Shown piece after piece: positions 1 to 64,000 of a stretch of DNA of 64,000 nt; the first letter of the stretch is position 1; every line of letters starts with the position of its first letter. Source of the DNA: Roseivivax isoporae LMG 25204. GTDB taxonomy: Bacteria > Pseudomonadota > Alphaproteobacteria > Rhodobacterales > Rhodobacteraceae. Under the pieces are notes generated by a model that was not told where the DNA came from, made no database searches, and saw only the letters and a program-made list of their open reading frames with translations. The stretch lies in contig NZ_JAME01000026.1 of assembly GCF_000521865.1 (NCBI RefSeq), positions 1-64,000 of the forward strand, read 5' to 3'. The position numbers and the translations under genes were made by a program.

Positions 1-23
1 TCGGGGGAAAGCGTGAAATCCAT
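1..23 (-). CDS. first codons of a gene leaving the window, possibly acyl-CoA dehydrogenase
   Basis: Only seven complete codons are visible (MDFTLSP) before the left edge. A GGGGAGGG ribosome site sits 7 bases upstream of the ATG. Many acyl-CoA dehydrogenases begin MDF-L-, and the gene would be the last one seen of the acyl-CoA ligase operon, so that family fits the context. The call rests on a very short stretch and on position, so it is a guess about function. The start itself is better supported. Confidence 0.35.
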
Positions 24-143
24 CGCTCAGCCCTCCCCTGCCGCCAGCGGGACGCGGCCGTCCGCGGGCCGCGCGGCGCCGGTGCGGGGTCTGCGGGCGG
101 GGGGGCGGGCGGTGGCGTGGAACGTGGGCATGTGCGTGGTCCT

Positions 144-1121
144 TCAGGGAACGAGAATGCTGGTGCCGGTCGTGGCACGGGTTTCGAGGGCGCGGTGCGC
201 CCGGGCCGCGTCGGACAGCGCGAACCGGTTGCGCGCCTCTGCCCGCACCGTGCCATCCGCGAGCACGGCCGCCAGCGCGGCGCCCCGGCGTTGCAGCTCG
301 CCCGGATCGGCGATGAAGTGAAAGAGCGTGGGCCGCGTCGCATGCAGCGATTTCCGCGCGAGATCGGAGAACGTGAAACCTTCGATCGCGCCGGAGGACT
401 GGCCGAAGTTCACGAAAGTGCCGTGCACACGCAGGCAGGCGAGCGAGCCGCGCCAAGTCTCGGCGCCGACGCTGTCATAGACCGCCGCGACACCGTGGCC
501 GCCGGTCAGGTCCATGACCGGGTCCACGAAATCCCCCGTGCCGTAATCGATCACCGTGTCGTAGCCATGCGCCTGCGCAAGCGCGACCTTCTCCGCCCCG
601 CCCGCCGTGCCGATGGCGCGCACGCCCTTCGCCGCGAGCCACTGGCCGAGCAGCAGGCCCACGCCCCCGGCCGCCGCGTGGACCAGCACGACGTCGCCCG
701 CGCGGACGGGGTAGCTGTCGTGGATCAGGTACTCCGCGGTCAGCCCCTTGAGGATCACGCCCGCCGCCGTCTCGGTCGACACGCCTTCGGGCAGTTTCAG
801 CAGCCGGTCGGCGGCGATCGCGCGAGCCGAGACATATGCGCCCAGAGGGTGCGCGTAGGCGACCCGGTCGCCGGGCTCAAGGCCGGTGACGCCGGCACCC
901 ACGGCCTCCACCACACCTGCGGCCTCCGATCCGAGGACCAGGTCACGCGGTGTCTCCCACGGATAGAGCCCGGTGCGGTGGTAGATGTCGAGGAAGTTGA
1001 GGCCCACCGCCTCGTGGCGCACCAGCGCCTCGCCCGGGCCCGGCGCGGGCGTGGCGATCGCGCGCCGTTCCAGCACCTCGGGTCCCCCGGGTTCGCGCGC
1101 GATGATGGCGTAGTCCTGCAT
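144..1121 (-). CDS. NADPH:quinone oxidoreductase-like medium-chain dehydrogenase
   Basis: A 325-residue member of the quinone oxidoreductase branch of the medium-chain dehydrogenase family. The GroES-like N-terminal half has the NFLDIYHR stretch near residue 42, and the Rossmann half has the AAAGGVG dinucleotide loop at 149-155. The cysteine zinc ligands of true alcohol dehydrogenases are absent, as expected for zinc-independent quinone reductases. It lies 12 bases after the SDR gene in the ligase/lyase operon. The family reduces quinones or enones with NAD(P)H. The substrate here is unknown and may be an intermediate of the operon's pathway. Confidence 0.85.
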   Translation of the reverse strand: MQDYAIIAREPGGPEVLERRAIATPAPGPGEALVRHEAVGLNFLDIYHRTGLYPWETPRDLVLGSEAAGVVEAVGAGVTGLEPGDRVAYAHPLGAYVSARAIAADRLLKLPEGVSTETAAGVILKGLTAEYLIHDSYPVRAGDVVLVHAAAGGVGLLLGQWLAAKGVRAIGTAGGAEKVALAQAHGYDTVIDYGTGDFVDPVMDLTGGHGVAAVYDSVGAETWRGSLACLRVHGTFVNFGQSSGAIEGFTFSDLARKSLHATRPTLFHFIADPGELQRRGAALAAVLADGTVRAEARNRFALSDAARAHRALETRATTGTSILVP

Positions 1122-1133
1122 GGCCTGCCTCCC

Positions 1134-1934
1134 TCAGAGCGGGCTGACGAGGTGGCCGCCATCGGCCACCAGCGCCGTGCCGGTGATGAAGCTGCCCGCA
1201 TCCGAGGCGAGCAGGAGCAGCGCGCCGTCGAGGTCCGCAGGCTGCCCGAGCCGGCGCATCGGGATGCGCCTGACCTGGGCGCGCCCGGCCTCGGAAGCGA
1301 AGAAGTCGCGGTTGAGGTCGGTCTCGATATATCCGGGGCAGAGCGCGTTCACCCGGATGCCGTGGCGGGCCCATTCCAGCGCCTGCTGTTTCGTCAGTTG
1401 CACCAGCGCCGCCTTGGAGGTGGCGTAGGCCGCGACACCCGCGCCCTGCCGCAGGCCGAGGATCGAGGCCACGTTGACGATGGCGCCCGACGCGCCCCCG
1501 GCGACCAGCCGCCGCGCGGCCTCGGCCGCCACGCGGCGCGCGCCGTCGAGGTTGACGGCCATGAGCCGCGCCCAGTCCGCGTCATGCTGCTCGAGCAGCA
1601 GACCCGGCGTGGCGATGCCCGAATTGTTCACCACGATGTCGACCGGGCCGCCCATGGCCGCCTCGGACGCGTCGAAGGCCTGCGGGACACTCGCCGGGTC
1701 GGCGAGGTCGAGCATCGCGACTGACGCGCGGCCGCCCCGTTCCGTGATCCGCGCGGCCAGGGCCTCCATCGGGCCGCTGCGCCGCGCGGCGAGCGTGACC
1801 GCCGCGCCCGCATCGGCCAGCACCTCGGCAAAGCGCGCGCCGAGCGTCCCCGAGGCCCCCGTGACGAGCGCGCGGCGTCCGTCGAGCGAGAAGCGCGCGG
1901 CGACGGCCGGCATGGCGCGGAGCTGCTCGGTCAT
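1134..1934 (-). CDS. short-chain dehydrogenase/reductase (SDR)
   Basis: A classical SDR of 266 residues, cytoplasmic. It shows the cofactor loop TGASGTLG (25-32), the NNSG motif (103-106) and the catalytic set S157, Y170 and K174 (Y-x3-K). The C-terminal end has the usual [12 protein letters not shown] pattern. The start was placed at the ATG whose ATGA overlaps the stop of the upstream thiamine-diphosphate enzyme, which implies translational coupling. The open frame continues far upstream but only as a shadow of that gene. It probably oxidises or reduces a hydroxy/keto intermediate; the substrate cannot be read from sequence. Confidence 0.88.
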
Positions 1935-3658
1935 GCCAGCCCCCGCCGCAAGCGTTCGGCCTCGTCCCAGACCGTGAGCGGCTGGTAGTCGGGCACGAAA
2001 CCCAGGCCCTTCCTGGCGTCCGACGACACCGCGTCCTGCGACGTGACCACGTCCACCACCGCCGGCGCGTTTTCCAGCGCGCGGGCAATGGCATCCCTCA
2101 GCGCCTCGGGATGCTCCACACGCTCGCCGTGCAGCCCCATCGCACGCGCCATGCCCGCATAATCCGAATGGCGCAGCAGCGTGCCGACCACGCGCCCGCC
2201 GTAATTGTCCGACTGGTCGAACCGTTCGATGTTCCATGCGGCGTTGTTCGAGACGATGATGACGGGCTTGGCGCCATGGCGCACCGCCGTGTCGATCTCC
2301 ATCGCATTGAGCCCGTAGGCCCCGTCGCCGGTGACGCAGACCACCTGCCGGTCGGGAAAGGTGAGGCTCGCGGCATTGGCGTAGGGGACGCCCACGCCGA
2401 GGCAGCCGAAGGCGCCGGCGTCGAGATAGGTCCCAGCCTCGAGCCCGACGCGCGCGAAGCTGAGGAAATCGCCGCCATCGGCCACGGCGATGTAATCGGC
2501 CGCGACCACCTCCTTCAGCGCGTCGAAGATCGCCATGGGGTGGATCTTGCCGTCCCTGCCCGTCTGCGCCGTTTCCCGGGTGCCGCCGCCGGCGCGCGCG
2601 ACATGCCTGGCGCGCGTCGCCCCGGCCCACTCCCGGTCGAGCGCGGGCGTGCCGAGCGCCGTCCCAGCCTCGGCCAGAGCGTCGAGCGCGAGGGCCGGCG
2701 TCGCCAGGAGTTCTGGCGTGCCGCGGCGGTTGTCGATCAGTTCCGACGCCGTGTCCGAGATGCGGACGAAGCGGGCATGCGGAAAGACCGCTGGGGAGCC
2801 GTAGCCGAGCTGGTAGTCGAGCCGGCGGCCCACCGTGATCACGAGATCGGCCTCCTGCATCACCTGCCCGCGCATGGCGCCGACGAAGGAGGGATGCGCG
2901 CCTGACACGAGCCCGCGCGCCTCCTGCGTGTCGAGGTAGAGTGCGCCCGAGGCGTCGAGCAGCCGGTTCAGCGCGTCCCGCGCGCCGTTGGCGCCGCGGC
3001 CCGCAACCACCACCGGACGCGCCGCGCCCCAGAGCGCCTGCGCGGCCTCGGCGATGGCGCCTGGATCGGGCGGCAGCACGCGCGGCGCCTTGGGCGCCAT
3101 CCAGTCGTCGAGCACGAGGTGCTCGGGCACATGCTGGCGCAACACGTCGGTCGGGATCTCCAGGTAGACCGGGCCCGGCTCGCCGCCGTCGCCCATGGCG
3201 CGGGCCACGGCCTCGTCCAGTTCGCGGATCACCTGTTCCGCGACCCGCGCGGTGCGCGACAGCCGCGCCACCGGGCGGATGATCTCGACATGCGGGATGT
3301 CCTGCAAGGGTCCCATGTTCGCCTGCGGGCGCGAGGTGCAGCCGCCGATCACGAGCACCGGAATGCGGGCGAGCGCGGCATTGGCGATGGCGGTCACGGT
3401 GTTCGTCACACCCGGTCCCGCCGTTACCATGGCGACGCCAAGTCCGCGCGTCAGCTCGGCATGGGCATGGGCCATGTGCACAGCCGCGCATTCGTGCCGC
3501 ACGTCGACGATGCGGATGCCGCGCTGCGCGGCAAAGTCCCAGATCGGCTGGACATGCCCGCCCTGCAAGCCGAAGACCCGGTCGACCCCGCGCGCCTCGA
3601 GGAATTTCGCGATCCACGCCGCGACGGACAGCCCGTCGCTGTTGAGGTCCTGTGTCAT
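1931..3658 (-). CDS. thiamine diphosphate-dependent enzyme, acetolactate synthase / 2-hydroxyacyl-CoA lyase-like
   Basis: 575 residues with the three-domain layout of the acetolactate synthase superfamily. The N-terminal Pyr domain carries the conserved Glu (E56 in [10 protein letters not shown]), and the C-terminal PP domain carries the ThDP/Mg motif GDG (444-446) to NN (471-472). There is no flavin-requiring partner or regulatory subunit nearby, so branched amino-acid synthesis is unlikely. Its ATG overlaps the stop of the acyl-CoA ligase (ATGA) and its stop overlaps the SDR start. Coupling to a CoA ligase suggests cleavage or carboligation of an acyl-CoA, as 2-hydroxyacyl-CoA and oxalyl-CoA enzymes do. 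That role is inference. Confidence 0.85.
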
Positions 3659-5244
3659 TCCGCTGCCCCTGCCATCTGTGCGGTCTCGAATGCCCCGCTC
3701 AGGAGCCGTTCCTTGAGAAGCCCGTGCTGGATCTTGCCCGTGGCCGTCCGCGGGATGTCCTGCGCACCCACGAAGGTGACGCCGCGCGGCCGCTTGAAGC
3801 GCGCGATCTGGTCGCCGCACCAGCCGATGACCTCGGCCTCGGTGGCGCGGGCGCCGTCTGCCAGCACCACGACCGCGTGGACCCGTTCGCCCCACTTCTC
3901 GTCCGGCACGCCGATCACCGCGACGTCGCGCACCAGCGGCGCGGTCCCCAGCACCGCCTCCACCTCGGTCGGATAGATGTTCTCGCCGCCCGAGATGATC
4001 ATGTTCTTCTTGCGGTCGATGAGCTTGATGAAGCCCTGCTCGTCCCGCAGCGCCATGTCGCCCACCGTGCAATAGTCGCCGCGGAACGCCTCTGCGGTCT
4101 TCTCGGGCAGGTTCCAGTAGCCGTCGAACGTGTAGGGTGTGCAATGGAACAGCTCGCCCGGCTGGCCGTCCGGCACCTCGTTGCCGTCATCGTCGAGCAG
4201 CCGGATCGGCGCCGTGCCGACGCATTCGCGACCGACCGTGCCGAGATGGGTGAACTGCTCGTCGGGATGCAGCATCGTGACCCACCCGCCCTCGGAAGAG
4301 CCGTAGAGCTCGAAGAGGCCGGAATTGGGGAACATCTCCATCACCGCGCGCTTCGTGTCCGCCCGCGCGGGCGCAGACGAGATCATGAGCTTGGTCATGC
4401 GGCCGAGCGCGCGCGCGCGCCGGTCGGAACGCGCCTGGTCCAGCATCATGATGTAATGCGTGGGCACCAGCGAGGTGAAGGTCGCGCCCGACCGCTCCAT
4501 GACGTCGAGCGCCTCTTCCGCGTCGAAGCTCGCGCGCGAGTAGATCGACGTGACGCCGCCGCGATAGCTGAACGAACAGAAGAAGTTCAGCGAGTTGGCA
4601 TGGCACATGGGCATGACCAGCAGCGCGTCGTCGCGGGCGCCGATGGCCAGCTCGATCTCGGTCGTGAGGGCGACCAAGGCCTGGCTGCGGTGGCTGCGGA
4701 TGACGCCCTTGGGCTTGCCCGTCGTACCCGACGTATACATGAGCGCCCACGGATCGGTATCGGCGACGGTCCCCTGCGGCGCGGACGAGGCCGCCCGCAG
4801 CAGGAGGTCCTCGTAGTCATGCCAGCCCGCGGCCGTTCCTCCGAAGAGCACGTAGCGCGCGTCCCCGATGTCGAGATCGTCCCTCACTTCCTCGATCAAG
4901 GGGTGCAGTCCGTGTTCGCAAAGGATGGCGGCGGCCGCGCAATCCTCGATGATGTAGCGCATCTCGAGCGCACTGAGCCGGAAGTTGAGCGGCACGGCGA
5001 TCACGCCGGACTTGGCACAGGCGGCGTAGATCTCGGCCCATTCCAGCCGGTTGTGGGCCAGCACCGCGACGCGGTCGCCCTTCCCCAGGCCGAGGCCCGC
5101 GAACGCGTTTCCGAGGCGCCGGGCGCGGTCGTTCCATTGCGCGAAGCTGAGCGACCGCTCGAGGTCCCGCGCACCGAGGGCGTCGGGCCTGAGCCGGGCG
5201 AAACCGTCCAGCATTTGCCCGAGAGTCAGCAGGGATCGGGTCAC
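3655..5244 (-). CDS. AMP-dependent acyl-CoA synthetase
   Basis: A 529-residue ANL-family adenylate-forming ligase that activates a carboxylic acid with ATP and CoA. The phosphate-binding loop [10 protein letters not shown] is at 171-180, followed by YGSSEGG, the [11 protein letters not shown] segment with the hinge region IDRKKN, and the catalytic lysine near residue 504 in TATGK. It starts with GTG, six bases after an AAGGAG ribosome site. It heads the ligase-lyase-SDR-oxidoreductase genes and follows the PQQ/ABC genes by 42 bases, so the acid it activates may come from periplasmic alcohol oxidation. Acid specificity is not visible. Confidence 0.9.
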
Positions 5245-5286
5245 GCGACACTCCTTTTGAATTCCGAGTTCATTTCGAGCATTTTT

Positions 5287-6168
5287 TCAGTCCTTGCCGA
5301 TGCGGCCGAGGCTCCAGGTCGCGGCGGCGAGCGAGACCAGCGGGACGCCGGCGGCGACGGCGAGCGCCAGCCCCTGCGGCAGCTGGTGAAAGCCGAGAAG
5401 CGCCGACCGCATGAGGTCGAGCTGGTAGCTGATCGGGTTGACCCGCACGATCGCCTCGAGCCAGAGCGGAAGCTCCACCACCCAGCCGCCACCGATGGCG
5501 TAGATGCCGTGGTCGCGCAGCTGGTCGCGCAGGGATTGCGGGATGTCGAGAAAGCCGATCCCGCCGACGATCCCCTTGAGCGGGAAGATCGAGCCCGACA
5601 GGAAATAGAGCGGCTGGATCACCCCGTTCGACAGGCTGCCGAAGCCCTGGAGCCCCTTGAGCCGCAGCGCGATCACCACGCCCACCCCGGTCAGGGCGAA
5701 GCCCATGGAGAACATCACCGCCCAGGCCGCCAGCACGCCGGGCAGGCTCAGCGGTACGCCGACCAGCGGCGCGAAGAGCAGCGGGATCGAGCCCTGGATC
5801 ACGCCCACGCTCGCGCCGCCGGCGAGCTTGCCGAGCGTCACCGAGGCCAGCGGCGCAGGCGACACCAGCACCTGTCGCAACAGCCCGTGGCGGCGGTCGT
5901 AGACCAGCGCGAAGGCCGACTGCATCGACGCGAAGAGGACGTTCAGCACCATCACGCCGGGCAGGATGTATTGCGAATAGGTGTATCCCTCGATCTCGCG
6001 CAGGGTGGCGCCGAGGCCGAAGCCCAGGATCACCAGCCAGAGCACGGTGCGGGAGACACCCCCGAAGATCTGCGCGCGGTCGCGCAGGTAGCCCGTCACC
6101 TCGCGCCGCCAGATCGCCGCGATCACGCGCGGGTCGATCGCGTCGGGGTTCACCGCCGCCCAGATCAT
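5287..6168 (-). CDS. ABC-2 type permease of the PQQ alcohol-dehydrogenase cluster
   Basis: 293 residues with about six hydrophobic segments and an ABC-2 arrangement. The cytoplasmic start is followed by IFGGVSRTVLWLVILGF, and a YDRRHGLLRQVLVSP loop typical of ABC-2 exporters is present. The ATG overlaps the stop of the ATPase gene (ATGA). Permeases of this kind are regularly found with PQQ alcohol dehydrogenases (the PedC-type genes of aromatic-alcohol-degrading bacteria). The transported molecule is not established. Export of a toxic alcohol/aldehyde or of a factor needed for the periplasmic enzyme are both possible. Confidence 0.85.
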   Translation of the reverse strand: MIWAAVNPDAIDPRVIAAIWRREVTGYLRDRAQIFGGVSRTVLWLVILGFGLGATLREIEGYTYSQYILPGVMVLNVLFASMQSAFALVYDRRHGLLRQVLVSPAPLASVTLGKLAGGASVGVIQGSIPLLFAPLVGVPLSLPGVLAAWAVMFSMGFALTGVGVVIALRLKGLQGFGSLSNGVIQPLYFLSGSIFPLKGIVGGIGFLDIPQSLRDQLRDHGIYAIGGGWVVELPLWLEAIVRVNPISYQLDLMRSALLGFHQLPQGLALAVAAGVPLVSLAAATWSLGRIGKD

Positions 6169-6956
6169 GCGCGCCTCCGCACCAGGGCGGGGCGCAGGGG
6201 GTGCGCCTCGTCGCGCAGCGCCCGCCCGGTGAGCGCGAGGAACACGTCCTCGAGGCTCGCGGCCGGATCGCCCGCGTGGGCGCGCTTCAGCGCCTCCGGC
6301 GTGTCGAGCGCCACGAGGCGACCGCGGTCGAGGATCGCCACCCGGTCGAAGCTTTCCGCCTCCGTCAGCACGTGGGTCGCCATCAGCACCGCCATGCCGC
6401 GCGCCCGCAGCGCGCCGATCCGGCCCCAGAGGTCGAGCCGCCCCTGCGGATCGAGACCGAGCGTCGGTTCGTCCAGCACCAGCAGGCGCGGCGCGTGCAT
6501 CAGGGCGCGCGCCAGTTCGAGCCGCCGCTTCATCCCGCCGGAAAAACCACGGATGGGCCTGTCCGCGGCCTCGACCAGGCCGGCCGCCTCCAGCGCATCG
6601 GCGACCGATGCGGCCACGTCCCGACGCGGCACCCGGTGCAAGGCCGCGTGCAGGCGCAGCGTCTCGCGCGGGGTCATGCGCTCGTCGAGCGCGGGCTCCT
6701 GGAACAGCACGCCCAGCAGACCCCGCACCTGTCGCGCCTGTCGCACCACGTCGAAGCCTCCCACCTGCGCCGTTCCCGCATCGGGGCGGAGCGCCGTGGT
6801 CAGCATGGCAAGCGTCGTCGACTTGCCGGCGCCGTTCGGGCCGATCAGCGCCAGCGACTGCCCCTCCTGCAGGGACAGGCTCAGTCCTGCCACAACCTCG
6901 CGCCCGCCGAAGCGGCGGCCGAGGCCACGGGCGTCGAGGATGGGCGCGGAACTCAT
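6165..6956 (-). CDS. ABC transporter ATP-binding protein of the PQQ cluster
   Basis: A 263-residue nucleotide-binding subunit. Walker A GPNGAGKST is at 39-47, the signature FSGGMKR at 138-144, Walker B RLLVLDEP at 157-164 and an ATH switch histidine follows. The signature with M-K-R is typical of ABC-2 exporter ATPases rather than importers. It overlaps both neighbours by the ATGA pattern and so is coupled to the permease downstream. Together they form the energised half of the PQQ-associated ABC system. The two periplasmic proteins encoded upstream are not of the kind that normally pair with ABC-2 exporters. Confidence 0.9.
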   Translation of the reverse strand: MSSAPILDARGLGRRFGGREVVAGLSLSLQEGQSLALIGPNGAGKSTTLAMLTTALRPDAGTAQVGGFDVVRQARQVRGLLGVLFQEPALDERMTPRETLRLHAALHRVPRRDVAASVADALEAAGLVEAADRPIRGFSGGMKRRLELARALMHAPRLLVLDEPTLGLDPQGRLDLWGRIGALRARGMAVLMATHVLTEAESFDRVAILDRGRLVALDTPEALKRAHAGDPAASLEDVFLALTGRALRDEAHPLRPALVRRRA

Positions 6957-7726
6957 GGGAAAAGCGACTCCCTGGCGGTGGTGAAGGCGTCGCCGATGCT
7001 GTCGCAGCCCGAAAGGTCACCGGACAGGAGCGCGTCGAGATCCGCCTCGATCCGTTCGGCGGGTTCCGCCGCCATGACCGAGACCGGCGCCTCGAGCGCG
7101 TCCTCGTAGTAGAGCGCGGTGATCTCGAACCAGCGCGGGCGCGCGGCCTCGTCGGTGGCGCAGCCATCGGTCGCCAGGCGCGACACCGTGTCGAGCGCCC
7201 GCCCGAGATCGCGCCCGAGATAGAGATCGGCATCCGCGGCGCGTTCGAGCTGCCCCACCAGCGCCTGTGCCACGACCTCGCCCGCCTCGGGGTCGGCGTC
7301 CATGACATCGGGACGCTCCGGCGTCGGCATCAGGGCATCGAGCCGCGCCACCAGATCGGCAAGCTCGGCATCCTGCGGGACCGCCGCGATCCAGGGCTTG
7401 ACGGTCTGGAGCAGAGCATGGGCCGCGCCATAGGGGTCGCCCTCCGCCTCGCCCTCGTCTTCTCCCTCCTCCTCTTCCTCGCCCTCGACGGCCTCCTCGT
7501 AGGCTTCTGCGACGCCGAGCTCGGAGACGAGCAGGAAGGCCGCCACCGCCGCCGCGAGCGGGACGTCGTCCTGCGGCACCGGCACCGCCTCGCCGTCGAG
7601 CACGCGCAGAGCGAGGTCGGCGACCTCGAATGGCCGGTCGTGGAACGGGGCATGCGCATAATCGGCAAGTGCCGGGCCGGCCAGCGCCGTCAGCGCGGCG
7701 CCGAGAACGAGACGATCACTCCACAT
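6953..7726 (-). CDS. secreted acidic protein of unknown function in the PQQ cluster
   Basis: 257 residues. The chosen ATG has GAGGTG about 5 bases upstream and is followed by a clear signal peptide (WSDRLVLGAALTALAGPALA). An in-frame start 24 bases upstream is less likely. The mature chain has a run of Glu/Asp/Gly around residues 80-100, only two cysteines and no domain I recognise. It lies between the beta-propeller and the ATPase genes with overlaps on both sides, so it is expressed with them. Many PQQ clusters carry a small CxxCW protein in this kind of place, but that motif is absent here. Role unknown. Confidence 0.75.
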   Translation of the reverse strand: MWSDRLVLGAALTALAGPALADYAHAPFHDRPFEVADLALRVLDGEAVPVPQDDVPLAAAVAAFLLVSELGVAEAYEEAVEGEEEEEGEDEGEAEGDPYGAAHALLQTVKPWIAAVPQDAELADLVARLDALMPTPERPDVMDADPEAGEVVAQALVGQLERAADADLYLGRDLGRALDTVSRLATDGCATDEAARPRWFEITALYYEDALEAPVSVMAAEPAERIEADLDALLSGDLSGCDSIGDAFTTARESLFP

Positions 7727-8711
7727 GGCCCACCTCGATCGAATGGGCACCGCGGCCCGCCGCGATTTCGTCCGTCACGCACATGCAGGCGGTGTCGATC
7801 ACGCTGACGCTGTCCGAGAGCCCGTTGGCGGTATAGACCGTGCTGCCGTCCGGGCTGACCGTCACGCCCCAGGGCCGCCGGCCCATGCGCTCCTTGATGA
7901 CATGAGCCACCTCCAGCGTTTCGGTATCGACCACGTAGACCGCGCTCGTGCCGCCCCCGGCCACGTAGAGCAACTTGCCGTCCGGGCTGAGGTCCACCTC
8001 CACCGGGCGGGAATCGAGCCCCAGCGAGACGGTCTCGATCACCCGGTTCTGCGTCACGTCGATCACCGAGATGGTGCCGCCGATCTCGGCCGAGGCATAG
8101 GCCCGCGTGCTGTCGGGCGAGAACACCACGTCGCGCGGGCGGTTCCCCACGAGCAGGTGGGTCACGACCTCGAGGGCCTCGGTGTCGATCACGGTGACGG
8201 TGTGGCTCGTCTCGCCGGTGACATAGGCCCAGCGTCCGTCCGGGCTCACGTCGACGCCCTCGGGTTCCACGCCCGTCGGAAAGCGGCCAAGTTCCTCGCC
8301 GGTCTCGAGGTCGATGCCCACGCCCTGCGCGATCGCCTCCAGCGCGGCCCAGACCTGCTTGCCGTCGGGGCTGATGGCGATGCGCTCGGGATTGCCACCG
8401 GCACGATAGCTCCGCAGGACCGTGTTCGTGGCCACGTCGATGGCAACGATGGCGTCCTCGGGCTTTTCCGTCAGCGGCAGGAAGTCGGAGACGGCGACGT
8501 AGACCGTCTTGCCGTCGGGGCTGATCGCCATGCCGCGCGGACGCACGTCACCCGGACGGCCCGAGATCTCGATCTCGCCCTCCGGCCCGGTCTCGGGTGC
8601 GACGACGGAGAGGTTGGCACCGTATTCGTTCGACACATACAGCCGGTAATTCTCTGACGCCATGGCTGTACTGCCCATCAGGGCAAACAGTATCAACGAA
8701 TTGCGAAACAT
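7716..8711 (-). CDS. PQQ-associated YVTN beta-propeller periplasmic protein
   Basis: 331 residues. After a signal peptide (LILFALMGSTAMAS) come about seven repeats of the form V-x-SPDG-x-x-x-Y-V and VIDT-x-x-x-x-V, the YVTN beta-propeller pattern. This matches the family of PQQ-dependent-catabolism-associated propellers, found almost only beside PQQ alcohol dehydrogenases and their ABC genes. No catalytic motif or PQQ tryptophan-docking motif is evident, so it is not itself the dehydrogenase. A GGGAGGA ribosome site precedes the ATG. Scaffolding, sensing or electron-partner roles are conceivable but unproven. Confidence 0.88.
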   Translation of the reverse strand: MFRNSLILFALMGSTAMASENYRLYVSNEYGANLSVVAPETGPEGEIEISGRPGDVRPRGMAISPDGKTVYVAVSDFLPLTEKPEDAIVAIDVATNTVLRSYRAGGNPERIAISPDGKQVWAALEAIAQGVGIDLETGEELGRFPTGVEPEGVDVSPDGRWAYVTGETSHTVTVIDTEALEVVTHLLVGNRPRDVVFSPDSTRAYASAEIGGTISVIDVTQNRVIETVSLGLDSRPVEVDLSPDGKLLYVAGGGTSAVYVVDTETLEVAHVIKERMGRRPWGVTVSPDGSTVYTANGLSDSVSVIDTACMCVTDEIAAGRGAHSIEVGHVE

Positions 8712-8723
8712 TCTTTTTCCTCC

Positions 8724-10013
8724 CTAGGATCCGCACGCTTGACGCGGGGCGATGTCGCCCAACTGGTCCAGCCGTTCCACCGGGTCGGTGCCCGGCATGT
8801 AGATGGCGGGCAATTCGCCCACGAGCCGCGCCCGCGCCTCGAGCGTGGCAAGGTCGCTGCCGGTGCCGGCCGCCGGGTCGAGCCGGACGAGGTAGAGCGA
8901 CTGCCGCAACTGGTGGTCCCAGGGCCGGAAGCTGACGCCGATGCCCTTGTGCAGGTCCATGACGGTATCTTCGCGGGCGAGATGCGCGGCCATGGCGCGG
9001 CCCTCGGCACCGCCGCCGAACTGCGCCGCGTCGAAGGCGATCTTCATGGCCTGGTAGGCGGCCCAGCCTGCGGAATCCATCGGGCGGCCCCAGCGCGCGG
9101 CGGCCCGCGCGTTCAGCTCGCGCGCGCCGTAGGCGTCAAGCGTGGGCTCCCAGAGCGCGGCGCGGTGCCCCGCCCCGGCGTTCGGCGCGGCCAGCATCGC
9201 GTCCTCGTAGAACCGTCGCGTCTGGGTCGCGGCCTCGGGGAAGGCGGCGACCGGCGCGGTCAGCCCCTCGGCCTCGTAGCGGGCGAGGAAGGCGAGCTGC
9301 GTGTGCCAGTCCGTCAGCACCAGCACGGCCTCGGGCCGCTCATCGGCCACGGCGGCAAGCGCCTCGGTGAAATCCCGCGACGCCACCGGCACCTCGGCCG
9401 TGATCCGAGCACCCCAGTGGCGCTGCCCGAGGGCCGTCCGCGCCCGTTCGAGCCGCGCGCGGCCCTCGGGATCCGGGCCGTGCAGGATCACCCAGCGGCG
9501 GTGGCCCGCGCGCAGGAACCAGCCCGCCATCGCGTCGAGATACATGGCCGCGCTCGCCTCGACGTGGAAGGTCATGGGCGTGCAGGCCGCCCGCAGCGTG
9601 TCGGCACTCGCAGCGATGTTGAGGAACAGGGTGCCGGTCTCTTCGGCGACCTCGGAGAGGACGCGCGCCTCGGCCTCGGAGAAGCCGCCCACCAGCACCT
9701 GCACGCCGTCCACCGCCACGAGCCGGCGCGCCGCGCGGGCGACGGCCTCGGCCCCCGGCGCATTGGCGGTGAAAAGCGTGACGGAATGGCCGAACAGGGC
9801 GCCGTTGCGGCCCATCTCCTCCTCGCCGAAGACCGCGCCGCGGCGGGCCATCTCGGCAGGATGGGAAAGGTTTTCCGGCCCGTCGGCGCGGGACGGCCCG
9901 CCGAGCGGCAGCACGATGCCCACGCGCAGGGCGAAGCCCGTCGTGGCGCGCGCCAGCGCAGGGGCGGCGAGGGCCGCGGCCAGCAGCGCGCGGCGGGTCA
10001 GGCGGGCGGTCAT
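8724..10013 (-). CDS. ABC-type substrate-binding protein of the PQQ alcohol-dehydrogenase system
   Basis: 429 residues. A signal peptide with twin arginines (TRRALLAAALAAPALA) leads into a branched-amino-acid-binding-protein-like fold, with LRVGIVLPLGGPSR at the mature start and VLVGGFSEAEARVLSEVAEE in the first lobe. This agrees with the periplasmic binding protein that accompanies PQQ alcohol dehydrogenases. The start was set at the ATG overlapping the upstream stop (ATGA). Genomic partners suggest that it senses or delivers an alcohol-related ligand to the ABC system or the dehydrogenase. The ligand is unknown. Confidence 0.83.
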   Translation of the reverse strand: MTARLTRRALLAAALAAPALARATTGFALRVGIVLPLGGPSRADGPENLSHPAEMARRGAVFGEEEMGRNGALFGHSVTLFTANAPGAEAVARAARRLVAVDGVQVLVGGFSEAEARVLSEVAEETGTLFLNIAASADTLRAACTPMTFHVEASAAMYLDAMAGWFLRAGHRRWVILHGPDPEGRARLERARTALGQRHWGARITAEVPVASRDFTEALAAVADERPEAVLVLTDWHTQLAFLARYEAEGLTAPVAAFPEAATQTRRFYEDAMLAAPNAGAGHRAALWEPTLDAYGARELNARAAARWGRPMDSAGWAAYQAMKIAFDAAQFGGGAEGRAMAAHLAREDTVMDLHKGIGVSFRPWDHQLRQSLYLVRLDPAAGTGSDLATLEARARLVGELPAIYMPGTDPVERLDQLGDIAPRQACGS

Positions 10014-10807
10014 TGTCCCGCCTCTGGCAGACGCGGTTTCGGCAGCGGCCAGAGCGGCAGGCCGGTCTCGGCGAGCACCGCCTGGATGTCGTCCCATCGG
10101 TTGGCCAGGGCGCGGTCGAGCGCGTCGCGCAGCGCTTCGTCCTCGGGCCGGACGCCGATGGAGAAGGACGCGAACATCGGCAGGAACGGCATGTCGATCT
10201 CGGGCGTCACCGCGCGCACCTCGTGGCCGTCGTCGACATGCGGCACGGCGCTCGGTCCCCAGAGCACGGCAAGGTCGATCTCGCCCGAGTCGAGCGCGGC
10301 GAGGATGCGCGTCTCGGTCTCGCCGGCGGTGCCGCTTGCGGCGAAATGCACGAGGCTGTCCATGTGCCCGCGCCGCGTCAGGCCGAGCGCCGGCGGCGTG
10401 GTGCGGCGCGCGCCGCCGGGCAGGCCGACGCGCAGACCCTCGAGCGCCGGATCATCGAGCGAGCCGACCTGCGGCCCGTCCTCGCGGAAGACGAAGACGA
10501 AGCCGCTGCGGTAATAGGCGTGGCTCGTCATGGTGCCGGGCTGGCCGTCGATCACGCCCATCAGCACGTCGCAGGTGCCGTCGTGCAGGAAACCGCGGGC
10601 GGTCCTGCCGCGCCGGTTCGGCATCCAGACGAAGCGCGCCTCTGCGCCCAGCTCCTCGGCCAAGAGATGCACGATGCGGTTGTCGAAACCGCTCTCGTCG
10701 CGGCTGGAATAGGGAGGCCCCGCAGGATCGGCACAGACCGCGAGGTCCCAGGCGGATGCGGGTGCGGCGAGCGCGCTGATCAGCAGAAGGGACAACAGGG
10801 ATCGCAT
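10010..10807 (-). CDS. quinoprotein dehydrogenase-associated periplasmic binding protein (MoxJ/XoxJ-like)
   Basis: 265 residues with a signal peptide ending near ASA. The fold is the extracellular solute-binding family 3 type: WDLAVCADPAGPPYSSRDESGFDNRI at the mature start, split here as WDLAVCADPAGPPYS and DESGFDNRI. Such proteins sit next to quinoprotein dehydrogenases (MxaJ in methanol oxidation, XoxJ in lanthanide systems) and are thought to help activate the dehydrogenase. It directly follows the PQQ dehydrogenase, separated by a strong hairpin at 10845-10864, and its stop overlaps the next start. The activation role is inferred from family context. Confidence 0.83.
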   Translation of the reverse strand: MRSLLSLLLISALAAPASAWDLAVCADPAGPPYSSRDESGFDNRIVHLLAEELGAEARFVWMPNRRGRTARGFLHDGTCDVLMGVIDGQPGTMTSHAYYRSGFVFVFREDGPQVGSLDDPALEGLRVGLPGGARRTTPPALGLTRRGHMDSLVHFAASGTAGETETRILAALDSGEIDLAVLWGPSAVPHVDDGHEVRAVTPEIDMPFLPMFASFSIGVRPEDEALRDALDRALANRWDDIQAVLAETGLPLWPLPKPRLPEAGQ

Positions 10808-10844
10808 GGCCTCTCTCCGCGGGGCATGGCAGGAAGGTGGCGAC

Positions 10845-10864
10845 GGGCGCGGGCACCCGCGCCC
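10845..10864 (-). terminator. hairpin after the PQQ dehydrogenase gene
   Basis: Nine-base perfect arms GGGCGCGGG and CCCGCGCCC are separated by two bases, directly after the dehydrogenase stop and before the next gene. There is no T tract. It probably acts as a partial terminator or 3' RNA-end protector, giving more dehydrogenase than downstream product. Confidence 0.55.
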
Positions 10865-10875
10865 CCGGTTTCGGA

Positions 10876-12603
10876 TCAGAGGGCGAAGACCCAGATGGTG
10901 CCGCCCTGCGGGATCTTCGTCTCGGTGCCCATCCCGGCATCGATGAAGCCCTGGAAGCGGTCGCCGTCCACGCCCCACCCGGTGGTCACGGCGACGTATT
11001 GCTTGCCGTCGACCTCGAAACTGGTGGGCGGGGCGACGATTCCCCCGTCCATCTGGTGCTCCCAGAGAACCTCGCCCGACGCGGCGTCGAAGGCGCGGAA
11101 CATGGCGTCACCCGTGCCGCCGACGAAAACCAGCCCGCCCTCGGTGGACAGGACCGGGCCCCAGTTCGGCATCTTGAAGTTGACCTGCCACTTCTTTTCG
11201 AGCGTGCGGATGTCCCAGGCCTGCAGCGCGCCGATGTGGTCCGCGGCCGCTTCGGTCGGCGCCATCTCGAGCCCCGATCCGAGGAAGAGCACGCCCGGTT
11301 CGTATTCCACCGGCGCGCCTTCGGCCGATCCGCAATGGTTCTCGTTCACCGAGATGTAGAGCATGCCGGTGTTCGGATTGTAGGCATCGGCCGGCCAGTC
11401 GCGCCCGCCCCACGCTGAGGGGCAGAAATCGGCGCGCTTTCCGGTGCCCGCGACGCGCTCCGGGTCGTAGCTGGGGCGCCCGTTCTCGTCGAGGCCGGTG
11501 AACACGTTCTGGTAGACATAGGGCTTGCCCTCGATGAACTTCAGCTCGCCCCCGGCGCGGTCCATCTTGTAGATCCAGCCGTTGCGCGCGAAGCGCACCG
11601 CGAGGTCCTGCCCGTCGAGCGTCATCAGCGTCGGCGGGACCACCTCGTCCCAGTCCCAGCTGTCGTTCCAGTGATACTGGAAGTGCGTCTTGATCTCGCC
11701 GGTCTTCGGATCGACGCCGATGGTCGAGGTCGTGTAGAGGTTGTCGCCCGGCCGCATGTCGCCGATCCAGGGCGCGGCGTTGCCCACGCCCCACATGGCG
11801 AGTCCGTTCTTCACGTCGTAGTTGCCCGTGATCCAGATCGGGCCGCCGCCAGTCTTCCAAGTGTCGCCCGGCCAGGTCTCCGAGCCCGGCTCGCCCGGGG
11901 CGGGAATGGTGTAGGTCTTCCACAGGCTCTCGCCCGAATTGGCGTCGAATCCCTGCACGAAACCGCGGATGCCGAACTCGCCGCCCGAGACGCCGGCCAT
12001 CACGATGCCGTCGACGACGAGCGGCGCCAGCGTGCTGTAGTAGCCGTTCTGCCATTCCTCCATCGTGGCTTCCCAGAGCTTTTCGCCGGTCGCCGCGCTG
12101 ACCGCGATCAGCTTGGCGTCGAGCGTCGCCATGAAGAGCTTGTCTTCCCAGAGCGCCACACCGCGGTTCGTCGGGTGCACGGGGATGATGTCGGACGGAA
12201 GCTCGTGCCGGAAGCGCCAATGCTCCTCGCCCGTGGCAGCGTCGACGGCGATGATCTGCTGGTCGGGCGTGGTCACGAACATCACGCCGTCATTGACCAG
12301 CGCCGGCGACTGGTGCGCAGGGCGCGCAGGCAGCGCGGCGAAATCCGAAAGCTCCGCATAGGGGCCGGTCGGCAGGCTCCAGGCCACCTTGAGACCCGAG
12401 ACGTTGTCGGTGCTGATCTCGGTCAGCGGGCTGTGCCCGTGCCCGTCATAGGTGCGGCGCGTCAGCAGCCAGTTGCCGTCCTCGGGCGCCTCGAGCCGCT
12501 CGGCCGTGATCGGCGCGTAATCGGCGATCTCGCCCGCTTGCAGCGGCAACGCGACGGTCAGCGCCGCCAAGCTCGTGGCCAGAAGCCAGGGTCTGCGTGT
12601 CAT
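10876..12603 (-). CDS. PQQ-dependent alcohol dehydrogenase (quinoprotein), probably lanthanide type
   Basis: 575 residues including an N-terminal signal peptide (about 23 residues), so periplasmic. The chain is the eight-bladed propeller of methanol/ethanol quinoprotein dehydrogenases, with W-motif repeats such as AATGEEHWRF and NSGESLWKT. Likely metal ligands are E209 and N261, and the catalytic Asp is D317 in SWDWD. The second Asp, D319, two residues on is the mark of lanthanide-using enzymes (XoxF, PedH). The vicinal Cys-Cys usually found before NRG is replaced by V142-H143. It lies 50 bases after a cytochrome c gene, its likely electron acceptor. Substrate unknown. Confidence 0.9.
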   Translation of the reverse strand: MTRRPWLLATSLAALTVALPLQAGEIADYAPITAERLEAPEDGNWLLTRRTYDGHGHSPLTEISTDNVSGLKVAWSLPTGPYAELSDFAALPARPAHQSPALVNDGVMFVTTPDQQIIAVDAATGEEHWRFRHELPSDIIPVHPTNRGVALWEDKLFMATLDAKLIAVSAATGEKLWEATMEEWQNGYYSTLAPLVVDGIVMAGVSGGEFGIRGFVQGFDANSGESLWKTYTIPAPGEPGSETWPGDTWKTGGGPIWITGNYDVKNGLAMWGVGNAAPWIGDMRPGDNLYTTSTIGVDPKTGEIKTHFQYHWNDSWDWDEVVPPTLMTLDGQDLAVRFARNGWIYKMDRAGGELKFIEGKPYVYQNVFTGLDENGRPSYDPERVAGTGKRADFCPSAWGGRDWPADAYNPNTGMLYISVNENHCGSAEGAPVEYEPGVLFLGSGLEMAPTEAAADHIGALQAWDIRTLEKKWQVNFKMPNWGPVLSTEGGLVFVGGTGDAMFRAFDAASGEVLWEHQMDGGIVAPPTSFEVDGKQYVAVTTGWGVDGDRFQGFIDAGMGTETKIPQGGTIWVFAL

Positions 12604-12653
12604 GTCTGTCCTCCCGGTGGAAAATGTCCGGCGCGCGGCGCGCCCGGAAAGCG

Positions 12654-13049
12654 TCAGCGCAGCTCTGCCACGTCGCTGGCCGCCATGGGCCCGTGGGCGT
12701 GGCCCCAGCTGTTGCGCACATAGGTGACGATCATCGCGATCTCGTCGTCGCTCAGGTGTTCGGCGAAGGACGCCATGTATCCGGGGCCGACGAGGATGAC
12801 GCTGGCCACGTAGTCCGCGTCCTCCAGCATCTCGTTGCCCGCCAGGGGCTTGCCCGACGTTCCCTTGGAGCCGTGGCAGAGGCGGCAGTTCTTCAGGTAG
12901 AGGGCCTCGCCCTGTTCCATCACCGATGACGACACCGGTGTTTCCGCGGCATCGGTATCGGCGCCAGCCGAGGCGTCCGACAGCGCGCCCAGCCCGAAGG
13001 CAATAGCGGTCAGGGGCGCTGCAAGCAGCGCTTTGAAGATCGTTGGCAT
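12654..13049 (-). CDS. class I cytochrome c, electron acceptor for the quinoprotein
   Basis: 131 residues with a signal peptide and one haem c site, CRLCH, near residue 55. The likely distal ligand is a Met in GYMASF near residue 92. A GGGAGG ribosome site lies 7 bases before the ATG. It is the first gene of the PQQ operon and is followed after 50 bases by the dehydrogenase; a GC-rich imperfect hairpin lies in that gap (12627-12648). Cytochromes of this size (cytochrome c550/cL type) accept electrons from PQQ alcohol dehydrogenases in the periplasm. Confidence 0.88.
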   Translation of the reverse strand: MPTIFKALLAAPLTAIAFGLGALSDASAGADTDAAETPVSSSVMEQGEALYLKNCRLCHGSKGTSGKPLAGNEMLEDADYVASVILVGPGYMASFAEHLSDDEIAMIVTYVRNSWGHAHGPMAASDVAELR

Positions 13050-13357
13050 GTGCTTCCTCCCTTCAGAACTTTGGGGTTCTGAATTCAGAAGTCACTGTGA
13101 TCGATCAATTGCCCGTCTGTCAATCGTCTCGTTCGAGACAGATGAAAATCTGCTGACACCTAGAAAACCTTGGAATTTCGCCACCCGAAACGGCACGGGC
13201 ACGCGGTCTCCGACCCGCGCGGGCGACTCCGCAGGATCAAGCCGGATTCGGAACCCTGCATTCAAACTAAGGTGTCACGGACGGGGCGCGATCCGGGCAA
13301 CGGCCCATGCAACCCGCAGCCGGCAACCCTCCCGTCGGAGGCTAAACGCCGGTCCGG
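13050..13357. promoter_or_regulatory. promoter region of the PQQ operon with a 14-base palindrome
   Basis: A 308-base gap without a convincing gene. It holds the upstream region of the cytochrome/PQQ operon, is richer in A+T than its surroundings, and includes the perfect palindrome TTCTGAATTCAGAA at 13077-13090, only 28 bases before the cytochrome start. A nine-base part of it, TCTGAATTC, recurs at 14093-14101 just upstream of the GntR gene, so this is the likely operator of that regulator. The far half of the gap, toward the GntR stop, shows nothing I can name. Confidence 0.55.
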
Positions 13358-14068
13358 TCAGGACAGTGTCGCCGCGCCGAAGAGATGATCGGCCTTGCCC
13401 GCTTCCATCGCCTCGATCAGCGCCTGCTGCGCCCCGAGAACGTGATCGGTCGCGAGTGTCACGGCGCGGTCCACCTCGCCCGCGACCAGCAGGTCGAGGA
13501 TATGCTCGTGCTGTGCCCAGACCAGCGGGCCGCGCGCGGCATGCAGCAGCACGCCGATCATGATGCGCCGCAGGAAAAGCCAGTGCGATTCGGCTGTCGG
13601 ACGGATGAGCGGGTTGCCGGCCATGTCGTAGATGAAGGAATGGAACTGCACGTCATGGCGCACCGCCTCGGCGGCGCTTCCGGCCTGTTCAGCGCCCTTG
13701 CCGATGGCGAGGATGGCATCGCCCTCCCGCCGCAGACGCGCCTTGAACGCCGCGTCCTGCCGCGACCGTTCCGCCACCAGCCGCACGGCCAGCTGGTCCA
13801 GCACGAGCCGAATCTGGTAGTGATGCTCCATGCTCTCGCGGTCGATCGGCGCGACGAAAAGCCCGCGTCCGCCGCTCTCGACCACAAGCCCGTCGTTCTT
13901 TAACAGGAGCATGGCCTGCTGCACCGGCTGCCGCGACACGCCGAGCGTGCCGGCCAGGTCCTCCTGCACGAGGTGCATGCCAGGTTCGAGGCTGCAATCG
14001 CAGATGCTTTCGCGGATCGCGTGGTAGACCTGTTCCGTCCGGCTGGGCGCGTTGACGAGCGGCTTCAA
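13358..14068 (-). CDS. GntR-family regulator (FCD type) of the PQQ operon
   Basis: 236 residues. An N-terminal winged helix-turn-helix (residues about 10-75, with LGVSRQPVQQAMLLLKNDGLV) is followed by an all-helical FCD effector domain. HDVQFHSFIYDMAGNP carries the Asp/His positions that often bind a metal and a carboxylate effector. It lies on the same strand as, and 308 bases upstream of, the PQQ operon. The motif TCTGAATTC occurs in front of both, suggesting autoregulation plus control of the operon. The effector is probably an organic acid from alcohol oxidation, which is inference. Confidence 0.88.
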   Translation of the reverse strand: MKPLVNAPSRTEQVYHAIRESICDCSLEPGMHLVQEDLAGTLGVSRQPVQQAMLLLKNDGLVVESGGRGLFVAPIDRESMEHHYQIRLVLDQLAVRLVAERSRQDAAFKARLRREGDAILAIGKGAEQAGSAAEAVRHDVQFHSFIYDMAGNPLIRPTAESHWLFLRRIMIGVLLHAARGPLVWAQHEHILDLLVAGEVDRAVTLATDHVLGAQQALIEAMEAGKADHLFGAATLS

Positions 14069-14092
14069 TCGAGACCTCCAGAAACGCCGAAC

Positions 14093-14101
14093 TCTGAATT
14101 C
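14093..14101. promoter_or_regulatory. second copy of the TCTGAATTC motif upstream of the GntR gene
   Basis: TCTGAATTC lies 24 bases upstream of the GntR start and matches nine bases of the palindrome at 13077-13090. Positions relative to both starts are similar. Likely regulator binding site, though an EcoRI-like core could recur by chance. Confidence 0.4.
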
Positions 14102-14199
14102 GACTGCCCCCCACGCTAAGGTCGCGCACGGCGGAAGTCAGCCGGAAATTGCGACAGCCGCAAAGAAATCCGGCATGACCGGCGCGGGCGCCGACAGCG

Positions 14200-14997
14200 T
14201 CAGGAACCCGGTCCGAGCGCGCCGGGGATGACGTCTCCGTCCGGGCGCTGTGTCCGCCTGAACGCCGCGAGCCAGTCGCCGGGTGGCATGGTCGGACGGA
14301 ATTCGGCGCCGACGGCGCCGCAATAGCCGCTCGCGGCGATCACGCGGTCGACGGCCAGCTCGCCGAATTCCGGCTCGGTGCGGTCCGGCGCGCCGGCCAC
14401 CTGCACATGACCGATGAGCGGCCCGAGGGCGCGCATGCGGGCCACGTGGTCTCCCTGCATGATCTGCATGTGGTAGAGGTCGTACATGATCCGGAGCGCG
14501 GGATGGTTCACGGCCTCGACGATGCGGCGGGCGTGATCGGTGCCGGTCAGGAAGTAGCCCGGCACGTCGCGCAGGTTCAGGGGCTCGATCAGGAGCATGA
14601 GACCCTGCGCCTCGGCGCGCACGGCGCCCCGCCGCAGGTGATCGACGAAGACCGCCTCGGCCGCGGACGCGTCAGTCCGGCCGGCCATGACATGTACCGC
14701 GCCGAGACCCGCCTTCGCCGCATGCGCAAGCGCCGCATCCAGAGCGCGATCCGCGTCGTCCTCGCGCCCCGGAAGCGCGCCCAGCCCGAACTCCCCCGCC
14801 CCGAGGTCGCCCCGGCTCGTGTTGAGGCTGAGACCTGGAATGCCCGCCGCTGCAAGCGCCGCCGCGATCTCGGCGGCCGGGACGTCGTAGGGCCAGTGGA
14901 ACTCCACCGCGTCGAAACCGTCCCGGGCCGCGGCAGCGATCGCCCCGGGCAGCGGCAGGTCGGTGTAGAGAAATCCCAGGTTTGCGGAAATGCGCAT
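14200..14997 (-). CDS. otnI: 2-oxo-tetronate isomerase (hydroxypyruvate isomerase family)
   Basis: 265 residues of the AP-endonuclease-like TIM-barrel isomerase family: MRISANLGFLY at the start, EFHWPY near residue 47, LLIEPLN with a metal-binding Glu, MYDLYHMQI, and H-x-QVAGAPDR. The start ATG shares one base with the stop of the aldolase gene. In the tetronate pathways OtnI converts 2-oxo-tetronate to 3-oxo-tetronate. With OtnC and OtnK directly upstream the assignment is strong, although the same fold also serves hydroxypyruvate isomerase (Hyi). It is the last gene of the operon. Confidence 0.85.
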   Translation of the reverse strand: MRISANLGFLYTDLPLPGAIAAAARDGFDAVEFHWPYDVPAAEIAAALAAAGIPGLSLNTSRGDLGAGEFGLGALPGREDDADRALDAALAHAAKAGLGAVHVMAGRTDASAAEAVFVDHLRRGAVRAEAQGLMLLIEPLNLRDVPGYFLTGTDHARRIVEAVNHPALRIMYDLYHMQIMQGDHVARMRALGPLIGHVQVAGAPDRTEPEFGELAVDRVIAASGYCGAVGAEFRPTMPPGDWLAAFRRTQRPDGDVIPGALGPGS

Positions 14998-15647
14998 CAC
15001 GCGTCCCAGTCGATGGAGAAATGACGGCAGAGGTCGGCCACGTCCGCCGACGACAACGGCGTGGGGTTCAGGCCCTGCGTCAGGAGCGTGAGCTTGGCAA
15101 CCTCCTCGAGCTCTTCGGCGGCATGGACCGCAGCCTCGAGGTCGCGGGCTGCGACGACGGGGCCGTGGTTGGCGAGCAGCACCGCCGAACGCCGTCCCGC
15201 GAGGTCGCGCACTGCCCCGCCCATGGCCGGATCGCCCGGACGGAAATACGGCAGGAGTTTCACCTGCCCGAGGCGCATGACGGAATATGCGGTGAGCGGG
15301 TGAAAGACACAGTCGGGGTCGATTCCCGGCAGCATCGAGACCGCGACCGAATGCGTTGAATGCAGGTGCACCACTGCGCCCGTCGCGGGCCCACGCGTGT
15401 CGTAGAACGCGGCATGAAGCGGCAGTTCCTTGGTCGGCGCATCCCCCGAAACGTGCCGCCCCTCCGCGTCGAGACGCGTGAGGCGCGCCGGATCGAGAGC
15501 GCCGAAGGAGGACCCCGTCGGCGTGACGAGGTAGCCGTCGTCGATCCGGGCCGAGATGTTGCCCGAACTGCCGTTGGTCAGCCCACGCTCGAAAAGCGAG
15601 CGCGCCAACCGGCAGATGTCCTCGCGTATGTCCATTTCTTCGCTCAT
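14997..15647 (-). CDS. otnC: 3-oxo-tetronate 4-phosphate decarboxylase (class II aldolase family)
   Basis: 216 residues of the class II aldolase/adducin family: SSGNISAR (27-34), TPTGSS (42-47), the catalytic acid E74 in TKELPLHAA, and the zinc ligands H94 and H96 of HLHST with a third His in ANHGPVV. Members next to DUF1537 kinases decarboxylate 3-oxo-tetronate 4-phosphate to dihydroxyacetone phosphate. Its ATG lies within the 4-base overlap with the kinase stop, so translation is coupled. A fuculose-phosphate aldolase reading of the fold is less likely given the neighbours. Confidence 0.87.
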   Translation of the reverse strand: MSEEMDIREDICRLARSLFERGLTNGSSGNISARIDDGYLVTPTGSSFGALDPARLTRLDAEGRHVSGDAPTKELPLHAAFYDTRGPATGAVVHLHSTHSVAVSMLPGIDPDCVFHPLTAYSVMRLGQVKLLPYFRPGDPAMGGAVRDLAGRRSAVLLANHGPVVAARDLEAAVHAAEELEEVAKLTLLTQGLNPTPLSSADVADLCRHFSIDWDA

Positions 15648-16897
15648 GGTGCTCCTCCTGCCAGAACGCGCGCGGCATCCCCGAAGAAGTCCGGTCCGCC
15701 GAAATTGCCCGACTTGAGCGTGCAGACGAAATGCCCGTCTTCGGGAGCAAGCGCCGGCACGCCGGGCGCGATCTGCGGCCCGATGCGGGCCGTGGAAATG
15801 CCGAGCGCGGAGACGACGGCGCCGGACGTCTCGCCGCCGCCGACGACCAACCGGTCGATTCCGCGCGCCACGAGTGCTGAGGCGAGTGCGCCGAAAAAGA
15901 CCTCGAGCACTTCGGCGCTTCGCGCGCGCCCGAGCCTCTCCTGCACGGCAGCGAGCGCGTCGGCGGGCATGGTCGAGCTGATGAGCGGGACGTCGTCCTC
16001 ACGCTGTGCCATCACCCACTCGACCACCTCTGCCACGGTCTGCCGCCCGTCCGCGACCGCCACGGGATCGAGCCGCACCACCGGCGCGTGCATGGCATGG
16101 CGCGCGACCTGTTGCTGCGTCATGCGCGAACAGGACCCTGCGAGGGCCGCAGCGCGGCCACGCCGTCCCTGCCACGGCACGCCCTGTCCCGGCTTCGCGG
16201 CAAAGTTCGCAGGCAGCCCGAGACCCAGGCCCGAGCCGCCGCTCACCAGGGCATCGTCCGCGACCGCCGCACCGATGGCTTCGAGGTCCCGGTCGTCGAC
16301 GGTGTCGACGACCAAGTAGCGCAGGCCCTCCGCCTCGGCCGCGTCGAGCGCCGCACGGATTGCCGCGCTTCCGCCCCGGACGATCTCCGCACTCACATGG
16401 CCGATGCGTGCTTCGGTCTGGAGACCGAGCCAGAAGCGGATGTCGGGCTCGGTCATGGGCGTAAGCGGGTGATCCTCCATCCCGGAACGGCTCAGCAGCG
16501 TGTCGTTGACGAACAAATGACCCATGAACACCCGCCGCCCGGTACCGGGGAAGGCGGGCACGACCACGGCGCGACGGGCGCCTAGTCGGTCGGCGAGGGC
16601 ATCGAGTACCGGGCCGATATTGCCCTTGGGGGTCGAATCGAAGGTCGAGCAGTACTTGAAGTATATCTGCGTGCAGCCCTGCGCGCGCAGCCAGTCGAGC
16701 GCGGCAAGGGATTGCGCAACCGCGTCAGCGACAGGAAGCGACCGCGTCTTGAGTGCAAGCACGGCCGCGTCCGTGTCGGGCACTCGGCCGCCCGGTGGCA
16801 CGCCGATGCACAGCGTCGTAGGCATGCCCGCCCGCGCCAGCATGTTGCCGAGGTCAGATGCGCCGGTGAAGTCGTCGGCGATGCATCCGAGTTTCAT
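15644..16897 (-). CDS. otnK: 3-oxo-tetronate kinase (four-carbon acid sugar kinase, DUF1537)
   Basis: 417 residues. The N-terminal substrate domain has GCIADDFTGASDLGNML, and the C-terminal nucleotide domain has LVVGGGETSGAVV, both hallmarks of four-carbon acid sugar kinases. It phosphorylates 3-oxo-tetronate at O4 with ATP. The ATG at 16897 was preferred to a GTG nine bases upstream because it overlaps the preceding stop (ATGA) and has AGGAG at better spacing. Context with OtnC, OtnI and a DenD-like enzyme suits D-erythronate breakdown. Confidence 0.9.
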   Translation of the reverse strand: MKLGCIADDFTGASDLGNMLARAGMPTTLCIGVPPGGRVPDTDAAVLALKTRSLPVADAVAQSLAALDWLRAQGCTQIYFKYCSTFDSTPKGNIGPVLDALADRLGARRAVVVPAFPGTGRRVFMGHLFVNDTLLSRSGMEDHPLTPMTEPDIRFWLGLQTEARIGHVSAEIVRGGSAAIRAALDAAEAEGLRYLVVDTVDDRDLEAIGAAVADDALVSGGSGLGLGLPANFAAKPGQGVPWQGRRGRAAALAGSCSRMTQQQVARHAMHAPVVRLDPVAVADGRQTVAEVVEWVMAQREDDVPLISSTMPADALAAVQERLGRARSAEVLEVFFGALASALVARGIDRLVVGGGETSGAVVSALGISTARIGPQIAPGVPALAPEDGHFVCTLKSGNFGGPDFFGDAARVLAGGAP

Positions 16898-17724
16898 GCG
16901 GGACACTCCTGCGCGGTTGCAGCGCCGTTGGGAAAGAGAAACGACGTGATCGCGGGCATCTGGCCCGCCACCATTTCAGGCCCGGTCTGGATGGGATGAC
17001 CACGCGCCCGCGCCGCGGTGATCCATGGCGTCTCGGCCGGCTCCGGCACGATGTCGGCGACGATGCAGCCCGGGGGCAGATCCTCCAGGGGCCACGGATG
17101 GGCCGGATCGCCGCCCATGCCGACAGGCGTCGCGTTGCAGGCAAGCGCACAGGCGAAATCGCCCGGCGGTGTGGCCGTGACCGCCGACTCGGGTCGTGCC
17201 CGGGTCAGGCGCGCGATCAACTCCACCGCGCGCGCAGCCGTCCGGTCGCGGATCACGAGCCGGCCGACACCCGCGTCGAGAAGCGCGAGCGCGATGGCCG
17301 ATCCTGCACCGCCTGCCCCCACCAACAGCGCATCGCGGCCAGTGAGGACGTGACCCTTCGATGCGAGCGCGCTTGCGAAACCCTGCCCGTCGGTCATGTG
17401 ACCCTCGAGGCGCCCGTCCGAAAGCCGTTTCACCACATTGCACGCGCCGGTCAGCATGACCGCCTCGGTCCAGCTGTCGAGGGCGTCGGCCGCGGCAAGC
17501 TTGTGGGGGTAAGTGATCACCGCGCCGGCACAGTTTTGCCAGCCCCGCAGCGCTTGCAGCGTCGCCGGCAGATCCTGCGGAGCGACGTGGACCGGAATCA
17601 TCACCGCATCGCGGTCCGCCTCGGCCGCCCAAGCAGCGAACGCCGCAGGCGACTTCACCTGCACGACCGGATCGCCCAGCATGGCGACGAAGGCTGTCCT
17701 GCCCGAGATCGCCTTCCCGCTCAT
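16894..17724 (-). CDS. shikimate dehydrogenase-family oxidoreductase
   Basis: 276 residues resembling AroE/YdiB. The substrate domain has the catalytic Lys in YPHKL and the Asp in MTDGQGF. The NAD(P) domain has GAGGAGSAIALALL, followed by NATPVGM. It is embedded in the tetronate operon between TctA and OtnK with ATGA overlaps on both sides, far from any aromatic-biosynthesis gene, so a catabolic role on a hydroxy acid is more likely than shikimate synthesis. The position suggests oxidation of an alternative sugar acid (e.g. a threonate isomer), which is inference. Confidence 0.82.
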   Translation of the reverse strand: MSGKAISGRTAFVAMLGDPVVQVKSPAAFAAWAAEADRDAVMIPVHVAPQDLPATLQALRGWQNCAGAVITYPHKLAAADALDSWTEAVMLTGACNVVKRLSDGRLEGHMTDGQGFASALASKGHVLTGRDALLVGAGGAGSAIALALLDAGVGRLVIRDRTAARAVELIARLTRARPESAVTATPPGDFACALACNATPVGMGGDPAHPWPLEDLPPGCIVADIVPEPAETPWITAARARGHPIQTGPEMVAGQMPAITSFLFPNGAATAQECPA

Positions 17725-19244
17725 GTTCGGCGCCCGATCGCCCGCAGACCGCGCTGCGCGATGTTCTGGCCGAGCCGTCGGGTCGGCCCGACCTGCGCGA
17801 GGATCATCAGCACAACTACCGCGCAGAGAACCGCCGAGATCGGGCGGGTGAAGAACGGAGAATAGTCGCCGTCGGCAAGCGTGAAGGAGCGGCGCAGGTT
17901 CTGGTCGAGGATCGGTCCCAGAACGATGCCCAGCACCAGCGGTGCCACCGGATAGTTCATCAGCCGCAAGCCGAAACCAAGGATGCCGAACGCGACCACC
18001 ACCCAGATGTCGAAGAACCGCGACTGGATGGCATACGGCCCGACGAGGCACAGGACCGCGATCACCGGCATGAGCCAGGTGTCCTTGACCTTGAGCACCA
18101 GCACCATGACCCGCGTAAGCCCGAGCCCCAGGACGAGAATTCCGAGGACCGCGAGCGTCAGCATGGCGATGATGTCGTAGATCATCTGCGGATCCGTGGT
18201 CATCATCAGCGGGCCAGGCTGCGCGCCGTGGATGATCAGCGCCGCCATCAGCACCGCCGCGACTCCAGAGCCGGGGATACCGAGGGTCAGGACCGGGATG
18301 ATGGCACCCGGGACGGAGGCGTTGTTGCCGGTCTCTGCCGCCGTCAGGCCATCGATGGACCCCTTCCCGAACTCCTCCGGCGTACGGCTGAACCGCTTGG
18401 CCAACGCGTAGGATGTCCAAGCGCCGATGTCCTCGCCGACACCCGGGAGAAGCCCGGTGATCGTCCCGAGGATTCCCGACCGCACGATCGTCCAGCGCAG
18501 CTTCAGGATATCGGCGATGCGCGGGATTACCCTGTCGGATGCGTCCGAGATCGAGGCGTTCATCTTGCGACGCATGACGTAGAGCACCTCGGCGAAGCCG
18601 AAGGCGCCGACCATCGCCGGCAGGAGGGCAATCCCCGCCGAAAGTTCGGTCATGCCGAAAACGAAGCGTTCGTAGCCGTAGGAGGACTCGCGCCCGATGG
18701 TGGCCACGAGAAGTCCGATGAGCCCCGACACCCATCCCTTGACCGGGTCGTTGCCCGAAAGGCCGCCGGACAGCATCACACCGGCCAGCGCCAGCCAGAA
18801 GAACTCGTAGGCGCCGAAGGACAGCGCGAACTCGCCAAGCGGCGGCGTGATGATAGCGAGGAGCATGATGCCGAGCAGCGTGCCAAACACCGATCCCATG
18901 GTCGCCATGCCCATGGCCTCACCCGCCCGGCCCTGGCGCGCCAGCACGAAGCCGTCGAGCGCCGTTGCTGCCGAGGAGGGCGTTCCGGGAATGTTGAGTA
19001 GGATGGCGCTGCGGCTGCCGCCGTAGATGGCGAGGACGTAGGTGCAGATCAGCACGAGGATGGCGTCGCTGCTCTCCATGTGGATGGTCATGGTGGTCAG
19101 AAGTGCGAGGCCCATGGTCGCCGTAAGGCCCGGCAGCGCACCGATCACCAGCCCTCCGAAACAGGCCGCCGCGGCCAGCAGCAGCGACTGCAGGTCAAAG
19201 AGCTTGCTGAAGGCAGTCGTGAGGTAGGGAAGGAATTCCAACAT
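17721..19244 (-). CDS. tctA: tripartite tricarboxylate transporter large permease
   Basis: 507 residues with about 11-12 membrane segments. The family loops GALPGLTATMGLALL, YGGSRSAILLNIPGTPSSAATALDG and GLLPGVGEDIGAW are present (middle loop given in parts: YGGSRSAILLNIPG and TPSSAATALDG). It forms the inner-membrane channel of a TTT system with TctB and the binding protein TctC encoded upstream. The start follows the TctB stop by 8 bases. Placement in the otn operon makes a four-carbon sugar acid the likely cargo rather than citrate. Confidence 0.92.
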   Translation of the reverse strand: MLEFLPYLTTAFSKLFDLQSLLLAAAACFGGLVIGALPGLTATMGLALLTTMTIHMESSDAILVLICTYVLAIYGGSRSAILLNIPGTPSSAATALDGFVLARQGRAGEAMGMATMGSVFGTLLGIMLLAIITPPLGEFALSFGAYEFFWLALAGVMLSGGLSGNDPVKGWVSGLIGLLVATIGRESSYGYERFVFGMTELSAGIALLPAMVGAFGFAEVLYVMRRKMNASISDASDRVIPRIADILKLRWTIVRSGILGTITGLLPGVGEDIGAWTSYALAKRFSRTPEEFGKGSIDGLTAAETGNNASVPGAIIPVLTLGIPGSGVAAVLMAALIIHGAQPGPLMMTTDPQMIYDIIAMLTLAVLGILVLGLGLTRVMVLVLKVKDTWLMPVIAVLCLVGPYAIQSRFFDIWVVVAFGILGFGLRLMNYPVAPLVLGIVLGPILDQNLRRSFTLADGDYSPFFTRPISAVLCAVVVLMILAQVGPTRRLGQNIAQRGLRAIGRRT

Positions 19245-19252
19245 GGCGGCTT

Positions 19253-19765
19253 TCAGGGCAAACGGACGTAGAACAGGTTCTCGAACACGAACTCGACTGA
19301 GAACCCGACCGCGAGCGCGAGCACCAGCGCGCCGGCGACGAGCCGCAGGCGCGCAGCGCCCCAAGCCTCGCGCCAATTGAACAGGATGACGAAGGCCCAG
19401 ATGAAGATCACCGTGCAGAGCACGAAGGGCTGGCGGAGCGCGAACGCCGCAGCATAGCCAAACATCAGGACGAGCGCGGCGAAGGAACGCCGGTTTGACA
19501 CGGTGGCGGGATCGGCCTCGTCGTCGGGCCCCGGAACCGCCTGACCGCGGACCGAACGCAGGACGAGGATGGCACCCAGGAGTGCGAGACCCGTGCCGAG
19601 CATGAACGGCAGGAGCCCAGGGCCGGTGATGGTCGTCGCGCCAAGATGGCGCGGGATCGGCATGCTGGTCGCGTGCGCCGCGATGGCCGCGCCGAACGTC
19701 ATCCAGCCCAATCCCGCCCACAGGTCGCGCGCGCGGGCGCGCATCATGGATACATCGGGGGTCAC
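19253..19765 (-). CDS. tctB: tripartite tricarboxylate transporter small permease
   Basis: About 170 residues with four hydrophobic segments, the size and layout of TctB subunits. It contains RDLWAGLGWMTFGAAIA at the start, GPGLLPFMLGTGLALLGA after the first loop, and two closing helices. The GTG at 19765 sits 6 bases after AGGAG. An ATG two codons earlier directly abuts that site and is therefore less likely. It stands between TctC and TctA; a strong hairpin precedes it (19789-19817). Confidence 0.85.
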   Translation of the reverse strand: MTPDVSMMRARARDLWAGLGWMTFGAAIAAHATSMPIPRHLGATTITGPGLLPFMLGTGLALLGAILVLRSVRGQAVPGPDDEADPATVSNRRSFAALVLMFGYAAAFALRQPFVLCTVIFIWAFVILFNWREAWGAARLRLVAGALVLALAVGFSVEFVFENLFYVRLP

Positions 19766-19788
19766 GTACATCTCCTGCCTTGTCGTCT

Positions 19789-19817
19789 GGCCGGCCCCCT
19801 TTCCCGGGGGACCGGCC
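19789..19817 (-). terminator. hairpin between tctC and tctB
   Basis: Arms GGCCGG-CCCCC and GGGGG-a-CCGGCC enclose a 6-base loop, immediately after the binding-protein gene. No T tract. Such hairpins after solute-binding-protein genes commonly lower expression of the permease genes relative to the binding protein. Confidence 0.6.
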
Positions 19818-19837
19818 GCAGCGCGTCCATGCAGCGA

Positions 19838-20863
19838 TCAGGGACGCGGGATGCCGACCTCTTCCGGCGAGACCTCGGTCGCGCCGTCGTCGTAGAGGCG
19901 CCACGCCGTTTCCGCCACTGCAGCCTGCGCAAGGTCCATCGCCTCCTCACCGTGGATCGGGTTGAAGATCGACCCGTTCTCGCTCGCGTAAGACTGGAGC
20001 GCCTCGGAATTTGCGATTTCGTTCTCCCAGAGCGCACCCATGCGGTCGACCACCTCCTGCGGGACGTCGGAGGGCAGGAAGATGCCCACGAGGATGGTCG
20101 CACCGGGCGCGTTGAAGTCGGGATAGAACTCGGTGACCGGCGGAATCGGATCAGAACCTTCGATGGTCAGCTCGCGATCGGAAAGGACCGCCAGCGGCCG
20201 CACGCGCTCGCCCTTAATCATCGCCGCCTGCCCGGGTCCCGACTGCGTCGTCGCCATCACCTCGCCGGAAACGACGGCCACCATGGTCGGAGCATCGCCG
20301 TCATAGGCGACGGCGCGGAAATCACCGCCGACATGGCTCTGGAATGCTTGCATCGCCGAATAGGCGGTGGAGGGGATGCCCGAGGTGCCGACGGTCAGCT
20401 TTCCGGGTTCAGCATTCATGACCTCCGCCACGTCCTGCGGGGTTTGGAATTCGGTGTCGACACCGACGCTGAGCACCGGAGCGTTCATCACCACGAGGAA
20501 GAGGTGCCAGTCCTCGAGGGACGTGTCGAGCAGGCCCTGCACCTCGTACGTGCCAAGGTCCTGCACGCCGCCCGACGCCCAGGTCGTGCCGTCATGCGGC
20601 GCATCAATCACTGCCTTCGTTCCGACCGTGCCACGCGCGCCGGTTTGGTTGACCACGGTCACTGGAACCTCGAGGGCCTCCTGCACCTCCCCGGCCAGGA
20701 TGCGCATGACCGAATCAGTCGCGCCGCCGGCCGACCATGGGACGACGATCTGGATCGGCTCTGATGGCCAGGCGTCTTGGGCTGTAACCGCTTGCGGCAC
20801 GAGCGTTGAGGCTGAAAGAGCCGCGGCAGCGCTCGCGATGAATTTCCTTCTAAGCATTGGCAT
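19838..20863 (-). CDS. tctC: tripartite tricarboxylate transporter binding protein (Bug family)
   Basis: 341 residues. A signal peptide with RRKFIASAAAALSAST leads to the Bug-family start, WPSEPIQIVVPWSAGGATDS, where the Gly-Gly loop contacts the ligand carboxylate. VGTSGIPSTAY and TTQSGPGQAAMIK-GERVRPLAVL are further family blocks. It captures the substrate in the periplasm and delivers it to TctAB. First gene of the tct/otn operon; the operator at 20896-20909 is 32 bases upstream, so a LacI repressor would block this promoter. Confidence 0.9.
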   Translation of the reverse strand: MPMLRRKFIASAAAALSASTLVPQAVTAQDAWPSEPIQIVVPWSAGGATDSVMRILAGEVQEALEVPVTVVNQTGARGTVGTKAVIDAPHDGTTWASGGVQDLGTYEVQGLLDTSLEDWHLFLVVMNAPVLSVGVDTEFQTPQDVAEVMNAEPGKLTVGTSGIPSTAYSAMQAFQSHVGGDFRAVAYDGDAPTMVAVVSGEVMATTQSGPGQAAMIKGERVRPLAVLSDRELTIEGSDPIPPVTEFYPDFNAPGATILVGIFLPSDVPQEVVDRMGALWENEIANSEALQSYASENGSIFNPIHGEEAMDLAQAAVAETAWRLYDDGATEVSPEEVGIPRP

Positions 20864-20895
20864 ATCCTCCCTTTCGGCTCATGCCGAGCCGTGAA

Positions 20896-20914
20896 TGTAA
20901 CCGGTTACAACTGA
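20896..20914. promoter_or_regulatory. LacI-family operator in front of the tct/otn operon
   Basis: Perfect 14-base palindrome TGTAACCGGTTACA, part of the 19-base TGTAACCGGTTACAACTGA that recurs exactly at 24181-24199. The central CG step within an inverted repeat is typical for LacI-family sites. A LacI gene lies next door (20985-22043). Confidence 0.85.
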
Positions 20915-20984
20915 TGATCCAAGTCATGGCGCGAGTCAAGTTCCCTGAGGGCAAATTGCGAGAGTCAGACCGCGCGCGGCCGCC

Positions 20985-22043
20985 TTAATCGGACGGGACC
21001 GGCCCACTCGAGGCACGGACCACGATCTGGCTGCGGATGCGCTGAGACCCGACAGCACGGCCCTCAATCATGTCGAGCACGGTGTCGGCGGCGACACGGC
21101 CGACGTCGTCCGACGCGACGCGCACGGTGGTGATCGGGATCGGAAGTTCGGACATGAGCTCAATGTCGTCGTAGCCGACGATGGACATCTCGCCGGGAAC
21201 GTCGACACCAGCAGCAGCCGCTTCGAGAACCGCACCGACGGCAAGCATCGAATTGCCGCAGATGATCGCCGTGGGTCGCGGCGTGGCATCAAGGATCCGC
21301 CTGAAGAGCTTGCGCCCTTCGGCGATGTCCCACTCGCCCTCGACCAGTCCCTGTGGAGGAATCGCAAGGCCCACCCGCGCGAGCGCGTTGCGCACGCCAT
21401 CGCGCCGGGCTGCGGCGCGGTCATTGTTGCGCGTGGTCTGCGCGATCATCCCGAAGCGCCGGTGTCCGAGGGACACCAGATGGTCCACCATCTCTGACAT
21501 GGACACCGCATTGTCGGGCCCGACGCAGGGCACCGGGCTCTCGGCGTCGAAAACGAAGGAATTGAGATAGGGGATCTCGATCCTGGACAGGAAGGATTCG
21601 AAAGCCGCGCTGCGGGTGCTGCCGACCAGAACCAGCCCGTCGACACCCCGCTCCACCAGCTTGCGGGCCTGGCTGAACTCGAGGTCTGGATCATATTGCG
21701 ACCGCGCCAACAGCAGGAGGTGGTTCCGGGCGGCGAGCGCGTCCTGCATGGCGTCGATGGCGCGGGCGAAATCGCCGAGGGCAAGCGCGGGGAAGATCGC
21801 GCCGATGGCCCCGGTTCGATTCGACGACAGCGCCCGTGCTGCCGCATTCGGGACCCAGCCCAGCTGCTCGATCACGAGGTTCACGCGGGTGCGAAGTTCT
21901 TCCGAGACGCTTTCCGGACGGTTGACCACGCGCGACACGGTGGCGGTCGACACGCCGGCCACGGCAGCCACACGCCGCAGACCCACCCGCGCCTTATCGG
22001 CCGTCGCACCCTGCTCCCTGCTTCTGCTGCCCTGCCTGCCCAT
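20985..22043 (-). CDS. LacI-family repressor of the tetronate regulon
   Basis: 352 residues from the ATG at 22043. A GTG-like extension further upstream would run into the neighbouring hydrolase gene. The helix-turn-helix is at 22-41 (LRRVAAVAGVSTATVSRVVN), the hinge includes PNAAARALSSN, and the C-terminal periplasmic-binding-like core has PTAIICGNSMLAVG and SIVGYDDIELM. Two identical palindromes, one before tctC and one in the maoC/CoA-transferase divergent promoter, are the expected targets. Its own gene is last in the maoC operon and so is autoregulated. The inducer is probably the tetronate or an early intermediate. Confidence 0.93.
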   Translation of the reverse strand: MGRQGSRSREQGATADKARVGLRRVAAVAGVSTATVSRVVNRPESVSEELRTRVNLVIEQLGWVPNAAARALSSNRTGAIGAIFPALALGDFARAIDAMQDALAARNHLLLLARSQYDPDLEFSQARKLVERGVDGLVLVGSTRSAAFESFLSRIEIPYLNSFVFDAESPVPCVGPDNAVSMSEMVDHLVSLGHRRFGMIAQTTRNNDRAAARRDGVRNALARVGLAIPPQGLVEGEWDIAEGRKLFRRILDATPRPTAIICGNSMLAVGAVLEAAAAGVDVPGEMSIVGYDDIELMSELPIPITTVRVASDDVGRVAADTVLDMIEGRAVGSQRIRSQIVVRASSGPVPSD

Positions 22044-22104
22044 GCCCGACCGTTCTTGCCTGCCGGCGGAAGCATAATCTGCCGCCGGCAGGATGACGAG
22101 ACCG

Positions 22105-22953
22105 TCAGCCCGGGAACGCCACGACGTCCTGCCGCTGCGATCCGAGCCCATCGATGCCGAGCTCCATGACGTCGCCCGGCTTGAGGAAGACGTTGGGCGT
22201 CATTCCCAGTCCCACTCCGGGGGGCGTGCCCGTGGTGACAATGTCGCCCGCCTCAAGAATGAGGAAGCGCGAGAGATACGAAACGATATGCACGACATCG
22301 AAGATCATCTTGGAGGTGTGGCCGGTCTGGGTGCGCTTGCCGTTGAGGTCGAGCCACAGACCCTTGTCTTGCGGATCGCCGAACTCGTCGGGCGTGACTA
22401 GCCACGGGCCGATCGGACCGAAGGTTGGGCAGCACTTGCCCTTGGTCCAGAGACCTTCGCGTTTGAGCTGGAATTCGCGTTCCGAGATGTCGTTGCAGAC
22501 GAAGTAACCAGAGATCGCGGCGGCGGCTTCTTCCTCCGAAGCACGGTAGAGCCGCTTGCCGATCAGCAGCGCCAGCTCCACCTCCCAATCGGATTCGGTC
22601 GAACCCTCGGGCAGCACCACATCATCATAGGGCCCGACGATGCATGAAGGCGCCTTGTTGAACAGGATCGGCTCGGCCGGGATCGGGGCGTTTGTCTCCT
22701 CGGCATGATCCGTGTAGTTGAGCCCGATCGCCCAGAAACTGCGGACATCGCCAACACAGGGCCCCAGGCGCGGATTGCCTTCGACACGCGGCAGGGTCGC
22801 CGCGTCGACGTTGCGCAGGCGGTCCATCAGGCCTGCCTCGAAGGCGCGCCCGGTGATGTCGTCGACATGTTCAGTGAGGTCGCGCAGACCTCCGTCCTCT
22901 GTGACGAGCGCCGGGCGCTCCTGCCCAGGCTCTCCGTAACGTGCGAGTTTCAT
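22105..22953 (-). CDS. fumarylacetoacetate hydrolase-family protein
   Basis: 282 residues. The catalytic FAH fold shows IGLNYTDHAEE, then FNKAPSCIVGP, the metal-binding acids E124 and E126 in DWEVELALLIG, D155 in CNDISERE, and TGTPPGVG near the C-terminus. Family members hydrolyse or decarboxylate 2,4-dioxo acids or act as ureidoglycolate or 2,4-diketo-3-deoxy-L-fuconate hydrolases. Under the LacI operator with MaoC, it probably cleaves a beta-diketo or keto acid made in the same regulon. The substrate is unknown and not required by the standard erythronate route. Confidence 0.88.
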   Translation of the reverse strand: MKLARYGEPGQERPALVTEDGGLRDLTEHVDDITGRAFEAGLMDRLRNVDAATLPRVEGNPRLGPCVGDVRSFWAIGLNYTDHAEETNAPIPAEPILFNKAPSCIVGPYDDVVLPEGSTESDWEVELALLIGKRLYRASEEEAAAAISGYFVCNDISEREFQLKREGLWTKGKCCPTFGPIGPWLVTPDEFGDPQDKGLWLDLNGKRTQTGHTSKMIFDVVHIVSYLSRFLILEAGDIVTTGTPPGVGLGMTPNVFLKPGDVMELGIDGLGSQRQDVVAFPG

Positions 22954-22976
22954 CGTCTTGTCCTCGTTCTTAAAGG

Positions 22977-23639
22977 TCAGGCAGCACCGCGGTCCATAAG
23001 GAAATCCAGCTGGTAAAGGCCGCGCGCCGCGAGTGCGGAACCGGTTGCCGACCGGATGGCGCCATCGGAAGCATACCGTTCGGCCGCCGCGAGCAGCGGG
23101 GTTGCAGCGACACCCTCGATCAGGAGGATCGCCGCCGATGATCCGTCGGGCGATGATCGCATCGCGGATTCAGCGGTACCCGCCGTCGCAGCCTCGGTGC
23201 GTTCGAGCAGATGCACTGCAGAGACATCCTCCGCCGCCGCAAGGGCGTCCACGATGGAGCAGAGCCCCGTGCTCGCCTGGAGCCTCAGCGCCAGCAGGAA
23301 CCCTGCGACGCCATGGCCACGGCTGTCCGCGACAACGCAGAACGTGCGCGAGGTGTCGGTGAAATGCGGGACCACCTGCCGGGTCCACTCGGTCGGATCA
23401 TCGAGCCGCGCACGGTAGGGCTCAGACGCCAGAACCCCGGGTGACTCCACCTCGTAGAAGTTGAAATAGGCGGGATGCGCCCCGTGCGCCGCATATCGAC
23501 GGGCCCGCAGGAAGCCCGGCACCGACAGCCTCTCGGGAATATGCTCGCGCACGTGCCAGCGCAGGAACTCGGCCTCGTGGTCCGGCGCAATGCCGTTCCA
23601 GATCGCGAGCACACCCGACCCCCTGAGGGGTCCGCTCAT
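22977..23639 (-). CDS. conserved-looking protein of unknown function, possible dimeric alpha/beta-barrel fold
   Basis: 220 residues from the ATG overlapping the MaoC stop (ATGA). I do not recognise the family with certainty. Residues 14-90 (WNGIAP, EFLRWHVREHIPERL, PGFLRARRY, YFNFYEVESPGVLASE) read like the first half of a ferredoxin-like dimeric barrel, as in EthD or Dabb proteins, and a second similar half may follow. No signal peptide or membrane segment. It is coupled to MaoC and followed by the FAH-family gene, so an enzymatic or chaperoning role in that pathway is plausible. Confidence 0.7.
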   Translation of the reverse strand: MSGPLRGSGVLAIWNGIAPDHEAEFLRWHVREHIPERLSVPGFLRARRYAAHGAHPAYFNFYEVESPGVLASEPYRARLDDPTEWTRQVVPHFTDTSRTFCVVADSRGHGVAGFLLALRLQASTGLCSIVDALAAAEDVSAVHLLERTEAATAGTAESAMRSSPDGSSAAILLIEGVAATPLLAAAERYASDGAIRSATGSALAARGLYQLDFLMDRGAA

Positions 23640-24106
23640 GCCGCGCCCGTGGTGTGCAGCTTCCCTGCCCACCGCATGACGTGAGTCCCGACGGCCAGGA
23701 GCTCGCCGCGCTGGTTGACGACCTCCTGCTTGGCGTAGCTGCGCCCCGCCTCGCGGTCGACCTCCGTCACCTCGTAGCTGACCGTCACCGTGTCGCCGAG
23801 GAAGGTCGGCCGGAGGAACCGGATCCGGTCGTAACCGCCGGAGACGGGGAAGTCGCTCAATCCCTCGCGGTGGATGATGTGCGCAATGCTGTGGGTCGAG
23901 ACGGTCGACATGTAACCGACAAGCAATGCCCCATGCGCGATCCGCGTGCCCAGCGACGACTTCTCCTGCATGTACTGTTCGTTGATGTGGGTGTCACTGA
24001 AATCACCCGTCAGACCAGCGAAGAGCGTCACGTCCGCCTCCCCCACCGTCTTGGAAAATTTGAATACTTCTCCGACCTTCACGTAGTCGAGCCCAGATTG
24101 TCCCAT
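23636..24106 (-). CDS. MaoC-like acyl-CoA hydratase/dehydratase
   Basis: 156 residues forming a single hot-dog domain. The hydratase motif is present: GLTGDFSDTHIN with D35 and H40, then GTRIAHGALLVG with H58. The family adds water to enoyl-CoA or dehydrates hydroxyacyl-CoA. It is the first gene of the leftward arm of the divergent promoter (24107-24241), with the operator at 24181-24194. Together with the divergent CoA-transferase it implies that a CoA thioester is handled by this regulon. Confidence 0.87.
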   Translation of the reverse strand: MGQSGLDYVKVGEVFKFSKTVGEADVTLFAGLTGDFSDTHINEQYMQEKSSLGTRIAHGALLVGYMSTVSTHSIAHIIHREGLSDFPVSGGYDRIRFLRPTFLGDTVTVSYEVTEVDREAGRSYAKQEVVNQRGELLAVGTHVMRWAGKLHTTGAA

Positions 24107-24180
24107 GCTGGCGTCCTTCCCTCGTCCCGATGCGCGACTTGAACGGGCTTGCGCCGGTTAGATGCCGCTGCTAATCACTA

Positions 24181-24199
24181 TGTAACCGGTTACAACTGA
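24181..24199. promoter_or_regulatory. second LacI-family operator, in the maoC / CoA-transferase divergent promoter
   Basis: TGTAACCGGTTACAACTGA, identical over 19 bases to 20896-20914. It is centred in a 135-base divergent gap, 43 bases upstream of the CoA-transferase ATG, and can control both arms. Confidence 0.85.
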
Positions 24200-24241
24200 C
24201 GCCTGCAACAGTCAACGGGCAACGATCGGAAAGGCTAAGAC

Positions 24242-25813
24242 GTGAATTTTATCACCGCGCAGGAGGCCGCCTCGATGGTGGCAGACCATGCTTCCCTCAT
24301 CGCCAGCGGCTCCGGCGGCGGACACGCCGTGCCCGAGGCGCTGCTCGCAGCGCTCGGCGAGCGGTTCCGCGACACCGGGGCTCCGCGCGATCTGACCTTT
24401 GCTCACGTCGTCGGCATAGGGGACCGCAAGGAGCGCGGCGCCGCGCATCTCGCCCAGCCCGGGCTGGTGTCGCGCGTGATCACCAGCGCGCTCATCGACT
24501 CGCCGGCGTTCATCCCGATGGCCCTGAACGACGAGATCGAGGCTTACACGCTGCCGCAGGGCGTCCTAGCGCAGATCATGCGGGACATGGCCGCAGGTCG
24601 GCCGGGACTGATCACCCGCACAGGCCTGCATACCTTCGTCGATCCGCGTCAAAGGGGCGGGCTCCAAGGTGGCACAATGACCGAGCCACGGGTGGCGCTG
24701 ATGGAGATCGACGGCGAGGAATGGCTGCGCTTTCTGCCATGGCAGATCGACGTGGCGTTCCTGAGGGGGACAACCGCCGACGAGGACGGGAACATCTCGA
24801 TGGAGCAGGAAGCCGTTCCGGGCGAGATGCTGTCGACCGCGCAGGCTGTCCGGCGCATGGGGGGCAAGGTCATCGTGCAGGTGAAGCGCGTGGCAAAGTC
24901 GGGCGCCCTGCGCCAGCGTGACGTGAAGCTTCCGGGCATCCTCGTCGACCACGTGGTGGTCGTGCCCGAACAGAGCCAGACATACGCCACATCCTACGAG
25001 GCGTCCTATGCGGGCGAACTGCGCGTTCCGCTGGGATCGATCAGACCCTTGCCCTTCGGCGCAAGAAAGATCGTCGCGCGCCGCGCCGCCATGGAGCTCG
25101 TCCCCGGTGCCGTCTGCAACATCGGAGCAGGCATCTCGACGGGCATTTCCTCGGTCGCCGCCGAGGAAGCGGTGCTCGACCGCATCGTGCTGACGAACGA
25201 ACAGGGCTTCATCGGCGGAGCTCCCCTGACAGGACCGGATTCAGGAGCCGCGCAGAACTGGGCTGCCATGGTCGATCAGCCTTACCAGTTCGACTTCTAC
25301 GACGGGGGCGGCATCGACCGGGCCTTCCTGTCCTTTGTCGAGGTCAACAGCACCGGAGACGTCAACATCAGCCGCTTCAACGGCACCATCGTCGGCATCG
25401 GCGGCTTCGTGAACATCAGCCAGAACGCCCGCGAGACCGTCTTCAGTGGAACCTTCACTGCCGGCGGGCTCGAGATCACGTGCGAGGACGGCGCCCTGCG
25501 CATCGTGACGGAGGGGCGCCACCGCAAGTTCCGCGAAACGATCGAGCAGGTCTCCTACAGCGGCGCCTTCGCGGCGCGGGAGGGTCGGCGTGCCCTGTTC
25601 GTAACCGAACGCGCCGTGTTCCGCCTGACCGGCGGCCGGCTGGTTCTCGAGGAGATCGCGCCGGGCATCGACCTTGAAAAAGACGTGCTGGCCCATATGG
25701 ATTTTGCCCCCGACATGCCCGAGGCGCCACGCCTCATGTCCGACCGCCTGTTCCGTCGGGAACCCATGGGGCTGGCGCACGAAAACCGCTTTCGCAGCGG
25801 CAAGGAGGACTGA
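24242..25813 (+). CDS. family I acyl-CoA:carboxylate CoA-transferase
   Basis: 523 residues, the length of fused alpha/beta class I transferases (YdiF-like). The N-terminal half has GSGGGHAVPEALLAALGERF, read in parts as GSGGGHAVPE and ALLAALGERF. The C-terminal half has the catalytic glutamate E320 in TNEQGFIGG. It swaps CoA between a donor such as acetyl-CoA and an acid. It begins the rightward arm of the LacI-controlled divergent promoter and is followed after 2 bases by the DenD-like gene. The acid it activates is not defined by sequence. Confidence 0.9.
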   Translation: MNFITAQEAASMVADHASLIASGSGGGHAVPEALLAALGERFRDTGAPRDLTFAHVVGIGDRKERGAAHLAQPGLVSRVITSALIDSPAFIPMALNDEIEAYTLPQGVLAQIMRDMAAGRPGLITRTGLHTFVDPRQRGGLQGGTMTEPRVALMEIDGEEWLRFLPWQIDVAFLRGTTADEDGNISMEQEAVPGEMLSTAQAVRRMGGKVIVQVKRVAKSGALRQRDVKLPGILVDHVVVVPEQSQTYATSYEASYAGELRVPLGSIRPLPFGARKIVARRAAMELVPGAVCNIGAGISTGISSVAAEEAVLDRIVLTNEQGFIGGAPLTGPDSGAAQNWAAMVDQPYQFDFYDGGGIDRAFLSFVEVNSTGDVNISRFNGTIVGIGGFVNISQNARETVFSGTFTAGGLEITCEDGALRIVTEGRHRKFRETIEQVSYSGAFAAREGRRALFVTERAVFRLTGGRLVLEEIAPGIDLEKDVLAHMDFAPDMPEAPRLMSDRLFRREPMGLAHENRFRSGKED

Positions 25814-25815
25814 CC

Positions 25816-26775
25816 ATGCAAGTCGTCGTGACAGGCGGCGCGGGCTTTCTCGGCGCGCGCCTGATTTCCGCCCTGCTCGATCCCTCGGGCGCCGAACAGG
25901 CAGGCCTTCCGGGGCTCGAGCGGATCATCTCGTTCGATCTCGCACCCTGCGCAGTCAAGGACCACCGTGTCCTGTCCGAGACCGGCAACGTCACCGACAC
26001 GGGCGCGCTGGCACGCCTTGTCACTCCAGAGACAGCTGCCGTTATCCATCTCGCCGCCGTGGTGTCGAGCCAGGCCGAGGCGGAATTCGACCTCGGCATG
26101 TCGGTGAACCTCGACGGCACACGCGCGCTTCTCGATGCGGCGCGCGCCATCGGCACGGCTCCGCTCTTCTTCTTTTCCAGCTCGCTCGCGGTGTTCGGGG
26201 CCGGCTGCCCAGACATCGTCCGCGAAGACCAGGTGCTCCGGCCGCAATCGAGCTACGGCACGCAGAAGGCCATCGGCGAAATGCTGGTGACGGACTACAC
26301 CCGCAAAGGGTTTGTCCGGGGCGTGTCGGCGCGGCTGCCCACGGTCACCATTCGACCGGGCAGGCCCAATGCTGCCGCCTCCTCCTTCGTCAGCTCGATC
26401 CTGCGCGAACCGATTGCAGGGGCCGCGGCGGTCCTGCCGGTCGCCCCTGACATGCCGCTCTGGGTCAGCTCGCCCGACGCGGTCGTGCGCAACATCGTGG
26501 CGCTGCTGGGACACGTGGCCGCAGGCCGCGCAGGGGAGGCGCCGGTCAATCTGCCGGGCATCACCGTCACGCCTCGTCAGATGCTCGAAGCCCTCGGAAA
26601 AGTCTGCGGCACCGAAGCCGCTGCGCGGGTGGCGCACCACCGCGACCCGAAGATCGAAGCCATCGTCGGCAGCTGGCCAAGCAGCTTCGACGTTACCACG
26701 GCACAGCACCTCGGGCTCTCGGGCGACCGCGACATTGTCGAAATCATCGACCGCCACCGTTTGGCGCAGACCTGA
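25816..26775 (+). CDS. denD: D-erythronate dehydrogenase-like NAD-dependent epimerase/dehydratase family enzyme
   Basis: 319 residues of the extended SDR family. The dinucleotide loop is TGGAGFLG (6-13), SSSLAVFG carries the Ser position near 122, and the catalytic pair is Y147 and K151 in YGTQK. DenD enzymes are extended SDRs that oxidise D-erythronate at C2 and are genomically tied to OtnI, OtnK and OtnC, all of which occur in the opposite arm of this regulon. That link, rather than a diagnostic residue, supports the call. It may be a different sugar-acid dehydrogenase of the same family. Confidence 0.78.
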   Translation: MQVVVTGGAGFLGARLISALLDPSGAEQAGLPGLERIISFDLAPCAVKDHRVLSETGNVTDTGALARLVTPETAAVIHLAAVVSSQAEAEFDLGMSVNLDGTRALLDAARAIGTAPLFFFSSSLAVFGAGCPDIVREDQVLRPQSSYGTQKAIGEMLVTDYTRKGFVRGVSARLPTVTIRPGRPNAAASSFVSSILREPIAGAAAVLPVAPDMPLWVSSPDAVVRNIVALLGHVAAGRAGEAPVNLPGITVTPRQMLEALGKVCGTEAAARVAHHRDPKIEAIVGSWPSSFDVTTAQHLGLSGDRDIVEIIDRHRLAQT

Positions 26776-26792
26776 TGTACTCACGGACGCCC

Positions 26793-26816
26793 GGCCGACC
26801 CATCAGATCATCGGCC
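26793..26816 (+). terminator. possible terminator hairpin after denD
   Basis: Arms GGCCGA and TCGGCC with a 12-base loop, 18 bases after the stop. Weak stem and no T tract. The remainder of the 273-base convergent gap to 27048 shows nothing I can identify. Confidence 0.35.
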
Positions 26817-27048
26817 AGGCAGCGTTACACGGGGCCGCGCGAAATTCTCATGACCGTCACCCCGAGAGCCGGATGACTTGGTCTAAGACGGCAGGCTGCG
26901 CGTGTTTGGGGGATGGCAACAGGACTTGCTGATGGCCCTGACCCGAATTGGAGCGGCCCTCAGCCGGAGCCCATTTCCGGTCGATGTCGGAAGTAACACT
27001 CCCGCGGACGGCTAAGGGGGAGTTCACGGAAGCCCCCGCCGGTGTCCA

Positions 27049-28482
27049 TCAGCCGATCCAGTTCGTCGTCTGAGCGAAGATCAGGAACGCGAGGGCGATG
27101 CAGATCCATGTCAGGAACAGGGGAAGGAAGAACCGGATCCAGCGGTCCCACCCCACCCCCGCGAGCGCGAGCGTCGCCATGAAGTAGCCCGAGGTCGGGT
27201 AGAAGATGTTCGAGAGACCGTCCCCCAGCTGGTAGGCCAGCACGGCGTTCTGCCGGGTCACGCCGATCAGGTCGGACAGCGGCGCCATGATCGGCATCGT
27301 GACCAGGGCCTGCCCGCTGCCCGAGGGGATGACGAAATTGAAGCCCAGCTGCGACAGGAACATGCCGACCGCCGCAAGCGTGTCCGGAAAGCTTCCCACG
27401 AGGTCGCCGAGGCCGTGGACGAGCGTGTCCATCACCTGGCCCTGCTCGAGCATCACGGCCACGGCGCGCGCGAGTCCCACGATGATCGCGCCCATGAGGA
27501 CATCACGGAAGCCCTCGTTGAAGGCCTCGCAGATCCGCGCCGTGCTCATCCCCGCGACGAGCCCCACGCCGACGCCCATCAGGACGAAGAGGCCGGCCAT
27601 CTCGAGCATGAACCACCCGCGGCTGAGCACGCCCCAGACCATGACCGCGAAGAAGGCAAGCGCGACGATCCCGGCCCAGGCCTGCCGCGTGGTGAACCGC
27701 ATCGGCGCGCCCGACAGATCGTGGCAGTACGACCTGCGCTTCTCCTCCTCGCGCGCGTCACCCGCCATCAGGCTCAGGTGCGGGTTTGTCCGGACGCGGC
27801 GCGCGTAGCGCGTGAGGTGCAGGATCGCGGCCGCGAGCAGCGCAACGAGGAGCACGGCCCGCAACCCGGCCCCGGAATAGAGAGGCAGCTCGGCGATGGA
27901 CTGGGCGAGCCCGGTATTGATCGGGTTGAGCACGCCGGCGGTGAACCCCGCCGTCGTCGCCAGCAGCGCCGTCGCCGCGGCGGTGATCGAGTCGAAACCG
28001 AGCGCGATCATCAACGGCAGGATCACCGGGACGTAGACCAGAGCAAGTTCCTGGGTCCCGATCAGGGAGGCTACGACGGCGAAGGTGGTCATCAGCACCG
28101 GCAGCATCAGCAGGCTGCGCGCGGCAAACCTGCGGCTGAGCTTGTCGACCGCCACGTCGATCAGGCCGGTGCGCCGGATCACCGTGAACATGCCGCCGAT
28201 GATGAACGTGAAGAACACCACGACCGCGGCATCGACCAGCCCGCTCGGCACCGCGAGCATGAACTCCTCGAGACCGACCGGGGTGGGCGCCACGCTCCGG
28301 TAGCTGTCGGGATCGATGGCGCTGCGCCCGTTCGGCAGCGTCACGCGGTCGTAGACCCCCGCAGGGATCACATGCGTCAGCGCCGCCGCGATCGCCGTGA
28401 ACACGAAGAGAATGACGTAGATGTGGGGCATGCGGAAGCCGCCCCCGGCCTCGTCGTCGACGTCGGTAATCTGGTCGGTCAT
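27049..28482 (-). CDS. YfcC/DcuC-family membrane carrier
   Basis: 477 residues with about 12 membrane segments. The signature regions of the YfcC branch of the C4-dicarboxylate carrier superfamily are present: PAGVYDR, GTQELALVYVPVILPLM, and NFVIPSGSGQALVTMPIMAPL (read as NFVIPSGSGQ plus ALVTMPIMAPL). The start at 28482 has GGGAGGA 8 bases upstream. Such carriers move carboxylates, amino acids or peptides using an ion gradient; the cargo is unknown. It stands alone, convergent with denD, and has a dyad-rich promoter region. Confidence 0.87.
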   Translation of the reverse strand: MTDQITDVDDEAGGGFRMPHIYVILFVFTAIAAALTHVIPAGVYDRVTLPNGRSAIDPDSYRSVAPTPVGLEEFMLAVPSGLVDAAVVVFFTFIIGGMFTVIRRTGLIDVAVDKLSRRFAARSLLMLPVLMTTFAVVASLIGTQELALVYVPVILPLMIALGFDSITAAATALLATTAGFTAGVLNPINTGLAQSIAELPLYSGAGLRAVLLVALLAAAILHLTRYARRVRTNPHLSLMAGDAREEEKRRSYCHDLSGAPMRFTTRQAWAGIVALAFFAVMVWGVLSRGWFMLEMAGLFVLMGVGVGLVAGMSTARICEAFNEGFRDVLMGAIIVGLARAVAVMLEQGQVMDTLVHGLGDLVGSFPDTLAAVGMFLSQLGFNFVIPSGSGQALVTMPIMAPLSDLIGVTRQNAVLAYQLGDGLSNIFYPTSGYFMATLALAGVGWDRWIRFFLPLFLTWICIALAFLIFAQTTNWIG

Positions 28483-28568
28483 GGCGTGGTCCTCCCTCTG
28501 CCGGCGCCCGGTCGCGGACCGTCCCGGGTCTCGTCCCTGTCGATCTAAAATGTTAGGTGCGATCTGAG

Positions 28569-28607
28569 CCAGAATTCTATTCTTGGTTTCAAAAGAAACT
28601 GTTCTGG
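28569..28607. promoter_or_regulatory. nested dyad upstream of the YfcC-type carrier gene
   Basis: An AT-rich island with outer arms CCAGAA/TTCTGG (28569-28574, 28602-28607) around GTTTC-aaaa-GAAAC (28586-28599). It is 87 bases or more upstream of the carrier ATG. Plausible operator/promoter; no linked regulator is adjacent. Confidence 0.4.
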
Positions 28608-28738
28608 AAATTTTGAAGGTCAGCGAAAATGCTGGCGTCATTGCAGAAATCCGGAACGCACCGGAGGCATCTGCCCGGCGCAGGCGCGGGTGCCACGCCT
28701 CGTTGCACGGCATCGGGTGCCGCGCCTGTCCGGTCCGG

Positions 28739-29122
28739 TCACGCGTCGGGACCGGGCCGATCCTGCGTGAACTGCACCATACCCTCGAAACGAGGCAGCC
28801 ACGCCTCTCGCCGACAGGTCCACAGCTCGTAGGTCGGCACGAACCGGTCCGGTTCGTCGAACGCACCCAGATGCACCTCGATCTCGTCGTCGCTGCGGGC
28901 AAAGATCGATGAGCCGCATGTCGGGCAGAAATACCGTCCCCGGTAGGCGCTCGGGTGGCCCGTGACGGTCACCGCATGCGCCGGAAAGACGGCCGCGGCA
29001 AAGAACGGGGCCCCGTGGTGTTTCCGGCACTCCATGCAGTGACAGATGCCCACCCGACGCGGATGCCCCGCGACGGTGACCCTCACGTCGCCGCAGAGGC
29101 ATCCTCCGCTTAGCCCGCTCAT
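28739..29122 (-). CDS. GFA-domain (Mss4-like) zinc protein
   Basis: 127 residues from the ATG with GGAGGGAGG just upstream. The zinc-binding cysteines match the glutathione-dependent formaldehyde-activating enzyme fold: C8-x-C10, C27-x-C29-x2-C32 and C66-x2-C69, with FFAAAVFPAHA and YELWTCRREAWLP around them. Most family members have no proven activity, and formaldehyde-glutathione adduct formation is documented only for some. No operon partner is visible: the next gene on this strand upstream is a remnant. Confidence 0.87.
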   Translation of the reverse strand: MSGLSGGCLCGDVRVTVAGHPRRVGICHCMECRKHHGAPFFAAAVFPAHAVTVTGHPSAYRGRYFCPTCGSSIFARSDDEIEVHLGAFDEPDRFVPTYELWTCRREAWLPRFEGMVQFTQDRPGPDA

Positions 29123-29156
29123 CGGCCTCCCTCCGCAAGTCGGCACGATGGGATCC

Positions 29157-29426
29157 TTAACCGCCTACGGCGCCTGCAAACAACATGGCGCTGGAGAGGG
29201 CCACGATGCCCATGCTCAGACGGTCGACCAGGAGCCTGTTCTGAGACCACCTGAAACGCTGCCCCAGAATGTCGCCCAGAAGCGTTCCCGGAACCATGCA
29301 GAGCGCGTGCTGCAGGGAAGCCCTGTCGACGGTCCCCCCGATGACGTGACCCCCGAGCGCGATCAGCGAAAGCAGCGAGGCCCGCATCTTCGAGGCCTTG
29401 GACGAGGAGCTCGCGAAAACCTTCAC
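29157..29426 (-). pseudogene. C-terminal remnant resembling a TauE/SafE sulfite-exporter family permease
   Basis: An 89-codon frame with two or three hydrophobic stretches. The order SLLSLIALGGHVIGG, then ALCMVPGTLLGDILGQRF, then LLVDRLSMGIVALSSAMLFAG resembles the last quarter of TauE/SafE permeases (G-LLG-x-x-LG-x-R-F is the recognisable part). A full-length member has about 250 residues, and no further TauE/SafE sequence precedes it: the upstream bases belong to the amidase gene on the other strand. A small independent membrane protein is the alternative. Confidence 0.45.
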
Positions 29427-29440
29427 CCTTGAGGCATCAG

Positions 29441-30664
29441 ATGGCTACGCGGACTGAGCTGTCGCGCGGCGCGGCTGAGCCGCAGGATCCCTCGACCGAG
29501 CGCCTCAAGGCCCGGGACGGCAAGATCAACGCGTTCGTGGAGGTGCTTTCGGTCCCCCGCCTGCGGTCGGGCGCCCTTTCGTACCTCAGGTTCGGGGTCA
29601 AGGAAGTCATCGAGCAGGAAGGGCTGGCCACGCCGCCGGGAATGCCTTTCCTGCGGGCCCGGCTCGGTCGCAAGAATGCGGCCATCGTCGATCGAGTCCA
29701 GTCGACGGGCGCGGCACGGGTCGGGACCACGCGATCCACGATGCTCGCCATCGCAGGCGACAGCGGCACACGAAACCCGCATGATCTCTGCAGGACACCG
29801 GGCGGTTCGTCCGCCGGGTCGGCCGCGGCCGTGGCCGCGGGCTTCATTGACTTCGCCCTCGGAACGCAGACGGTGGGCTCGATCATCCGGCCTGCGTCCT
29901 ATTGCGGTGTCGTCGGCTTCAAGCCGACATTCGACGCCCTGCCGACCCTCGGCGTCATGCGTCTGGCTGCCGAGCTCGACCATGTGGGCCTGATCGGGCG
30001 CGACGCCGGCGTGGTCGCGCGCGTGTTCGACCTCCTGTCGGGATCGGCAGGTCGCCGGGGCGCGTTCGCGGCGGCCTGGATGCCTCCGATCTGGTTTTCC
30101 GGCCACGTCCATCCGTCGGTCCGGCGCGTGCTCGAGGACGCGGCATCGAGGGTCCGGCAGCAGGGCATGGCGCTGCGGGACGACCCGTTGCCCGAAAACA
30201 TCCGGGTCGAGGAGGCGGACATCCTTCAGGGCCTGCTGTGCAAGGGCATCGTCGACAACCATCGCGCGCTCATCGAATCCCATGCCTCCCGCCTGCCGAG
30301 CGACCTCGTGGAGATGGCAAAGGCAGGCGCGCGCATTTCCGGGCCGGATCACCGCGCCCTCAGGCGGGCGCAGCGCCACCTCCAGACCATCATGTACGCG
30401 GCCGTCGCGGATGACACGGTCATCATCGTGCCGTCCGTCGTCGATGTCCCGCCGGTCCTCGGGCGGGGGACCGGGTCACGGGCCCCGCAACGGCTCTGGA
30501 CGCTCCTCGGCTGGCCAGCGGTCAGCCTCCCCCTCGGGACCTACGGAGGCGCGTTGGCGCATCTTCCGATGGGCGTCCAGATGATCGCGAAACCCGGGCG
30601 CGATGCCGCCTTGCTGGATTTCGCGCGCCATTTCGGAAACCCGAACGAAACAGCGCCCGTGTAA
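29441..30664 (+). CDS. amidase signature family hydrolase
   Basis: 407 residues from the ATG with GAGG 6 bases upstream. The Lys-Ser-Ser triad can be placed: K54 in FGVKEVI, cis-Ser 123/124 in GGSSAGS, and nucleophile S147 in TVGSIIRPAS, followed by YCGVVGFKPT. The usual LGTDTGGS is LGTQTVGS here, a mild variant. The chain is shorter than typical members (450-500), mostly in the N-terminal region. It hydrolyses an amide of unknown identity. It overlaps no partner and is followed by a 254-base gap with nothing I recognise. Confidence 0.85.
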   Translation: MATRTELSRGAAEPQDPSTERLKARDGKINAFVEVLSVPRLRSGALSYLRFGVKEVIEQEGLATPPGMPFLRARLGRKNAAIVDRVQSTGAARVGTTRSTMLAIAGDSGTRNPHDLCRTPGGSSAGSAAAVAAGFIDFALGTQTVGSIIRPASYCGVVGFKPTFDALPTLGVMRLAAELDHVGLIGRDAGVVARVFDLLSGSAGRRGAFAAAWMPPIWFSGHVHPSVRRVLEDAASRVRQQGMALRDDPLPENIRVEEADILQGLLCKGIVDNHRALIESHASRLPSDLVEMAKAGARISGPDHRALRRAQRHLQTIMYAAVADDTVIIVPSVVDVPPVLGRGTGSRAPQRLWTLLGWPAVSLPLGTYGGALAHLPMGVQMIAKPGRDAALLDFARHFGNPNETAPV

Positions 30665-30918
30665 CGGATGGGCTCCGTCCCAGGCCGCGGGCAGGCCATA
30701 TTTCGGCGGTCATCTTGCCGGTCGGCGCGCGGCTTCCCACTTCTTCCGTGCGGGTGAGGAGGACCCGCCGGCACGCATCTCATGCCGCAGCTGAGCTGAA
30801 AAGCACTGCCGAGGCGACCTTGGGTCCGACGTTGATCGAGGACCCGGACGCCGTGCCCGGGGTCCGGAGACGACCGGACCGGGCGTCACTGCTTCATGAC
30901 CTGACAATGGAGTTCGAG

Positions 30919-31047
30919 ATGGCCAAAGGTAAATCGAAACGCGGTCGAGAAGACAAGAAACCGAAGAAGGCGAAGGAGAAGGTCCTCGCGGCGGCCGACT
31001 CCGCCAAGGGAAAGACCGTGTCCGCCATGGTGGACAAGGGCAAGTAA
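30919..31047 (+). CDS. small lysine-rich protein
   Basis: 42 residues, about a third Lys/Arg, beginning MAKGKSKRGRE and rich in KKPKKAKEK. GGAG lies 6 bases before the chosen ATG. An ATG 12 bases earlier is possible but overlaps that site. Very small basic proteins starting MAKGK-KRGRE occur as uncharacterised proteins in alphaproteobacteria. Nucleic-acid binding is likely from charge alone. A terminator-like hairpin follows directly, so it is probably its own transcription unit. Confidence 0.65.
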   Translation: MAKGKSKRGREDKKPKKAKEKVLAAADSAKGKTVSAMVDKGK

Positions 31048-31058
31048 CCGGCTGCGAC

Positions 31059-31092
31059 GCGACCGGGTACCGGCCGTTCGGCGCCCGGTCGC
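31059..31092 (+). terminator. hairpin after the small lysine-rich gene
   Basis: Nine-base perfect arms GCGACCGGG and CCCGGTCGC around a 16-base loop begin 11 bases after the stop codon. No T tract. Confidence 0.5.
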
Positions 31093-31206
31093 ACGTCGGC
31101 AAGGGCTCCCCTCCGCCCGCCAGGCAACATCGTGCGGCCCGCAGCGGTTGCCCTCGGCCCTGTTCAGGGTACCCTGCCCCGAACGGATCAGCGAGGAACG
31201 CGCCAG

Positions 31207-31857
31207 ATGTCATCGGCTTCGAGAGGCGACAGGGAACAGTTCGACCTGAAAACCGGAACGACCGAGTCGGACGCCGTGTCCGGCTACTACGACGACTGGG
31301 CCCCGACCTACGACACGACGCTCAGGAGCTGGAACTACAGGGCCCCGGCGGACGCGGCCGCGCTGCTGGCCCCGCTCCTTGAGGACGGCTGCGCGGTCCT
31401 CGACGTCGGCTGCGGCACGGGGTTCTTCGGGTCCGCCCTGCAGCGGCGCGGGACCTTCACGATCATCGGCGCCGACATCTCGGAGGAATCCCTGAAGATC
31501 GCCGAGCAGACCGGCAGCTACGACCGCCTCATGGCGGTCGATCTCCAGAAGCTGCCGCTGCCGATTTCGGACAACGCCATGGATGCCGCGGCCTCCGTCG
31601 GCGTCCTGACCTATATCGAGGATGCCGAGGCGCTCCTGCGCGACCTCTGCCGGATCGTGAGGCCGGAGGGCGTGGTGAGCTTCACCCAGCGGACGGATCG
31701 CTGGGAGGCGCTCGGCTTCGGCACCGTGATCGAGAGGATGGCGCGGGATGGCGCCTGGACGGTTATCGAGATCACCGAGCCCAGGGCCTACCTGCCCGAG
31801 AACCCGGAGTTCGGAGACGACATCAGGGTGATCCACACGCTCTGCCGGGCGAACTGA
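31207..31857 (+). CDS. SAM-dependent class I methyltransferase
   Basis: 216 residues. Motif I is VLDVGCGTG (64-72), the acidic residue after strand 2 is in GADISEESL, then VGVLTYIEDAE and GVVSFTQRTD complete the Rossmann methyltransferase core. The N-terminus has YYDDWAPTYDTTL, common in small-molecule methyltransferases. GAGGA lies 9 bases before the ATG. Substrate unknown. It precedes the small coiled-coil gene and the peptide/kinase set on the same strand, but no direct link is proven. Confidence 0.87.
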   Translation: MSSASRGDREQFDLKTGTTESDAVSGYYDDWAPTYDTTLRSWNYRAPADAAALLAPLLEDGCAVLDVGCGTGFFGSALQRRGTFTIIGADISEESLKIAEQTGSYDRLMAVDLQKLPLPISDNAMDAAASVGVLTYIEDAEALLRDLCRIVRPEGVVSFTQRTDRWEALGFGTVIERMARDGAWTVIEITEPRAYLPENPEFGDDIRVIHTLCRAN

Positions 31858-31914
31858 GCGCGACGCTGCCCCGCCGGCCGCACCCCACGCACACGGACAC
31901 AGAAGGAGCCGTTC

Positions 31915-32103
31915 ATGAGCGAACGCGACGAGGATCTCGAGTTCTTCCGGGAGCAGCTCTACCAGGCCGAGGCCGAGAACGAACGCCTGGCGGGGATCCT
32001 GAGGGCCGCCCGGGACTTCATCGAGGACAAGTCCGGCCAAGACATGTCCGCACGCCACGTCGACCAGCTCCGGCACCTCCTGGCCGCGGCCCGGGAAACC
32101 TGA
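31915..32103 (+). CDS. small helical (coiled-coil) protein
   Basis: 62 residues, strongly charged, with heptad-like hydrophobic spacing in ERDEDLEFFREQLYQAEAE and a second helix over HVDQLRHLLAAARE. AAGGAG lies 6 bases before the ATG. No cysteine, signal or membrane segment. Probably an oligomerising or adaptor protein; no family recognised. It follows the methyltransferase by 57 bases and may share its transcript. Confidence 0.6.
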   Translation: MSERDEDLEFFREQLYQAEAENERLAGILRAARDFIEDKSGQDMSARHVDQLRHLLAAARET

Positions 32104-32327
32104 AGCCGGAGGGGTCCGAAACTGGGCCGCGGGAAGGGCGCAAGGCGCGCCGCGCGGCCTCGGCCGGACACGGCGCGCACCCGGCACCGCAGGCGCAAGG
32201 AGGCAGGTCGCGCGCACCATCATCTTAAGGCGTATGCGCTCTGCCCGAACTGCCGATTGCCTTGCGCGCGGAACGGTCGACAACTGGGGACAGCGCGAAG
32301 AGGTCGCGCTGTTTTGGGGTTTTCGAG

Positions 32328-32576
32328 ATGGAACCAACTCCCACTGACAAACAGCCTGACGACGACGAGCCGTCCTCACTCGAGAGACGCGATTTCATCA
32401 AGAAGAGCGGCCGTTTTGCCGCCGCTCCCGCCGTCGCCTTCCTCCTGTCGACCACGCTCGCGTCCGAGGCCGTGGCGCGGTCCGGCGGCGGCGCGACCCG
32501 GGGCGGCAAGAAGTCCAACGGCCGCGCACTGGGCAAGGTCATCACGGCCGTGAAGAAAGTGCTCGGCATCGCCTGA
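32328..32576 (+). CDS. exported cationic peptide with a Tat-type leader, candidate substrate of the adjacent kinase/nucleotidyltransferase
   Basis: 82 residues from the ATG at 32328. An acidic start (DDDE) is followed by a twin-arginine motif, E-R20-R21-D-F-I-K-K, a hydrophobic stretch (PAVAFLLSTTLAS) and a probable cleavage after A48-V49-A50. The remaining 32 residues are Gly/Lys/Arg-rich and end in an amphipathic helix-like ALGKVITAVKKVLGIA. Ser and Thr residues (S52, T57, S63, T73) could accept phosphate. The next gene, 47 bases on, is an HprK-like kinase, then a nucleotidyltransferase. The precursor role is my inference; small Tat proteins of other function are possible. The ribosome site is weak. 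Confidence 0.6.
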   Translation: MEPTPTDKQPDDDEPSSLERRDFIKKSGRFAAAPAVAFLLSTTLASEAVARSGGGATRGGKKSNGRALGKVITAVKKVLGIA

Positions 32577-32623
32577 CGGGCCCCCGGCCCGAGAGCGACG
32601 CCGGACCGCGACGGCCGGATGCG

Positions 32624-33763
32624 ATGCACATGACATTTGAACCAAGCGACCGGAACCACGTCCTGGTCGCGTGCGAGGGAACGCGTCTCGCATGCGTCGG
32701 AGGCACGGCGCTGCTTTTCGTGCCGGGGCGCGAGAGCCTGTTCGCGGCCTCGCCCCTCGTGGCCGACCTCTGGGATCGGCTGCAGGCCGGCATCCCGCTT
32801 GGTGACGTCGCCGCGGCCGCGCGGGCGTCCGGGGAGGACGCGTCACAAATGCTCGACGACCTTCTGCGGGCAGGCATCGTCGAGTACATCGCGCCGCGGG
32901 ACGGCCCCCGCGACGTGGCGTTCCGCATGCAGGTCGACCTCGGCGTCATCCGCGTCTGCGTCAACTTCCTTGGCACCGGCCACTTCCGGCCGCTCCGGGA
33001 CATGCTCGCCCCCCTCGAAGCCCCCGACCCCCGGCCGGGCAGGCAGCTCCTTGTGATCGGCGCGCCGCATCGGGTGGGGATCGCGCGCAATGGCGGCGAG
33101 ACCGACTGGGTCACCTGGAAAGAGGCCGCGCCCGCGCTGAAGATGGCGCTGACGGACATGGCGCTCGCGGCGGTCGACACCGTCGCGCTGCATGCCGCGA
33201 CGCTGTCACGACGGGACGAGGCCTTGCTGCTGGCGGGCGCACCGGGCGCGGGCAAGTCCACGCTTGCGGTCGCCCTCGGCGCCGCCGGCTTCCGGCTGGA
33301 CGGAGACGACGTCTGTTCCCTGCAGACGGACGGACGGGTCAGGGCGCTGCCCTTTCCCGCCACGGTCAAGCAGGGCGCGTGGGCCATTCTCGCACCGCAC
33401 CGTCCGGACGTGGCCGGCTGTCCCGCGTTCACGCGGCCCGACGGCCAGCGCGTGCGCTATCTCGCGCTCACCCGTGGCACGCCGGAGGCGCGGCGGGTCC
33501 GGACCGTGCTCTGCCTCGACAGGACCGACCGGTGCCCCCCGCGGATGACGCCGCTCGGGGTCGCGGACGCGATAGCGACCCTGCTGAACGGCGCCTGGTC
33601 CACCGACCGCAAGCTGTCGCCGCACGCCTTTGATGCGCTCATGGCCTGCGTCGCGGGGGCCCGGTTCTACCGGATGACCTATCGCACGCTCGACGACGCC
33701 ATGGCCATGATCGACACGGCCTGGCCACTGATGCCCCGCGACCGGCTCGCCGCGACGGGATGA
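32624..33763 (+). CDS. PqqD-like domain fused to an HPr kinase-like domain
   Basis: 379 residues. Residues about 10-90 (VLVACEGTRLACVGGTALLFV, then ASPLVADLWDRLQAG and LDDLLRAGIVEYI) follow the PqqD/RRE winged-helix pattern used for peptide recognition. Residues 190-300 are HprK-like: H190AA, Walker A GAPGAGKST (205-213), then GFRLDGDDV with paired Asp, and PFPATVK. HPr itself is not encoded here. In lasso-peptide clusters related kinases phosphorylate a C-terminal Ser of the precursor. The gene overlaps the nucleotidyltransferase by ATGA. ATGs at 32624 and 32630 are equally possible starts. Confidence 0.82.
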   Translation: MHMTFEPSDRNHVLVACEGTRLACVGGTALLFVPGRESLFAASPLVADLWDRLQAGIPLGDVAAAARASGEDASQMLDDLLRAGIVEYIAPRDGPRDVAFRMQVDLGVIRVCVNFLGTGHFRPLRDMLAPLEAPDPRPGRQLLVIGAPHRVGIARNGGETDWVTWKEAAPALKMALTDMALAAVDTVALHAATLSRRDEALLLAGAPGAGKSTLAVALGAAGFRLDGDDVCSLQTDGRVRALPFPATVKQGAWAILAPHRPDVAGCPAFTRPDGQRVRYLALTRGTPEARRVRTVLCLDRTDRCPPRMTPLGVADAIATLLNGAWSTDRKLSPHAFDALMACVAGARFYRMTYRTLDDAMAMIDTAWPLMPRDRLAATG

Positions 33764-34785
33764 CCGCCATGCGCATGGAGGGGCGACGACTCGACACGAC
33801 GCTCCGGCATCTTGGCGGCTGCCTCAGGGGCGCGCCGCTGCCGGGCATCGACTGGCCCCGGCTCGTCGCCCTTGCGGATGCGCATTTCCTCGGCCCCCGC
33901 CTCCATCGTGCGCTCGCGCAGGGCGGACAGGCGCAGGGTCAGGACCGCGAGGCTTTGGACTACCTCGAGACCCTCGACGCGCTGAACGGCGCACGCAACC
34001 GCCGCCTGTCGGCGCAGCTCGGCGAGCTGGTGGATGCCCTGCAGTCCCGCGGCATCGTGCCGACGATCCTCAAGGGCGGTGCCCACCTGGCGCGGTGCCT
34101 TGGCCGCGACACGCTCCCGTCGCGGATGATGCGGGACCTCGACCTCCTGATCCGTGCAGACCAGGGCGAGGATGCCGCGCGCGTCCTGCGCGCCTGCGGC
34201 TACGACCGGTTCGCCGAGGATCCGGGCCCGCATTCCATGGGGTGCTATTTCCGTCCGTCTGATGTCGGCGCGGTCGACATGCACGTGTCCCTGCCGCCCC
34301 TCGTCGCGCGGCTCGTCCCGCCCGGGGAGATGGCGCGACGGACGACAGCGATCCGCGCCGGATCGCGCGTCCTGACCGTGCCGGATGCAAGCCTGCAATT
34401 CGTCATCAATCTCGGCCACGAGATGGCGCATGACGAGGCCCTGGTCAGCGGCTTCGTCGACCTGCGGTACCTGCTCGAGCTCATCGACCTCGCCCGCGAT
34501 GGGGCCGGTGACCTCGACTGGGACTGGATCCGCGCGACCTCCGGCGGGTGGAAACTGTCCCTCGGACTCGAGGTGCAGGACCGGATGGCGCGCCACCTCG
34601 GCTTTGCCGGCTTTCCCGGGATCGGCCGCACGGCCATGGGCCGTCTCCTGCACGAACGCCGGCTGTTCAAGATGGCCCATCGCAGGATCGGCCAAGCCGA
34701 ATGGCGCGTGATACGCCACGTGAACCGCCTGCGCCATTCGGTGGCGCGCCATCACCGCCCAACACCTCTTCAGTCGAGGGTCTGA
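33760..34785 (+). CDS. nucleotidyltransferase family protein (NTP_transf_5-like)
   Basis: 341 residues. The central part has VPTILKGGAHLARCLG followed by RMMRDLDLLIRADQ, the K-G and D-x-D pattern of the large uncharacterised nucleotidyltransferase family often paired with HprK-like kinases, asparagine synthases or lasso-peptide genes. A helical C-terminal region with NLGHEMAHDEAL and RYLLELIDL follows. Translationally coupled to the kinase (ATGA). It may add nucleotides or extend phosphate on a product first phosphorylated by the kinase; this is inference from analogous peptide clusters. Confidence 0.82.
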   Translation: MTAMRMEGRRLDTTLRHLGGCLRGAPLPGIDWPRLVALADAHFLGPRLHRALAQGGQAQGQDREALDYLETLDALNGARNRRLSAQLGELVDALQSRGIVPTILKGGAHLARCLGRDTLPSRMMRDLDLLIRADQGEDAARVLRACGYDRFAEDPGPHSMGCYFRPSDVGAVDMHVSLPPLVARLVPPGEMARRTTAIRAGSRVLTVPDASLQFVINLGHEMAHDEALVSGFVDLRYLLELIDLARDGAGDLDWDWIRATSGGWKLSLGLEVQDRMARHLGFAGFPGIGRTAMGRLLHERRLFKMAHRRIGQAEWRVIRHVNRLRHSVARHHRPTPLQSRV

Positions 34786-34833
34786 GGGGCGCGAACGTGC
34801 CGCTACCGGGTCGGGACGCGCCGCTGGCGGTAC

Positions 34834-35490
34834 TCAGGTGCGGGCGCCTTCGGACATCAGGAAATCGATGAACCTGTCGCCGTCCTGGACGTGCCGCGCC
34901 ATCAGCGCCGACGCGGCGGCGCCATCGCCGTCGCGGAGCGCCGCGAGGATGTCCGCGTGTTCGCGATGGGATCGGCGCAGGCGGTCCATCTTCTCGATGA
35001 GCCAGCGCCTGTAGGGGGCGAGGCGCAGACGCAGCGTCGAAAGCTGGGCTTCGAGGTAGGTGTTGTGGGCCCCGGCCCAGATCGCCTGGTGGAATTCCAG
35101 GTTCAGCACGGCATAGGCGTCGGGATCGCCATCCTCGACCGTCCTGGCGATCTTCTCGTGCAGGGCTTCCAACGCGGAGAGGTCGGCATCGCCCATGCGC
35201 CGCGCGGCGAGGTCGCAAGCGATGGCCTCGAGGCTGGCAAGCACCTCGAACATCTGTGCCAGCTGCTTGATGTCGAGTGCCGAGACGACCGAGGTCTGCC
35301 GCGGCCGCATGGCGACCAGCCCGACCGAGGCAAGCTGTGTCAGCGCCTGGCGGACCGGCGTGCGCGACACCTCGAACCGTGCCGCGATCTTGCGCTCGTC
35401 GAGTTCATCCCCCGGCTGCAACCGGCCCGCGAGGATTTCCTCCTCGAGCGCGGCGCGCAGGCGGTCGGCCATCGTCTTGGTGTCGGTCAT
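34834..35490 (-). CDS. GntR-family regulator (FCD type) of the TRAP/AMDase operon
   Basis: 218 residues from the ATG at 35490. A GTG two codons upstream is an alternative. The winged helix spans about 8-70 (RFEVSRTPVRQALTQLASVGLV), and the FCD domain has the ligand region EFHQAIWAGAHN and RSHREHADILAAL with conserved Asp/His positions. It is divergent from the TRAP operon, and the dyad TTGGGTATACCAAA lies between them at 35559-35572, the usual shape of FCD-regulator sites. The inducer is probably the imported carboxylate. Confidence 0.9.
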   Translation of the reverse strand: MTDTKTMADRLRAALEEEILAGRLQPGDELDERKIAARFEVSRTPVRQALTQLASVGLVAMRPRQTSVVSALDIKQLAQMFEVLASLEAIACDLAARRMGDADLSALEALHEKIARTVEDGDPDAYAVLNLEFHQAIWAGAHNTYLEAQLSTLRLRLAPYRRWLIEKMDRLRRSHREHADILAALRDGDGAAASALMARHVQDGDRFIDFLMSEGART

Positions 35491-35551
35491 CGTCACTCGC
35501 CAGCTCGTTCACCCGCGCCAGAATAGGACACGCCAGCGGGAAATGCCAGAT

Positions 35552-35581
35552 TGACTCTTGGGTATACCAAAGCCTAGCCTC
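35552..35581 (+). promoter_or_regulatory. TRAP-operon promoter with embedded GntR operator
   Basis: TTGACT (35552-35557) and TAGCCT (35576-35581), 18 bases apart, could be the -35 and -10 boxes. The imperfect dyad TTGGGTATACCAAA (35559-35572, core GGTATACC) lies between them, so a bound regulator would block polymerase. Confidence 0.6.
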
Positions 35582-35631
35582 GGTACATCAACAACAAGAA
35601 ATCCGAAGCTCCTGACCAACGGGGAATGACC

Positions 35632-36609
35632 ATGAGACGATTCTTCATCACCGTGGCGGCGCTCTGCGTCGGCACCGCCGTCTCCGCCGAGACATTGCGG
35701 CTGAGCCACTCCTACACCGAGGACGACACCCGCCATCGCTGGGCCGAGAAGATCGCCGAGCTCGTGGACGAGAAGACCGACGGCGCGGTGACGGTCGAGA
35801 TCTTTCCCAACCAGCAGCTCTTCAAGGCGCGCGAGCAGTACAACGGCCTGGTTCAGAACCGCATCGACCTGGCCATCTATCCGCTGCCCTGGCTGTCGGG
35901 ACGCGCACCGCTGGCCGAGATCGGCGCCTTGCCCGGCGTCGTCTCGGAACCGGCCGACGGTCTCGAATGGCGCAGCCGCGAGATCTGGCCGATGCTGCAG
36001 GAGGCGGTGGCGGAAACCGGCGTGACGCTGGCGGGCGGCGGCTTCGCGATGGGCACGATCGGGAATACCGGAGAGCCGATCCTCCTGCCCGAGGACATGG
36101 ACGGCCACAAGATGCGCGGCCTCGGCCGGGCGACAGAGGCGATGATGATGGCAAACGGCGCCACGATCACGTCGCTTCCGGCATCCGAAATCTATCAGGC
36201 GCTGCAGACCGGCGTCCTGTCGGGCGTGCTGACCATCTACAGCTCGTTCGAGGGCTACAACCTTCAGGAAGTCGTCGACCACATGCTGATCGGCAAGGGT
36301 TTCGTCGGCGCGATGCACGGACTTCTGGCCGCGCCCGGCCTCGAGGACAAGATCGGGACGGAGCACTACGAGGCCGTGCTGTCGGCGGTCGAGGAGTCCG
36401 AGGCCTGGTTCGTCGAGGCCGCCGCGGCCGAGCAGGCCGACATCGCCGCCGCGTTCGAGGCGGCCGGCGTGACCGTCCATCGGCTCGACGACGACCAGGC
36501 CGCGGCCTGGCAGGCCGACGCCGAGGACAACGCCTGGAGCTATTTCCGCGAGAACGTGCCGAACGGCGACGCGGCGCTCGAGGCGTTGACCACACCGCTG
36601 TCGAACTGA
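35632..36609 (+). CDS. TRAP transporter solute-binding protein (DctP family)
   Basis: 325 residues with a signal peptide (FFITVAALCVGTAVSA). The mature start, LRLSHSYTEDDTRHRWAEKI, the NQQLFKAREQYNGLVQNRIDLAIY region (read as NQQLFKAREQYNG and IDLAIY) and MRGLGRATEAMMMANGA match the DctP fold, in which a conserved Arg binds the substrate carboxylate. GGGGA is 6 bases before the ATG chosen; an ATG two codons earlier would overlap it. It should bind a carboxylic acid for the enolase-family and arylmalonate-decarboxylase enzymes downstream. Confidence 0.88.
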   Translation: MRRFFITVAALCVGTAVSAETLRLSHSYTEDDTRHRWAEKIAELVDEKTDGAVTVEIFPNQQLFKAREQYNGLVQNRIDLAIYPLPWLSGRAPLAEIGALPGVVSEPADGLEWRSREIWPMLQEAVAETGVTLAGGGFAMGTIGNTGEPILLPEDMDGHKMRGLGRATEAMMMANGATITSLPASEIYQALQTGVLSGVLTIYSSFEGYNLQEVVDHMLIGKGFVGAMHGLLAAPGLEDKIGTEHYEAVLSAVEESEAWFVEAAAAEQADIAAAFEAAGVTVHRLDDDQAAAWQADAEDNAWSYFRENVPNGDAALEALTTPLSN

Positions 36610-36613
36610 GCGA

Positions 36614-36635
36614 CAGGCGCACCGGGCGGTGCCTG
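36614..36635 (+). terminator. hairpin between the TRAP binding-protein and small-permease genes
   Basis: GCACC-gggc-GGTGC core extended imperfectly by CAGG/CCTG, five bases after the dctP stop. Probably a partial terminator giving excess binding protein. Confidence 0.4.
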
Positions 36636-36685
36636 ATCCGCGCCGCCCGGACGCCCAACTTCCCGAACAGGACGGACCTATCCGG

Positions 36686-37216
36686 ATGACCGGCCTTCTT
36701 CTGACGCTTCGCCGCGTGACCGACATCGCCGCCCGCACCGGCGCCGTGATCTCCGCAGGCGCGATCCTCTTCGCCTGCATCGCCATCTCCTGGGCAGTCC
36801 TCGCCCGCGGGATCGTCGGCATGAACACGATCTGGGAACTCGAGGCAGGCGTCTACCTGCTGATCTACGCGGCCTTCCTGTCGGCAGGCTTTGCCCATCG
36901 CGACGGCGGGCAGATCGCCGTCGACATGCTGCGCGAGCGGCTCACGGGGCGTGCCCGCATCGTGCATCGCGGGCTGCTCGACGCGGTGGCGCTGGCGCTC
37001 TTCGTCCTGCTGGCGGTGTCTGGCTGGCACATGACCGCCGGCGCGTGGGAAACCGGCTGGCGGTCCGAGACGCTGTGGGGGCCGCCGCTCTGGCTTCCCT
37101 ATCTCGCGGTCCCGCTGGGCAGCGTCCTGATCTCGTTCTGCCTGGCGGTCGACATCGCGCTGCGGCTGGCCGGCGTGCCGGTTCCGCAGGACCACGTGCT
37201 GCAGGAGGCGCATTGA
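36686..37216 (+). CDS. TRAP transporter small permease (DctQ family)
   Basis: 176 residues with four membrane segments: ISAGAILFACIAISWAVLA, then VYLLIYAAFLSAGFAHR, LLDAVALALFVLLAVSGW and YLAVPLGSVLISFCLAVDIA. The loop RDGGQIAVDML is typical for DctQ proteins. The ATG at 36686 gives the normal family start; an open frame continues upstream without a ribosome site. One base separates its stop from the large-permease ATG, so the two membrane subunits are coupled. Confidence 0.88.
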   Translation: MTGLLLTLRRVTDIAARTGAVISAGAILFACIAISWAVLARGIVGMNTIWELEAGVYLLIYAAFLSAGFAHRDGGQIAVDMLRERLTGRARIVHRGLLDAVALALFVLLAVSGWHMTAGAWETGWRSETLWGPPLWLPYLAVPLGSVLISFCLAVDIALRLAGVPVPQDHVLQEAH

Positions 37217-37217
37217 C

Positions 37218-38522
37218 ATGACCCCCGCCCTCTTCGGCCTGCTGGCCTTCGGCCTGCTCCTGCTGCTGATCTTCGCCGGCCTGCCAATCGCCTACGCGCT
37301 GGCCGCGACGGTCCTGATCCTGATGACGTTCACGGGCGAGCTCGGCCAGGCGATCTACATCGCCGACGCGGCGTTTTCCTCGCTCAACTCCATCGAACTC
37401 GTGGCCCTGCCCATGTTCATCTTCATGGGCGCGATCGTCGCGGTCAGCCCCGCGGGAGCGGACATCTATCGCACGCTGAACCGCATCCTGCCGGTGCCCG
37501 GCGGCCTCGGCGTGTCGACGATCGGCGGCTCGGCCCTGTTCTCGGCCCTGTCGGGGTCGTCCCCCGCCACGGTGGCAGCCATCGGGTCCTCCGGGGTGCC
37601 GGAAATGCTCGCGCGGCGCTATCCGCCGGCGCTGGCCTGCGGCATCGTCGTCGGCGGCGGCACGCTCGGCATCCTCATCCCACCGTCGATCGTGTTGCTG
37701 CTCTACGGGATCGTCACCAAGACCTCGATCGGGCAGCTCTTCCTGGCGGGGCTCCTGCCCGGGCTCATGGTCGCGGGGCTCTTCGCCGCCTACACGATCT
37801 GGCGCATGTCCCGAGAGGTGCGGCACAATCCCGCGATCGCCCCCACCGCCGAGGAGATCATGAGCGATCGCGCCGCGCGCTGGAGGGTTCTTCCGTTCTT
37901 CGCGATGATGGCGCTGATCATGATCGCGCTCTACGGCGGATGGGCCACCCCGTCCGAGATCGCGGCGGTGGGCGCCACCGCGTCGATCCTGCTGGTCCTC
38001 GTCGTCTACCGCATCACCGATCGCCGCACCTGGTCCCGGCTTCTGCTCAAGACCGTGCGCGACACCTCGATGATCCTGCTGATCGCGACCTTCTCGTACT
38101 ATTTCGCCCAGTTCCTGTCGTTCCACGGGGTCGTGTCGGACGTGACGGAAACCCTGCTCGGCGCCTTCGGCAACAAGTGGGTGACGCTGTTCGCCCTCTG
38201 GGTGGTGATGCTGATCCTCGGCTGCTTCCTGCCGCCCTTCGCCATCGTCGTCATCACCGCGCCGATGTTCCTGCCCTTCGCGCTGGAAGCGGGGTTCGAC
38301 CCGGTCTGGTTCGGCGTCTTCATCACCCTCAACATGGAGATCGGCTGCATCACGCCGCCGCTTGGCATCAACCTGTTCGTGGTGAAGTCCATCGCGCCGG
38401 AGGTGCCGATGGGACAGATCATGAAGGGCTCCGTGCCCTTCATCGCCATCCTCGCCCTGTCCTCGCTCCTGCTCGTGCTGTTTCCCGGGATCGCGCTGCT
38501 GATCCCGCATTCGATGATGTGA
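37218..38522 (+). CDS. TRAP transporter large permease (DctM family)
   Basis: 434 residues, about 12 membrane segments. Family blocks include ELVALPMFIFMGAIVA, STIGGSALFSALSGSSPATVAAIGS (read as STIGGSALFSALSG and SSPATVAAIGS), GTLGILIPPSIVLLLYG and the C-terminal TPPLGINLFVVKSIAP. It forms the ion-coupled channel with DctQ. Sodium-driven uptake of a carboxylate delivered by the DctP protein is expected. The stop is 12 bases before the enolase-superfamily gene. Confidence 0.92.
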   Translation: MTPALFGLLAFGLLLLLIFAGLPIAYALAATVLILMTFTGELGQAIYIADAAFSSLNSIELVALPMFIFMGAIVAVSPAGADIYRTLNRILPVPGGLGVSTIGGSALFSALSGSSPATVAAIGSSGVPEMLARRYPPALACGIVVGGGTLGILIPPSIVLLLYGIVTKTSIGQLFLAGLLPGLMVAGLFAAYTIWRMSREVRHNPAIAPTAEEIMSDRAARWRVLPFFAMMALIMIALYGGWATPSEIAAVGATASILLVLVVYRITDRRTWSRLLLKTVRDTSMILLIATFSYYFAQFLSFHGVVSDVTETLLGAFGNKWVTLFALWVVMLILGCFLPPFAIVVITAPMFLPFALEAGFDPVWFGVFITLNMEIGCITPPLGINLFVVKSIAPEVPMGQIMKGSVPFIAILALSSLLLVLFPGIALLIPHSMM

Positions 38523-38534
38523 TCCGGAGATTCC

Positions 38535-39716
38535 ATGCCCCGAGACCTTTCGCCAAAGACCACTGCCATCGCCCGCGTCAGCGCGACGCCCGTCAACGTC
38601 CCTGTCCGGCTCGAGATCGCGGGCGCGGTACGCGAGACGGGCCTCTCCGCCGTGATCGTCGAGGTCGAGACCGAGGACGGGCTCGTGGGACACGGCTTCA
38701 CCGCGATCACCGAGGAGGAGGCGGTCGCCCCGATCGTGACCGAACTGATCGCGCCGGCCATCGTCGGCGCGGACGCGCTCGCGACAGAGGCGATCTGGGA
38801 CAGGCTCTACTGGCTGCTGACCCCGCGCGGCCAATCGGGCTATGCCAGCCACGCCATCGCCGCCGTCGACCTCGCGCTGTGGGACATCAGGGGGCGGGCG
38901 CTCGGGCTGCCGGTCTGGCGTCTCCTGGGCGGCGCGCGCGACAGCGTGCCGCTCTACGCGACCTGCGGCTTTCCGTTCCTCGACCGCGATCAGCTCGTCG
39001 CCTCGGCGCGGTCCTGCGTCGCGCAGGGCTTCGAGCGGGTGAAGATGACGGTCGCGGCCGAGGCGCTCGCACGGCGGGATGCGCCGCGCGACATCATGGC
39101 GCTCCTGCGCGAGGACGCGGCGCGGGTCCGCGCCGTGCGCGAGGCGGTGGGGCCGGACGTCATGCTGTTCATCGACGCGAACTGCAATCTCGACCCGTTC
39201 CATGCCGCGAAGCTGGCCGAGATGGTCGCCGAGGCCCGCGTCGACCTCTTCGAGGAGCCGATAGCGGGCAACGACGCGGCCGCCATGGCCGACCTGCGCC
39301 GCCGCACCGGCCTGAGCCTGTCGGCCGGCCAGAACGAGGGTCAGGCGTTCCGCTTCCGCGACCTGCTGAGCGCCGGCGCGGTGGATCTCGTGCAGCCCAA
39401 CGTGGCCATCACCGGCGGGATCACGCAATGTCTCAAGATCGCCGGGCTCGCGCATGGTTTCGGGGTGCCGATCGCGAATGGCGGTGCGTGGCCGTTCCAC
39501 AACATGCACCTGCAGGCCGGGGTCACCAACGGAACGCTCGTGGAATGGCACCTGCCTGCGGTCGCGCTGTGCCGGACGCTGTTCCGCGGCCTTCCCGAGC
39601 CGGAGGCGGGGCGCCTTCGATTGCCGGACACGCCCGGTCTGGGGTTCGACCTCGATCAAGACGCGGTGCGGGACTGCGCGGCGCGCCCATCGGCCCGCGG
39701 CCGGGGAAAGGGATGA
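38535..39716 (+). CDS. enolase-superfamily enzyme (mandelate racemase/muconate lactonizing type)
   Basis: 393 residues. The N-terminal capping domain is followed by the barrel with metal ligands D214 (FIDANCN), E240 (FEEP) and E268 (GQNEG). K170 in RVKMTV is the first Lys position, but the usual second basic residue two places on is Thr, so the common KxK pair is incomplete. H322 and H325 lie in FHNMHLQAG near the second-base position. It abstracts an alpha proton from a carboxylate, acting as racemase or dehydratase. Its stop overlaps the arylmalonate decarboxylase start (ATGA), so both probably act on the same chiral acid. Confidence 0.85.
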   Translation: MPRDLSPKTTAIARVSATPVNVPVRLEIAGAVRETGLSAVIVEVETEDGLVGHGFTAITEEEAVAPIVTELIAPAIVGADALATEAIWDRLYWLLTPRGQSGYASHAIAAVDLALWDIRGRALGLPVWRLLGGARDSVPLYATCGFPFLDRDQLVASARSCVAQGFERVKMTVAAEALARRDAPRDIMALLREDAARVRAVREAVGPDVMLFIDANCNLDPFHAAKLAEMVAEARVDLFEEPIAGNDAAAMADLRRRTGLSLSAGQNEGQAFRFRDLLSAGAVDLVQPNVAITGGITQCLKIAGLAHGFGVPIANGGAWPFHNMHLQAGVTNGTLVEWHLPAVALCRTLFRGLPEPEAGRLRLPDTPGLGFDLDQDAVRDCAARPSARGRGKG

Positions 39717-40495
39717 CGGCGATGACCAAGGCGACAGAGGGCACCAGGAAGGTGGGCCTGATCGTTCCCCCCGCGCGCGGCGACGTCCCGCCCGAGCCGC
39801 CGCAACTCTACCCGGAGATCGCGTTCGACGCGATCGGTCTCGGGCTCGATCGCATGACGCCGCAGGGCTACGACGGGGTCATCGAACGTGTCGAAAGCGC
39901 TGCGGTCACGCTCGCGGAGCGCGGGGCCGACGCTGTCGTCCTCATGGGCACGTCGCTGAGCTTCTACCGCGGGTCCGAGTTCAACGACCGGCTTGTCGCG
40001 GCGATGGGAACGGCGACCGGGCTTCCGGCCAGCACCATGACGACGGCGGTGATCGAGGCTCTCGGACAGCTGTCCGCGCGACGCATCGCGGTTGCCACGG
40101 CATACGGCGCCGAGGTGAACGCGCGGCTGTCGGCCTATCTGCGGGCGTCCGGCCTCGAGATCGCCGCGCTCGACTGCCTCGACATCACCGACGTGGACGA
40201 TGTCCTGCGCGTCACGCCGCAGGACATCGTCGAACTCGGCGTGCGGACGGCGGCGCACGCCCCCGACGCAGATGCGCTGTTCATCTCGTGCGGCGGCCTG
40301 CAGACGCTCGACGTGACTGCGCCGATCGAAGACCGAGGCGGCCTGCCCGTCATCTCCTCGGCCGTGGCCGGCGCGTGGAAATGCGCGCGGCTCGTCGGTC
40401 ATCCAGGGATCGCGGACGGCTACGGGACCTTCCTCGCCGGACAGGGCCGCCACGGCGGCGCGCGCACCCCTGGCGAGAGAGCCGCGTCAGAGTGA
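39713..40495 (+). CDS. arylmalonate decarboxylase-like protein (Asp/Glu racemase superfamily)
   Basis: 260 residues with close agreement to Bordetella arylmalonate decarboxylase: GLIVPPARGDVPPEPPQLYP near 15-34, GLGLDRMTPQGYD, VLMGTSLSFYRGSEFN (77-91), RRIAVATAY and ISCGGLQTLD (191-200). The catalytic cysteine is C193 and the paired position is G79, equivalent to C188 and G74 of the known enzyme, i.e. the one-cysteine decarboxylase form rather than a two-cysteine racemase. It needs no cofactor and decarboxylates 2-substituted malonates to chiral acids. The start was set at the ATGA overlap; an ATG 9 bases later is possible. Confidence 0.88.
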   Translation: MTAMTKATEGTRKVGLIVPPARGDVPPEPPQLYPEIAFDAIGLGLDRMTPQGYDGVIERVESAAVTLAERGADAVVLMGTSLSFYRGSEFNDRLVAAMGTATGLPASTMTTAVIEALGQLSARRIAVATAYGAEVNARLSAYLRASGLEIAALDCLDITDVDDVLRVTPQDIVELGVRTAAHAPDADALFISCGGLQTLDVTAPIEDRGGLPVISSAVAGAWKCARLVGHPGIADGYGTFLAGQGRHGGARTPGERAASE

Positions 40496-40540
40496 CCGGC
40501 CCGCACGCGCCGAACGGCGACGCCGCGGCCGCGGCCGGGC

Positions 40541-41884
40541 TCACGGCCTGTCGCCGGAGGGCGTCTCGGGTGCGGCGGGGCCCGGCGGGGGGACGTGCAC
40601 CGGGAGGAAGATCGCGACGCTGGTGCCCTCCGGCGAGGTCGTGACGTCGACGCCGCCGCCGAGGCTGCGCGCGACGCCCGAGACCATGGAAAGGCCGAGG
40701 CCCGTGCCCTTGCCCACGGGCTTCGTCGTGAAGAACGGCTCGAAGATACGGTCGAGGATGTCGCGGGGGATGCCTGGGCCGGTGTCGCTGACCGAGATCG
40801 CGACGAAGGGGCCCGTGCCGATCTGGCCCCCGTCGCAGAGGCCCGCGGGCTTCGTCACCTCGATCACCTCGGTGCCGACGGCGATGCGGCCGCCGCTTTC
40901 CATGGCGTCGATGGAGTTCGTCACCAGGTTGATGAGCGCGGTCAGCACCTGCGACTTGTCGCAGCGCACGCGCACGCCCGGCGCTCCAGGGCAGAAGGTC
41001 GTGTCGACCGAAGCCGGAATGAGCCGCCGGGTCAGGGCGCCGAGCTGGCCGACGAGGTCGGTCACCGCCACCACCTGCAGGTCGGGATGTTCCTTGCGGG
41101 CATAGAGCAGAAGCTGGCGCACCGTGTGCGCGGCCTGCCGCGAGGCGAGGAGCGCCTCGTGCAGGCAGTTGTCCCGCTCCGCCGCGTCGCTGACCACGAG
41201 CGCGAGTTCGATATTGCCCATGATGGCGGTCAGGTTGTTGTTGAAGTCGTGGGCGACCCCGCCGGCAAGCTGCCCGACGGCCGACAGCTTCTGCGCCTGC
41301 AGGCCGCGGACCGCCGCCTCGTGCGCCTCGAAGCGCCGCTGTCGCGAGACGTAGAGCGCGAGCGCGAAATACCCCATGAAGGCGGTGCCCGCGACCACGA
41401 TCCCGAGCTTCTCGAGCGGGCGGTCCACCGCCCGCAGCACCTCGTACATGGCGACCGCACCCATGATTCCCACCACGGTGACCTGCCCCAGGACCATGAG
41501 CGGCATCGTGTCCGCCCGGCGCACGAGGTAGACGAGCAGCGCGCCGACGAGGCTCAGCCCCATGGCGACGGTCGCGATGGTCGCCTGCGCCACGAGGAAG
41601 ACCGGCACCCAGAGATAGGCGACCATGATGCACAGGAAGAGCACCGTGCCGACATGCAGGTGCGCCGTCCGCGCCGCCCGGCGCGCGCGCCTGAGGAACA
41701 TGAAATACGAGAAGTGCACGGTGAGGTAGGCCACCGACCAGGCCCAGAGGCCGGGCTCCTCGAAATACGCGACGAGCAGGAGATTCCCGAGCAGGATCCC
41801 GGTGAAGCGGACGGTCAGTTCGTGTTTCTCGCTGTACTCGAGCCCGTACAGCCGTTCGATCTCGTGACCCGGGTCGACCTTCAT
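40541..41884 (-). CDS. membrane sensor histidine kinase without adjacent response regulator
   Basis: 447 residues. Six or so hydrophobic segments between 25 and 180 form a membrane sensor. Then follow the phosphoacceptor H212 in GGVAHDFNNNLTAIMGN, the N box LINLVTNSIDAM, G1 VSDTGPGIP, the F box FEPFFTTKPVG and G2 GTGLGLSMV. The H-box with NNNL is of the NtrB/FixL-like HisKA group. No receiver domain is fused and no response-regulator gene lies nearby, so it is an orphan. Convergent with the arylmalonate operon, 45 bases apart; the 155-base gap upstream holds GC-rich palindromes only. Confidence 0.9.
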   Translation of the reverse strand: MKVDPGHEIERLYGLEYSEKHELTVRFTGILLGNLLLVAYFEEPGLWAWSVAYLTVHFSYFMFLRRARRAARTAHLHVGTVLFLCIMVAYLWVPVFLVAQATIATVAMGLSLVGALLVYLVRRADTMPLMVLGQVTVVGIMGAVAMYEVLRAVDRPLEKLGIVVAGTAFMGYFALALYVSRQRRFEAHEAAVRGLQAQKLSAVGQLAGGVAHDFNNNLTAIMGNIELALVVSDAAERDNCLHEALLASRQAAHTVRQLLLYARKEHPDLQVVAVTDLVGQLGALTRRLIPASVDTTFCPGAPGVRVRCDKSQVLTALINLVTNSIDAMESGGRIAVGTEVIEVTKPAGLCDGGQIGTGPFVAISVSDTGPGIPRDILDRIFEPFFTTKPVGKGTGLGLSMVSGVARSLGGGVDVTTSPEGTSVAIFLPVHVPPPGPAAPETPSGDRP

Positions 41885-41961
41885 CGCGATGCCAGGAAAA
41901 GCGCGGTACGCATAGCACGTGCGGCACCGGACGCCCCCGGTGCCGCGAGGGCGAGCCTAGT

Positions 41962-41999
41962 GAGCCGGCCGGCTCCGATCAAGGATGATGGTGATCCTT
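41962..41999 (-). terminator. possible terminator region downstream of the MFS gene
   Basis: GAGCCGGCCGGCTC (41962-41975) and AAGGAT-N7-ATCCTT (41981-41999) lie between the MFS stop and the kinase start. Either may end the MFS transcript. The first has no loop, which weakens it. Confidence 0.3.
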
Positions 42000-42039
42000 C
42001 ATAACCGTGGTCCGGTGGCGGCCCGAGGACGGACGGGCC

Positions 42040-43299
42040 TCAGCCGCCCTGCCCTTGCGGGGCATCGGCCTCGCCCGCGGCAAAGGCCGCGGTTTGCGGC
42101 GTGGCGGCCCGCGGCAGCGGGATCGGGCGGAACGCCGTCTTGTCGTCATGTGCGACGGCGGCGCGGGCGCGGAGGCGGAAGAGCGCGAAGAGCACGAGGA
42201 GCACGTGCGCGGCGCCGGTCACGACGAACAGGCTCTGCGCGCCGTAGGCCGTCATGGCGAAGCCCGCGGCGGACGGCCCGAAGATCGACCCGATCCCGAA
42301 GACGAGCAGCAGCCCGCCGCTGACCTGGAGCGCGGTGCCTTCCGAGGCGTGATCGTTCGCATGCGCGGCGATGAGGGGATACATCGAGAAAGCGGTCGCG
42401 CCGAAGACGCCCGCCGCAAGCAGGATCGCGAGCGTCCCGTCGACGAGGCCGATCACGAAGAGCAGGTCGGCGCAGGCGCAGAGCAGCGCGGTGCCGATCA
42501 GCACGAGCCGCCGGTCGAGGCGGTCGGACAGGATGCCGACCGGCGCCTGCGCGAGCGCCCCCGCAAGGAGCGGCACGCTGGCGAAGAGCGCGACGTCGGC
42601 CAGCGTCAGCCCCTGCCGCGCCGCGTAGACCGCGGAAAGCGCCCCGAACGCGCCGTTCGAGATGCCGACCATCAGCACCGAGAACACCGCGATGGGCGAG
42701 TTGCGCCAGAGCGCCGGCAGGTCGAGCGCCACGCTCGTCAGCGGCGCGGGCAACTGCGAGGCAGAGACCGCCGTCGGCACGAGGGCGAGGCAGTAGATCA
42801 TGGCGGCCACCACGAAGAAGACGTGCCCCGACGGATCGCCGAGCGTCAGCGCGAGTTGCCCGAGCGTCGTCGCCCCGAGGTTCACCATCGTGTAGATGCC
42901 GAAGATGCGGCCGCGCGATTCCCGGCCCGCCCGTTCGCTGAGCCAGCTTTCCACGATCATCGCCGCGCCCGCAAAGCAGAAGCCCGAGATCGCGCGCATG
43001 GGCGTCCAGACCCAGGGCGTGAGGAAAAGGAGCGAGGCGAGCACCGTGATGGCCGCAAGCGCGCACATCACGCCGAAGGCGCGCACGTGGCCGACCCGCG
43101 CCACCAGCACCGGCGTGCCAAGGCAGCCCGCCACGTAGCCGATCGCCCAGCCCGTGCCCAGCATCCCGAGCGAGGCGGCGGTGAAACCCTCGATCTCGCC
43201 GCGGATGGGCAGGAGCAGGCCGTTCATGCCGCCCGCGAACAGCAGGAAGGCCGACCCCAGCAGCAGCGCCGCGACGGGTCCGAGCGTTCGAAAGAGCAT
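42040..43299 (-). CDS. major facilitator superfamily transporter
   Basis: 419 residues with 12 membrane segments. The MFS loop after helix 2-3 reads [19 protein letters not shown], helix 4-5 contains [23 protein letters not shown] (read as [14 protein letters not shown]), and the central loop-8/9 region has [22 protein letters not shown] is typical of the YcaD/UMF2-type group, mostly uncharacterised. It is divergent from the molybdenum hydroxylase genes across a 201-base gap in which I see no clear site. Function likely efflux or uptake of a small molecule. Confidence 0.87.
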
Positions 43300-43500
43300 G
43301 GGCCGCGCCTCGCGATGGTGGCCGGTGTCGCGTTCGGCCCCTTAGAACACCATCCGGCAGGGCGGGATCAAGGCCGGGGTGCGAGGTCGCGCTGCCGCCA
43401 CGTCGCGGGCCGGCGCGGCGCCATGCCCGCTTGCCGTGCGTCCGGGCGGGCGTATCCTCGCGCCCACGAGACCGGACCGGACGGAAAGGCACGACGCACC

Positions 43501-43962
43501 ATGTACCTGATCGTGAACGACGTGGGCCACGAGGTCGACGTGGAGCCCGAGATGCCGCTCCTCTGGGTGCTGCGCGACGTGATCGGGCTCACCGGCACGA
43601 AATATGGCTGCGGCGTCGCGCAGTGCGGCGCCTGCACCGTGCACGTGGACGGCGTCGCGCGGCGCTCGTGCCAGGTCCGGGCGGGCGATGTCGCGGGGGC
43701 CCGCATCCGGACCATCGAGGGCCTCGGCACCCCCGACGCTCCGCACCCGGTGCAGGCGGCCTGGATCGCGGGTCAGGTCGCGCAGTGCGGCTACTGCCAG
43801 TCGGGCCAGATCATGCAGGCCGCGGCGCTGCTGGCCGGAACACCCGATCCGACGGATGCCGACATCGACGCGGCCATGGCGGGCAATCTCTGCCGCTGCG
43901 GCACCTACCCGCGCATCCGCGCGGCGATCCGGGCCGCGGCCCGGGCGGCGCAGGGGGCCTGA
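43501..43962 (+). CDS. iorA: [2Fe-2S] subunit of an isoquinoline 1-oxidoreductase-type molybdenum hydroxylase
   Basis: 153 residues. The plant-type cluster ligands are C37, C42, C45 and C57 (CGVAQCGAC), and the C-terminal cluster ligands are C96, C99, C131 and C133 ([14 protein letters not shown]). There is no separate FAD subunit gene, matching the two-subunit IorAB type in which electrons leave to a cytochrome or quinone. GGxAC-type ribosome site is weak. It precedes the large subunit by 5 bases. Electron relay from the molybdenum site is the role. Confidence 0.9.
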
Positions 43963-43967
43963 AGAGC

Positions 43968-46205
43968 GTGGCGCGGATCCGCACGATTGCCCGGCGCACC
44001 TTTCTCGTGGGCTCGGCCGCGCTGGCCGGCGGCGTCTCCTTCGGCATCTGGACCGTGCGCCGCCCGCACGACAACCCGCTTGCGGGGCGGGTGGCGGAGG
44101 GCGCGGCGACCTTCAATCCGTGGGTCGTGGTGGATGCGGAAGGCGTCACCCTCCTGACGCCCCATGCGGATATCGGGCAGGGCGCCGCCCACATGCAGGC
44201 GCTGCTGATCGCCGAGGAGATGGACCTCGCGCCCGGCGGCTACCGCACCGTTTTCCCCGAGCCCGACGCCGCCTACTACAACACTGCGCTGGCGGCCGAG
44301 GCGGCGGATGCCCTGGCCGCGCTCGTGCCGATCCCGGCGGCGTTCCTCGAGACGGCGGTCGGCGCCGCGACGAAGGTGATCGGGCTGCAGATGACCGGCG
44401 GGTCGTCCTCCGTGCCCGACAGCTTCGACAAGCTGCGCCGCGCCGGCGCGGTGGCGCGCGAGACGCTGAAGGCCGCCGCCGCGGCCGAGACCGGCATCGC
44501 TGTCTCCGACCTCGGGACCGCGGACGGCCAAGTGCTGCTGCCCGACGGCACCGCCCTGCCCTACACCGCGCTCGCGGGGCGGGCGGCGACGCTCGATCCG
44601 GTCACGGACGTGCCGCTGCGCCCCGCCTCGGACTGGCGGCTGATCGGCCGCGCGGTGCCGCGGCCGGACGTGATCGCGAAATCCACGGGCAGGCAGGAAT
44701 TCGGCATCGACATGGCGCTCGAGGGCATGCTGCACGCGGCGGTGCGGACCAATCCCCGGCGCGGTCCGATGCTCGGCTTCGACGCGGCACCGGCAGAGGC
44801 GATGCGCGGCGTGCGGAAGGTGGTCCCGGTGACGAACGGCGTCGCGGTCATCGCCGACAACACCTGGCGCGCCTTCGCCGCGGTGGAGGCGGTCGATGTC
44901 GTCTGGGGCGAGGCGCCCTACCGGCCCGAACAGGAGCAGCACTGGCAGGCGCTGGCCGAGAGCCTCGGCAGTCCCGACGCCCTGAACGCCACGTGGCGCG
45001 AGGACGGCGACGTGGACGCCGCGCCGGGCGAGGTCGTCGAGGCGACGTACCGCGCACCCTACGTGGCGCACCAGCCGCTCGAGCCGCTGAACGCCACCGT
45101 GCGGGTCACCGAGGATGCGGTCGAGGTGTGGACGGGGACGCAGGTCCCCGCCGATGCGGCCCGCATCGTGGCCGAGACGACGGGGCACGCCCCCGAGGAT
45201 GTCCGGCTCCACAACCGCTTTGCCGGCGGCAGCTTCGGCCACCGGCTCGAGGTTGCGCACCTGCGGCTCGCGGCCGAGATCGCCGACGCCGTGCGCGGCA
45301 CGCCGGTCAAGCTGACCTACTCGCGCGAGGAGGATTTCGCGCAGGATTTCCCCCGCCACATCGCGCTCGCGCGCTGCGCGGGCCGCGTCGCGGAGGGCCG
45401 GGTCACCGCGCTCGACATCGACGTGGCGGCGGCGCCCGTCACGCTGTCGCAGTCGACGCGCCTCGGCATCCCGCTCGGCGGTCCCGACACGCAGACGGCG
45501 GCGGGCATCTTCAACGCGCCGTATGCGCCGCAGGCTTTCCGCGTGCGCGGCTATCTCGCCGAGGGGCTGGCACCGGTGTCGTCCTGGCGGTCGGTCGGCG
45601 CCTCCTATGGCGGGTTCTTCCTCGAGGGGCTCCTCGACGAACTCATCCACGCCGCAGGCGCCGATCCGGTCGCCGAACGCCTGCGCCTCGTCTCGGACCC
45701 GGTGGCGCGCGGCGTGCTCGAACGCGTGGCCGAGATGGCGGACTGGCAGGGTCCCGTGTCGGGGCCGGGCCGCGGACGGGGCGTCGCCCTCGTCGAGAGC
45801 TTCGGCGTGCCGGTGGCCGAGATCGTCGAAGTGACCGCCACGGAGCGCGGGATCCGCATCGACGATGTCTGGGTCGCCGCCGATGCCGGTCCCGTGGTCG
45901 ACCCCGTGAACTTCGAGAACCAGGTGCAGGGCGGGGTGATCTGGGGCCTCGGCCACGCGATCACGGCCGAGCACACCTATTCGGATGGCATGGCCGAGCA
46001 GCGCAACTTTCCCGACGGCGAAGGCCTGCGCCTGTCGCAGGCCCCGCGCGTCCACGTGGCGGCGCTCACGGCCAACCGCCGCATCCGCGGGATCGGCGAG
46101 CCGCCGGTGCCACCTGCGGCGCCCGCCCTCGCCGCCGCGATCTTTGCCGCGACCGGCACGCGCCTGCGCGAGATGCCGTTCCGCAAGGCGATCGACTTCG
46201 TCTGA
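43968..46205 (+). CDS. iorB: molybdopterin-binding large subunit of an isoquinoline 1-oxidoreductase-type aldehyde/heterocycle hydroxylase
   Basis: 745 residues from GTG 5 bases after the small-subunit stop. A twin-arginine signal is present (A-R9-R10-T-F-L-V), so the complex is exported folded. PHADIGQGAAHMQALLIAEEM, FAGGSFGHRLE and the catalytic glutamate E711 in GIGEPPVPP mark the xanthine-dehydrogenase superfamily. Members oxidise N-heterocycles, aldehydes or nicotinate-like compounds; the substrate is not deducible. No MocA/XdhC-type maturation gene lies in the window. The first five residues depend on the GTG choice. Confidence 0.88.
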   Translation: MARIRTIARRTFLVGSAALAGGVSFGIWTVRRPHDNPLAGRVAEGAATFNPWVVVDAEGVTLLTPHADIGQGAAHMQALLIAEEMDLAPGGYRTVFPEPDAAYYNTALAAEAADALAALVPIPAAFLETAVGAATKVIGLQMTGGSSSVPDSFDKLRRAGAVARETLKAAAAAETGIAVSDLGTADGQVLLPDGTALPYTALAGRAATLDPVTDVPLRPASDWRLIGRAVPRPDVIAKSTGRQEFGIDMALEGMLHAAVRTNPRRGPMLGFDAAPAEAMRGVRKVVPVTNGVAVIADNTWRAFAAVEAVDVVWGEAPYRPEQEQHWQALAESLGSPDALNATWREDGDVDAAPGEVVEATYRAPYVAHQPLEPLNATVRVTEDAVEVWTGTQVPADAARIVAETTGHAPEDVRLHNRFAGGSFGHRLEVAHLRLAAEIADAVRGTPVKLTYSREEDFAQDFPRHIALARCAGRVAEGRVTALDIDVAAAPVTLSQSTRLGIPLGGPDTQTAAGIFNAPYAPQAFRVRGYLAEGLAPVSSWRSVGASYGGFFLEGLLDELIHAAGADPVAERLRLVSDPVARGVLERVAEMADWQGPVSGPGRGRGVALVESFGVPVAEIVEVTATERGIRIDDVWVAADAGPVVDPVNFENQVQGGVIWGLGHAITAEHTYSDGMAEQRNFPDGEGLRLSQAPRVHVAALTANRRIRGIGEPPVPPAAPALAAAIFAATGTRLREMPFRKAIDFV

Positions 46206-46215
46206 GGCACGCGCC

Positions 46216-47127
46216 TCAGCCCCAGGGGCCGGCGCCGGTGCCGCGACGCGGGGCCGCCGGCCGGCGCGGCGCCGGCGCGACTGCCGGGCCGCCCCCGCGT
46301 GCCATCTCGCGCAGCGCGGCGACGCGGTTCTCGGTCGCCGGGTGCGTGGCGAAGAGGTTGTCGTGCCGATGGGCGTGCAGCGGGTTCACGATGAACATGT
46401 GCGCCGTCGCCGGGTTGCGTTCAGCGGCGTCGTTGTCGATCCGCGCGGCGCCCGCGCTGATCCGCTCGAGCGCCGAGGCGAGCCAGAGCGGATCGCCGCA
46501 GATTTCGGCTCCCGCGCGGTCGGCGGCGTATTCGCGCGTCCGGCTGATCGCCATCTGAACGAGCGCCGCGGCGAGCGGCGCGAGGATCATCATCAGGATG
46601 GCGCCGACGATGCCGAGCCCGCCCTCGCGCCGCCCCCCGAAGAACAGCGCGAAGTTCGCGAGCATCGAGATCGCGCCGGCGAAGGTCGCCGTCACCGTCA
46701 TGATCGCCGTGTCGCGGTTGCGGATGTGGGCGAGTTCGTGCGCGATGACGCCCGCCAGCTCCTCGCGGCTGAGGGTGCGCATGAGGCCCGAGGTCACCGC
46801 CACCGCGGCATTCTTGGGGTTTCGGCCGGTAGCGAAGGCATTGGGCTGGGGGGTGTCGATCAGGTAGACGGCAGGCATCGGCAGGCCCGCGTTCCGCGCC
46901 AGCTGTTCCGTCAGCTCGAGAAGGCCGGTGCGATCGCCGCGCGCCACGGGCCGCGCGTTGTGCATCCGCAGCACCATCTTGTCGGAATTCCACCAGCTGA
47001 AGGCGTTCATGCCCGCCGCGAAGACGAGCGCGATCACCATCCCGCCGGTCCCCCCGAGCAGATAGCCGAGCCCGAGGAAGAGCGCCGTCATCGCCGCCAT
47101 CAGGAGCGCGGTTCTGGCATATCCCAT
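46216..47127 (-). CDS. htpX: membrane zinc metalloprotease HtpX
   Basis: 303 residues. Two N-terminal membrane segments, the HELAH zinc motif at 130-134, two further hydrophobic segments at about 165-200, and the third ligand region [25 protein letters not shown] near the C-terminus is also typical. GGAGGT lies 7 bases before the ATG. HtpX degrades misfolded inner-membrane proteins under envelope stress. The C-terminal tail is Pro/Arg-rich and slightly longer than in E. coli. Convergent with iorB at 11 bases. Confidence 0.93.
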
Positions 47128-47211
47128 GTCGTGACCTCCGGTGAGGGGCGCCCGTCGCGGCGCTCCCGACCGATATAGAAGCGCCGCGCGCCCCCGCAAT
47201 GCCCCGGCCCG

Positions 47212-48177
47212 TCAGCCGGCGATGTCGAGCGGATGCAGGCAGGCGGCCTCGCGTCCGTCGGGCAGCGTCCGGAGCGGGGGCGGTGCAGCGCGGCAATCCT
47301 CCTGCGCCCGGGGGCAGCGCGCGGCGAAGGCACAGCCCTTGGGCGGGTTCAGCGGGTCGGGCAGTTCCGTGTCCTGCCCCTCGGGCGCGGTCAGGGGCCT
47401 GCCGACCGCCGGCGCACTGTCGGCTAGAAGGCGCGTGTAGGGATGCGCGGGCGCGCGAAAGATGTCCTCGGCGCGCCCGATCTCGACCACCGAGCCGAAA
47501 TAGAGCACCGCGATGCGGTCGCTCACCGCCTCGACCACCGACAGGTCGTGCGTGATGAAGAGGTACGTGAGCCCGAACGTGCGCTTGAGGTCCGCGAGCA
47601 GGTTCAGCACCTGCGCCTGCACCGACACGTCGAGCGCCGACACCGGCTCGTCGAGGATGAGGATCCGCGCCTCGGCGGCGAGCGCGCGCGCGATGCCGAT
47701 GCGCTGCGCCTGCCCGCCCGAGAATTCGTGCGGGAAGCGGTCGAGGAATTCCTCGCGCAGGTTCACGGAGGCGAAGATCTCCGCGATGCGGGCCTCGCGC
47801 TCGGCCCGCTTCATCCCGTGCAGGCGCCTGAGCGGCGCCTCCATGATCTGCCGGATGGTCTTGCGCGGGTTGAGCGACGAGATCGGGTCCTGGAAGACGT
47901 ACTGGATGCGCCGCCCGAATTCCGCCGGATCCGCCCGGTCGAGCGCCGCGCCCTCGATCTCGATGCTGCCGGTGGTCGGGTCGAGGAGGCCCACGAGCAT
48001 CCGCGCGAGGGTGGACTTGCCGCAGCCCGATTCCCCGACGATGCCCAGCGTCTCGCCCTGCGCGACACTGAGATCGGTCGGATGCACCGCGCGCACGCCC
48101 TCCCGGGCCCGCCCGAAGAGGCCGGTCTGCACGGGAAAGGTCTTGGACAGGTTCGTGAGCTTCAGCGCGACGGTCAT
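47212..48177 (-). CDS. peptide/nickel-type ABC transporter ATP-binding protein (DppF/OppF-like)
   Basis: 321 residues. Walker A GESGCGKST is at 48-56, followed by QDPISSLNPRKTI, the signature FSGGQAQRIGIARAL, Walker B RILILDEPVSALD and the C-terminal oligopeptide-ABC extension with the Cys-rich C-x-FAARCPRAQEDC motif that can hold an iron-sulfur cluster. Coupled by ATGA to the fused permease/ATPase upstream. Together they energise uptake by the DppB-like permease and the family-5 binding protein. Confidence 0.92.
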   Translation of the reverse strand: MTVALKLTNLSKTFPVQTGLFGRAREGVRAVHPTDLSVAQGETLGIVGESGCGKSTLARMLVGLLDPTTGSIEIEGAALDRADPAEFGRRIQYVFQDPISSLNPRKTIRQIMEAPLRRLHGMKRAEREARIAEIFASVNLREEFLDRFPHEFSGGQAQRIGIARALAAEARILILDEPVSALDVSVQAQVLNLLADLKRTFGLTYLFITHDLSVVEAVSDRIAVLYFGSVVEIGRAEDIFRAPAHPYTRLLADSAPAVGRPLTAPEGQDTELPDPLNPPKGCAFAARCPRAQEDCRAAPPPLRTLPDGREAACLHPLDIAG

Positions 48178-50060
48178 TCCGCGGCCTCCCGTTCGGGATG
48201 GGTCTCGGGGTGAAGGCAGCGCACCGCGCGCGTGCCCTCGCGTTCGAGCGGGATGTCCCCCGCACGGCAGTCGGGGCGCGCGTTGCGGCAGCGCTCGGCA
48301 AAGGCGCAGCCCTCTGGCAGGCGGTCGACCGCGGGCGGCAATCCCGGGATCGCCTCGAGCCGCCGTCGCCCCTGCCCCAGTTCCGGCACGCAGTCGATCA
48401 GCCGCGCGGTGTAGGGATGGCGGGGGGTCTCGAGGATGGCGCGGGTCGGCCCCTCCTCGACGATCCGGCCCGCATACATGACCGCGACCCGGTCGCAGAG
48501 CTGGCCGACGACCCCGAAATCGTGGGTGATGAACACGATGGCGAGCCCGCGCGAGCGCCGCAGGTCGTCGAGCAGCGACAGGATCTGCGCCTGGACCGTG
48601 ACGTCGAGCGCGGTGGTGGGCTCGTCGGCGATGATGACGTCGGGATCGTTGGCGAGCGCCATGGCGATGCCGACCCGCTGGCGCATGCCGCCCGACATCT
48701 CGTGCGGGTAGTTCGACACCCGGTCCTCGGGGTTCGGGATGCGCACCGCCCGAAGCAGCTCCACCGCCCGCGCGCGGCCCTCGGCCCGACCGATGGGCCG
48801 GTGCGCGCGGATCGCCTCCACCAGCTGGTCGCCGACCCGGTAGAGCGGATGCAGCGTCGCGAGCGGGTCCTGGAAGATGTAGGCGACCGAGCGGCCGCGC
48901 TTTTCCCGCAGGCGCCCGTAGGGCATGCCGACGAGATCCTCGCCGCGGAAACGCGCGGCGCCCGCGGTGATGACCCCTGGCGGCGACGGCACGAGGCCCA
49001 TGACCGACAGCGCGGTGACGGACTTGCCCGACCCGCTTTCGCCGATGATGCCGAGGCACTCGCCGGGCTTCACCGAAAGATCGACGCCCCCCACGGCGCG
49101 AAAGACCCGCTTGCCCACGTGGAACTGCGTCTCGAGGCCCTCGAGTGCCAGCACCGCCTCCGGATCGGCCGGCGGCGGGACGCGGTCGCCCCGGTCGACC
49201 CGCGTGGCCGCCATGGGCCGCGACAGCGCACCCGACCGCAGGCGCGGGTCGAGCGCGTCGCGCACGCCGTCGCCGAGGAGGTTGATGGCCATCACGATCA
49301 CCAGGATCATGAGGCCCGGCACGACCGAGGTGTGCGGGTTCGTGATGAGCGCCGACCGCGCCTCGCCCAGCATCGAGCCCAGATCCGCGACCGGCGGCTG
49401 CGACCCGAGCCCGAGGAACGACAACCCCGCCGTCTCGAGGATCATCCAGCCCACGGTCGTCGACATGGCGATCACGATGACCGGCACCACGTTCGGCAGC
49501 ACCTCGGTCAGGATGATCCGGGCGTCAGAGAGCCCCGACAGCCGGGCCGCGTCGACGAATTCCTTGTTGGCGATGCCGACCGTGATGCCGCGGATGTTGC
49601 GGGCGAAGAACGGCACGTTGACCGCGGCCACGGCGATCAGCGCGTTCATCAGCCCGGGCCCCAGCGCCGCCACGATGGCGAGCGCGAGCAGGATGTAGGG
49701 AAACGCCATCAGCATGTCGACGCCGCGCATCACGACGTTGTCGATCCGCCCGCGGTAATAGCCCGCGACGATGCCGATCGCCGCACCGAGGACCGCCGCG
49801 ATCAGCGCTGCGGCAAAGCCCACCGCCAGCGACAGCCGGGTGCCCCAGAGCAGCCGGCTCAGCAGGTCGCGACCAAGATGGTCGGTCCCGAGCGGCGCGC
49901 CCTCCGAGAAGGGCGGCAGGAAGCGGTTGCCGGTATCTGTCACGTTGGGCGGGGCGAGCGGCAGGAGCGGCGTCACCAGCGCCAGCGCCACCACCGCCGC
50001 CATGACCACGAGGCCCGCGAGGGCCAGCCGGTTGCGGGCGAGGAGCCTGAGGAACGTCAT
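48174..50060 (-). CDS. fused peptide ABC transporter permease (DppC-like) and ATPase (DppD-like)
   Basis: 628 residues in one uninterrupted frame. Residues 1-275 are a DppC-type permease: first membrane segment [18 protein letters not shown], the coupling loop [16 protein letters not shown] (168-183), and [13 protein letters not shown] at its normal end. After a linker of about 25 residues a complete DppD-type ATPase follows: Walker A GESGSGKS (340-347), MSGGMRQR signature, VIIADEPT Walker B, and the C-terminal [10 protein letters not shown]. There is no stop and no ribosome site before the internal ATG at 49214. Fusions of this kind exist in databases but are uncommon beside a separate DppF. 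Confidence 0.87.
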
Positions 50061-51004
50061 GTGCGGATCCTCGGATCGAGCAGGCTCTGCGCCACGTCGA
50101 CGGCGATGTTGAACAGGACGTAGCAGGCCGCGACGAACACCACGCCGCCCTGCACCAGCAGGATGTCGCGGGTCAGGATCGCGTTCACCAGCATCCGGCC
50201 GATGCCGGGCCACTGGAACACGATCTCGATGTAGACCGCGCCCGACAGGACGAAGCCGGCCTGGATGCCGAGGACCGGAATGATCGACACCATCGCCGCG
50301 CGCAGCGCGTGGCGCCAGATCACGCCGCGCTCGTGCACGCCTTTGGCCCGCGCGGTGCGGATGAAGTCCTGGCGCAGCACCTCGAGCATGGCCGACCGGG
50401 ACAGCCGCGCCACCACGCCCGTCGCCACGACCGCAAGCGCCACCGCCGGCATGGCGAGATGGTCGAGCAGCGCCCAGAGGTCACGGTCACCGTAGATCGG
50501 CCACATGCCCGAGACCGGGAACCAGCGCAGGGTCACGGCGAAGCCGAGGATCATCATCATCCCGAGGAAGAAGGACGGGATCGAGATGCCGAGCAGGACC
50601 GCGAAGGTGATCGCCTTGTCCGCCGCGCCGTACTGGTTCGCCGCCGACACGACGCCCGCGGCGATGCCGAAGACCGCGCAGAGCACGAAGGCCGAGCCGG
50701 CCAGGATCAGCGTCGCGCCGAACCGTTCCAGCACCTCGTCGAGCACCGGCCGGTTCAGCGAGAACGACGTGCCGAAATCCCCGGTCAGCATGTTGCCGAG
50801 CCAGTTGAAGTACCGCAGGACCAGCGGCGCATCGAGCCCGAGGTCGCGGTTGATCTTGGCCACGTTCTCGGGCGTCGCGTAGGCACCGAGGATGGCCGTG
50901 GCGGGATCGCCCGGAATGAGCGCCATGATCAGGAACACGATGACCGTGATCCCGAAGAGCACCGGCACGGCCGAGACGAGCCGCCCGAGGATGTAGCGTC
51001 CCAT
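50057..51004 (-). CDS. peptide ABC transporter permease (DppB-like)
   Basis: 315 residues with six membrane segments. MGRYILGRLVSAVPVLFGI is the usual DppB start, then ALIPGDPATAILG, and the ATPase-coupling loop LRQDFIRTARAKGVHERGVIW lies about residues 215-235 (key part DFIRTARAKG). Its stop overlaps the start of the fused permease/ATPase by ATGA. With that protein it makes the membrane channel. A hairpin at 51075-51100 separates it from the binding-protein gene upstream. Confidence 0.92.
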   Translation of the reverse strand: MGRYILGRLVSAVPVLFGITVIVFLIMALIPGDPATAILGAYATPENVAKINRDLGLDAPLVLRYFNWLGNMLTGDFGTSFSLNRPVLDEVLERFGATLILAGSAFVLCAVFGIAAGVVSAANQYGAADKAITFAVLLGISIPSFFLGMMMILGFAVTLRWFPVSGMWPIYGDRDLWALLDHLAMPAVALAVVATGVVARLSRSAMLEVLRQDFIRTARAKGVHERGVIWRHALRAAMVSIIPVLGIQAGFVLSGAVYIEIVFQWPGIGRMLVNAILTRDILLVQGGVVFVAACYVLFNIAVDVAQSLLDPRIRT

Positions 51005-51074
51005 GCGCCGCCTCCCTGTTCCGCGGGGGCGTCGCCCGGCGGCGCGCCCCCCTCATCGTTCCGCTCGCCGGCAG

Positions 51075-51100
51075 GTGCCGGGACCCCGGGGCCCCGGCAC
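51075..51100 (-). terminator. hairpin between the peptide-binding-protein and permease genes
   Basis: Arms GTGCCGGGACC and GGCCCCGGCAC pair with one mismatch around a short loop, just after the binding-protein stop. No T tract; likely a partial terminator/RNA stabiliser favouring binding-protein synthesis. Confidence 0.55.
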
Positions 51101-51110
51101 GCCGCCATCT

Positions 51111-52703
51111 TCAGTTCTTCGCCACGTCGTCGAGCAGCAGGAAGAACGAGGGCTGGAGCGTGAAACCCTCGACCCGGTCGTTCGTCACAGCGTTCTGCTT
51201 CCAGTTCGCGACGAAGACCCACGGCGCGTCCTCGTGCACGATCTCCTGCATCCGCTTGTAGAGCTCGGCGCGGGTGTCCTGGTCGGTGGCGCGGCGCGCC
51301 TCCTCGAGAAGCGTGTCCACCTCCGCGTTCGAGTAGTAGCCGGAATTGAACCCGCCCTGGTCGGGCATCGCCTCGGTGCGCAGCGCGAGATAGGGCAGCG
51401 TGTCGGGGTCGTTCGTCATCCAGGCCATCTCGGCCATGTCGGCCTTGCCCTCGAGCCCCGGGTTCACCTCCCCGAGGAAGGTGTTCCACTCGTAGGTCTC
51501 GATCGCGACGTCGAAGCCCACCGCCTCGAGATCGGCCTGGATCGCTGTGCCCATGGCGACCGGATCGAGCATGCCCGACCCGCCCTCGGTCACGAAGAAG
51601 GTCACCTCTGGGTTCTCGAGGCCCGCCTCGGCGAGAAGCGCGCGCGCGCGCTCGGGGTCGTGCGGATAGGGCTCGAGCGCCTCGTTGTGCGCCCAGGCGA
51701 AGGCCGGCGGTGTCGGGCCCGCGGCGACCTCGGCGGTCCCTTCAAGCACGTCCTCGACCAGCGCGGTCTTGTCGATGGCGTAGTTCGCGGCCTGGCGCAC
51801 CGCCTTCTCGGCGAAGGGCCCTTCCTTCGTGTTCAGGATCAGGAACCACAGGTGCGGGCCTGCCTGCTCGTGCACCGTGTAGCTGTCGCCCTCGAACTCG
51901 GACAGCGCGACCGGCGGCACCTCGACCATGAGGTCGATGCCGCCTGCGAGCATCTCGGCGGTACGCGTGTTGGCGTCGGTGATGGGCCGGAACACGACCG
52001 CCTGCAGCGCCGGCGCGCCGTCCCAGTACCCGGCGTTGGCCTCGACCACGACCGCCTCGTTCGACCGCCACTCCACGAACCGGAAGGGCCCGGTGCCCGA
52101 CGGGTTGCGCGCGAAGTCCGCGCCGTGTTCCTCGACCGCCGCGGGCGACACGATGAGCCCGGTCGGGTAGGCGAGGTTCGACAGGAACGGCGCGTAGGGC
52201 TCGGACAGGGTGAAGCGCACGGTCATGTCGTCGACCGCCTCGACGGTCTCGACAGCCGAGAAGAAGAAGGCCAGCGGGAACGGCCCGGTGTCGTGGAACG
52301 GATGGTCCTCGTTCAGCATGCGCTCGAAGTTGAAGACGACCGCCTCGGCATCGAACGGGCTGCCGTCATGAAAGCTCACGCCCTCGCGCAGGGAAAAGGT
52401 GTACTCGGTGCCGTCCTCGCTGATCTCCCAGTCGGTCGCCAGCGCCGGCTCGACCTCGAGCGTGCCGTCGGCATAGCGCACGAGACCGTCGTAGACGTTC
52501 ATCAGGATGCGGAAATCGTTCACCGCGGTGACCGCGGCGGGGTCGAGCGCCTTGGGCTCGGCGATCTGGCCCACGACCAGGACACCGGGCGGCGTCTGCG
52601 CCGGCGCTGTGGCCGGCAGGGCCCATGTCAGGGCGGCAAGCGCGCCGGCCAAAGCCGCGCCGCGGCCCCATCCTCTGCGCATCGGGGGGTTCGTCTTCGA
52701 CAT
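51111..52703 (-). CDS. extracellular solute-binding protein family 5 (peptide/nickel type)
   Basis: 530 residues with a signal peptide (AALAGALAALTWALPATAPAQ). VVGQIAEPKALDPAAVTAVND opens the mature chain (core: EPKALDPAA). EPALATDWEISEDGTEYTFSLREGVSFHDG (core: TEYTFSLREGVSFHDG) and the C-terminal ANWKQNAVTNDRVEGF match the family. It captures a peptide or other hydrophilic compound for the Dpp-like permeases. It lies opposite the DUF1028 gene; the 16-base palindrome at 52732-52747 sits 29 bases upstream of its start. Ligand unknown. Confidence 0.9.
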   Translation of the reverse strand: MSKTNPPMRRGWGRGAALAGALAALTWALPATAPAQTPPGVLVVGQIAEPKALDPAAVTAVNDFRILMNVYDGLVRYADGTLEVEPALATDWEISEDGTEYTFSLREGVSFHDGSPFDAEAVVFNFERMLNEDHPFHDTGPFPLAFFFSAVETVEAVDDMTVRFTLSEPYAPFLSNLAYPTGLIVSPAAVEEHGADFARNPSGTGPFRFVEWRSNEAVVVEANAGYWDGAPALQAVVFRPITDANTRTAEMLAGGIDLMVEVPPVALSEFEGDSYTVHEQAGPHLWFLILNTKEGPFAEKAVRQAANYAIDKTALVEDVLEGTAEVAAGPTPPAFAWAHNEALEPYPHDPERARALLAEAGLENPEVTFFVTEGGSGMLDPVAMGTAIQADLEAVGFDVAIETYEWNTFLGEVNPGLEGKADMAEMAWMTNDPDTLPYLALRTEAMPDQGGFNSGYYSNAEVDTLLEEARRATDQDTRAELYKRMQEIVHEDAPWVFVANWKQNAVTNDRVEGFTLQPSFFLLLDDVAKN

Positions 52704-52731
52704 TCTTCCTCTCCTGCGGTCGCGGTTCTAT

Positions 52732-52747
52732 ATTTATCATGATAAAT
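52732..52747. promoter_or_regulatory. palindromic operator in the SBP / DUF1028 divergent promoter
   Basis: ATTTATCATGATAAAT, a perfect 16-base palindrome in an AT-rich patch of otherwise GC-rich DNA, centred in the 99-base divergent gap. Likely binding site of the GntR regulator encoded at 53472-54224. Confidence 0.65.
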
Positions 52748-52802
52748 TCACGACAGCCGTTTTGTCACCGACTTTCCCGTTCCCGCCGCACGGAGACTGC
52801 CC

Positions 52803-53468
52803 ATGACCTTCTCGATCCTCGCACATGATGCGCAAACGGGCAGGTGGGGCGGCGCCGCGGCCACCGGCAACCTCTGCGTCGGCGGCTGGGTCCTGCGCGG
52901 ATCGGCCGAATCGGGCATGTCGGCGTCGCAGGGCACCGCACCCAGCACGATCTGGGGCGAGGAGGTGCTCGCGGGCATGCGCGCGGGCCGGGATGCGGTG
53001 GCCGCGGTCGATGCGGTGACGGCAGCCGATCCCGGCCGGGCGCACCGGCAGCTGACCGCGCTCGACCTCGCGGGCGGCACGGGGCACTTCACCGGCGCAT
53101 CGAGCATCGCGGTCGCGGGCGCCCGTGAGGCGCCGGGCGTGGTCGTCGCGGGCAACATGCTCTCGGGCGAGGCAGTCCTCGATGCCTGCATCGAGGGGTT
53201 CCTCGCCGCGGACGGGCCGCTCGACGCGCGGCTCCTCGCCGCGCTCGACGCGGCAGCGGCGGCTGGCGGCGATGCCCGCGGCCTCATGTCGGCGGCGCTG
53301 CTCGTCGTGGCGCGGGACGCCCCGCCCATGAGCCTCCGCATCGACCACGACGCGGCGCCGCTCGCGGCGCTGCGCGCGCTGCACGCCCGCGCCACCGCGC
53401 AGGGGTACATGTCCATGCTGGACGTGGTGCCGACCCTCGACGCGCCGCATCGCGCGCCGGCGGACTGA
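52803..53468 (+). CDS. DUF1028 family protein
   Basis: 221 residues. The start TFSILAHDAQTGRWGGAAATGN and the later GMSASQGTAPSTIWGEEVLAGMRAGRDA (cores: TFSILAHDAQTG, SASQGTAP) match DUF1028, which has an Ntn-hydrolase-like fold and is repeatedly found with peptide ABC transporters and peptidases. An in-family peptidoglycan or peptide hydrolase role has been proposed but is unproven. Divergent from the binding-protein gene and convergent with the GntR gene (3 bases between stops), all likely one regulon. Confidence 0.85.
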   Translation: MTFSILAHDAQTGRWGGAAATGNLCVGGWVLRGSAESGMSASQGTAPSTIWGEEVLAGMRAGRDAVAAVDAVTAADPGRAHRQLTALDLAGGTGHFTGASSIAVAGAREAPGVVVAGNMLSGEAVLDACIEGFLAADGPLDARLLAALDAAAAAGGDARGLMSAALLVVARDAPPMSLRIDHDAAPLAALRALHARATAQGYMSMLDVVPTLDAPHRAPAD

Positions 53469-53471
53469 GCC

Positions 53472-54224
53472 TCACTCGCCGATGAAGCGGCGCAGGACCT
53501 GCGCCTCCTGCTCCTCCATCAGCGCCTGGGCCGAGGCCATGTGCGCGGCCATGATCGCGCGCGCCGCCTCCGCGTCGCCCGCGCGCAGCGCGCCGACGAG
53601 CTCGATCTGGTGTGCTCGGCCCCGGCGCCACAGCTCGTGGTTCGGCGGCGCGTAGAGCCTGCGCCACACCGTCAGGTCCGACAGCATCCGCGAGGTGAAG
53701 CCGACCAGGAACCCGAGCAGGGGGTTGGCGCTGAACTGCGCCAGCCGTTCGTGGAAGGCGAGCGAGGCCACGTGCTGGTCGCGCTCCTCGGCGACCGTGC
53801 CCGCGGGCCGGTCATAGCGGGTGATGAGCGCCTCGAGCTCGCCCAGCTGCGCCTCGCTCAGCCGGCCGGCCAAGTCGGCGGCGAGCTCGGGCTCGAGCTG
53901 GCGGCGCAGCTGGTAGATGTCGGCGATCGACAGCGACTTGAAGTAGAAGTAGTTGCCGAGAAGCGCGCGCGCGCGTTCCTCCGACACCGCGCCGACGAAG
54001 GTGCCGCCGCCGGGCCCGGTGCGCGTGGTCACGAGCCCCTGCGCCTCGAGCACGCGCATGGCCTCGCGGATCGTGCCCTTGGACATCCCGAAGCGGTCCA
54101 TGAGCGCGGCCTCGCCGGGCAGTCGGGCGCCCTCGACGAGCCCCTCCTCGACCACCCAGCGCTTGATCTCCTCCGCGACGCGGTACGGGCGGCGCAGGCC
54201 GCGCGGCTTGTCCGGTCGTGTCAC
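53472..54224 (-). CDS. GntR-family regulator (FadR/FCD type)
   Basis: 250 residues from a GTG start. The winged helix spans about 15-80 (LMDRFGMSKGTIREAMRVLEAQGLV, core MSKGTIREAMRVLE), with the glycine-rich wing RTGPGGGTFVG. The FCD domain has FYFKSLSIADIYQLRRQLEP and HERLAQFSANPLLGFL. It is convergent with DUF1028, and the nearest palindrome is 52732-52747, so it probably controls the peptide transporter and DUF1028. It also lies 67 bases behind the alcohol dehydrogenase gene on the same strand, so co-regulation with that operon is the alternative. Confidence 0.88.
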   Translation of the reverse strand: MTRPDKPRGLRRPYRVAEEIKRWVVEEGLVEGARLPGEAALMDRFGMSKGTIREAMRVLEAQGLVTTRTGPGGGTFVGAVSEERARALLGNYFYFKSLSIADIYQLRRQLEPELAADLAGRLSEAQLGELEALITRYDRPAGTVAEERDQHVASLAFHERLAQFSANPLLGFLVGFTSRMLSDLTVWRRLYAPPNHELWRRGRAHQIELVGALRAGDAEAARAIMAAHMASAQALMEEQEAQVLRRFIGE

Positions 54225-54291
54225 GGCGTGGCGCTCCGTTGCTGCCCTTGCGGCAGGGCGAGCCTAGCACATGCGCCGGCCCGCCCCGAGG

Positions 54292-55437
54292 TCAGATCGC
54301 CGCCTCGAAGAGCCCCCGGAGGCCGGGCGCGTCGAGCGTCACCGGATTGCCGCCGCAGGACGGGTCCTCGAGCGCCATGGCGACGAGGTCGTCGATCCGG
54401 TCGGCGGTCACGCCCAGTTCGGACAGCCGCCGGGGCATGCCGAGTTCCGCGTTGAACCGCTCCACGAAGCCGCGGAAGCCGTCGTAGCCGCCCTCGATCC
54501 CGAGATAGCCCGCCGCGCGGTCGAACCGGTCGCGGATCGCCCCCTCGTTGAAGTCGAGCACCGCCGGCATGCAGACCGCGTTGGTGGTGCCATGGTGGGT
54601 GTTGAACACCGCGCCTACCGGGTGGCTCATGGCGTGGATGGCGCCCAGGCCCTTCTGGAAGGCGACGGCGCCCATGGATGCGGCCGACATCATGTTCGCG
54701 CGCGCCTCGAGGTCGGCGCCGTCCGCGTAGGCACGCGGCAGGTTCTCGATCACGAGCCGCATCCCCTCGAGCGCAATGCCCTGGCTCATCGGGTGGTAGT
54801 GCGGGGACGAGAACGCCTCGACGCAATGCGCGAACGCGTCGAGCCCGGTGCCGGCGGTGATGTGCGGCGGCATGCCCACGGTCAGCTCGGGATCGGCGAT
54901 CACCACGGCGGGCAGCACCTTCGGGTGGAAGATGATCTTCTTCACGTGGCTCACGGAGTTGGTGATGACGCTGGCGCGTCCCACCTCGGACCCGGTGCCG
55001 GCGGTCGTCGGCACCGCGACGATGGGCGCGATGGCGGCGGCGTCCGCGCGGCTCCACCAATCGCCGATATCCTCGAAATCCCAGACCGGCCGCGTCTGGC
55101 CGCACATGAAGGCGACCATCTTGCCGAGGTCGAGTCCCGAGCCGCCGCCGAAGGCCACGACGCCGTCATGACCGCCCGCGCGGTAGGCCTCGACGCCGGC
55201 GGCGAGGTTGACCTCGTTGGGATTCGGGTCGACCTCGGCGAAGACGGCGCGGCCGAGCCCCGCCGCCTCGAGGATGTCGAGGGCGCGGCCCGTGATCTCC
55301 ATCCCCGCCAGGCCGCGGTCGGTGACGAGGAGCGGCCGGGTGATGCCGGCCTGCGCGCAGGCCGCCGGCAGCTCGGCGATGCGGCCGGCGCCGAAGCGGA
55401 TCGCGGTGGGATAGGACCAGGTCGCGGTCGGGCTCAT
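54292..55437 (-). CDS. iron-containing (group III) alcohol dehydrogenase
   Basis: 381 residues. The NAD domain has VAFGGGSGLDLGKM and VPTTAGTGSEV. The metal site is built by the Asp and His of DAFAHCVEAF and the two His regions in IHAMSHPVGAVFNTHHG. It oxidises an alcohol to an aldehyde with NAD(P). Its start overlaps the aldehyde dehydrogenase stop (ATGA), so the pair probably performs two-step oxidation of an alcohol to an acid, possibly while the amine end is gamma-glutamylated by the GS-like enzyme. Confidence 0.9.
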   Translation of the reverse strand: MSPTATWSYPTAIRFGAGRIAELPAACAQAGITRPLLVTDRGLAGMEITGRALDILEAAGLGRAVFAEVDPNPNEVNLAAGVEAYRAGGHDGVVAFGGGSGLDLGKMVAFMCGQTRPVWDFEDIGDWWSRADAAAIAPIVAVPTTAGTGSEVGRASVITNSVSHVKKIIFHPKVLPAVVIADPELTVGMPPHITAGTGLDAFAHCVEAFSSPHYHPMSQGIALEGMRLVIENLPRAYADGADLEARANMMSAASMGAVAFQKGLGAIHAMSHPVGAVFNTHHGTTNAVCMPAVLDFNEGAIRDRFDRAAGYLGIEGGYDGFRGFVERFNAELGMPRRLSELGVTADRIDDLVAMALEDPSCGGNPVTLDAPGLRGLFEAAI

Positions 55438-56813
55438 GTGGTCACCTTCTTCAGATGGTAGGATTTGGGACGCGTGAGCGCGTGATAGCCGAGGACAGAG
55501 AGGCCCGCACCCCGCCCGGTGTCCTTGCAGCCGGTCCAGCAGAGCGCCGGGTCGAGGTAGTCGGCGCGGTTCATGAACACCGTTCCCGTCTCGAGCGCGT
55601 CGCCGATCCGCGCGGCCCGCTCCACGTCCGAGGTCCAGACGCTGGCGGTCAGCCCGAACCGGCTGTCGTTCATCCGGGCGATCGCCTCCGCATCGTCCGC
55701 CACGGGCATGATCCCCACGACGGGACCGAAGCTTTCCTCGCGCATGACCTCCATCTCGTGCGTGACGTTGGTCAGGACCTGCGGCGAGAGGTAGGCGCCG
55801 CCATCGTCCGCGGGCGCGGGATCGAGGTGGGCGACGGCGCCGTCCGCCAAAGCCGCCGCGACCTGGTCCCGCACGACCCTGGCGAAACGCACGTTTGCCA
55901 TGGGCCCGAGCGTCGTCTCGGAGTCGAGCGGGTTCCCGAGCCGGAGCGCGCGCGCCCAGTCCACGGCCTTCTCCACGAAGGCGTCGTAATGGTCGCGGTG
56001 GACGTAGACGCGCTCGATCCCGCAGCAGCATTGCCCCGCGTTGAACATCGCGCCGTCCATGAGCCCGTTCACCGCCGCGTCGAGATCGGCATCGGCCGCG
56101 ACATAGCCCGGATCCTTGCCCCCGAGTTCCGTCGCCACGGGCACGAAGGTGCCCGCCGCCGCGCGCTCCATCGCCTGCCCGCCGCCCACGGAGCCGGTGA
56201 AGGTCACGAAGTCGAAGGCACGCGCGCCGATCAGCGCCGAGGTCGTGTCGTGATCGAGGAACACGTTGCGGAACACGTCCTCGGGCACGCCCGCGGCATG
56301 GAAGGCGCGCGCCAGCCGTTCGCCCACGAGCAGCGTCTGGGTCGCGTGCTTGAGCACCACCGCGTTGCCGGCGATCAGCGCGGGCGCCACTGTGTTGATC
56401 GCGGTCATCCACGGGTAGTTCCAGGGCGCGACGACGAAGACGACGCCCCAGGGCACGCGCCGGATGTAGCGGCGGAAGCTGGCGTCGTCGGATACCGCGA
56501 TGTCCGCGAGTGCGTCCTCGGCGATGGCGGCCATGTGGCTCGCCCGCTCGTTGAAACCGCCGAACTCGCCGCCGTAGCGGACCGGCCGGCCCATCTGCCA
56601 GGCGAGTTCGGTCACGATCTCGTCCGACATGGCGCCCACGGCGGCGACGCCGTCCATGACGAGGCGGGCGCGCTCGGCGACGGGCCGCGCGGCCCAGTCG
56701 GCCTGGGCCCTCCTGGCGCGCGCGATGTCGGCGCGCGCGGCGTCGAGCGACAGCGCGGGTCGCTCGGCGTAGACCGATCCGTCGATCGGCGAGATGCATC
56801 GCAATGTGGTCAT
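55434..56813 (-). CDS. NAD(P)-dependent aldehyde dehydrogenase
   Basis: 459 residues. The cofactor-binding region has VVAPWNYPWMTAINT and TFTGSVGGGQAM. The general base is E229 (ATELGGKDPGY) and the catalytic cysteine is within C262-C264 of NAGQCCCGIERV, most likely C263. The short length matches succinate-semialdehyde/aminoaldehyde-type branches. Coupled to the Fe-ADH downstream and 75 bases from the GS-like gene upstream; an imperfect GC-rich hairpin (56832-56859) occupies that gap. Confidence 0.9.
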   Translation of the reverse strand: MTTLRCISPIDGSVYAERPALSLDAARADIARARRAQADWAARPVAERARLVMDGVAAVGAMSDEIVTELAWQMGRPVRYGGEFGGFNERASHMAAIAEDALADIAVSDDASFRRYIRRVPWGVVFVVAPWNYPWMTAINTVAPALIAGNAVVLKHATQTLLVGERLARAFHAAGVPEDVFRNVFLDHDTTSALIGARAFDFVTFTGSVGGGQAMERAAAGTFVPVATELGGKDPGYVAADADLDAAVNGLMDGAMFNAGQCCCGIERVYVHRDHYDAFVEKAVDWARALRLGNPLDSETTLGPMANVRFARVVRDQVAAALADGAVAHLDPAPADDGGAYLSPQVLTNVTHEMEVMREESFGPVVGIMPVADDAEAIARMNDSRFGLTASVWTSDVERAARIGDALETGTVFMNRADYLDPALCWTGCKDTGRGAGLSVLGYHALTRPKSYHLKKVTT

Positions 56814-56888
56814 GGTCTGGTGTCCTCTCGGCGCAGCGCCCGCAGGTCGGCCCGCTGCGGCAAAGTCAGTGTCGGTCGGGGCATCCGG

Positions 56889-58253
56889 TCACGCGCGTTC
56901 GAAACCGCGCGCGATCTCCCAGTCGGTCACGGCGCGGTCGAACTCCTCCTGCTCCCACTCGGCGCAGCGCACGTAGTGGTCGATCACGTCGTCGCCCATG
57001 GCCGCGCGCAGCATGCGCGAGCTGCGCAGGCACTCGGTCGCCTCGCGCAGGGTGCGCGGGATCTCGGTGACCTCGGCGGATTCGTAGACATCGCCGCGCA
57101 CGGGCGGTGCAAGCTCCATGTCGTCCTCGATGCCGCGGATGCCGGCCGCGATCAGCGCCGCCTGCGCCAGGTAGGGGTTCATGTCCGAGCCGCCGATGCG
57201 GCACTCGACGCGCACCCCCGGCGTGCCGTCGCCGCAGAGCCGGAAGCCCGCGGTGCGGTTGTCCACCGACCAGACGGTCTTGGTCGGCGCGAAGGTGCCG
57301 GGCGCGAAACGCTTGTAGCTGTTGACGTAGGGCGCGAGGAAGAAGGTGTAGTCGCGGGCATAGGCGAGAAGCCCCGCCATGAAACTCTGCATGAGGTCCG
57401 ACATGCCGAGCTCGCTGCCATCGTCGTAGAAGGCGGGTTCGTCGTCCTGCCAGAGCGACAGGTGCACGTGGCTCGACGAGCCCACCTTGTCGGGCGCCCA
57501 TTTCGGCAGGAAGCTCGCCGCATGGCCGTGCGCCCAGGCGATCTCCTTCACCGCGTGCTTGGCGATGGTGTGGTGGTCGGCGCAGTCGAGCGCGCCGGCA
57601 TAGCGGATGTTCAGTTCCTGCTGGCCCACCTCGGCCTCGCCCTTGGTGTTCTCGACCGGGATGCCGGCCGCGACCAGGTGGTTGCGCAGGGGCCGCATCA
57701 CCGCCTCTTCCTTGGTGGTCTGGAAGAGGTTGTAGTCCTCGTTGTGCCCGTTGAGCGGCACGAGCTCGCGGTAACCCTCCTTCTGGAGGGTGCGGTAATC
57801 CTTCTCGAACAGGAAGAACTCGAGCTCGGTCGCCATCTTGGCGTCGAAGCCCATCTCGGACAGCCGGGCGATCTGGCGTTTCAGGATCGCGCGCGGCGCA
57901 TGGGCGACCGGTTCGTGGGTGTGGTGGTCGAGCACGTCGGAAAGCACCAGCGCCGTCTTCTCGAGCCAGGGCACGAGGCGCAGCGTCGCCATGTCGGGGC
58001 GCAGCACGTAGTCGCCGTAGCCCCGTCGCCACGAGGTCGCGGCATAGCCGTCGGGCGTCGACATCACGAGGTCGGTGGCCAGGAGGTAGTTGCAGCAATG
58101 CGTCTCGTGGTGCGCGTGCTCGACGAAGTTCGAGGCGTGGAACCGCTTGCCCATGAGCCGGCCCTGCATGTCGACCATCGCCACCAGGACGGTGTCGACG
58201 GCACCGGTCGCGGCCATTTCCTTCAGCGTGTCGAATGTCAGCGTGCCGGTCAT
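56889..58253 (-). CDS. glutamine synthetase-like ligase (gamma-glutamyl-amine synthetase type)
   Basis: 454 residues. The beta-grasp start (VDMQGRLMGKRF) is followed by RPDMATLRLVPW, the metal/glutamate site ATELEFFLFE, then GEAEVGQQELN, the SSSHVHLSLW histidine, NSYKRFAPGTFAP and NRTAGFR. All main GS positions are kept. The sequence lacks the adenylylation-type C-terminus of nitrogen-assimilating GlnA and resembles PuuA/IpuC/GlnT-type enzymes, which join glutamate to amines. AGGGGA lies 8 bases before the ATG. With ALDH, ADH and an amidohydrolase in one operon, a gamma-glutamylated intermediate pathway is likely. Confidence 0.88.
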   Translation of the reverse strand: MTGTLTFDTLKEMAATGAVDTVLVAMVDMQGRLMGKRFHASNFVEHAHHETHCCNYLLATDLVMSTPDGYAATSWRRGYGDYVLRPDMATLRLVPWLEKTALVLSDVLDHHTHEPVAHAPRAILKRQIARLSEMGFDAKMATELEFFLFEKDYRTLQKEGYRELVPLNGHNEDYNLFQTTKEEAVMRPLRNHLVAAGIPVENTKGEAEVGQQELNIRYAGALDCADHHTIAKHAVKEIAWAHGHAASFLPKWAPDKVGSSSHVHLSLWQDDEPAFYDDGSELGMSDLMQSFMAGLLAYARDYTFFLAPYVNSYKRFAPGTFAPTKTVWSVDNRTAGFRLCGDGTPGVRVECRIGGSDMNPYLAQAALIAAGIRGIEDDMELAPPVRGDVYESAEVTEIPRTLREATECLRSSRMLRAAMGDDVIDHYVRCAEWEQEEFDRAVTDWEIARGFERA

Positions 58254-58274
58254 GAATGCTGTCCCCTGTGTCGC

Positions 58275-58298
58275 GCGCGGCCCCGTCGGGGGCCGCGC
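58275..58298 (-). terminator. hairpin between the TRAP binding-protein and GS-like genes
   Basis: Ten-base perfect arms GCGCGGCCCC and GGGGCCGCGC with a 4-base loop, right after the dctP-type stop. No T tract. Strong candidate for a partial terminator. Confidence 0.6.
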
Positions 58299-58333
58299 CA
58301 TGTCGGTCGTGTCGGTCATCGTGGCGTCCGCGT

Positions 58334-59371
58334 TCAGAACGTGTACGGCGGGCCGGCCTGGTTGATGACCTCGTTGTACTCGCGGAAGATGCCGACGATC
58401 TTCTGGTGCACCTCGCCTTCCTCCGCGATCTCGTCCCAGAAGGTGACCGCGGCGCGCTCGACCTCGGCCCATTCCTCGGGCGGGACCGAGCGCAGCTCCA
58501 GCTTGTCGCCGCGCGCCCGCAGCCGGGCCTCGCCGCCCCAGTACCACTGGTTGCGGTAGGTGTGGCCGGCCTCGATCGCCGCCATGACCAGCGACTTCAG
58601 GTGCTCGGGCAGGTCGGACCAGCGCTGCTCGTTCACGAAGAACGACCCGATCCACGCACCCGAGATGTTGTTGGTCAGGAAGTAGTCGGTCACGTCCGCC
58701 CAGCCGACGGTGTAGTCCTCGGTGATGCCCGACCATGCCATGCCGTCGAGCTCGCCGGTCTGAACCGCGACCTCGGCATCCTCGTAGGGGATGTTCACCG
58801 GCACCACGCCGAACTGCGACAGGAACCGGCCCGCGGTCGGGAAGGTGTAGAGCGTCAGCCCGTCGAGGTCGGCGACCGACGTGATCTCCTTCTTGGTGTT
58901 GAAGTTGCAGGGGTCCTGCCCCGCGGCCGACAGCCACTTCACGCCGACCTTGGCGTATTCCTCGTCCCAGATCTCGCGCAGGCCGTACTGGTTGAACAGC
59001 ACCGGCACGTCGAGGATGTGCTTGGTCGCGAAGGGAAAGTAGCCCCCGAAGACGCGCAGCGGCGTGGGCGAGGCCATGCTGTCGTCGTCGGAATGCACCG
59101 CGTCGATGGTGCCGCGCTGAAGCGCCTGGAACAGCTCGCCCGTGGGCACGATCTGGTCCGCGTAGTAGAGTTCGACCTCCATCTCGCCGTTCGCGTTGGC
59201 GTTGATGTAGTCGATGATCGGCTTCGTCACCTGTTCGCCGAGCGCGGCGCCCGCATAGGTCTGGAACCGCCAGCGGATCGGTTCCTGCGCATGCACGATG
59301 GCGGGGGCCGCCAGCGTCGCGGGCCCGGCAAGCGCCGCGCCCTTCAGTATTCTGCGTCTCGAGATCGTCAT
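58334..59371 (-). CDS. TRAP transporter solute-binding protein (DctP family, Tat-exported)
   Basis: 345 residues. The twin-arginine leader is SRRRILKGAALAGPATLAAPAIVHA (core: SRRRILKGAAL). The mature start WRFQTYAGAALGEQVTKPII resembles the alpha-keto-acid-type TRAP receptors that carry Tat leaders. LFQALQRGTIDAVHSDD and ELDGMAWSGITEDYTVGW are further family blocks. It presents a carboxylate to the DctQM channel encoded upstream. It is followed by a strong hairpin and then the GS-like gene. Confidence 0.88.
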   Translation of the reverse strand: MTISRRRILKGAALAGPATLAAPAIVHAQEPIRWRFQTYAGAALGEQVTKPIIDYINANANGEMEVELYYADQIVPTGELFQALQRGTIDAVHSDDDSMASPTPLRVFGGYFPFATKHILDVPVLFNQYGLREIWDEEYAKVGVKWLSAAGQDPCNFNTKKEITSVADLDGLTLYTFPTAGRFLSQFGVVPVNIPYEDAEVAVQTGELDGMAWSGITEDYTVGWADVTDYFLTNNISGAWIGSFFVNEQRWSDLPEHLKSLVMAAIEAGHTYRNQWYWGGEARLRARGDKLELRSVPPEEWAEVERAAVTFWDEIAEEGEVHQKIVGIFREYNEVINQAGPPYTF

Positions 59372-59435
59372 GTCGTCCTCTCCTGTCGTTTTCTGGTCTC
59401 GGGCCGGTTGCCCCGGCCTCTTGTCGGTGAAGGCT

Positions 59436-60764
59436 TCAGTTCCCGTAGACCTGCCCCGGCAGCCACAGCGCGATCTCGGGGAAGATCATGACCAGCGCCA
59501 GCGCCACGATCATCACGCCCACGAACGGCACGATGGACCGGTAGATGTCGCGCAGCCCGATCTCGGGCGGCGCCATGGCGCGCATCAGGAACAGGTTGTA
59601 GCCGAAGGGCGGCGTCATGTACGCGATCTGGCAGGTGATGGTGTAGAGCACACCGTACCACACGAGGTCGAACCCCAGCTCTCCCACGAGCGGCACGTAG
59701 AGCGGCGCGACGATCACCAGCATCGCGGTGTCGTCGAGGAACGTGCCCATCACGAGGAAGGACAGCTGCATCAGGATCAGGATGACCCACGGGCTGAGCC
59801 CCAGCCGTTCGGTGAACAGGTCCTCGATGGCGCGCACCGCGCCCAGCCCGTCGAACACCGCGCCGAAGGCGAGGGCCGCGGTGATGATCCACATGAACAT
59901 GCACGTGATGCCGAGGGTCTGCCGCAGGCTCGTCTCGAACACGGTCCAGGTCATGCGCCCCTTCAGCACCGCGGCGACGAAAGCCGCGATGGCGCCCACT
60001 GCCGAGCTTTCGACGAGGCTGGTCCAGCCGTTCACGAAGGGCACCATCATGACCGCGAAGATGCCGACCGGCAGGAGCCCCGCCCGCAGGAGGCGCAGCT
60101 TTTCCGAACGCGAGATGGTGGCGCGTTCCTCCGCCGACAGGACCGGGCCGAGCTCGGGCGAGATGCGGCAGCGGATCCAGATGTAGATCACGAAGAGCGC
60201 CGCCATCATGAGCCCCGGCAGCGCGCCCGCGAGCCAGAGCTGGCCCACCGGCTGCCGCGCGATCATCGCGTAGAGCACCAGCACCACCGAGGGCGGCACG
60301 AGGATGCCGAGGCTCGATCCGGCCTGGATCACCCCCGTCACCATCAGCTTGTCGTAGTTGCGCCGCAGCAGTTCGGGCAGCGCGATGGTGGCGCCGATCG
60401 CCATGCCCGCGACCGAGAGCCCGTTCATCGCCGAGATCAGCACCATGAGCCCGATCGTCCCGATGGCGAGCCCGCCCGGCAGCCCGCCCATCCAGACGTG
60501 GAACATCCGGTAGAGGTCGTCGGCGATCCGGCTCTCGGACAGCACGTAGCCCATGAAGACGAACATCGGCAGCGTCAGCAGCGGGTACCACCGCATGACC
60601 TTGATCATCGCCGAGAAACCGAGGTCGTAGCCGCCGCGGTCGCCCCAGAGCAGGACCGCCGCGATCACGGCGACGAAGCCGATGGCGCCGAACACGCGCT
60701 GCCCGGTGAAGAGCATCAGCATCATGGTCGAGAACATCAGGATCGCGATCAGCTCATAGGACAT
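59436..60764 (-). CDS. TRAP transporter large permease (DctM family)
   Basis: 442 residues with 12 or so membrane segments. PLLTLPMFVFMGYVLSES, GLMVLISAMNGLSVAGMAIGAT (core: ISAMNGLSVAGMA), SLGILVPPSVVLVLYAMIA and the C-terminal TPPFGYNLFLMRAMAPPEI identify it. Its start overlaps the small-permease stop by 11 bases, so the two membrane subunits are coupled. Sodium-driven import of a carboxylate is expected. Confidence 0.92.
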   Translation of the reverse strand: MSYELIAILMFSTMMLMLFTGQRVFGAIGFVAVIAAVLLWGDRGGYDLGFSAMIKVMRWYPLLTLPMFVFMGYVLSESRIADDLYRMFHVWMGGLPGGLAIGTIGLMVLISAMNGLSVAGMAIGATIALPELLRRNYDKLMVTGVIQAGSSLGILVPPSVVLVLYAMIARQPVGQLWLAGALPGLMMAALFVIYIWIRCRISPELGPVLSAEERATISRSEKLRLLRAGLLPVGIFAVMMVPFVNGWTSLVESSAVGAIAAFVAAVLKGRMTWTVFETSLRQTLGITCMFMWIITAALAFGAVFDGLGAVRAIEDLFTERLGLSPWVILILMQLSFLVMGTFLDDTAMLVIVAPLYVPLVGELGFDLVWYGVLYTITCQIAYMTPPFGYNLFLMRAMAPPEIGLRDIYRSIVPFVGVMIVALALVMIFPEIALWLPGQVYGN

Positions 60765-61275
60765 CGCGCGTCTCCCGGCCCTCGGCCAGCATGAGGATGT
60801 CCTTGGCGAGCTCGCTCAGCGTCTGCAGCAGCATCAGGAAGATGCCGATGCACATGGTCACCTTGATGGGCCAGAGATAGGGCCGCCACGCGGACGAACT
60901 GCGCTCGCCGCCGTACTGGAAGGAATAGAGGGTCGACTCGATCCCGCCCCAGAGCAGCATGCCCAGATAGACCAGCAGGAAGATCACGGTGACCGCGTCC
61001 CACCAGGCCTTGCGGCGCGGCGAGAGCTCGCCGTAGATCAGGTCCATCCGCACGTTCGATCCCATCTGCATCGCGTAGGGACCGCCGAGGACGTAGTAGG
61101 CGACCATGACGAACTGCGCCATCTCGAGCGTCCAGAGCGAGGGCACGAAGAACGCCTTGGAGACCGACGACCAGAGCAGGATGCCCATCAGGACGAAGAT
61201 GCCGAACATCACGATCCGCCCGAGGACGTGGTTGAAGCGGTCAATGACCGCCACGTAGGCCCGGAGCGCCCTCAC
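60754..61275 (-). CDS. TRAP transporter small permease (DctQ family)
   Basis: 173 residues from a GTG that overlaps the amidohydrolase stop (GTGA). Four membrane segments (IVMFGIFVLMGILLWSSV, MAQFVMVAYYVLGGPYAM, WWDAVTVIFLLVYLGMLLWG and the C-terminal one around MCIGIFLMLLQTL). The loop GSNVRMDLIYGELSPRR is typical of DctQ subunits. Partner of the adjacent large permease. Confidence 0.88.
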   Translation of the reverse strand: MRALRAYVAVIDRFNHVLGRIVMFGIFVLMGILLWSSVSKAFFVPSLWTLEMAQFVMVAYYVLGGPYAMQMGSNVRMDLIYGELSPRRKAWWDAVTVIFLLVYLGMLLWGGIESTLYSFQYGGERSSSAWRPYLWPIKVTMCIGIFLMLLQTLSELAKDILMLAEGRETRDVL

Positions 61276-62036
61276 GACGCGCGCTCCGCCGGCGACAGCG
61301 CCGCGAGCGCCGCCGCGAGGCCGGGCGCGAGGTGTGCGGCCATCGCCTGTGCCCGTGCGGGCGTGTCGATCAGGTCGTTGCGGATCTCGATCATCAGGGC
61401 CGGCAGGCCCCGGCCCTCGCCGTGCCGCGCCAGCGTGTAGGTCACGCCGTCGCTGGCGGCATAGGGCTCGTTCAGCGCCGCGCGGTAGCGCCCCGCCGCC
61501 TGCTCCGCGGCCAGCGCCGCCTGCGCCAGCGCGCCGTCGGCGTGGAACAGGAAGCCCAATTCCACCTCGCGCCGCGCGCCGTGAAAGACCGGCGTGAAGC
61601 TGTGCACGGTGATGAGCGCGGTGGCCGCGCGGCCCGACAGCACCTCCTCGACCGCGGCGTGGAACGGGTCGTGCACGCGCGCCACCCGGGCCGCGCGGGA
61701 CGCGGCATCGAGGTCCCGGTTGCCGGGGATCTCGTGCACTTCGCTCCGCACCGGAATCGCGTCCGGCGCCTCGGGCGGGCGGTTGCAGTCGTAGACGAGT
61801 CGCGACAGCGTGCCGGCGACGAGCGGCGCCTCCATGAGATCCGAGAGGGCCCGCGCGACGTCGCGGGCGCCGATGTCCCAGGCCGCGTGCGAATGCCGCG
61901 CCTCGGGCGAGAGACCGAGATCGCCGAGATCGGCCGGGATCGCGTGGGCGGCATGCTCGCAGACGAGCACAGGGCCGCTTCCGGTCGCCCCGCCGCGCAT
62001 GACCTCCACCGCTGTCCAGCCGTCGCCGTGCACCAC
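61272..62036 (-). CDS. N-formylglutamate amidohydrolase-family enzyme
   Basis: 254 residues. VLVCEHAAHAIP, HAAWDIGARDVARALS, DCNRPP, ITVHSFTPVF and LMIEIRNDLI match the N-formylglutamate amidohydrolase family, including the His/Asp/Glu positions expected to hold zinc. No other histidine-degradation gene is nearby, so hydrolysis of a different N-acyl or gamma-glutamyl compound is more likely here. It is the first gene of the RpiR-regulated operon. Start is one of two tandem GTG codons; AGGGGA lies just upstream. Confidence 0.87.
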   Translation of the reverse strand: MVHGDGWTAVEVMRGGATGSGPVLVCEHAAHAIPADLGDLGLSPEARHSHAAWDIGARDVARALSDLMEAPLVAGTLSRLVYDCNRPPEAPDAIPVRSEVHEIPGNRDLDAASRAARVARVHDPFHAAVEEVLSGRAATALITVHSFTPVFHGARREVELGFLFHADGALAQAALAAEQAAGRYRAALNEPYAASDGVTYTLARHGEGRGLPALMIEIRNDLIDTPARAQAMAAHLAPGLAAALAALSPAERAS

Positions 62037-62083
62037 TGTCCCCTGTCGTCCGCGCGCCGTTTCCCCGCGCCTTGCCGTTTGGT

Positions 62084-62134
62084 AAAGATCACTACAGGTT
62101 TTTGTGGCGTGTCAAGATCGTTCCTGTAATCTTT
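62084..62134. promoter_or_regulatory. inverted repeat in the RpiR / amidohydrolase divergent promoter
   Basis: AAAGAT-cac-TACAGG (62084-62098) faces CCTGTA-ATCTTT (62123-62134): half-sites match in inverted orientation within an AT-rich 137-base gap. Likely RpiR-family binding sites controlling both directions. Confidence 0.6.
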
Positions 62135-62173
62135 GCTTCAAACCCGCCCCGGCTGAACGGAAAGGAACAGGAC

Positions 62174-63040
62174 GTGGAACGCAGGCCGCTCGTCCGGGAT
62201 CTTCTGAAGGAACGGCAGCCCGACCTCACCGCGTCGGAGCGACGGCTCGCCGCGGTGCTGCTCGACGATGCACTGGTCTCGGGCCTCCAGTCCATCACGA
62301 AACTCGCCGAAAGCGCCGAGGTCTCGACGCCGACGATCATCCGGCTGGCACGCAAGCTCGGCTTCGAGGGCTTTCCGGATCTGCAGGACGCGATCCGCGA
62401 GGAGGTCGCGGCGCGGATGAAGCAGCCGCTGGCCAAGCTCGCCCCCGGCTCGCCCGAGGCGCACGGCGACCACATCGTGTCCCGTTTCGTGCAGGCGGTG
62501 TCGGGCAACATCAACCGCACGCTCGAACGGCTCGACCTGACGGAGTTCGACCGCGTGGCGGACCTCCTGTCAGACACCGGGCGGCGGCTGCACCTCCTCG
62601 GCGGGCGCATCACGCGCTCGAACGCGCACTACTTCTTCAACCACCTGCAGATCATCCGGCCGCACGTGTCGCTCCTCGACAGCTCGCCCAGCGTCTGGCC
62701 GCAGGCGCTGCTCGACATGGACGCGCAGTCGACGCTCGTGGTCTTCGACATCCGCCGCTACGAGAAGGAACTGGGCAAGCTCGCGGCGCTGGCCGTCGGA
62801 CAGGGGGCGAACGTCGTCCTGTTCACCGACACCTGGGGATCACCCATCGAGCGGCACGCGGCGCACTGCTTCCGCGCGCATGTGGAGGTGCCGTCGAGCT
62901 GGGATTCGACGCTCGCCATCAACGTTCTGGTCGAGGCGCTGGTGGCCGAGGTCCAGCACAGGCTGTCTGGATCGAGCGCGGAACGCATCGCCGCGCTCGA
63001 GCAGATGATCGGCGAATCCCGCATCTTCCGCAGCATCTGA
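62174..63040 (+). CDS. RpiR/MurR-family transcriptional regulator
   Basis: 288 residues from the GTG preceded by AAGGA; the frame continues upstream without a better start. The N-terminal helix-turn-helix spans about 15-75 (LTASERRLAAVLLDDAL, then LAESAEVSTPTIIRLARKLGF, core VSTPTIIRLARKLG). The C-terminal SIS domain has LHLLGGRITRSNAHYF and VVFDIRRYEKEL with GANVVLFTDTWGSPI. SIS domains sense phosphosugars or related acids. Divergent from the amidohydrolase/TRAP/GS operon with an inverted repeat between, so it is the likely local regulator. Confidence 0.9.
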   Translation: MERRPLVRDLLKERQPDLTASERRLAAVLLDDALVSGLQSITKLAESAEVSTPTIIRLARKLGFEGFPDLQDAIREEVAARMKQPLAKLAPGSPEAHGDHIVSRFVQAVSGNINRTLERLDLTEFDRVADLLSDTGRRLHLLGGRITRSNAHYFFNHLQIIRPHVSLLDSSPSVWPQALLDMDAQSTLVVFDIRRYEKELGKLAALAVGQGANVVLFTDTWGSPIERHAAHCFRAHVEVPSSWDSTLAINVLVEALVAEVQHRLSGSSAERIAALEQMIGESRIFRSI

Positions 63041-63051
63041 GCCGCGCCGGA

Positions 63052-63942
63052 TCAGGCGTTCCAGCGCACCTGGCCCAGCTCGGCCGTGTCGCAGCCGGCG
63101 ATGTCGGCGGCATGCGCCCCGAAGCTGTCCGAGCGGCAGAAGGCGAAGAGCCGCTGCAGCGGCGGGTCGAACCAGGCGCGCCGGTCCACCAGCAGGTCGA
63201 ACCGTTCCTCGACCACCGGCAGGAAGTCGAGCCCGAAGAGCCGCGCCACCGCCTCGAGTCCGAAGGTCGCGTCGGCGGCCCCCTGCGCCACGGCCATCAC
63301 CGCGTCGTTCTCGGTCGGCGCCGTGTCGGTCAGCTTGAGCGCGCCGGGTGTCAGCCCCTCGCGCGCGAGGAGGTCGTCGAACAGGGTCTGCGTGCCGGTC
63401 TCGGGCGCCCGGGGCACCACGCGGCGGCCGGCCAGGTCGGCGACGCTGCGGATCGGCGCGCCACCGCCCGACCGCCAAACGATCCCGCGGCTGCGGCGCG
63501 TCCAGGCCACCAGGACCACGTCGCGGCCCGAGAAGGCCTGTGCCACGCGGGCGGTGTTCCAGTCCCCGGTCTCGGGGTCGCGCAGGTGCAGGCCGGTCGC
63601 CACGCCCTCGCCCGCGGCGAAGCGGGACAGGCCGTCGAGGCTGCCCTCGCAGCGCATGGCAAGACCCGCGCGCGACTGCCGCACTGCCCATTCGAGCAGC
63701 GGGTCGTGGCTGCCCAGCAGCACCTCGGGCGGGCGGATGGCCGGTGCGCGCACCGTCTCCCCGCCCGAGGATCCGGACGCGATCCAGTCGCGGATCGCGC
63801 GCTCGGGAAAGAGCAGCTTGCCGGTGACCCGCGACACGGGCACCTCGCCGGAAGCGGCGAGGTCGTAGACCTTGCGTTCGCGGATCCGCAGGAGCTCCGC
63901 GAGTTCGCGCACGGTCAGGAATTCGCGGGTCTCCTCGGTCAT
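63052..63942 (-). CDS. excisionase-type HTH regulator fused to a periplasmic-binding-protein-like domain
   Basis: 296 residues, no signal peptide. Residues 7-55 form a MerR/excisionase-like helix-turn-helix (LTVRELAELLRIRERKVYDL, then VSRVTGKLLFPERAIRDWI). The rest, with GLHLRDPETGDWN, VVLVAWTRRSRGIVW and FGLEAVARLFGLDFLPVVEERFDLL (core: LFGLDFLPVVEERFD), matches the cytoplasmic PBP-like sensor domain found in molybdate/tungstate-linked regulators. Eight bases upstream on the same strand ends a gene whose C-terminus looks like a tungstate-binding protein, supporting oxyanion sensing. Confidence 0.86.
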   Translation of the reverse strand: MTEETREFLTVRELAELLRIRERKVYDLAASGEVPVSRVTGKLLFPERAIRDWIASGSSGGETVRAPAIRPPEVLLGSHDPLLEWAVRQSRAGLAMRCEGSLDGLSRFAAGEGVATGLHLRDPETGDWNTARVAQAFSGRDVVLVAWTRRSRGIVWRSGGGAPIRSVADLAGRRVVPRAPETGTQTLFDDLLAREGLTPGALKLTDTAPTENDAVMAVAQGAADATFGLEAVARLFGLDFLPVVEERFDLLVDRRAWFDPPLQRLFAFCRSDSFGAHAADIAGCDTAELGQVRWNA

Positions 63943-63947
63943 GTCGT

Positions 63948-64000
63948 TCAGCCTTCCGCGTTGGGGAAGAAGAGCTGCTGGCCGTCGAGCTCGAAGCCCG
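63948..64000 (-). CDS. C-terminal end of a probable tungstate ABC transporter binding protein
   Basis: Sixteen residues are visible, GFELDGQQLFFPNAEG, then the stop. G-x-x-LFFPNA endings are common in TupA-type tungstate-binding proteins. The neighbour is a PBP-domain regulator of the kind linked to tungstate/molybdate transport. The body of the gene is outside the window, so the call leans on the short end and context. Confidence 0.55.
   Translation of the reverse strand, partial: GFELDGQQLFFPNAEG

Follow-up and report, generated by a model that had tools for sequence, protein, structure and literature searches.

Introduction

Among the described systems closest to the locus analyzed here are the linear polyphosphorylated peptides (LPPs) of Bacillota, published in May 2026 (Popov et al. 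2026, PMC13381572). According to the accessible sections of that paper, the kinase LppK phosphorylates Ser3 of the core peptide, a reaction abolished by the S3A substitution and absent from the S3T and S3Y variants, LppN gave no activity in the heterologous host, and LPPs are described as confined to Bacillota. For pseudomycoidin, the accessible part of PMC9266682 reports that PsmN adds hexoses to phospho-Ser. A search restricted to open-licence papers returned, among the matches listed, no work joining PqqD, HprK, and a nucleotidyltransferase with a Tat leader, and term searches of the accessible text of RRE-Finder (PMC7470986) and of PMC12710340 gave 0 matches for kinase, HPr, or nucleotidyltransferase. 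Here, we analyze three adjacent forward-strand genes in a 64,000-nucleotide stretch of Roseivivax isoporae LMG 25204 (the window), which encode a small precursor protein, a fusion kinase, and a nucleotidyltransferase.

Results

Precursor gene and leader

The precursor peptide gene (32328 to 32576, + strand, stop included) encodes 82 residues and matches the leader profile at E 2.3e-16, the window precursor itself being one seed of that profile. A leader search of its own genome returned a single strong copy (1.6e-21), with the sole further match at 0.009. The protein has the layout that a sequence-only reading of this DNA had described, running from the motif ERRDFIKK through a hydrophobic stretch to AVA and a 32-residue tail. 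The leader comprises residues 1-50 (32328 to 32477, + strand) and ends in AVA (residues 48-50), a predicted signal peptidase I site, while the codons of the twin arginines R20 and R21 occupy positions 32385 to 32390 (+ strand), as assigned from sequence, conservation, and TIGR01409. This NCBIfam Tat-signal model, which the precursor matches with 21.2 bits against a cut-off of 16.7, bears out the Tat-like character that had been ascribed to the leader. All twin-arginine features of a Tat substrate (motif, hydrophobic stretch, AxA) are present in the window precursor and TatC is encoded in its genome, which makes the peptide a putative Tat substrate.

Across 24 precursors, R20, R21, and G28 are at least 90% conserved, and 20 of 31 aligned leader residues, from RR onward, are identical between the window and the related locus L051. 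Only the window precursor of these 24 passes TIGR01409 at E 0.01, so Tat export of the others stays putative.

Tail and candidate acceptor serine

The tail, or core (32478 to 32573, + strand), carries a net charge of +8, and its C-terminal stretch is amphipathic when taken as a helix. The latter feature, also part of the sequence-only reading, was strengthened by a hydrophobic moment of 0.54 for the last 20 residues (shuffle mean 0.28), a value reached by 1.7% of shuffles. Nothing was found in favor of the accompanying suggestion that the peptide is exported folded, the tails being short and, for the most part, low in complexity. Some tandem copies combine a constant leader with a variable core, as in the L076 pair (leaders 31/31 identical, tails 1/8) and the L052 pair (leaders 27/33, tails 1/4 aligned, with net charges of +12 and -18), although tail residues are partly common in other pairs, namely the L129 pair (12/23) and L070/L071 (16/26). 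Tails elsewhere are acidic (-18), Gly/His-rich, or Pro/Ser-rich.

The sequence-only reading had placed the modification at Ser/Thr, which can be narrowed to a Ser that closely follows the cleavage site. In the window this is Ser52 (32481 to 32483, + strand), the proposed phosphate acceptor, which is the second residue after AVA in the context RSGGG. Among 33 precursors that were selected from 57 by the analyst after inspection, the aligned column of Ser52 holds Ser in 24, and mature positions 1-4 contain Ser in 24 of the 33 as well (shuffle mean 10.3; 0 of 5000 shuffles as high). The aligned column is the safer of the two figures because the rule-based cleavage-site picker places some sites wrongly, for instance in L051 and L133. 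The 24 precursors left out of this count comprise 17 that belong to unfused loci, the two of L130, which nearly duplicate those of L129, the L032 precursor, truncated by a contig end, and those of L078, L079, L081, and L138. Two tails count against a Ser model, as the second precursor of L052 has neither Ser nor Thr and shows Tyr at +2, and the L137 tail contains Thr and no Ser. Conservation of the column suggests Ser52 as a candidate site of phosphorylation.

Fusion kinase

The fusion kinase (379 aa; 32624 to 33763, + strand) joins an N-terminal PqqD/RRE-like domain to an HprK-like kinase. Its HprK-related kinase domain (residues 179-364; 33158 to 33715, + strand) matches TIGR04352 HprK_rel_A at E 1.9e-20, though with 73.1 bits it lies below the curated cut-off of 200. 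The catalytic motif is intact, with H190, the Walker A lysine K211, and D228 invariant across 12 aligned kinases. The PqqD/RRE-like domain (about residues 14-94; 32663 to 32905, + strand) is supported by hhalign against PqqD-positive relatives, without a direct Pfam match. A PF05402 scan gave no score in the window kinase or in its five nearest scanned relatives (L051, L069-L072), while more distant relatives do match: PF05402 was found at E <=0.1 in 9 of the 12 aligned kinases (best 2.4e-10) and in 6/6 of a second set of kinase N-termini (best 2.4e-11). When a profile of the window kinase and these five relatives was compared with this second set by hhalign, a probability of 93.7 and an E of 2e-7 were obtained. 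It is by this profile comparison, and not by a direct PF05402 match, that the PqqD-like kinase N-terminus proposed by the sequence-only reading is supported.

Searches with TIGR04353 gave no match among the window proteins and weak matches in 3 of 12 fused kinases. Against ScmC, the kinase of the SynChlorMet cassette, the window kinase scored 18 bits, below the cut-off of 125. Single-sequence AlphaFold2 models (mean pLDDT of 35.4 for the kinase and 46.1 for the N-terminal domain) were too poor for use. A related-locus search of genome contigs gave one locus, L005, which is ParA-like by sequence and was set aside as a chance match.

Nucleotidyltransferase and neighbors

The nucleotidyltransferase (341 aa; 33760 to 34785, + strand) overlaps the kinase stop (ATGA), and its PF14907 match at E 6.5e-25 confirms the coupled nucleotidyltransferase recognized earlier. 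It has a DxD motif, D126-L-D128 (34135 to 34143, + strand), and K105, G106, R122, D126, and D128 are all invariant across 11 sequences. By Pfam, the flanking proteins are a methyltransferase (31204-31857), a 62-aa protein without an assigned function (31915-32103), and a GntR regulator (34834-35496); in agreement with the sequence-only reading, no cyclase, protease, or exporter was found among these three. Whether the upstream methyltransferase could be a fourth gene of the system was weighed, and it was rejected, being absent from the listed neighbor groups common to at least three loci. In PADLOC, the kinase drew nothing beyond weak P-loop matches, and the precursor and the nucleotidyltransferase had no match.

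Linkage of the three genes across genomes

The trio, with the same signal sequence and very different tails, recurs across many proteobacteria. An earlier leader profile, built from one locus set and then applied to later, held-out loci, placed a small leader protein near the kinase in 10/14 and 18/20 of them, against 1/17 control stretches, the positive one containing a Tat protein. Order-wide, across 390 genomes, strong leaders were present in 12 of 15 kinase-positive genomes versus 0 of 375 kinase-negative ones, although weak leader matches (E 8.2e-7 to 8.8e-6) in 8 of those 375 count against strict linkage. Because of these held-out and co-occurrence results, the combination of the three genes is far beyond chance; the sequence-only reading had staked its proposal on the small Tat-leader protein staying beside the kinase, and the two do travel together. 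A later profile, 30 seeds of which come from the 59 loci themselves, gave a leader open reading frame at E <=0.1 in 50 of 59 loci, against which stand 9/59 loci with no leader by this profile and 10/59 with no nucleotidyltransferase. Loci at contig edges or on short contigs (e.g., L032, L035, L036, and L037) stayed in these counts, misses included.

When 398 genomes were sampled across the phylum, 82 were found to carry a kinase matching the family profile; the 20 loci of these that were read are the second held-out set given above, with the precursor in 18. Named plasmids contributed 26 matching records, and all five loci read from them contained the precursor, one of the five being L069; named relatives include Sinorhizobium meliloti pSymB and Leisingera plasmids. 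The spread is patchy, covering 1/9 genomes of the genus and, by single-sequence search, 3/295 of the family.

Discussion

Proposed mechanism and alternative explanations

We give a probability of roughly 0.65 to the reading that the trio makes a small peptide that is modified after translation and secreted, with a Tat-type signal as its leader. The peptide is probably secreted, and the two adjacent enzymes probably attach first a phosphate and next another group. As part of the fusion kinase, the PqqD-like domain would hold the 82-residue precursor by its leader in the cytoplasm, the HprK-like domain would phosphorylate Ser52, just past the cleavage site, and the nucleotidyltransferase would put a second group on the phosphate, either a nucleotide or a hexose as reported for pseudomycoidin. 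With its leader also serving as a Tat-type signal, the modified peptide may exit via the general Tat route, after which signal peptidase I would cut behind AVA. We propose that the cluster would lack a dedicated protease and exporter because the leader doubles as a general Tat signal. The tail, a variable core that is cationic here, may have an extracellular role, with the cell surface or the polysaccharide on it as a possible place of action.

In a variant of this reading that we consider unlikely, the modification system is the same but the leader is a Sec-type signal or an N-terminal membrane anchor that stays uncut, leaving the peptide in or on the inner membrane. Tails this short and low in complexity would be atypical cargo for Tat, and this reading would also suit the TIGR01409 result, passed at E 0.01 by the window precursor alone, as well as the poor cleavage-site residues of several relatives (AIT in L051, a longer stretch before RSGG in L069-L072). 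However, Arg occupies the first position in 32/33 and the second in 33/33 aligned precursors (the search profile itself contained RR), many precursors, when judged by eye, have an AxA-like site behind the hydrophobic stretch, and both the above-cut-off score and TatC in the window genome argue for a Tat-type leader. Slightly less probable still is that the two enzymes have a different substrate, such as a surface polysaccharide or a lipid-linked sugar, with the small secreted protein serving only as their partner or as a structural companion. Polysaccharide genes lie near 21 of 59 loci versus 0/17 controls, as detected with probes (Wzz, Poly_export, sugar transferases, and similar families) that were drawn from the test loci, a polysaccharide export gene adjoins two Leisingera plasmid loci, and one tail lacks both Ser and Thr. 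Yet these probes showed no such gene at 38/59 loci, that of the window included, the kinase has a PqqD-type peptide-binding domain fused to it or encoded beside it, and L076 and L052 conserve leaders and not tails. A kinase consistently paired with polysaccharide clusters and no small peptide would have told against the sequence-only reading; the small protein is in fact present at 18 of the 21 loci near polysaccharide genes.

We regard as quite improbable a toxin and immunity pair, in which a membrane-active cationic tail would be inactivated in the cytoplasm by the kinase and nucleotidyltransferase. The charge and amphipathicity of the window tail would suit this role, as would the patchy distribution, which resembles that of conflict genes, but the tails are of such differing kinds elsewhere that no toxic property is common to all, and the PADLOC results also speak against it. 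Least credible of all is a chance neighborhood of an unrelated Tat protein and the kinase, since it is contradicted by the held-out and co-occurrence results, even though Tat signals are common and both the weak matches in 8 kinase-negative genomes and the Tat protein in one control stretch lean its way.

On the preferred reading, of a modified peptide with a Tat-type leader, an annotated but seemingly unexplained pair of kinase and nucleotidyltransferase gains a likely substrate and a candidate acceptor residue. If true, a general export signal serves as a RiPP leader, the apparent lack of a protease and exporter in such clusters is explained, and mining keyed on those genes may overlook them. 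The named relatives on pSymB and the Leisingera plasmids make the model testable in common laboratory bacteria. To a wider proposal we would give even odds: a large RiPP class in Pseudomonadota in which the twin-arginine signal itself would be the leader read by the RRE, kinase and nucleotidyltransferase would decorate the Ser beside the cleavage site in the cytoplasm before passage through Tat and signal peptidase I, the peptide would be the substrate of the HPr-rel-A enzymes, and phosphopeptide RiPPs would reach beyond Bacillota.

Comparison with known systems

As described in the accessible part of PMC9266682, the lasso peptides paeninodin and pseudomycoidin share with the window trio a tailoring kinase with a His-Lys-Asp-Asp motif and a nucleotidyltransferase, which there acts on the phosphorylated peptide; their acceptor is a C-terminal Ser, unlike the window precursor, which ends in GIA with Ala as its last residue. 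The macrolactam cyclase and B2 protease of lasso systems are absent from the neighbors scanned here, and with no C-terminal Ser either, a lasso peptide identity was rejected. Lasso systems also have a PqqD-type B1, a likeness to the domain of the window kinase. Bufferins and lipoprotein-type MNIO peptides (PMC12636315) resemble the proposed product in having an N-terminal signal peptide on a modified peptide and generic export, but they are modified by iron-dependent oxidases, and the accessible sections of that paper describe lipoprotein-type signals and make no mention of Tat.

A closer likeness is offered by the NCBIfam "HPr-rel-A system" (TIGR04352 kinase and TIGR04353 PqqD family peptide chaperone), which has the same kinase family, a PqqD-like domain, and an adjacent nucleotidyltransferase. 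In unfused relatives of the window locus, a separate TIGR04353 "peptide chaperone" gene sits between precursor and kinase, with the Tat-like small protein upstream; there, 4/4 PqqD proteins exceed the curated TIGR04353 cut-off and 2/2 kinases that of TIGR04352 (292 and 395.5 bits), and an NCBIfam scan of four precursors from these loci matched no family. The window differs in its kinase score, under the TIGR04352 cut-off, and in its fused PqqD-like domain. The word "uncharacterised" in the sequence-only reading therefore needs qualifying, as relatives carry HPr-rel-A labels and a kindred Bacillota system is published (PMC13381572).

As far as the accessible sections of PMC13381572 go, LPP clusters likewise encode an HprK-like kinase, an RRE/PqqD domain, and an NTP transferase beside one to three precursors with a conserved N-terminus and a highly variable C-terminus. 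They also place a Ser near the core start (the acceptor in LPPs, a conserved candidate here), need no cyclase, often lie near polysaccharide loci, and are patchily spread. In LPPs, however, the RRE is a separate protein rather than a kinase fusion, the clusters carry a SipW-like peptidase and an MsbA-like exporter, neither of which is among the neighbors scanned here, and the leader has the pattern YxxPxVLxHQ, whereas the twin-arginine leader of the window reads ERRDFIKKSGRFAAAPAVAFLLST and the trio occurs in Pseudomonadota. Taken by analogy, we read the window trio as a proteobacterial counterpart of the LPP systems and a divergent branch of the HPr-rel-A system.

Gene organization and proposed pathway

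The three genes lie on the same strand and comprise the small protein (32328-32576), which matches the Tat-signal model TIGR01409, a 379-residue HprK-related kinase (32624-33763) and a 341-residue PF14907 nucleotidyltransferase (33760-34785), whose start overlaps the stop of the kinase gene. Residues 179-364 of the kinase match TIGR04352 (HprK_rel_A) with a score below the curated cut-off; all 12 kinases in our alignment, this one among them, match that model (best 8.8e-32), and His190, Lys211 and Asp228 are invariant in it. We equate these residues with the His-Lys-Asp-Asp motif given for lasso kinases in the consulted part of a review (PMC9266682), which also describes a hexose addition dependent on PsmN. 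The nucleotidyltransferases (n = 11) keep a KG...R...DxD motif. Scanning of the flanking genes gave a class I methyltransferase, a GntR regulator and a 62-residue protein assigned to no family, and a reading of the translations suggests that a TRAP transporter and catabolic genes follow it. The methyltransferase (31204-31857), upstream of the precursor, is absent from the printed groups of shared neighbours.

In the proposed pathway, the RRE-like domain would hold the leader, the kinase would phosphorylate Ser52, the second residue after the AVA site, and the nucleotidyltransferase would add to the phosphate on the peptide, which Tat would export with the leader as its signal before signal peptidase I cuts the leader off. 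A leader that acts as a Tat signal and is cleaved by signal peptidase I would account for the lack of a peptidase and an exporter in the cluster; the genome encodes TatC.

The small protein travels with the kinase

The sequence-only reading, which joined the three genes into a peptide-modification system, implied that a small Tat-leader protein should stand beside related kinases elsewhere, and this was borne out. We examined 59 loci (the window plus successive sets of 24, 14 and 20), partly non-independent since some share a genome or genus. A leader profile built from 16 seeds of the first locus set and applied to later loci outside the seeds matched 10 of 14 in one held-out set at E 0.011 or better (L075 reached 0.32 and L074 3.6; L077 and L080 gave nothing) and 18 of 20 in the other at 0.018 or better (none in L128 and L140). 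In the controls, 17 stretches (179 kb) of genomes that carry the kinase, it matched in one, to an ordinary Tat protein (E 0.0053). An enlarged profile placed a leader (E 0.1 or better) about 3.2 kb or less from the kinase in 50/59 loci, a partly circular count as 30 seeds came from the same loci; it found none near the kinase in L034, L035, L037, L048, L050, L080, L128, L140 and L147, though the first profile had detected the L147 leader at 0.003. The small gene is on the opposite strand in several loci (e.g., L030, L031, L033 and L132). The nucleotidyltransferase is present in 49/59 loci; L078, L079 and L081 have related kinases without it, and their precursor tails are Ser-rich (PSEPSAP, SGGSGG).

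Across 390 genomes of the order, assumed to be the same sample for kinase and leader counts, strong leader matches (E 1e-9) occurred in 12 of 15 kinase-positive versus 0 of 375 kinase-negative genomes (Fisher 2e-20); nine of the 12 supplied query members, which makes the positive side, though not the empty negative side, partly circular. Weak matches (E 8.2e-7 to 8.8e-6) added ten genomes, two kinase-positive and eight negative. In the kinase-positive genome G905, an orphan precursor with the same leader type (L159, 3044-3334) lies on a different contig from the kinase, adjoins an infB-like gene (by eye, initiation factor 2) and has a tail containing NGWGNGNDCVPGNSW. The precursor of Leisingera aquaemixtae (L152, 3686-3898) is annotated as hypothetical protein WP_082649584.1, and that of L. 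caerulea (L151) is absent from a gene table that is itself incomplete.

Constant leaders, variable cores and a candidate acceptor serine

Where a locus encodes two or three precursors, their sequences read as a leader/core architecture. The L076 precursors share 31/31 leader and 1/8 tail residues; the tandem L052 precursors (3480-3710 and 3933-4151) share 27/33 and 1/4 aligned, with oppositely charged tails of net +12 (RGRRGRR) and -18 (DDDEYDDD). The three L059 precursors share 18-20 of 30 leader residues and 6/21, 7/18 and 10/39 in the tails, and the contrast is less sharp in the L129 pair (27/33 and 12/23). Between loci, the window and L051 share 20/31 leader and 11/24 tail residues, and L070 and L071 share 34/35 and 16/26. 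Tail composition varies: some are rich in Lys/Arg, others in Gly/His or Pro/Ser, and others are acidic; the window tail is amphipathic with a net charge of +8. By eye, a tail motif near NNG[YF]GNG..DG.PG.S recurs across different leader subtypes (L029, L030, L033, L155 and L159) and may be a second functional site. Few of 24 precursors scanned in NCBIfam and Pfam (E 0.01) matched anything, namely Tat-type models and two single matches to other families.

The sequence-only reading placed the modification at Ser/Thr. In 33 of 57 precursors, mainly of the fused-kinase branch and picked after inspection with 24 left out, one aligned column directly past the cleavage site is Ser in 24/33, and 24/33 have Ser at mature positions 1-4 (shuffle mean 10.3, maximum 21, 5000 shuffles). 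The window subclade (window, L051 and L069-L072) reads RSGG in 6/6. Five loci on named plasmids, taken from 26 matching records, read KSGG, KSGG, RSGG, KSCG and KSGG; one of them, L153, is the same as L069. Against conservation, the second L052 tail has neither Ser nor Thr, and L137 has no Ser.

A diverged PqqD/RRE-like domain

The proposed PqqD N-terminus found no direct Pfam match in the window kinase or its five nearest relatives scanned (L051 and L069-L072), but was upheld by comparison with more distant kinases. In the same scan, E was 0.002 or lower for L129, L131 and L059 and 0.18 for L133, and L076 gave no match. Of the 12 aligned kinases, a set that includes the window's, 9 matched PF05402 with E no higher than 0.1 (best 2.4e-10). 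When the N-termini of the window kinase and its five near relatives were combined into a profile, it aligned with that of six other N-termini, all PqqD-positive (6/6), at a probability of 93.7 and E 2e-7. Given the relatives' PF05402 matches and this alignment, the domain is, judged by sequence, PqqD/RRE-like, with divergence in the branch to which the window belongs. Structure models from single sequences were of too low quality to help.

Distribution and genomic surroundings

Single-sequence searches placed the kinase in 1/9 genomes of the genus and, at E 1e-15, 3/295 of the family, the window's own included in both. Profile searches found it in 21/385 genomes of a class sample (E 1e-12), 15/390 of the order (E 1e-20) and 82/398 of the phylum (E 1e-20), where many matches cover the kinase part alone. 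In many unfused loci, a separate PqqD-like protein sits between the small protein and the kinase (by eye, 19 loci printed); 4/4 such proteins scanned exceed the cut-off of TIGR04353 ('HPr-rel-A system PqqD family peptide chaperone'), and 2/2 kinases that of TIGR04352. Near the unfused loci L139, L141 and L144 are asparagine synthase-like genes (by eye) that recall lasso cyclases. In locus L048 (G533), a single reading frame (3360-5651) combines nucleotidyltransferase and kinase-like parts with no recognisable P-loop and no precursor found nearby, perhaps a degenerate form.

Polysaccharide genes (Wzz, Poly_export, Bac_transf, glycosyltransferase, RfbA-like) occur near 21/59 loci versus 0/17 controls, counted with probes drawn from the test loci themselves; the window stretch 27601-40000 is outside these 21. 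The consulted part of PMC13381572 likewise reports linear polyphosphorylated peptides (LPPs) close to capsule loci, and a role of the peptide at the cell surface is our guess.

Comparison with known systems

Our literature search found no paper naming the Tat-leader precursor of this system, and the NCBIfam comment may already mention a substrate. The closest published parallel is the LPP cluster of Bacillota, for which the consulted part of Popov et al. 2026 (PMC13381572) describes a precursor, an HprK-like kinase, a discrete RRE, a SipW-like peptidase, an exporter and an NTP transferase, the last showing no activity in the host used. The same part reports that the kinase phosphorylates core Ser3, that Ser3Ala abolishes this and that Ser3Thr and Ser3Tyr gave no phosphorylation. 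The trio would work like an LPP system, yet is not one by definition: its leader does not carry the LPP motif, it has no discrete RRE, and no LPP-type peptidase or exporter was found among the scanned neighbours. Within NCBIfam it belongs to the HPr-rel-A system, as a divergent branch with a fused kinase.
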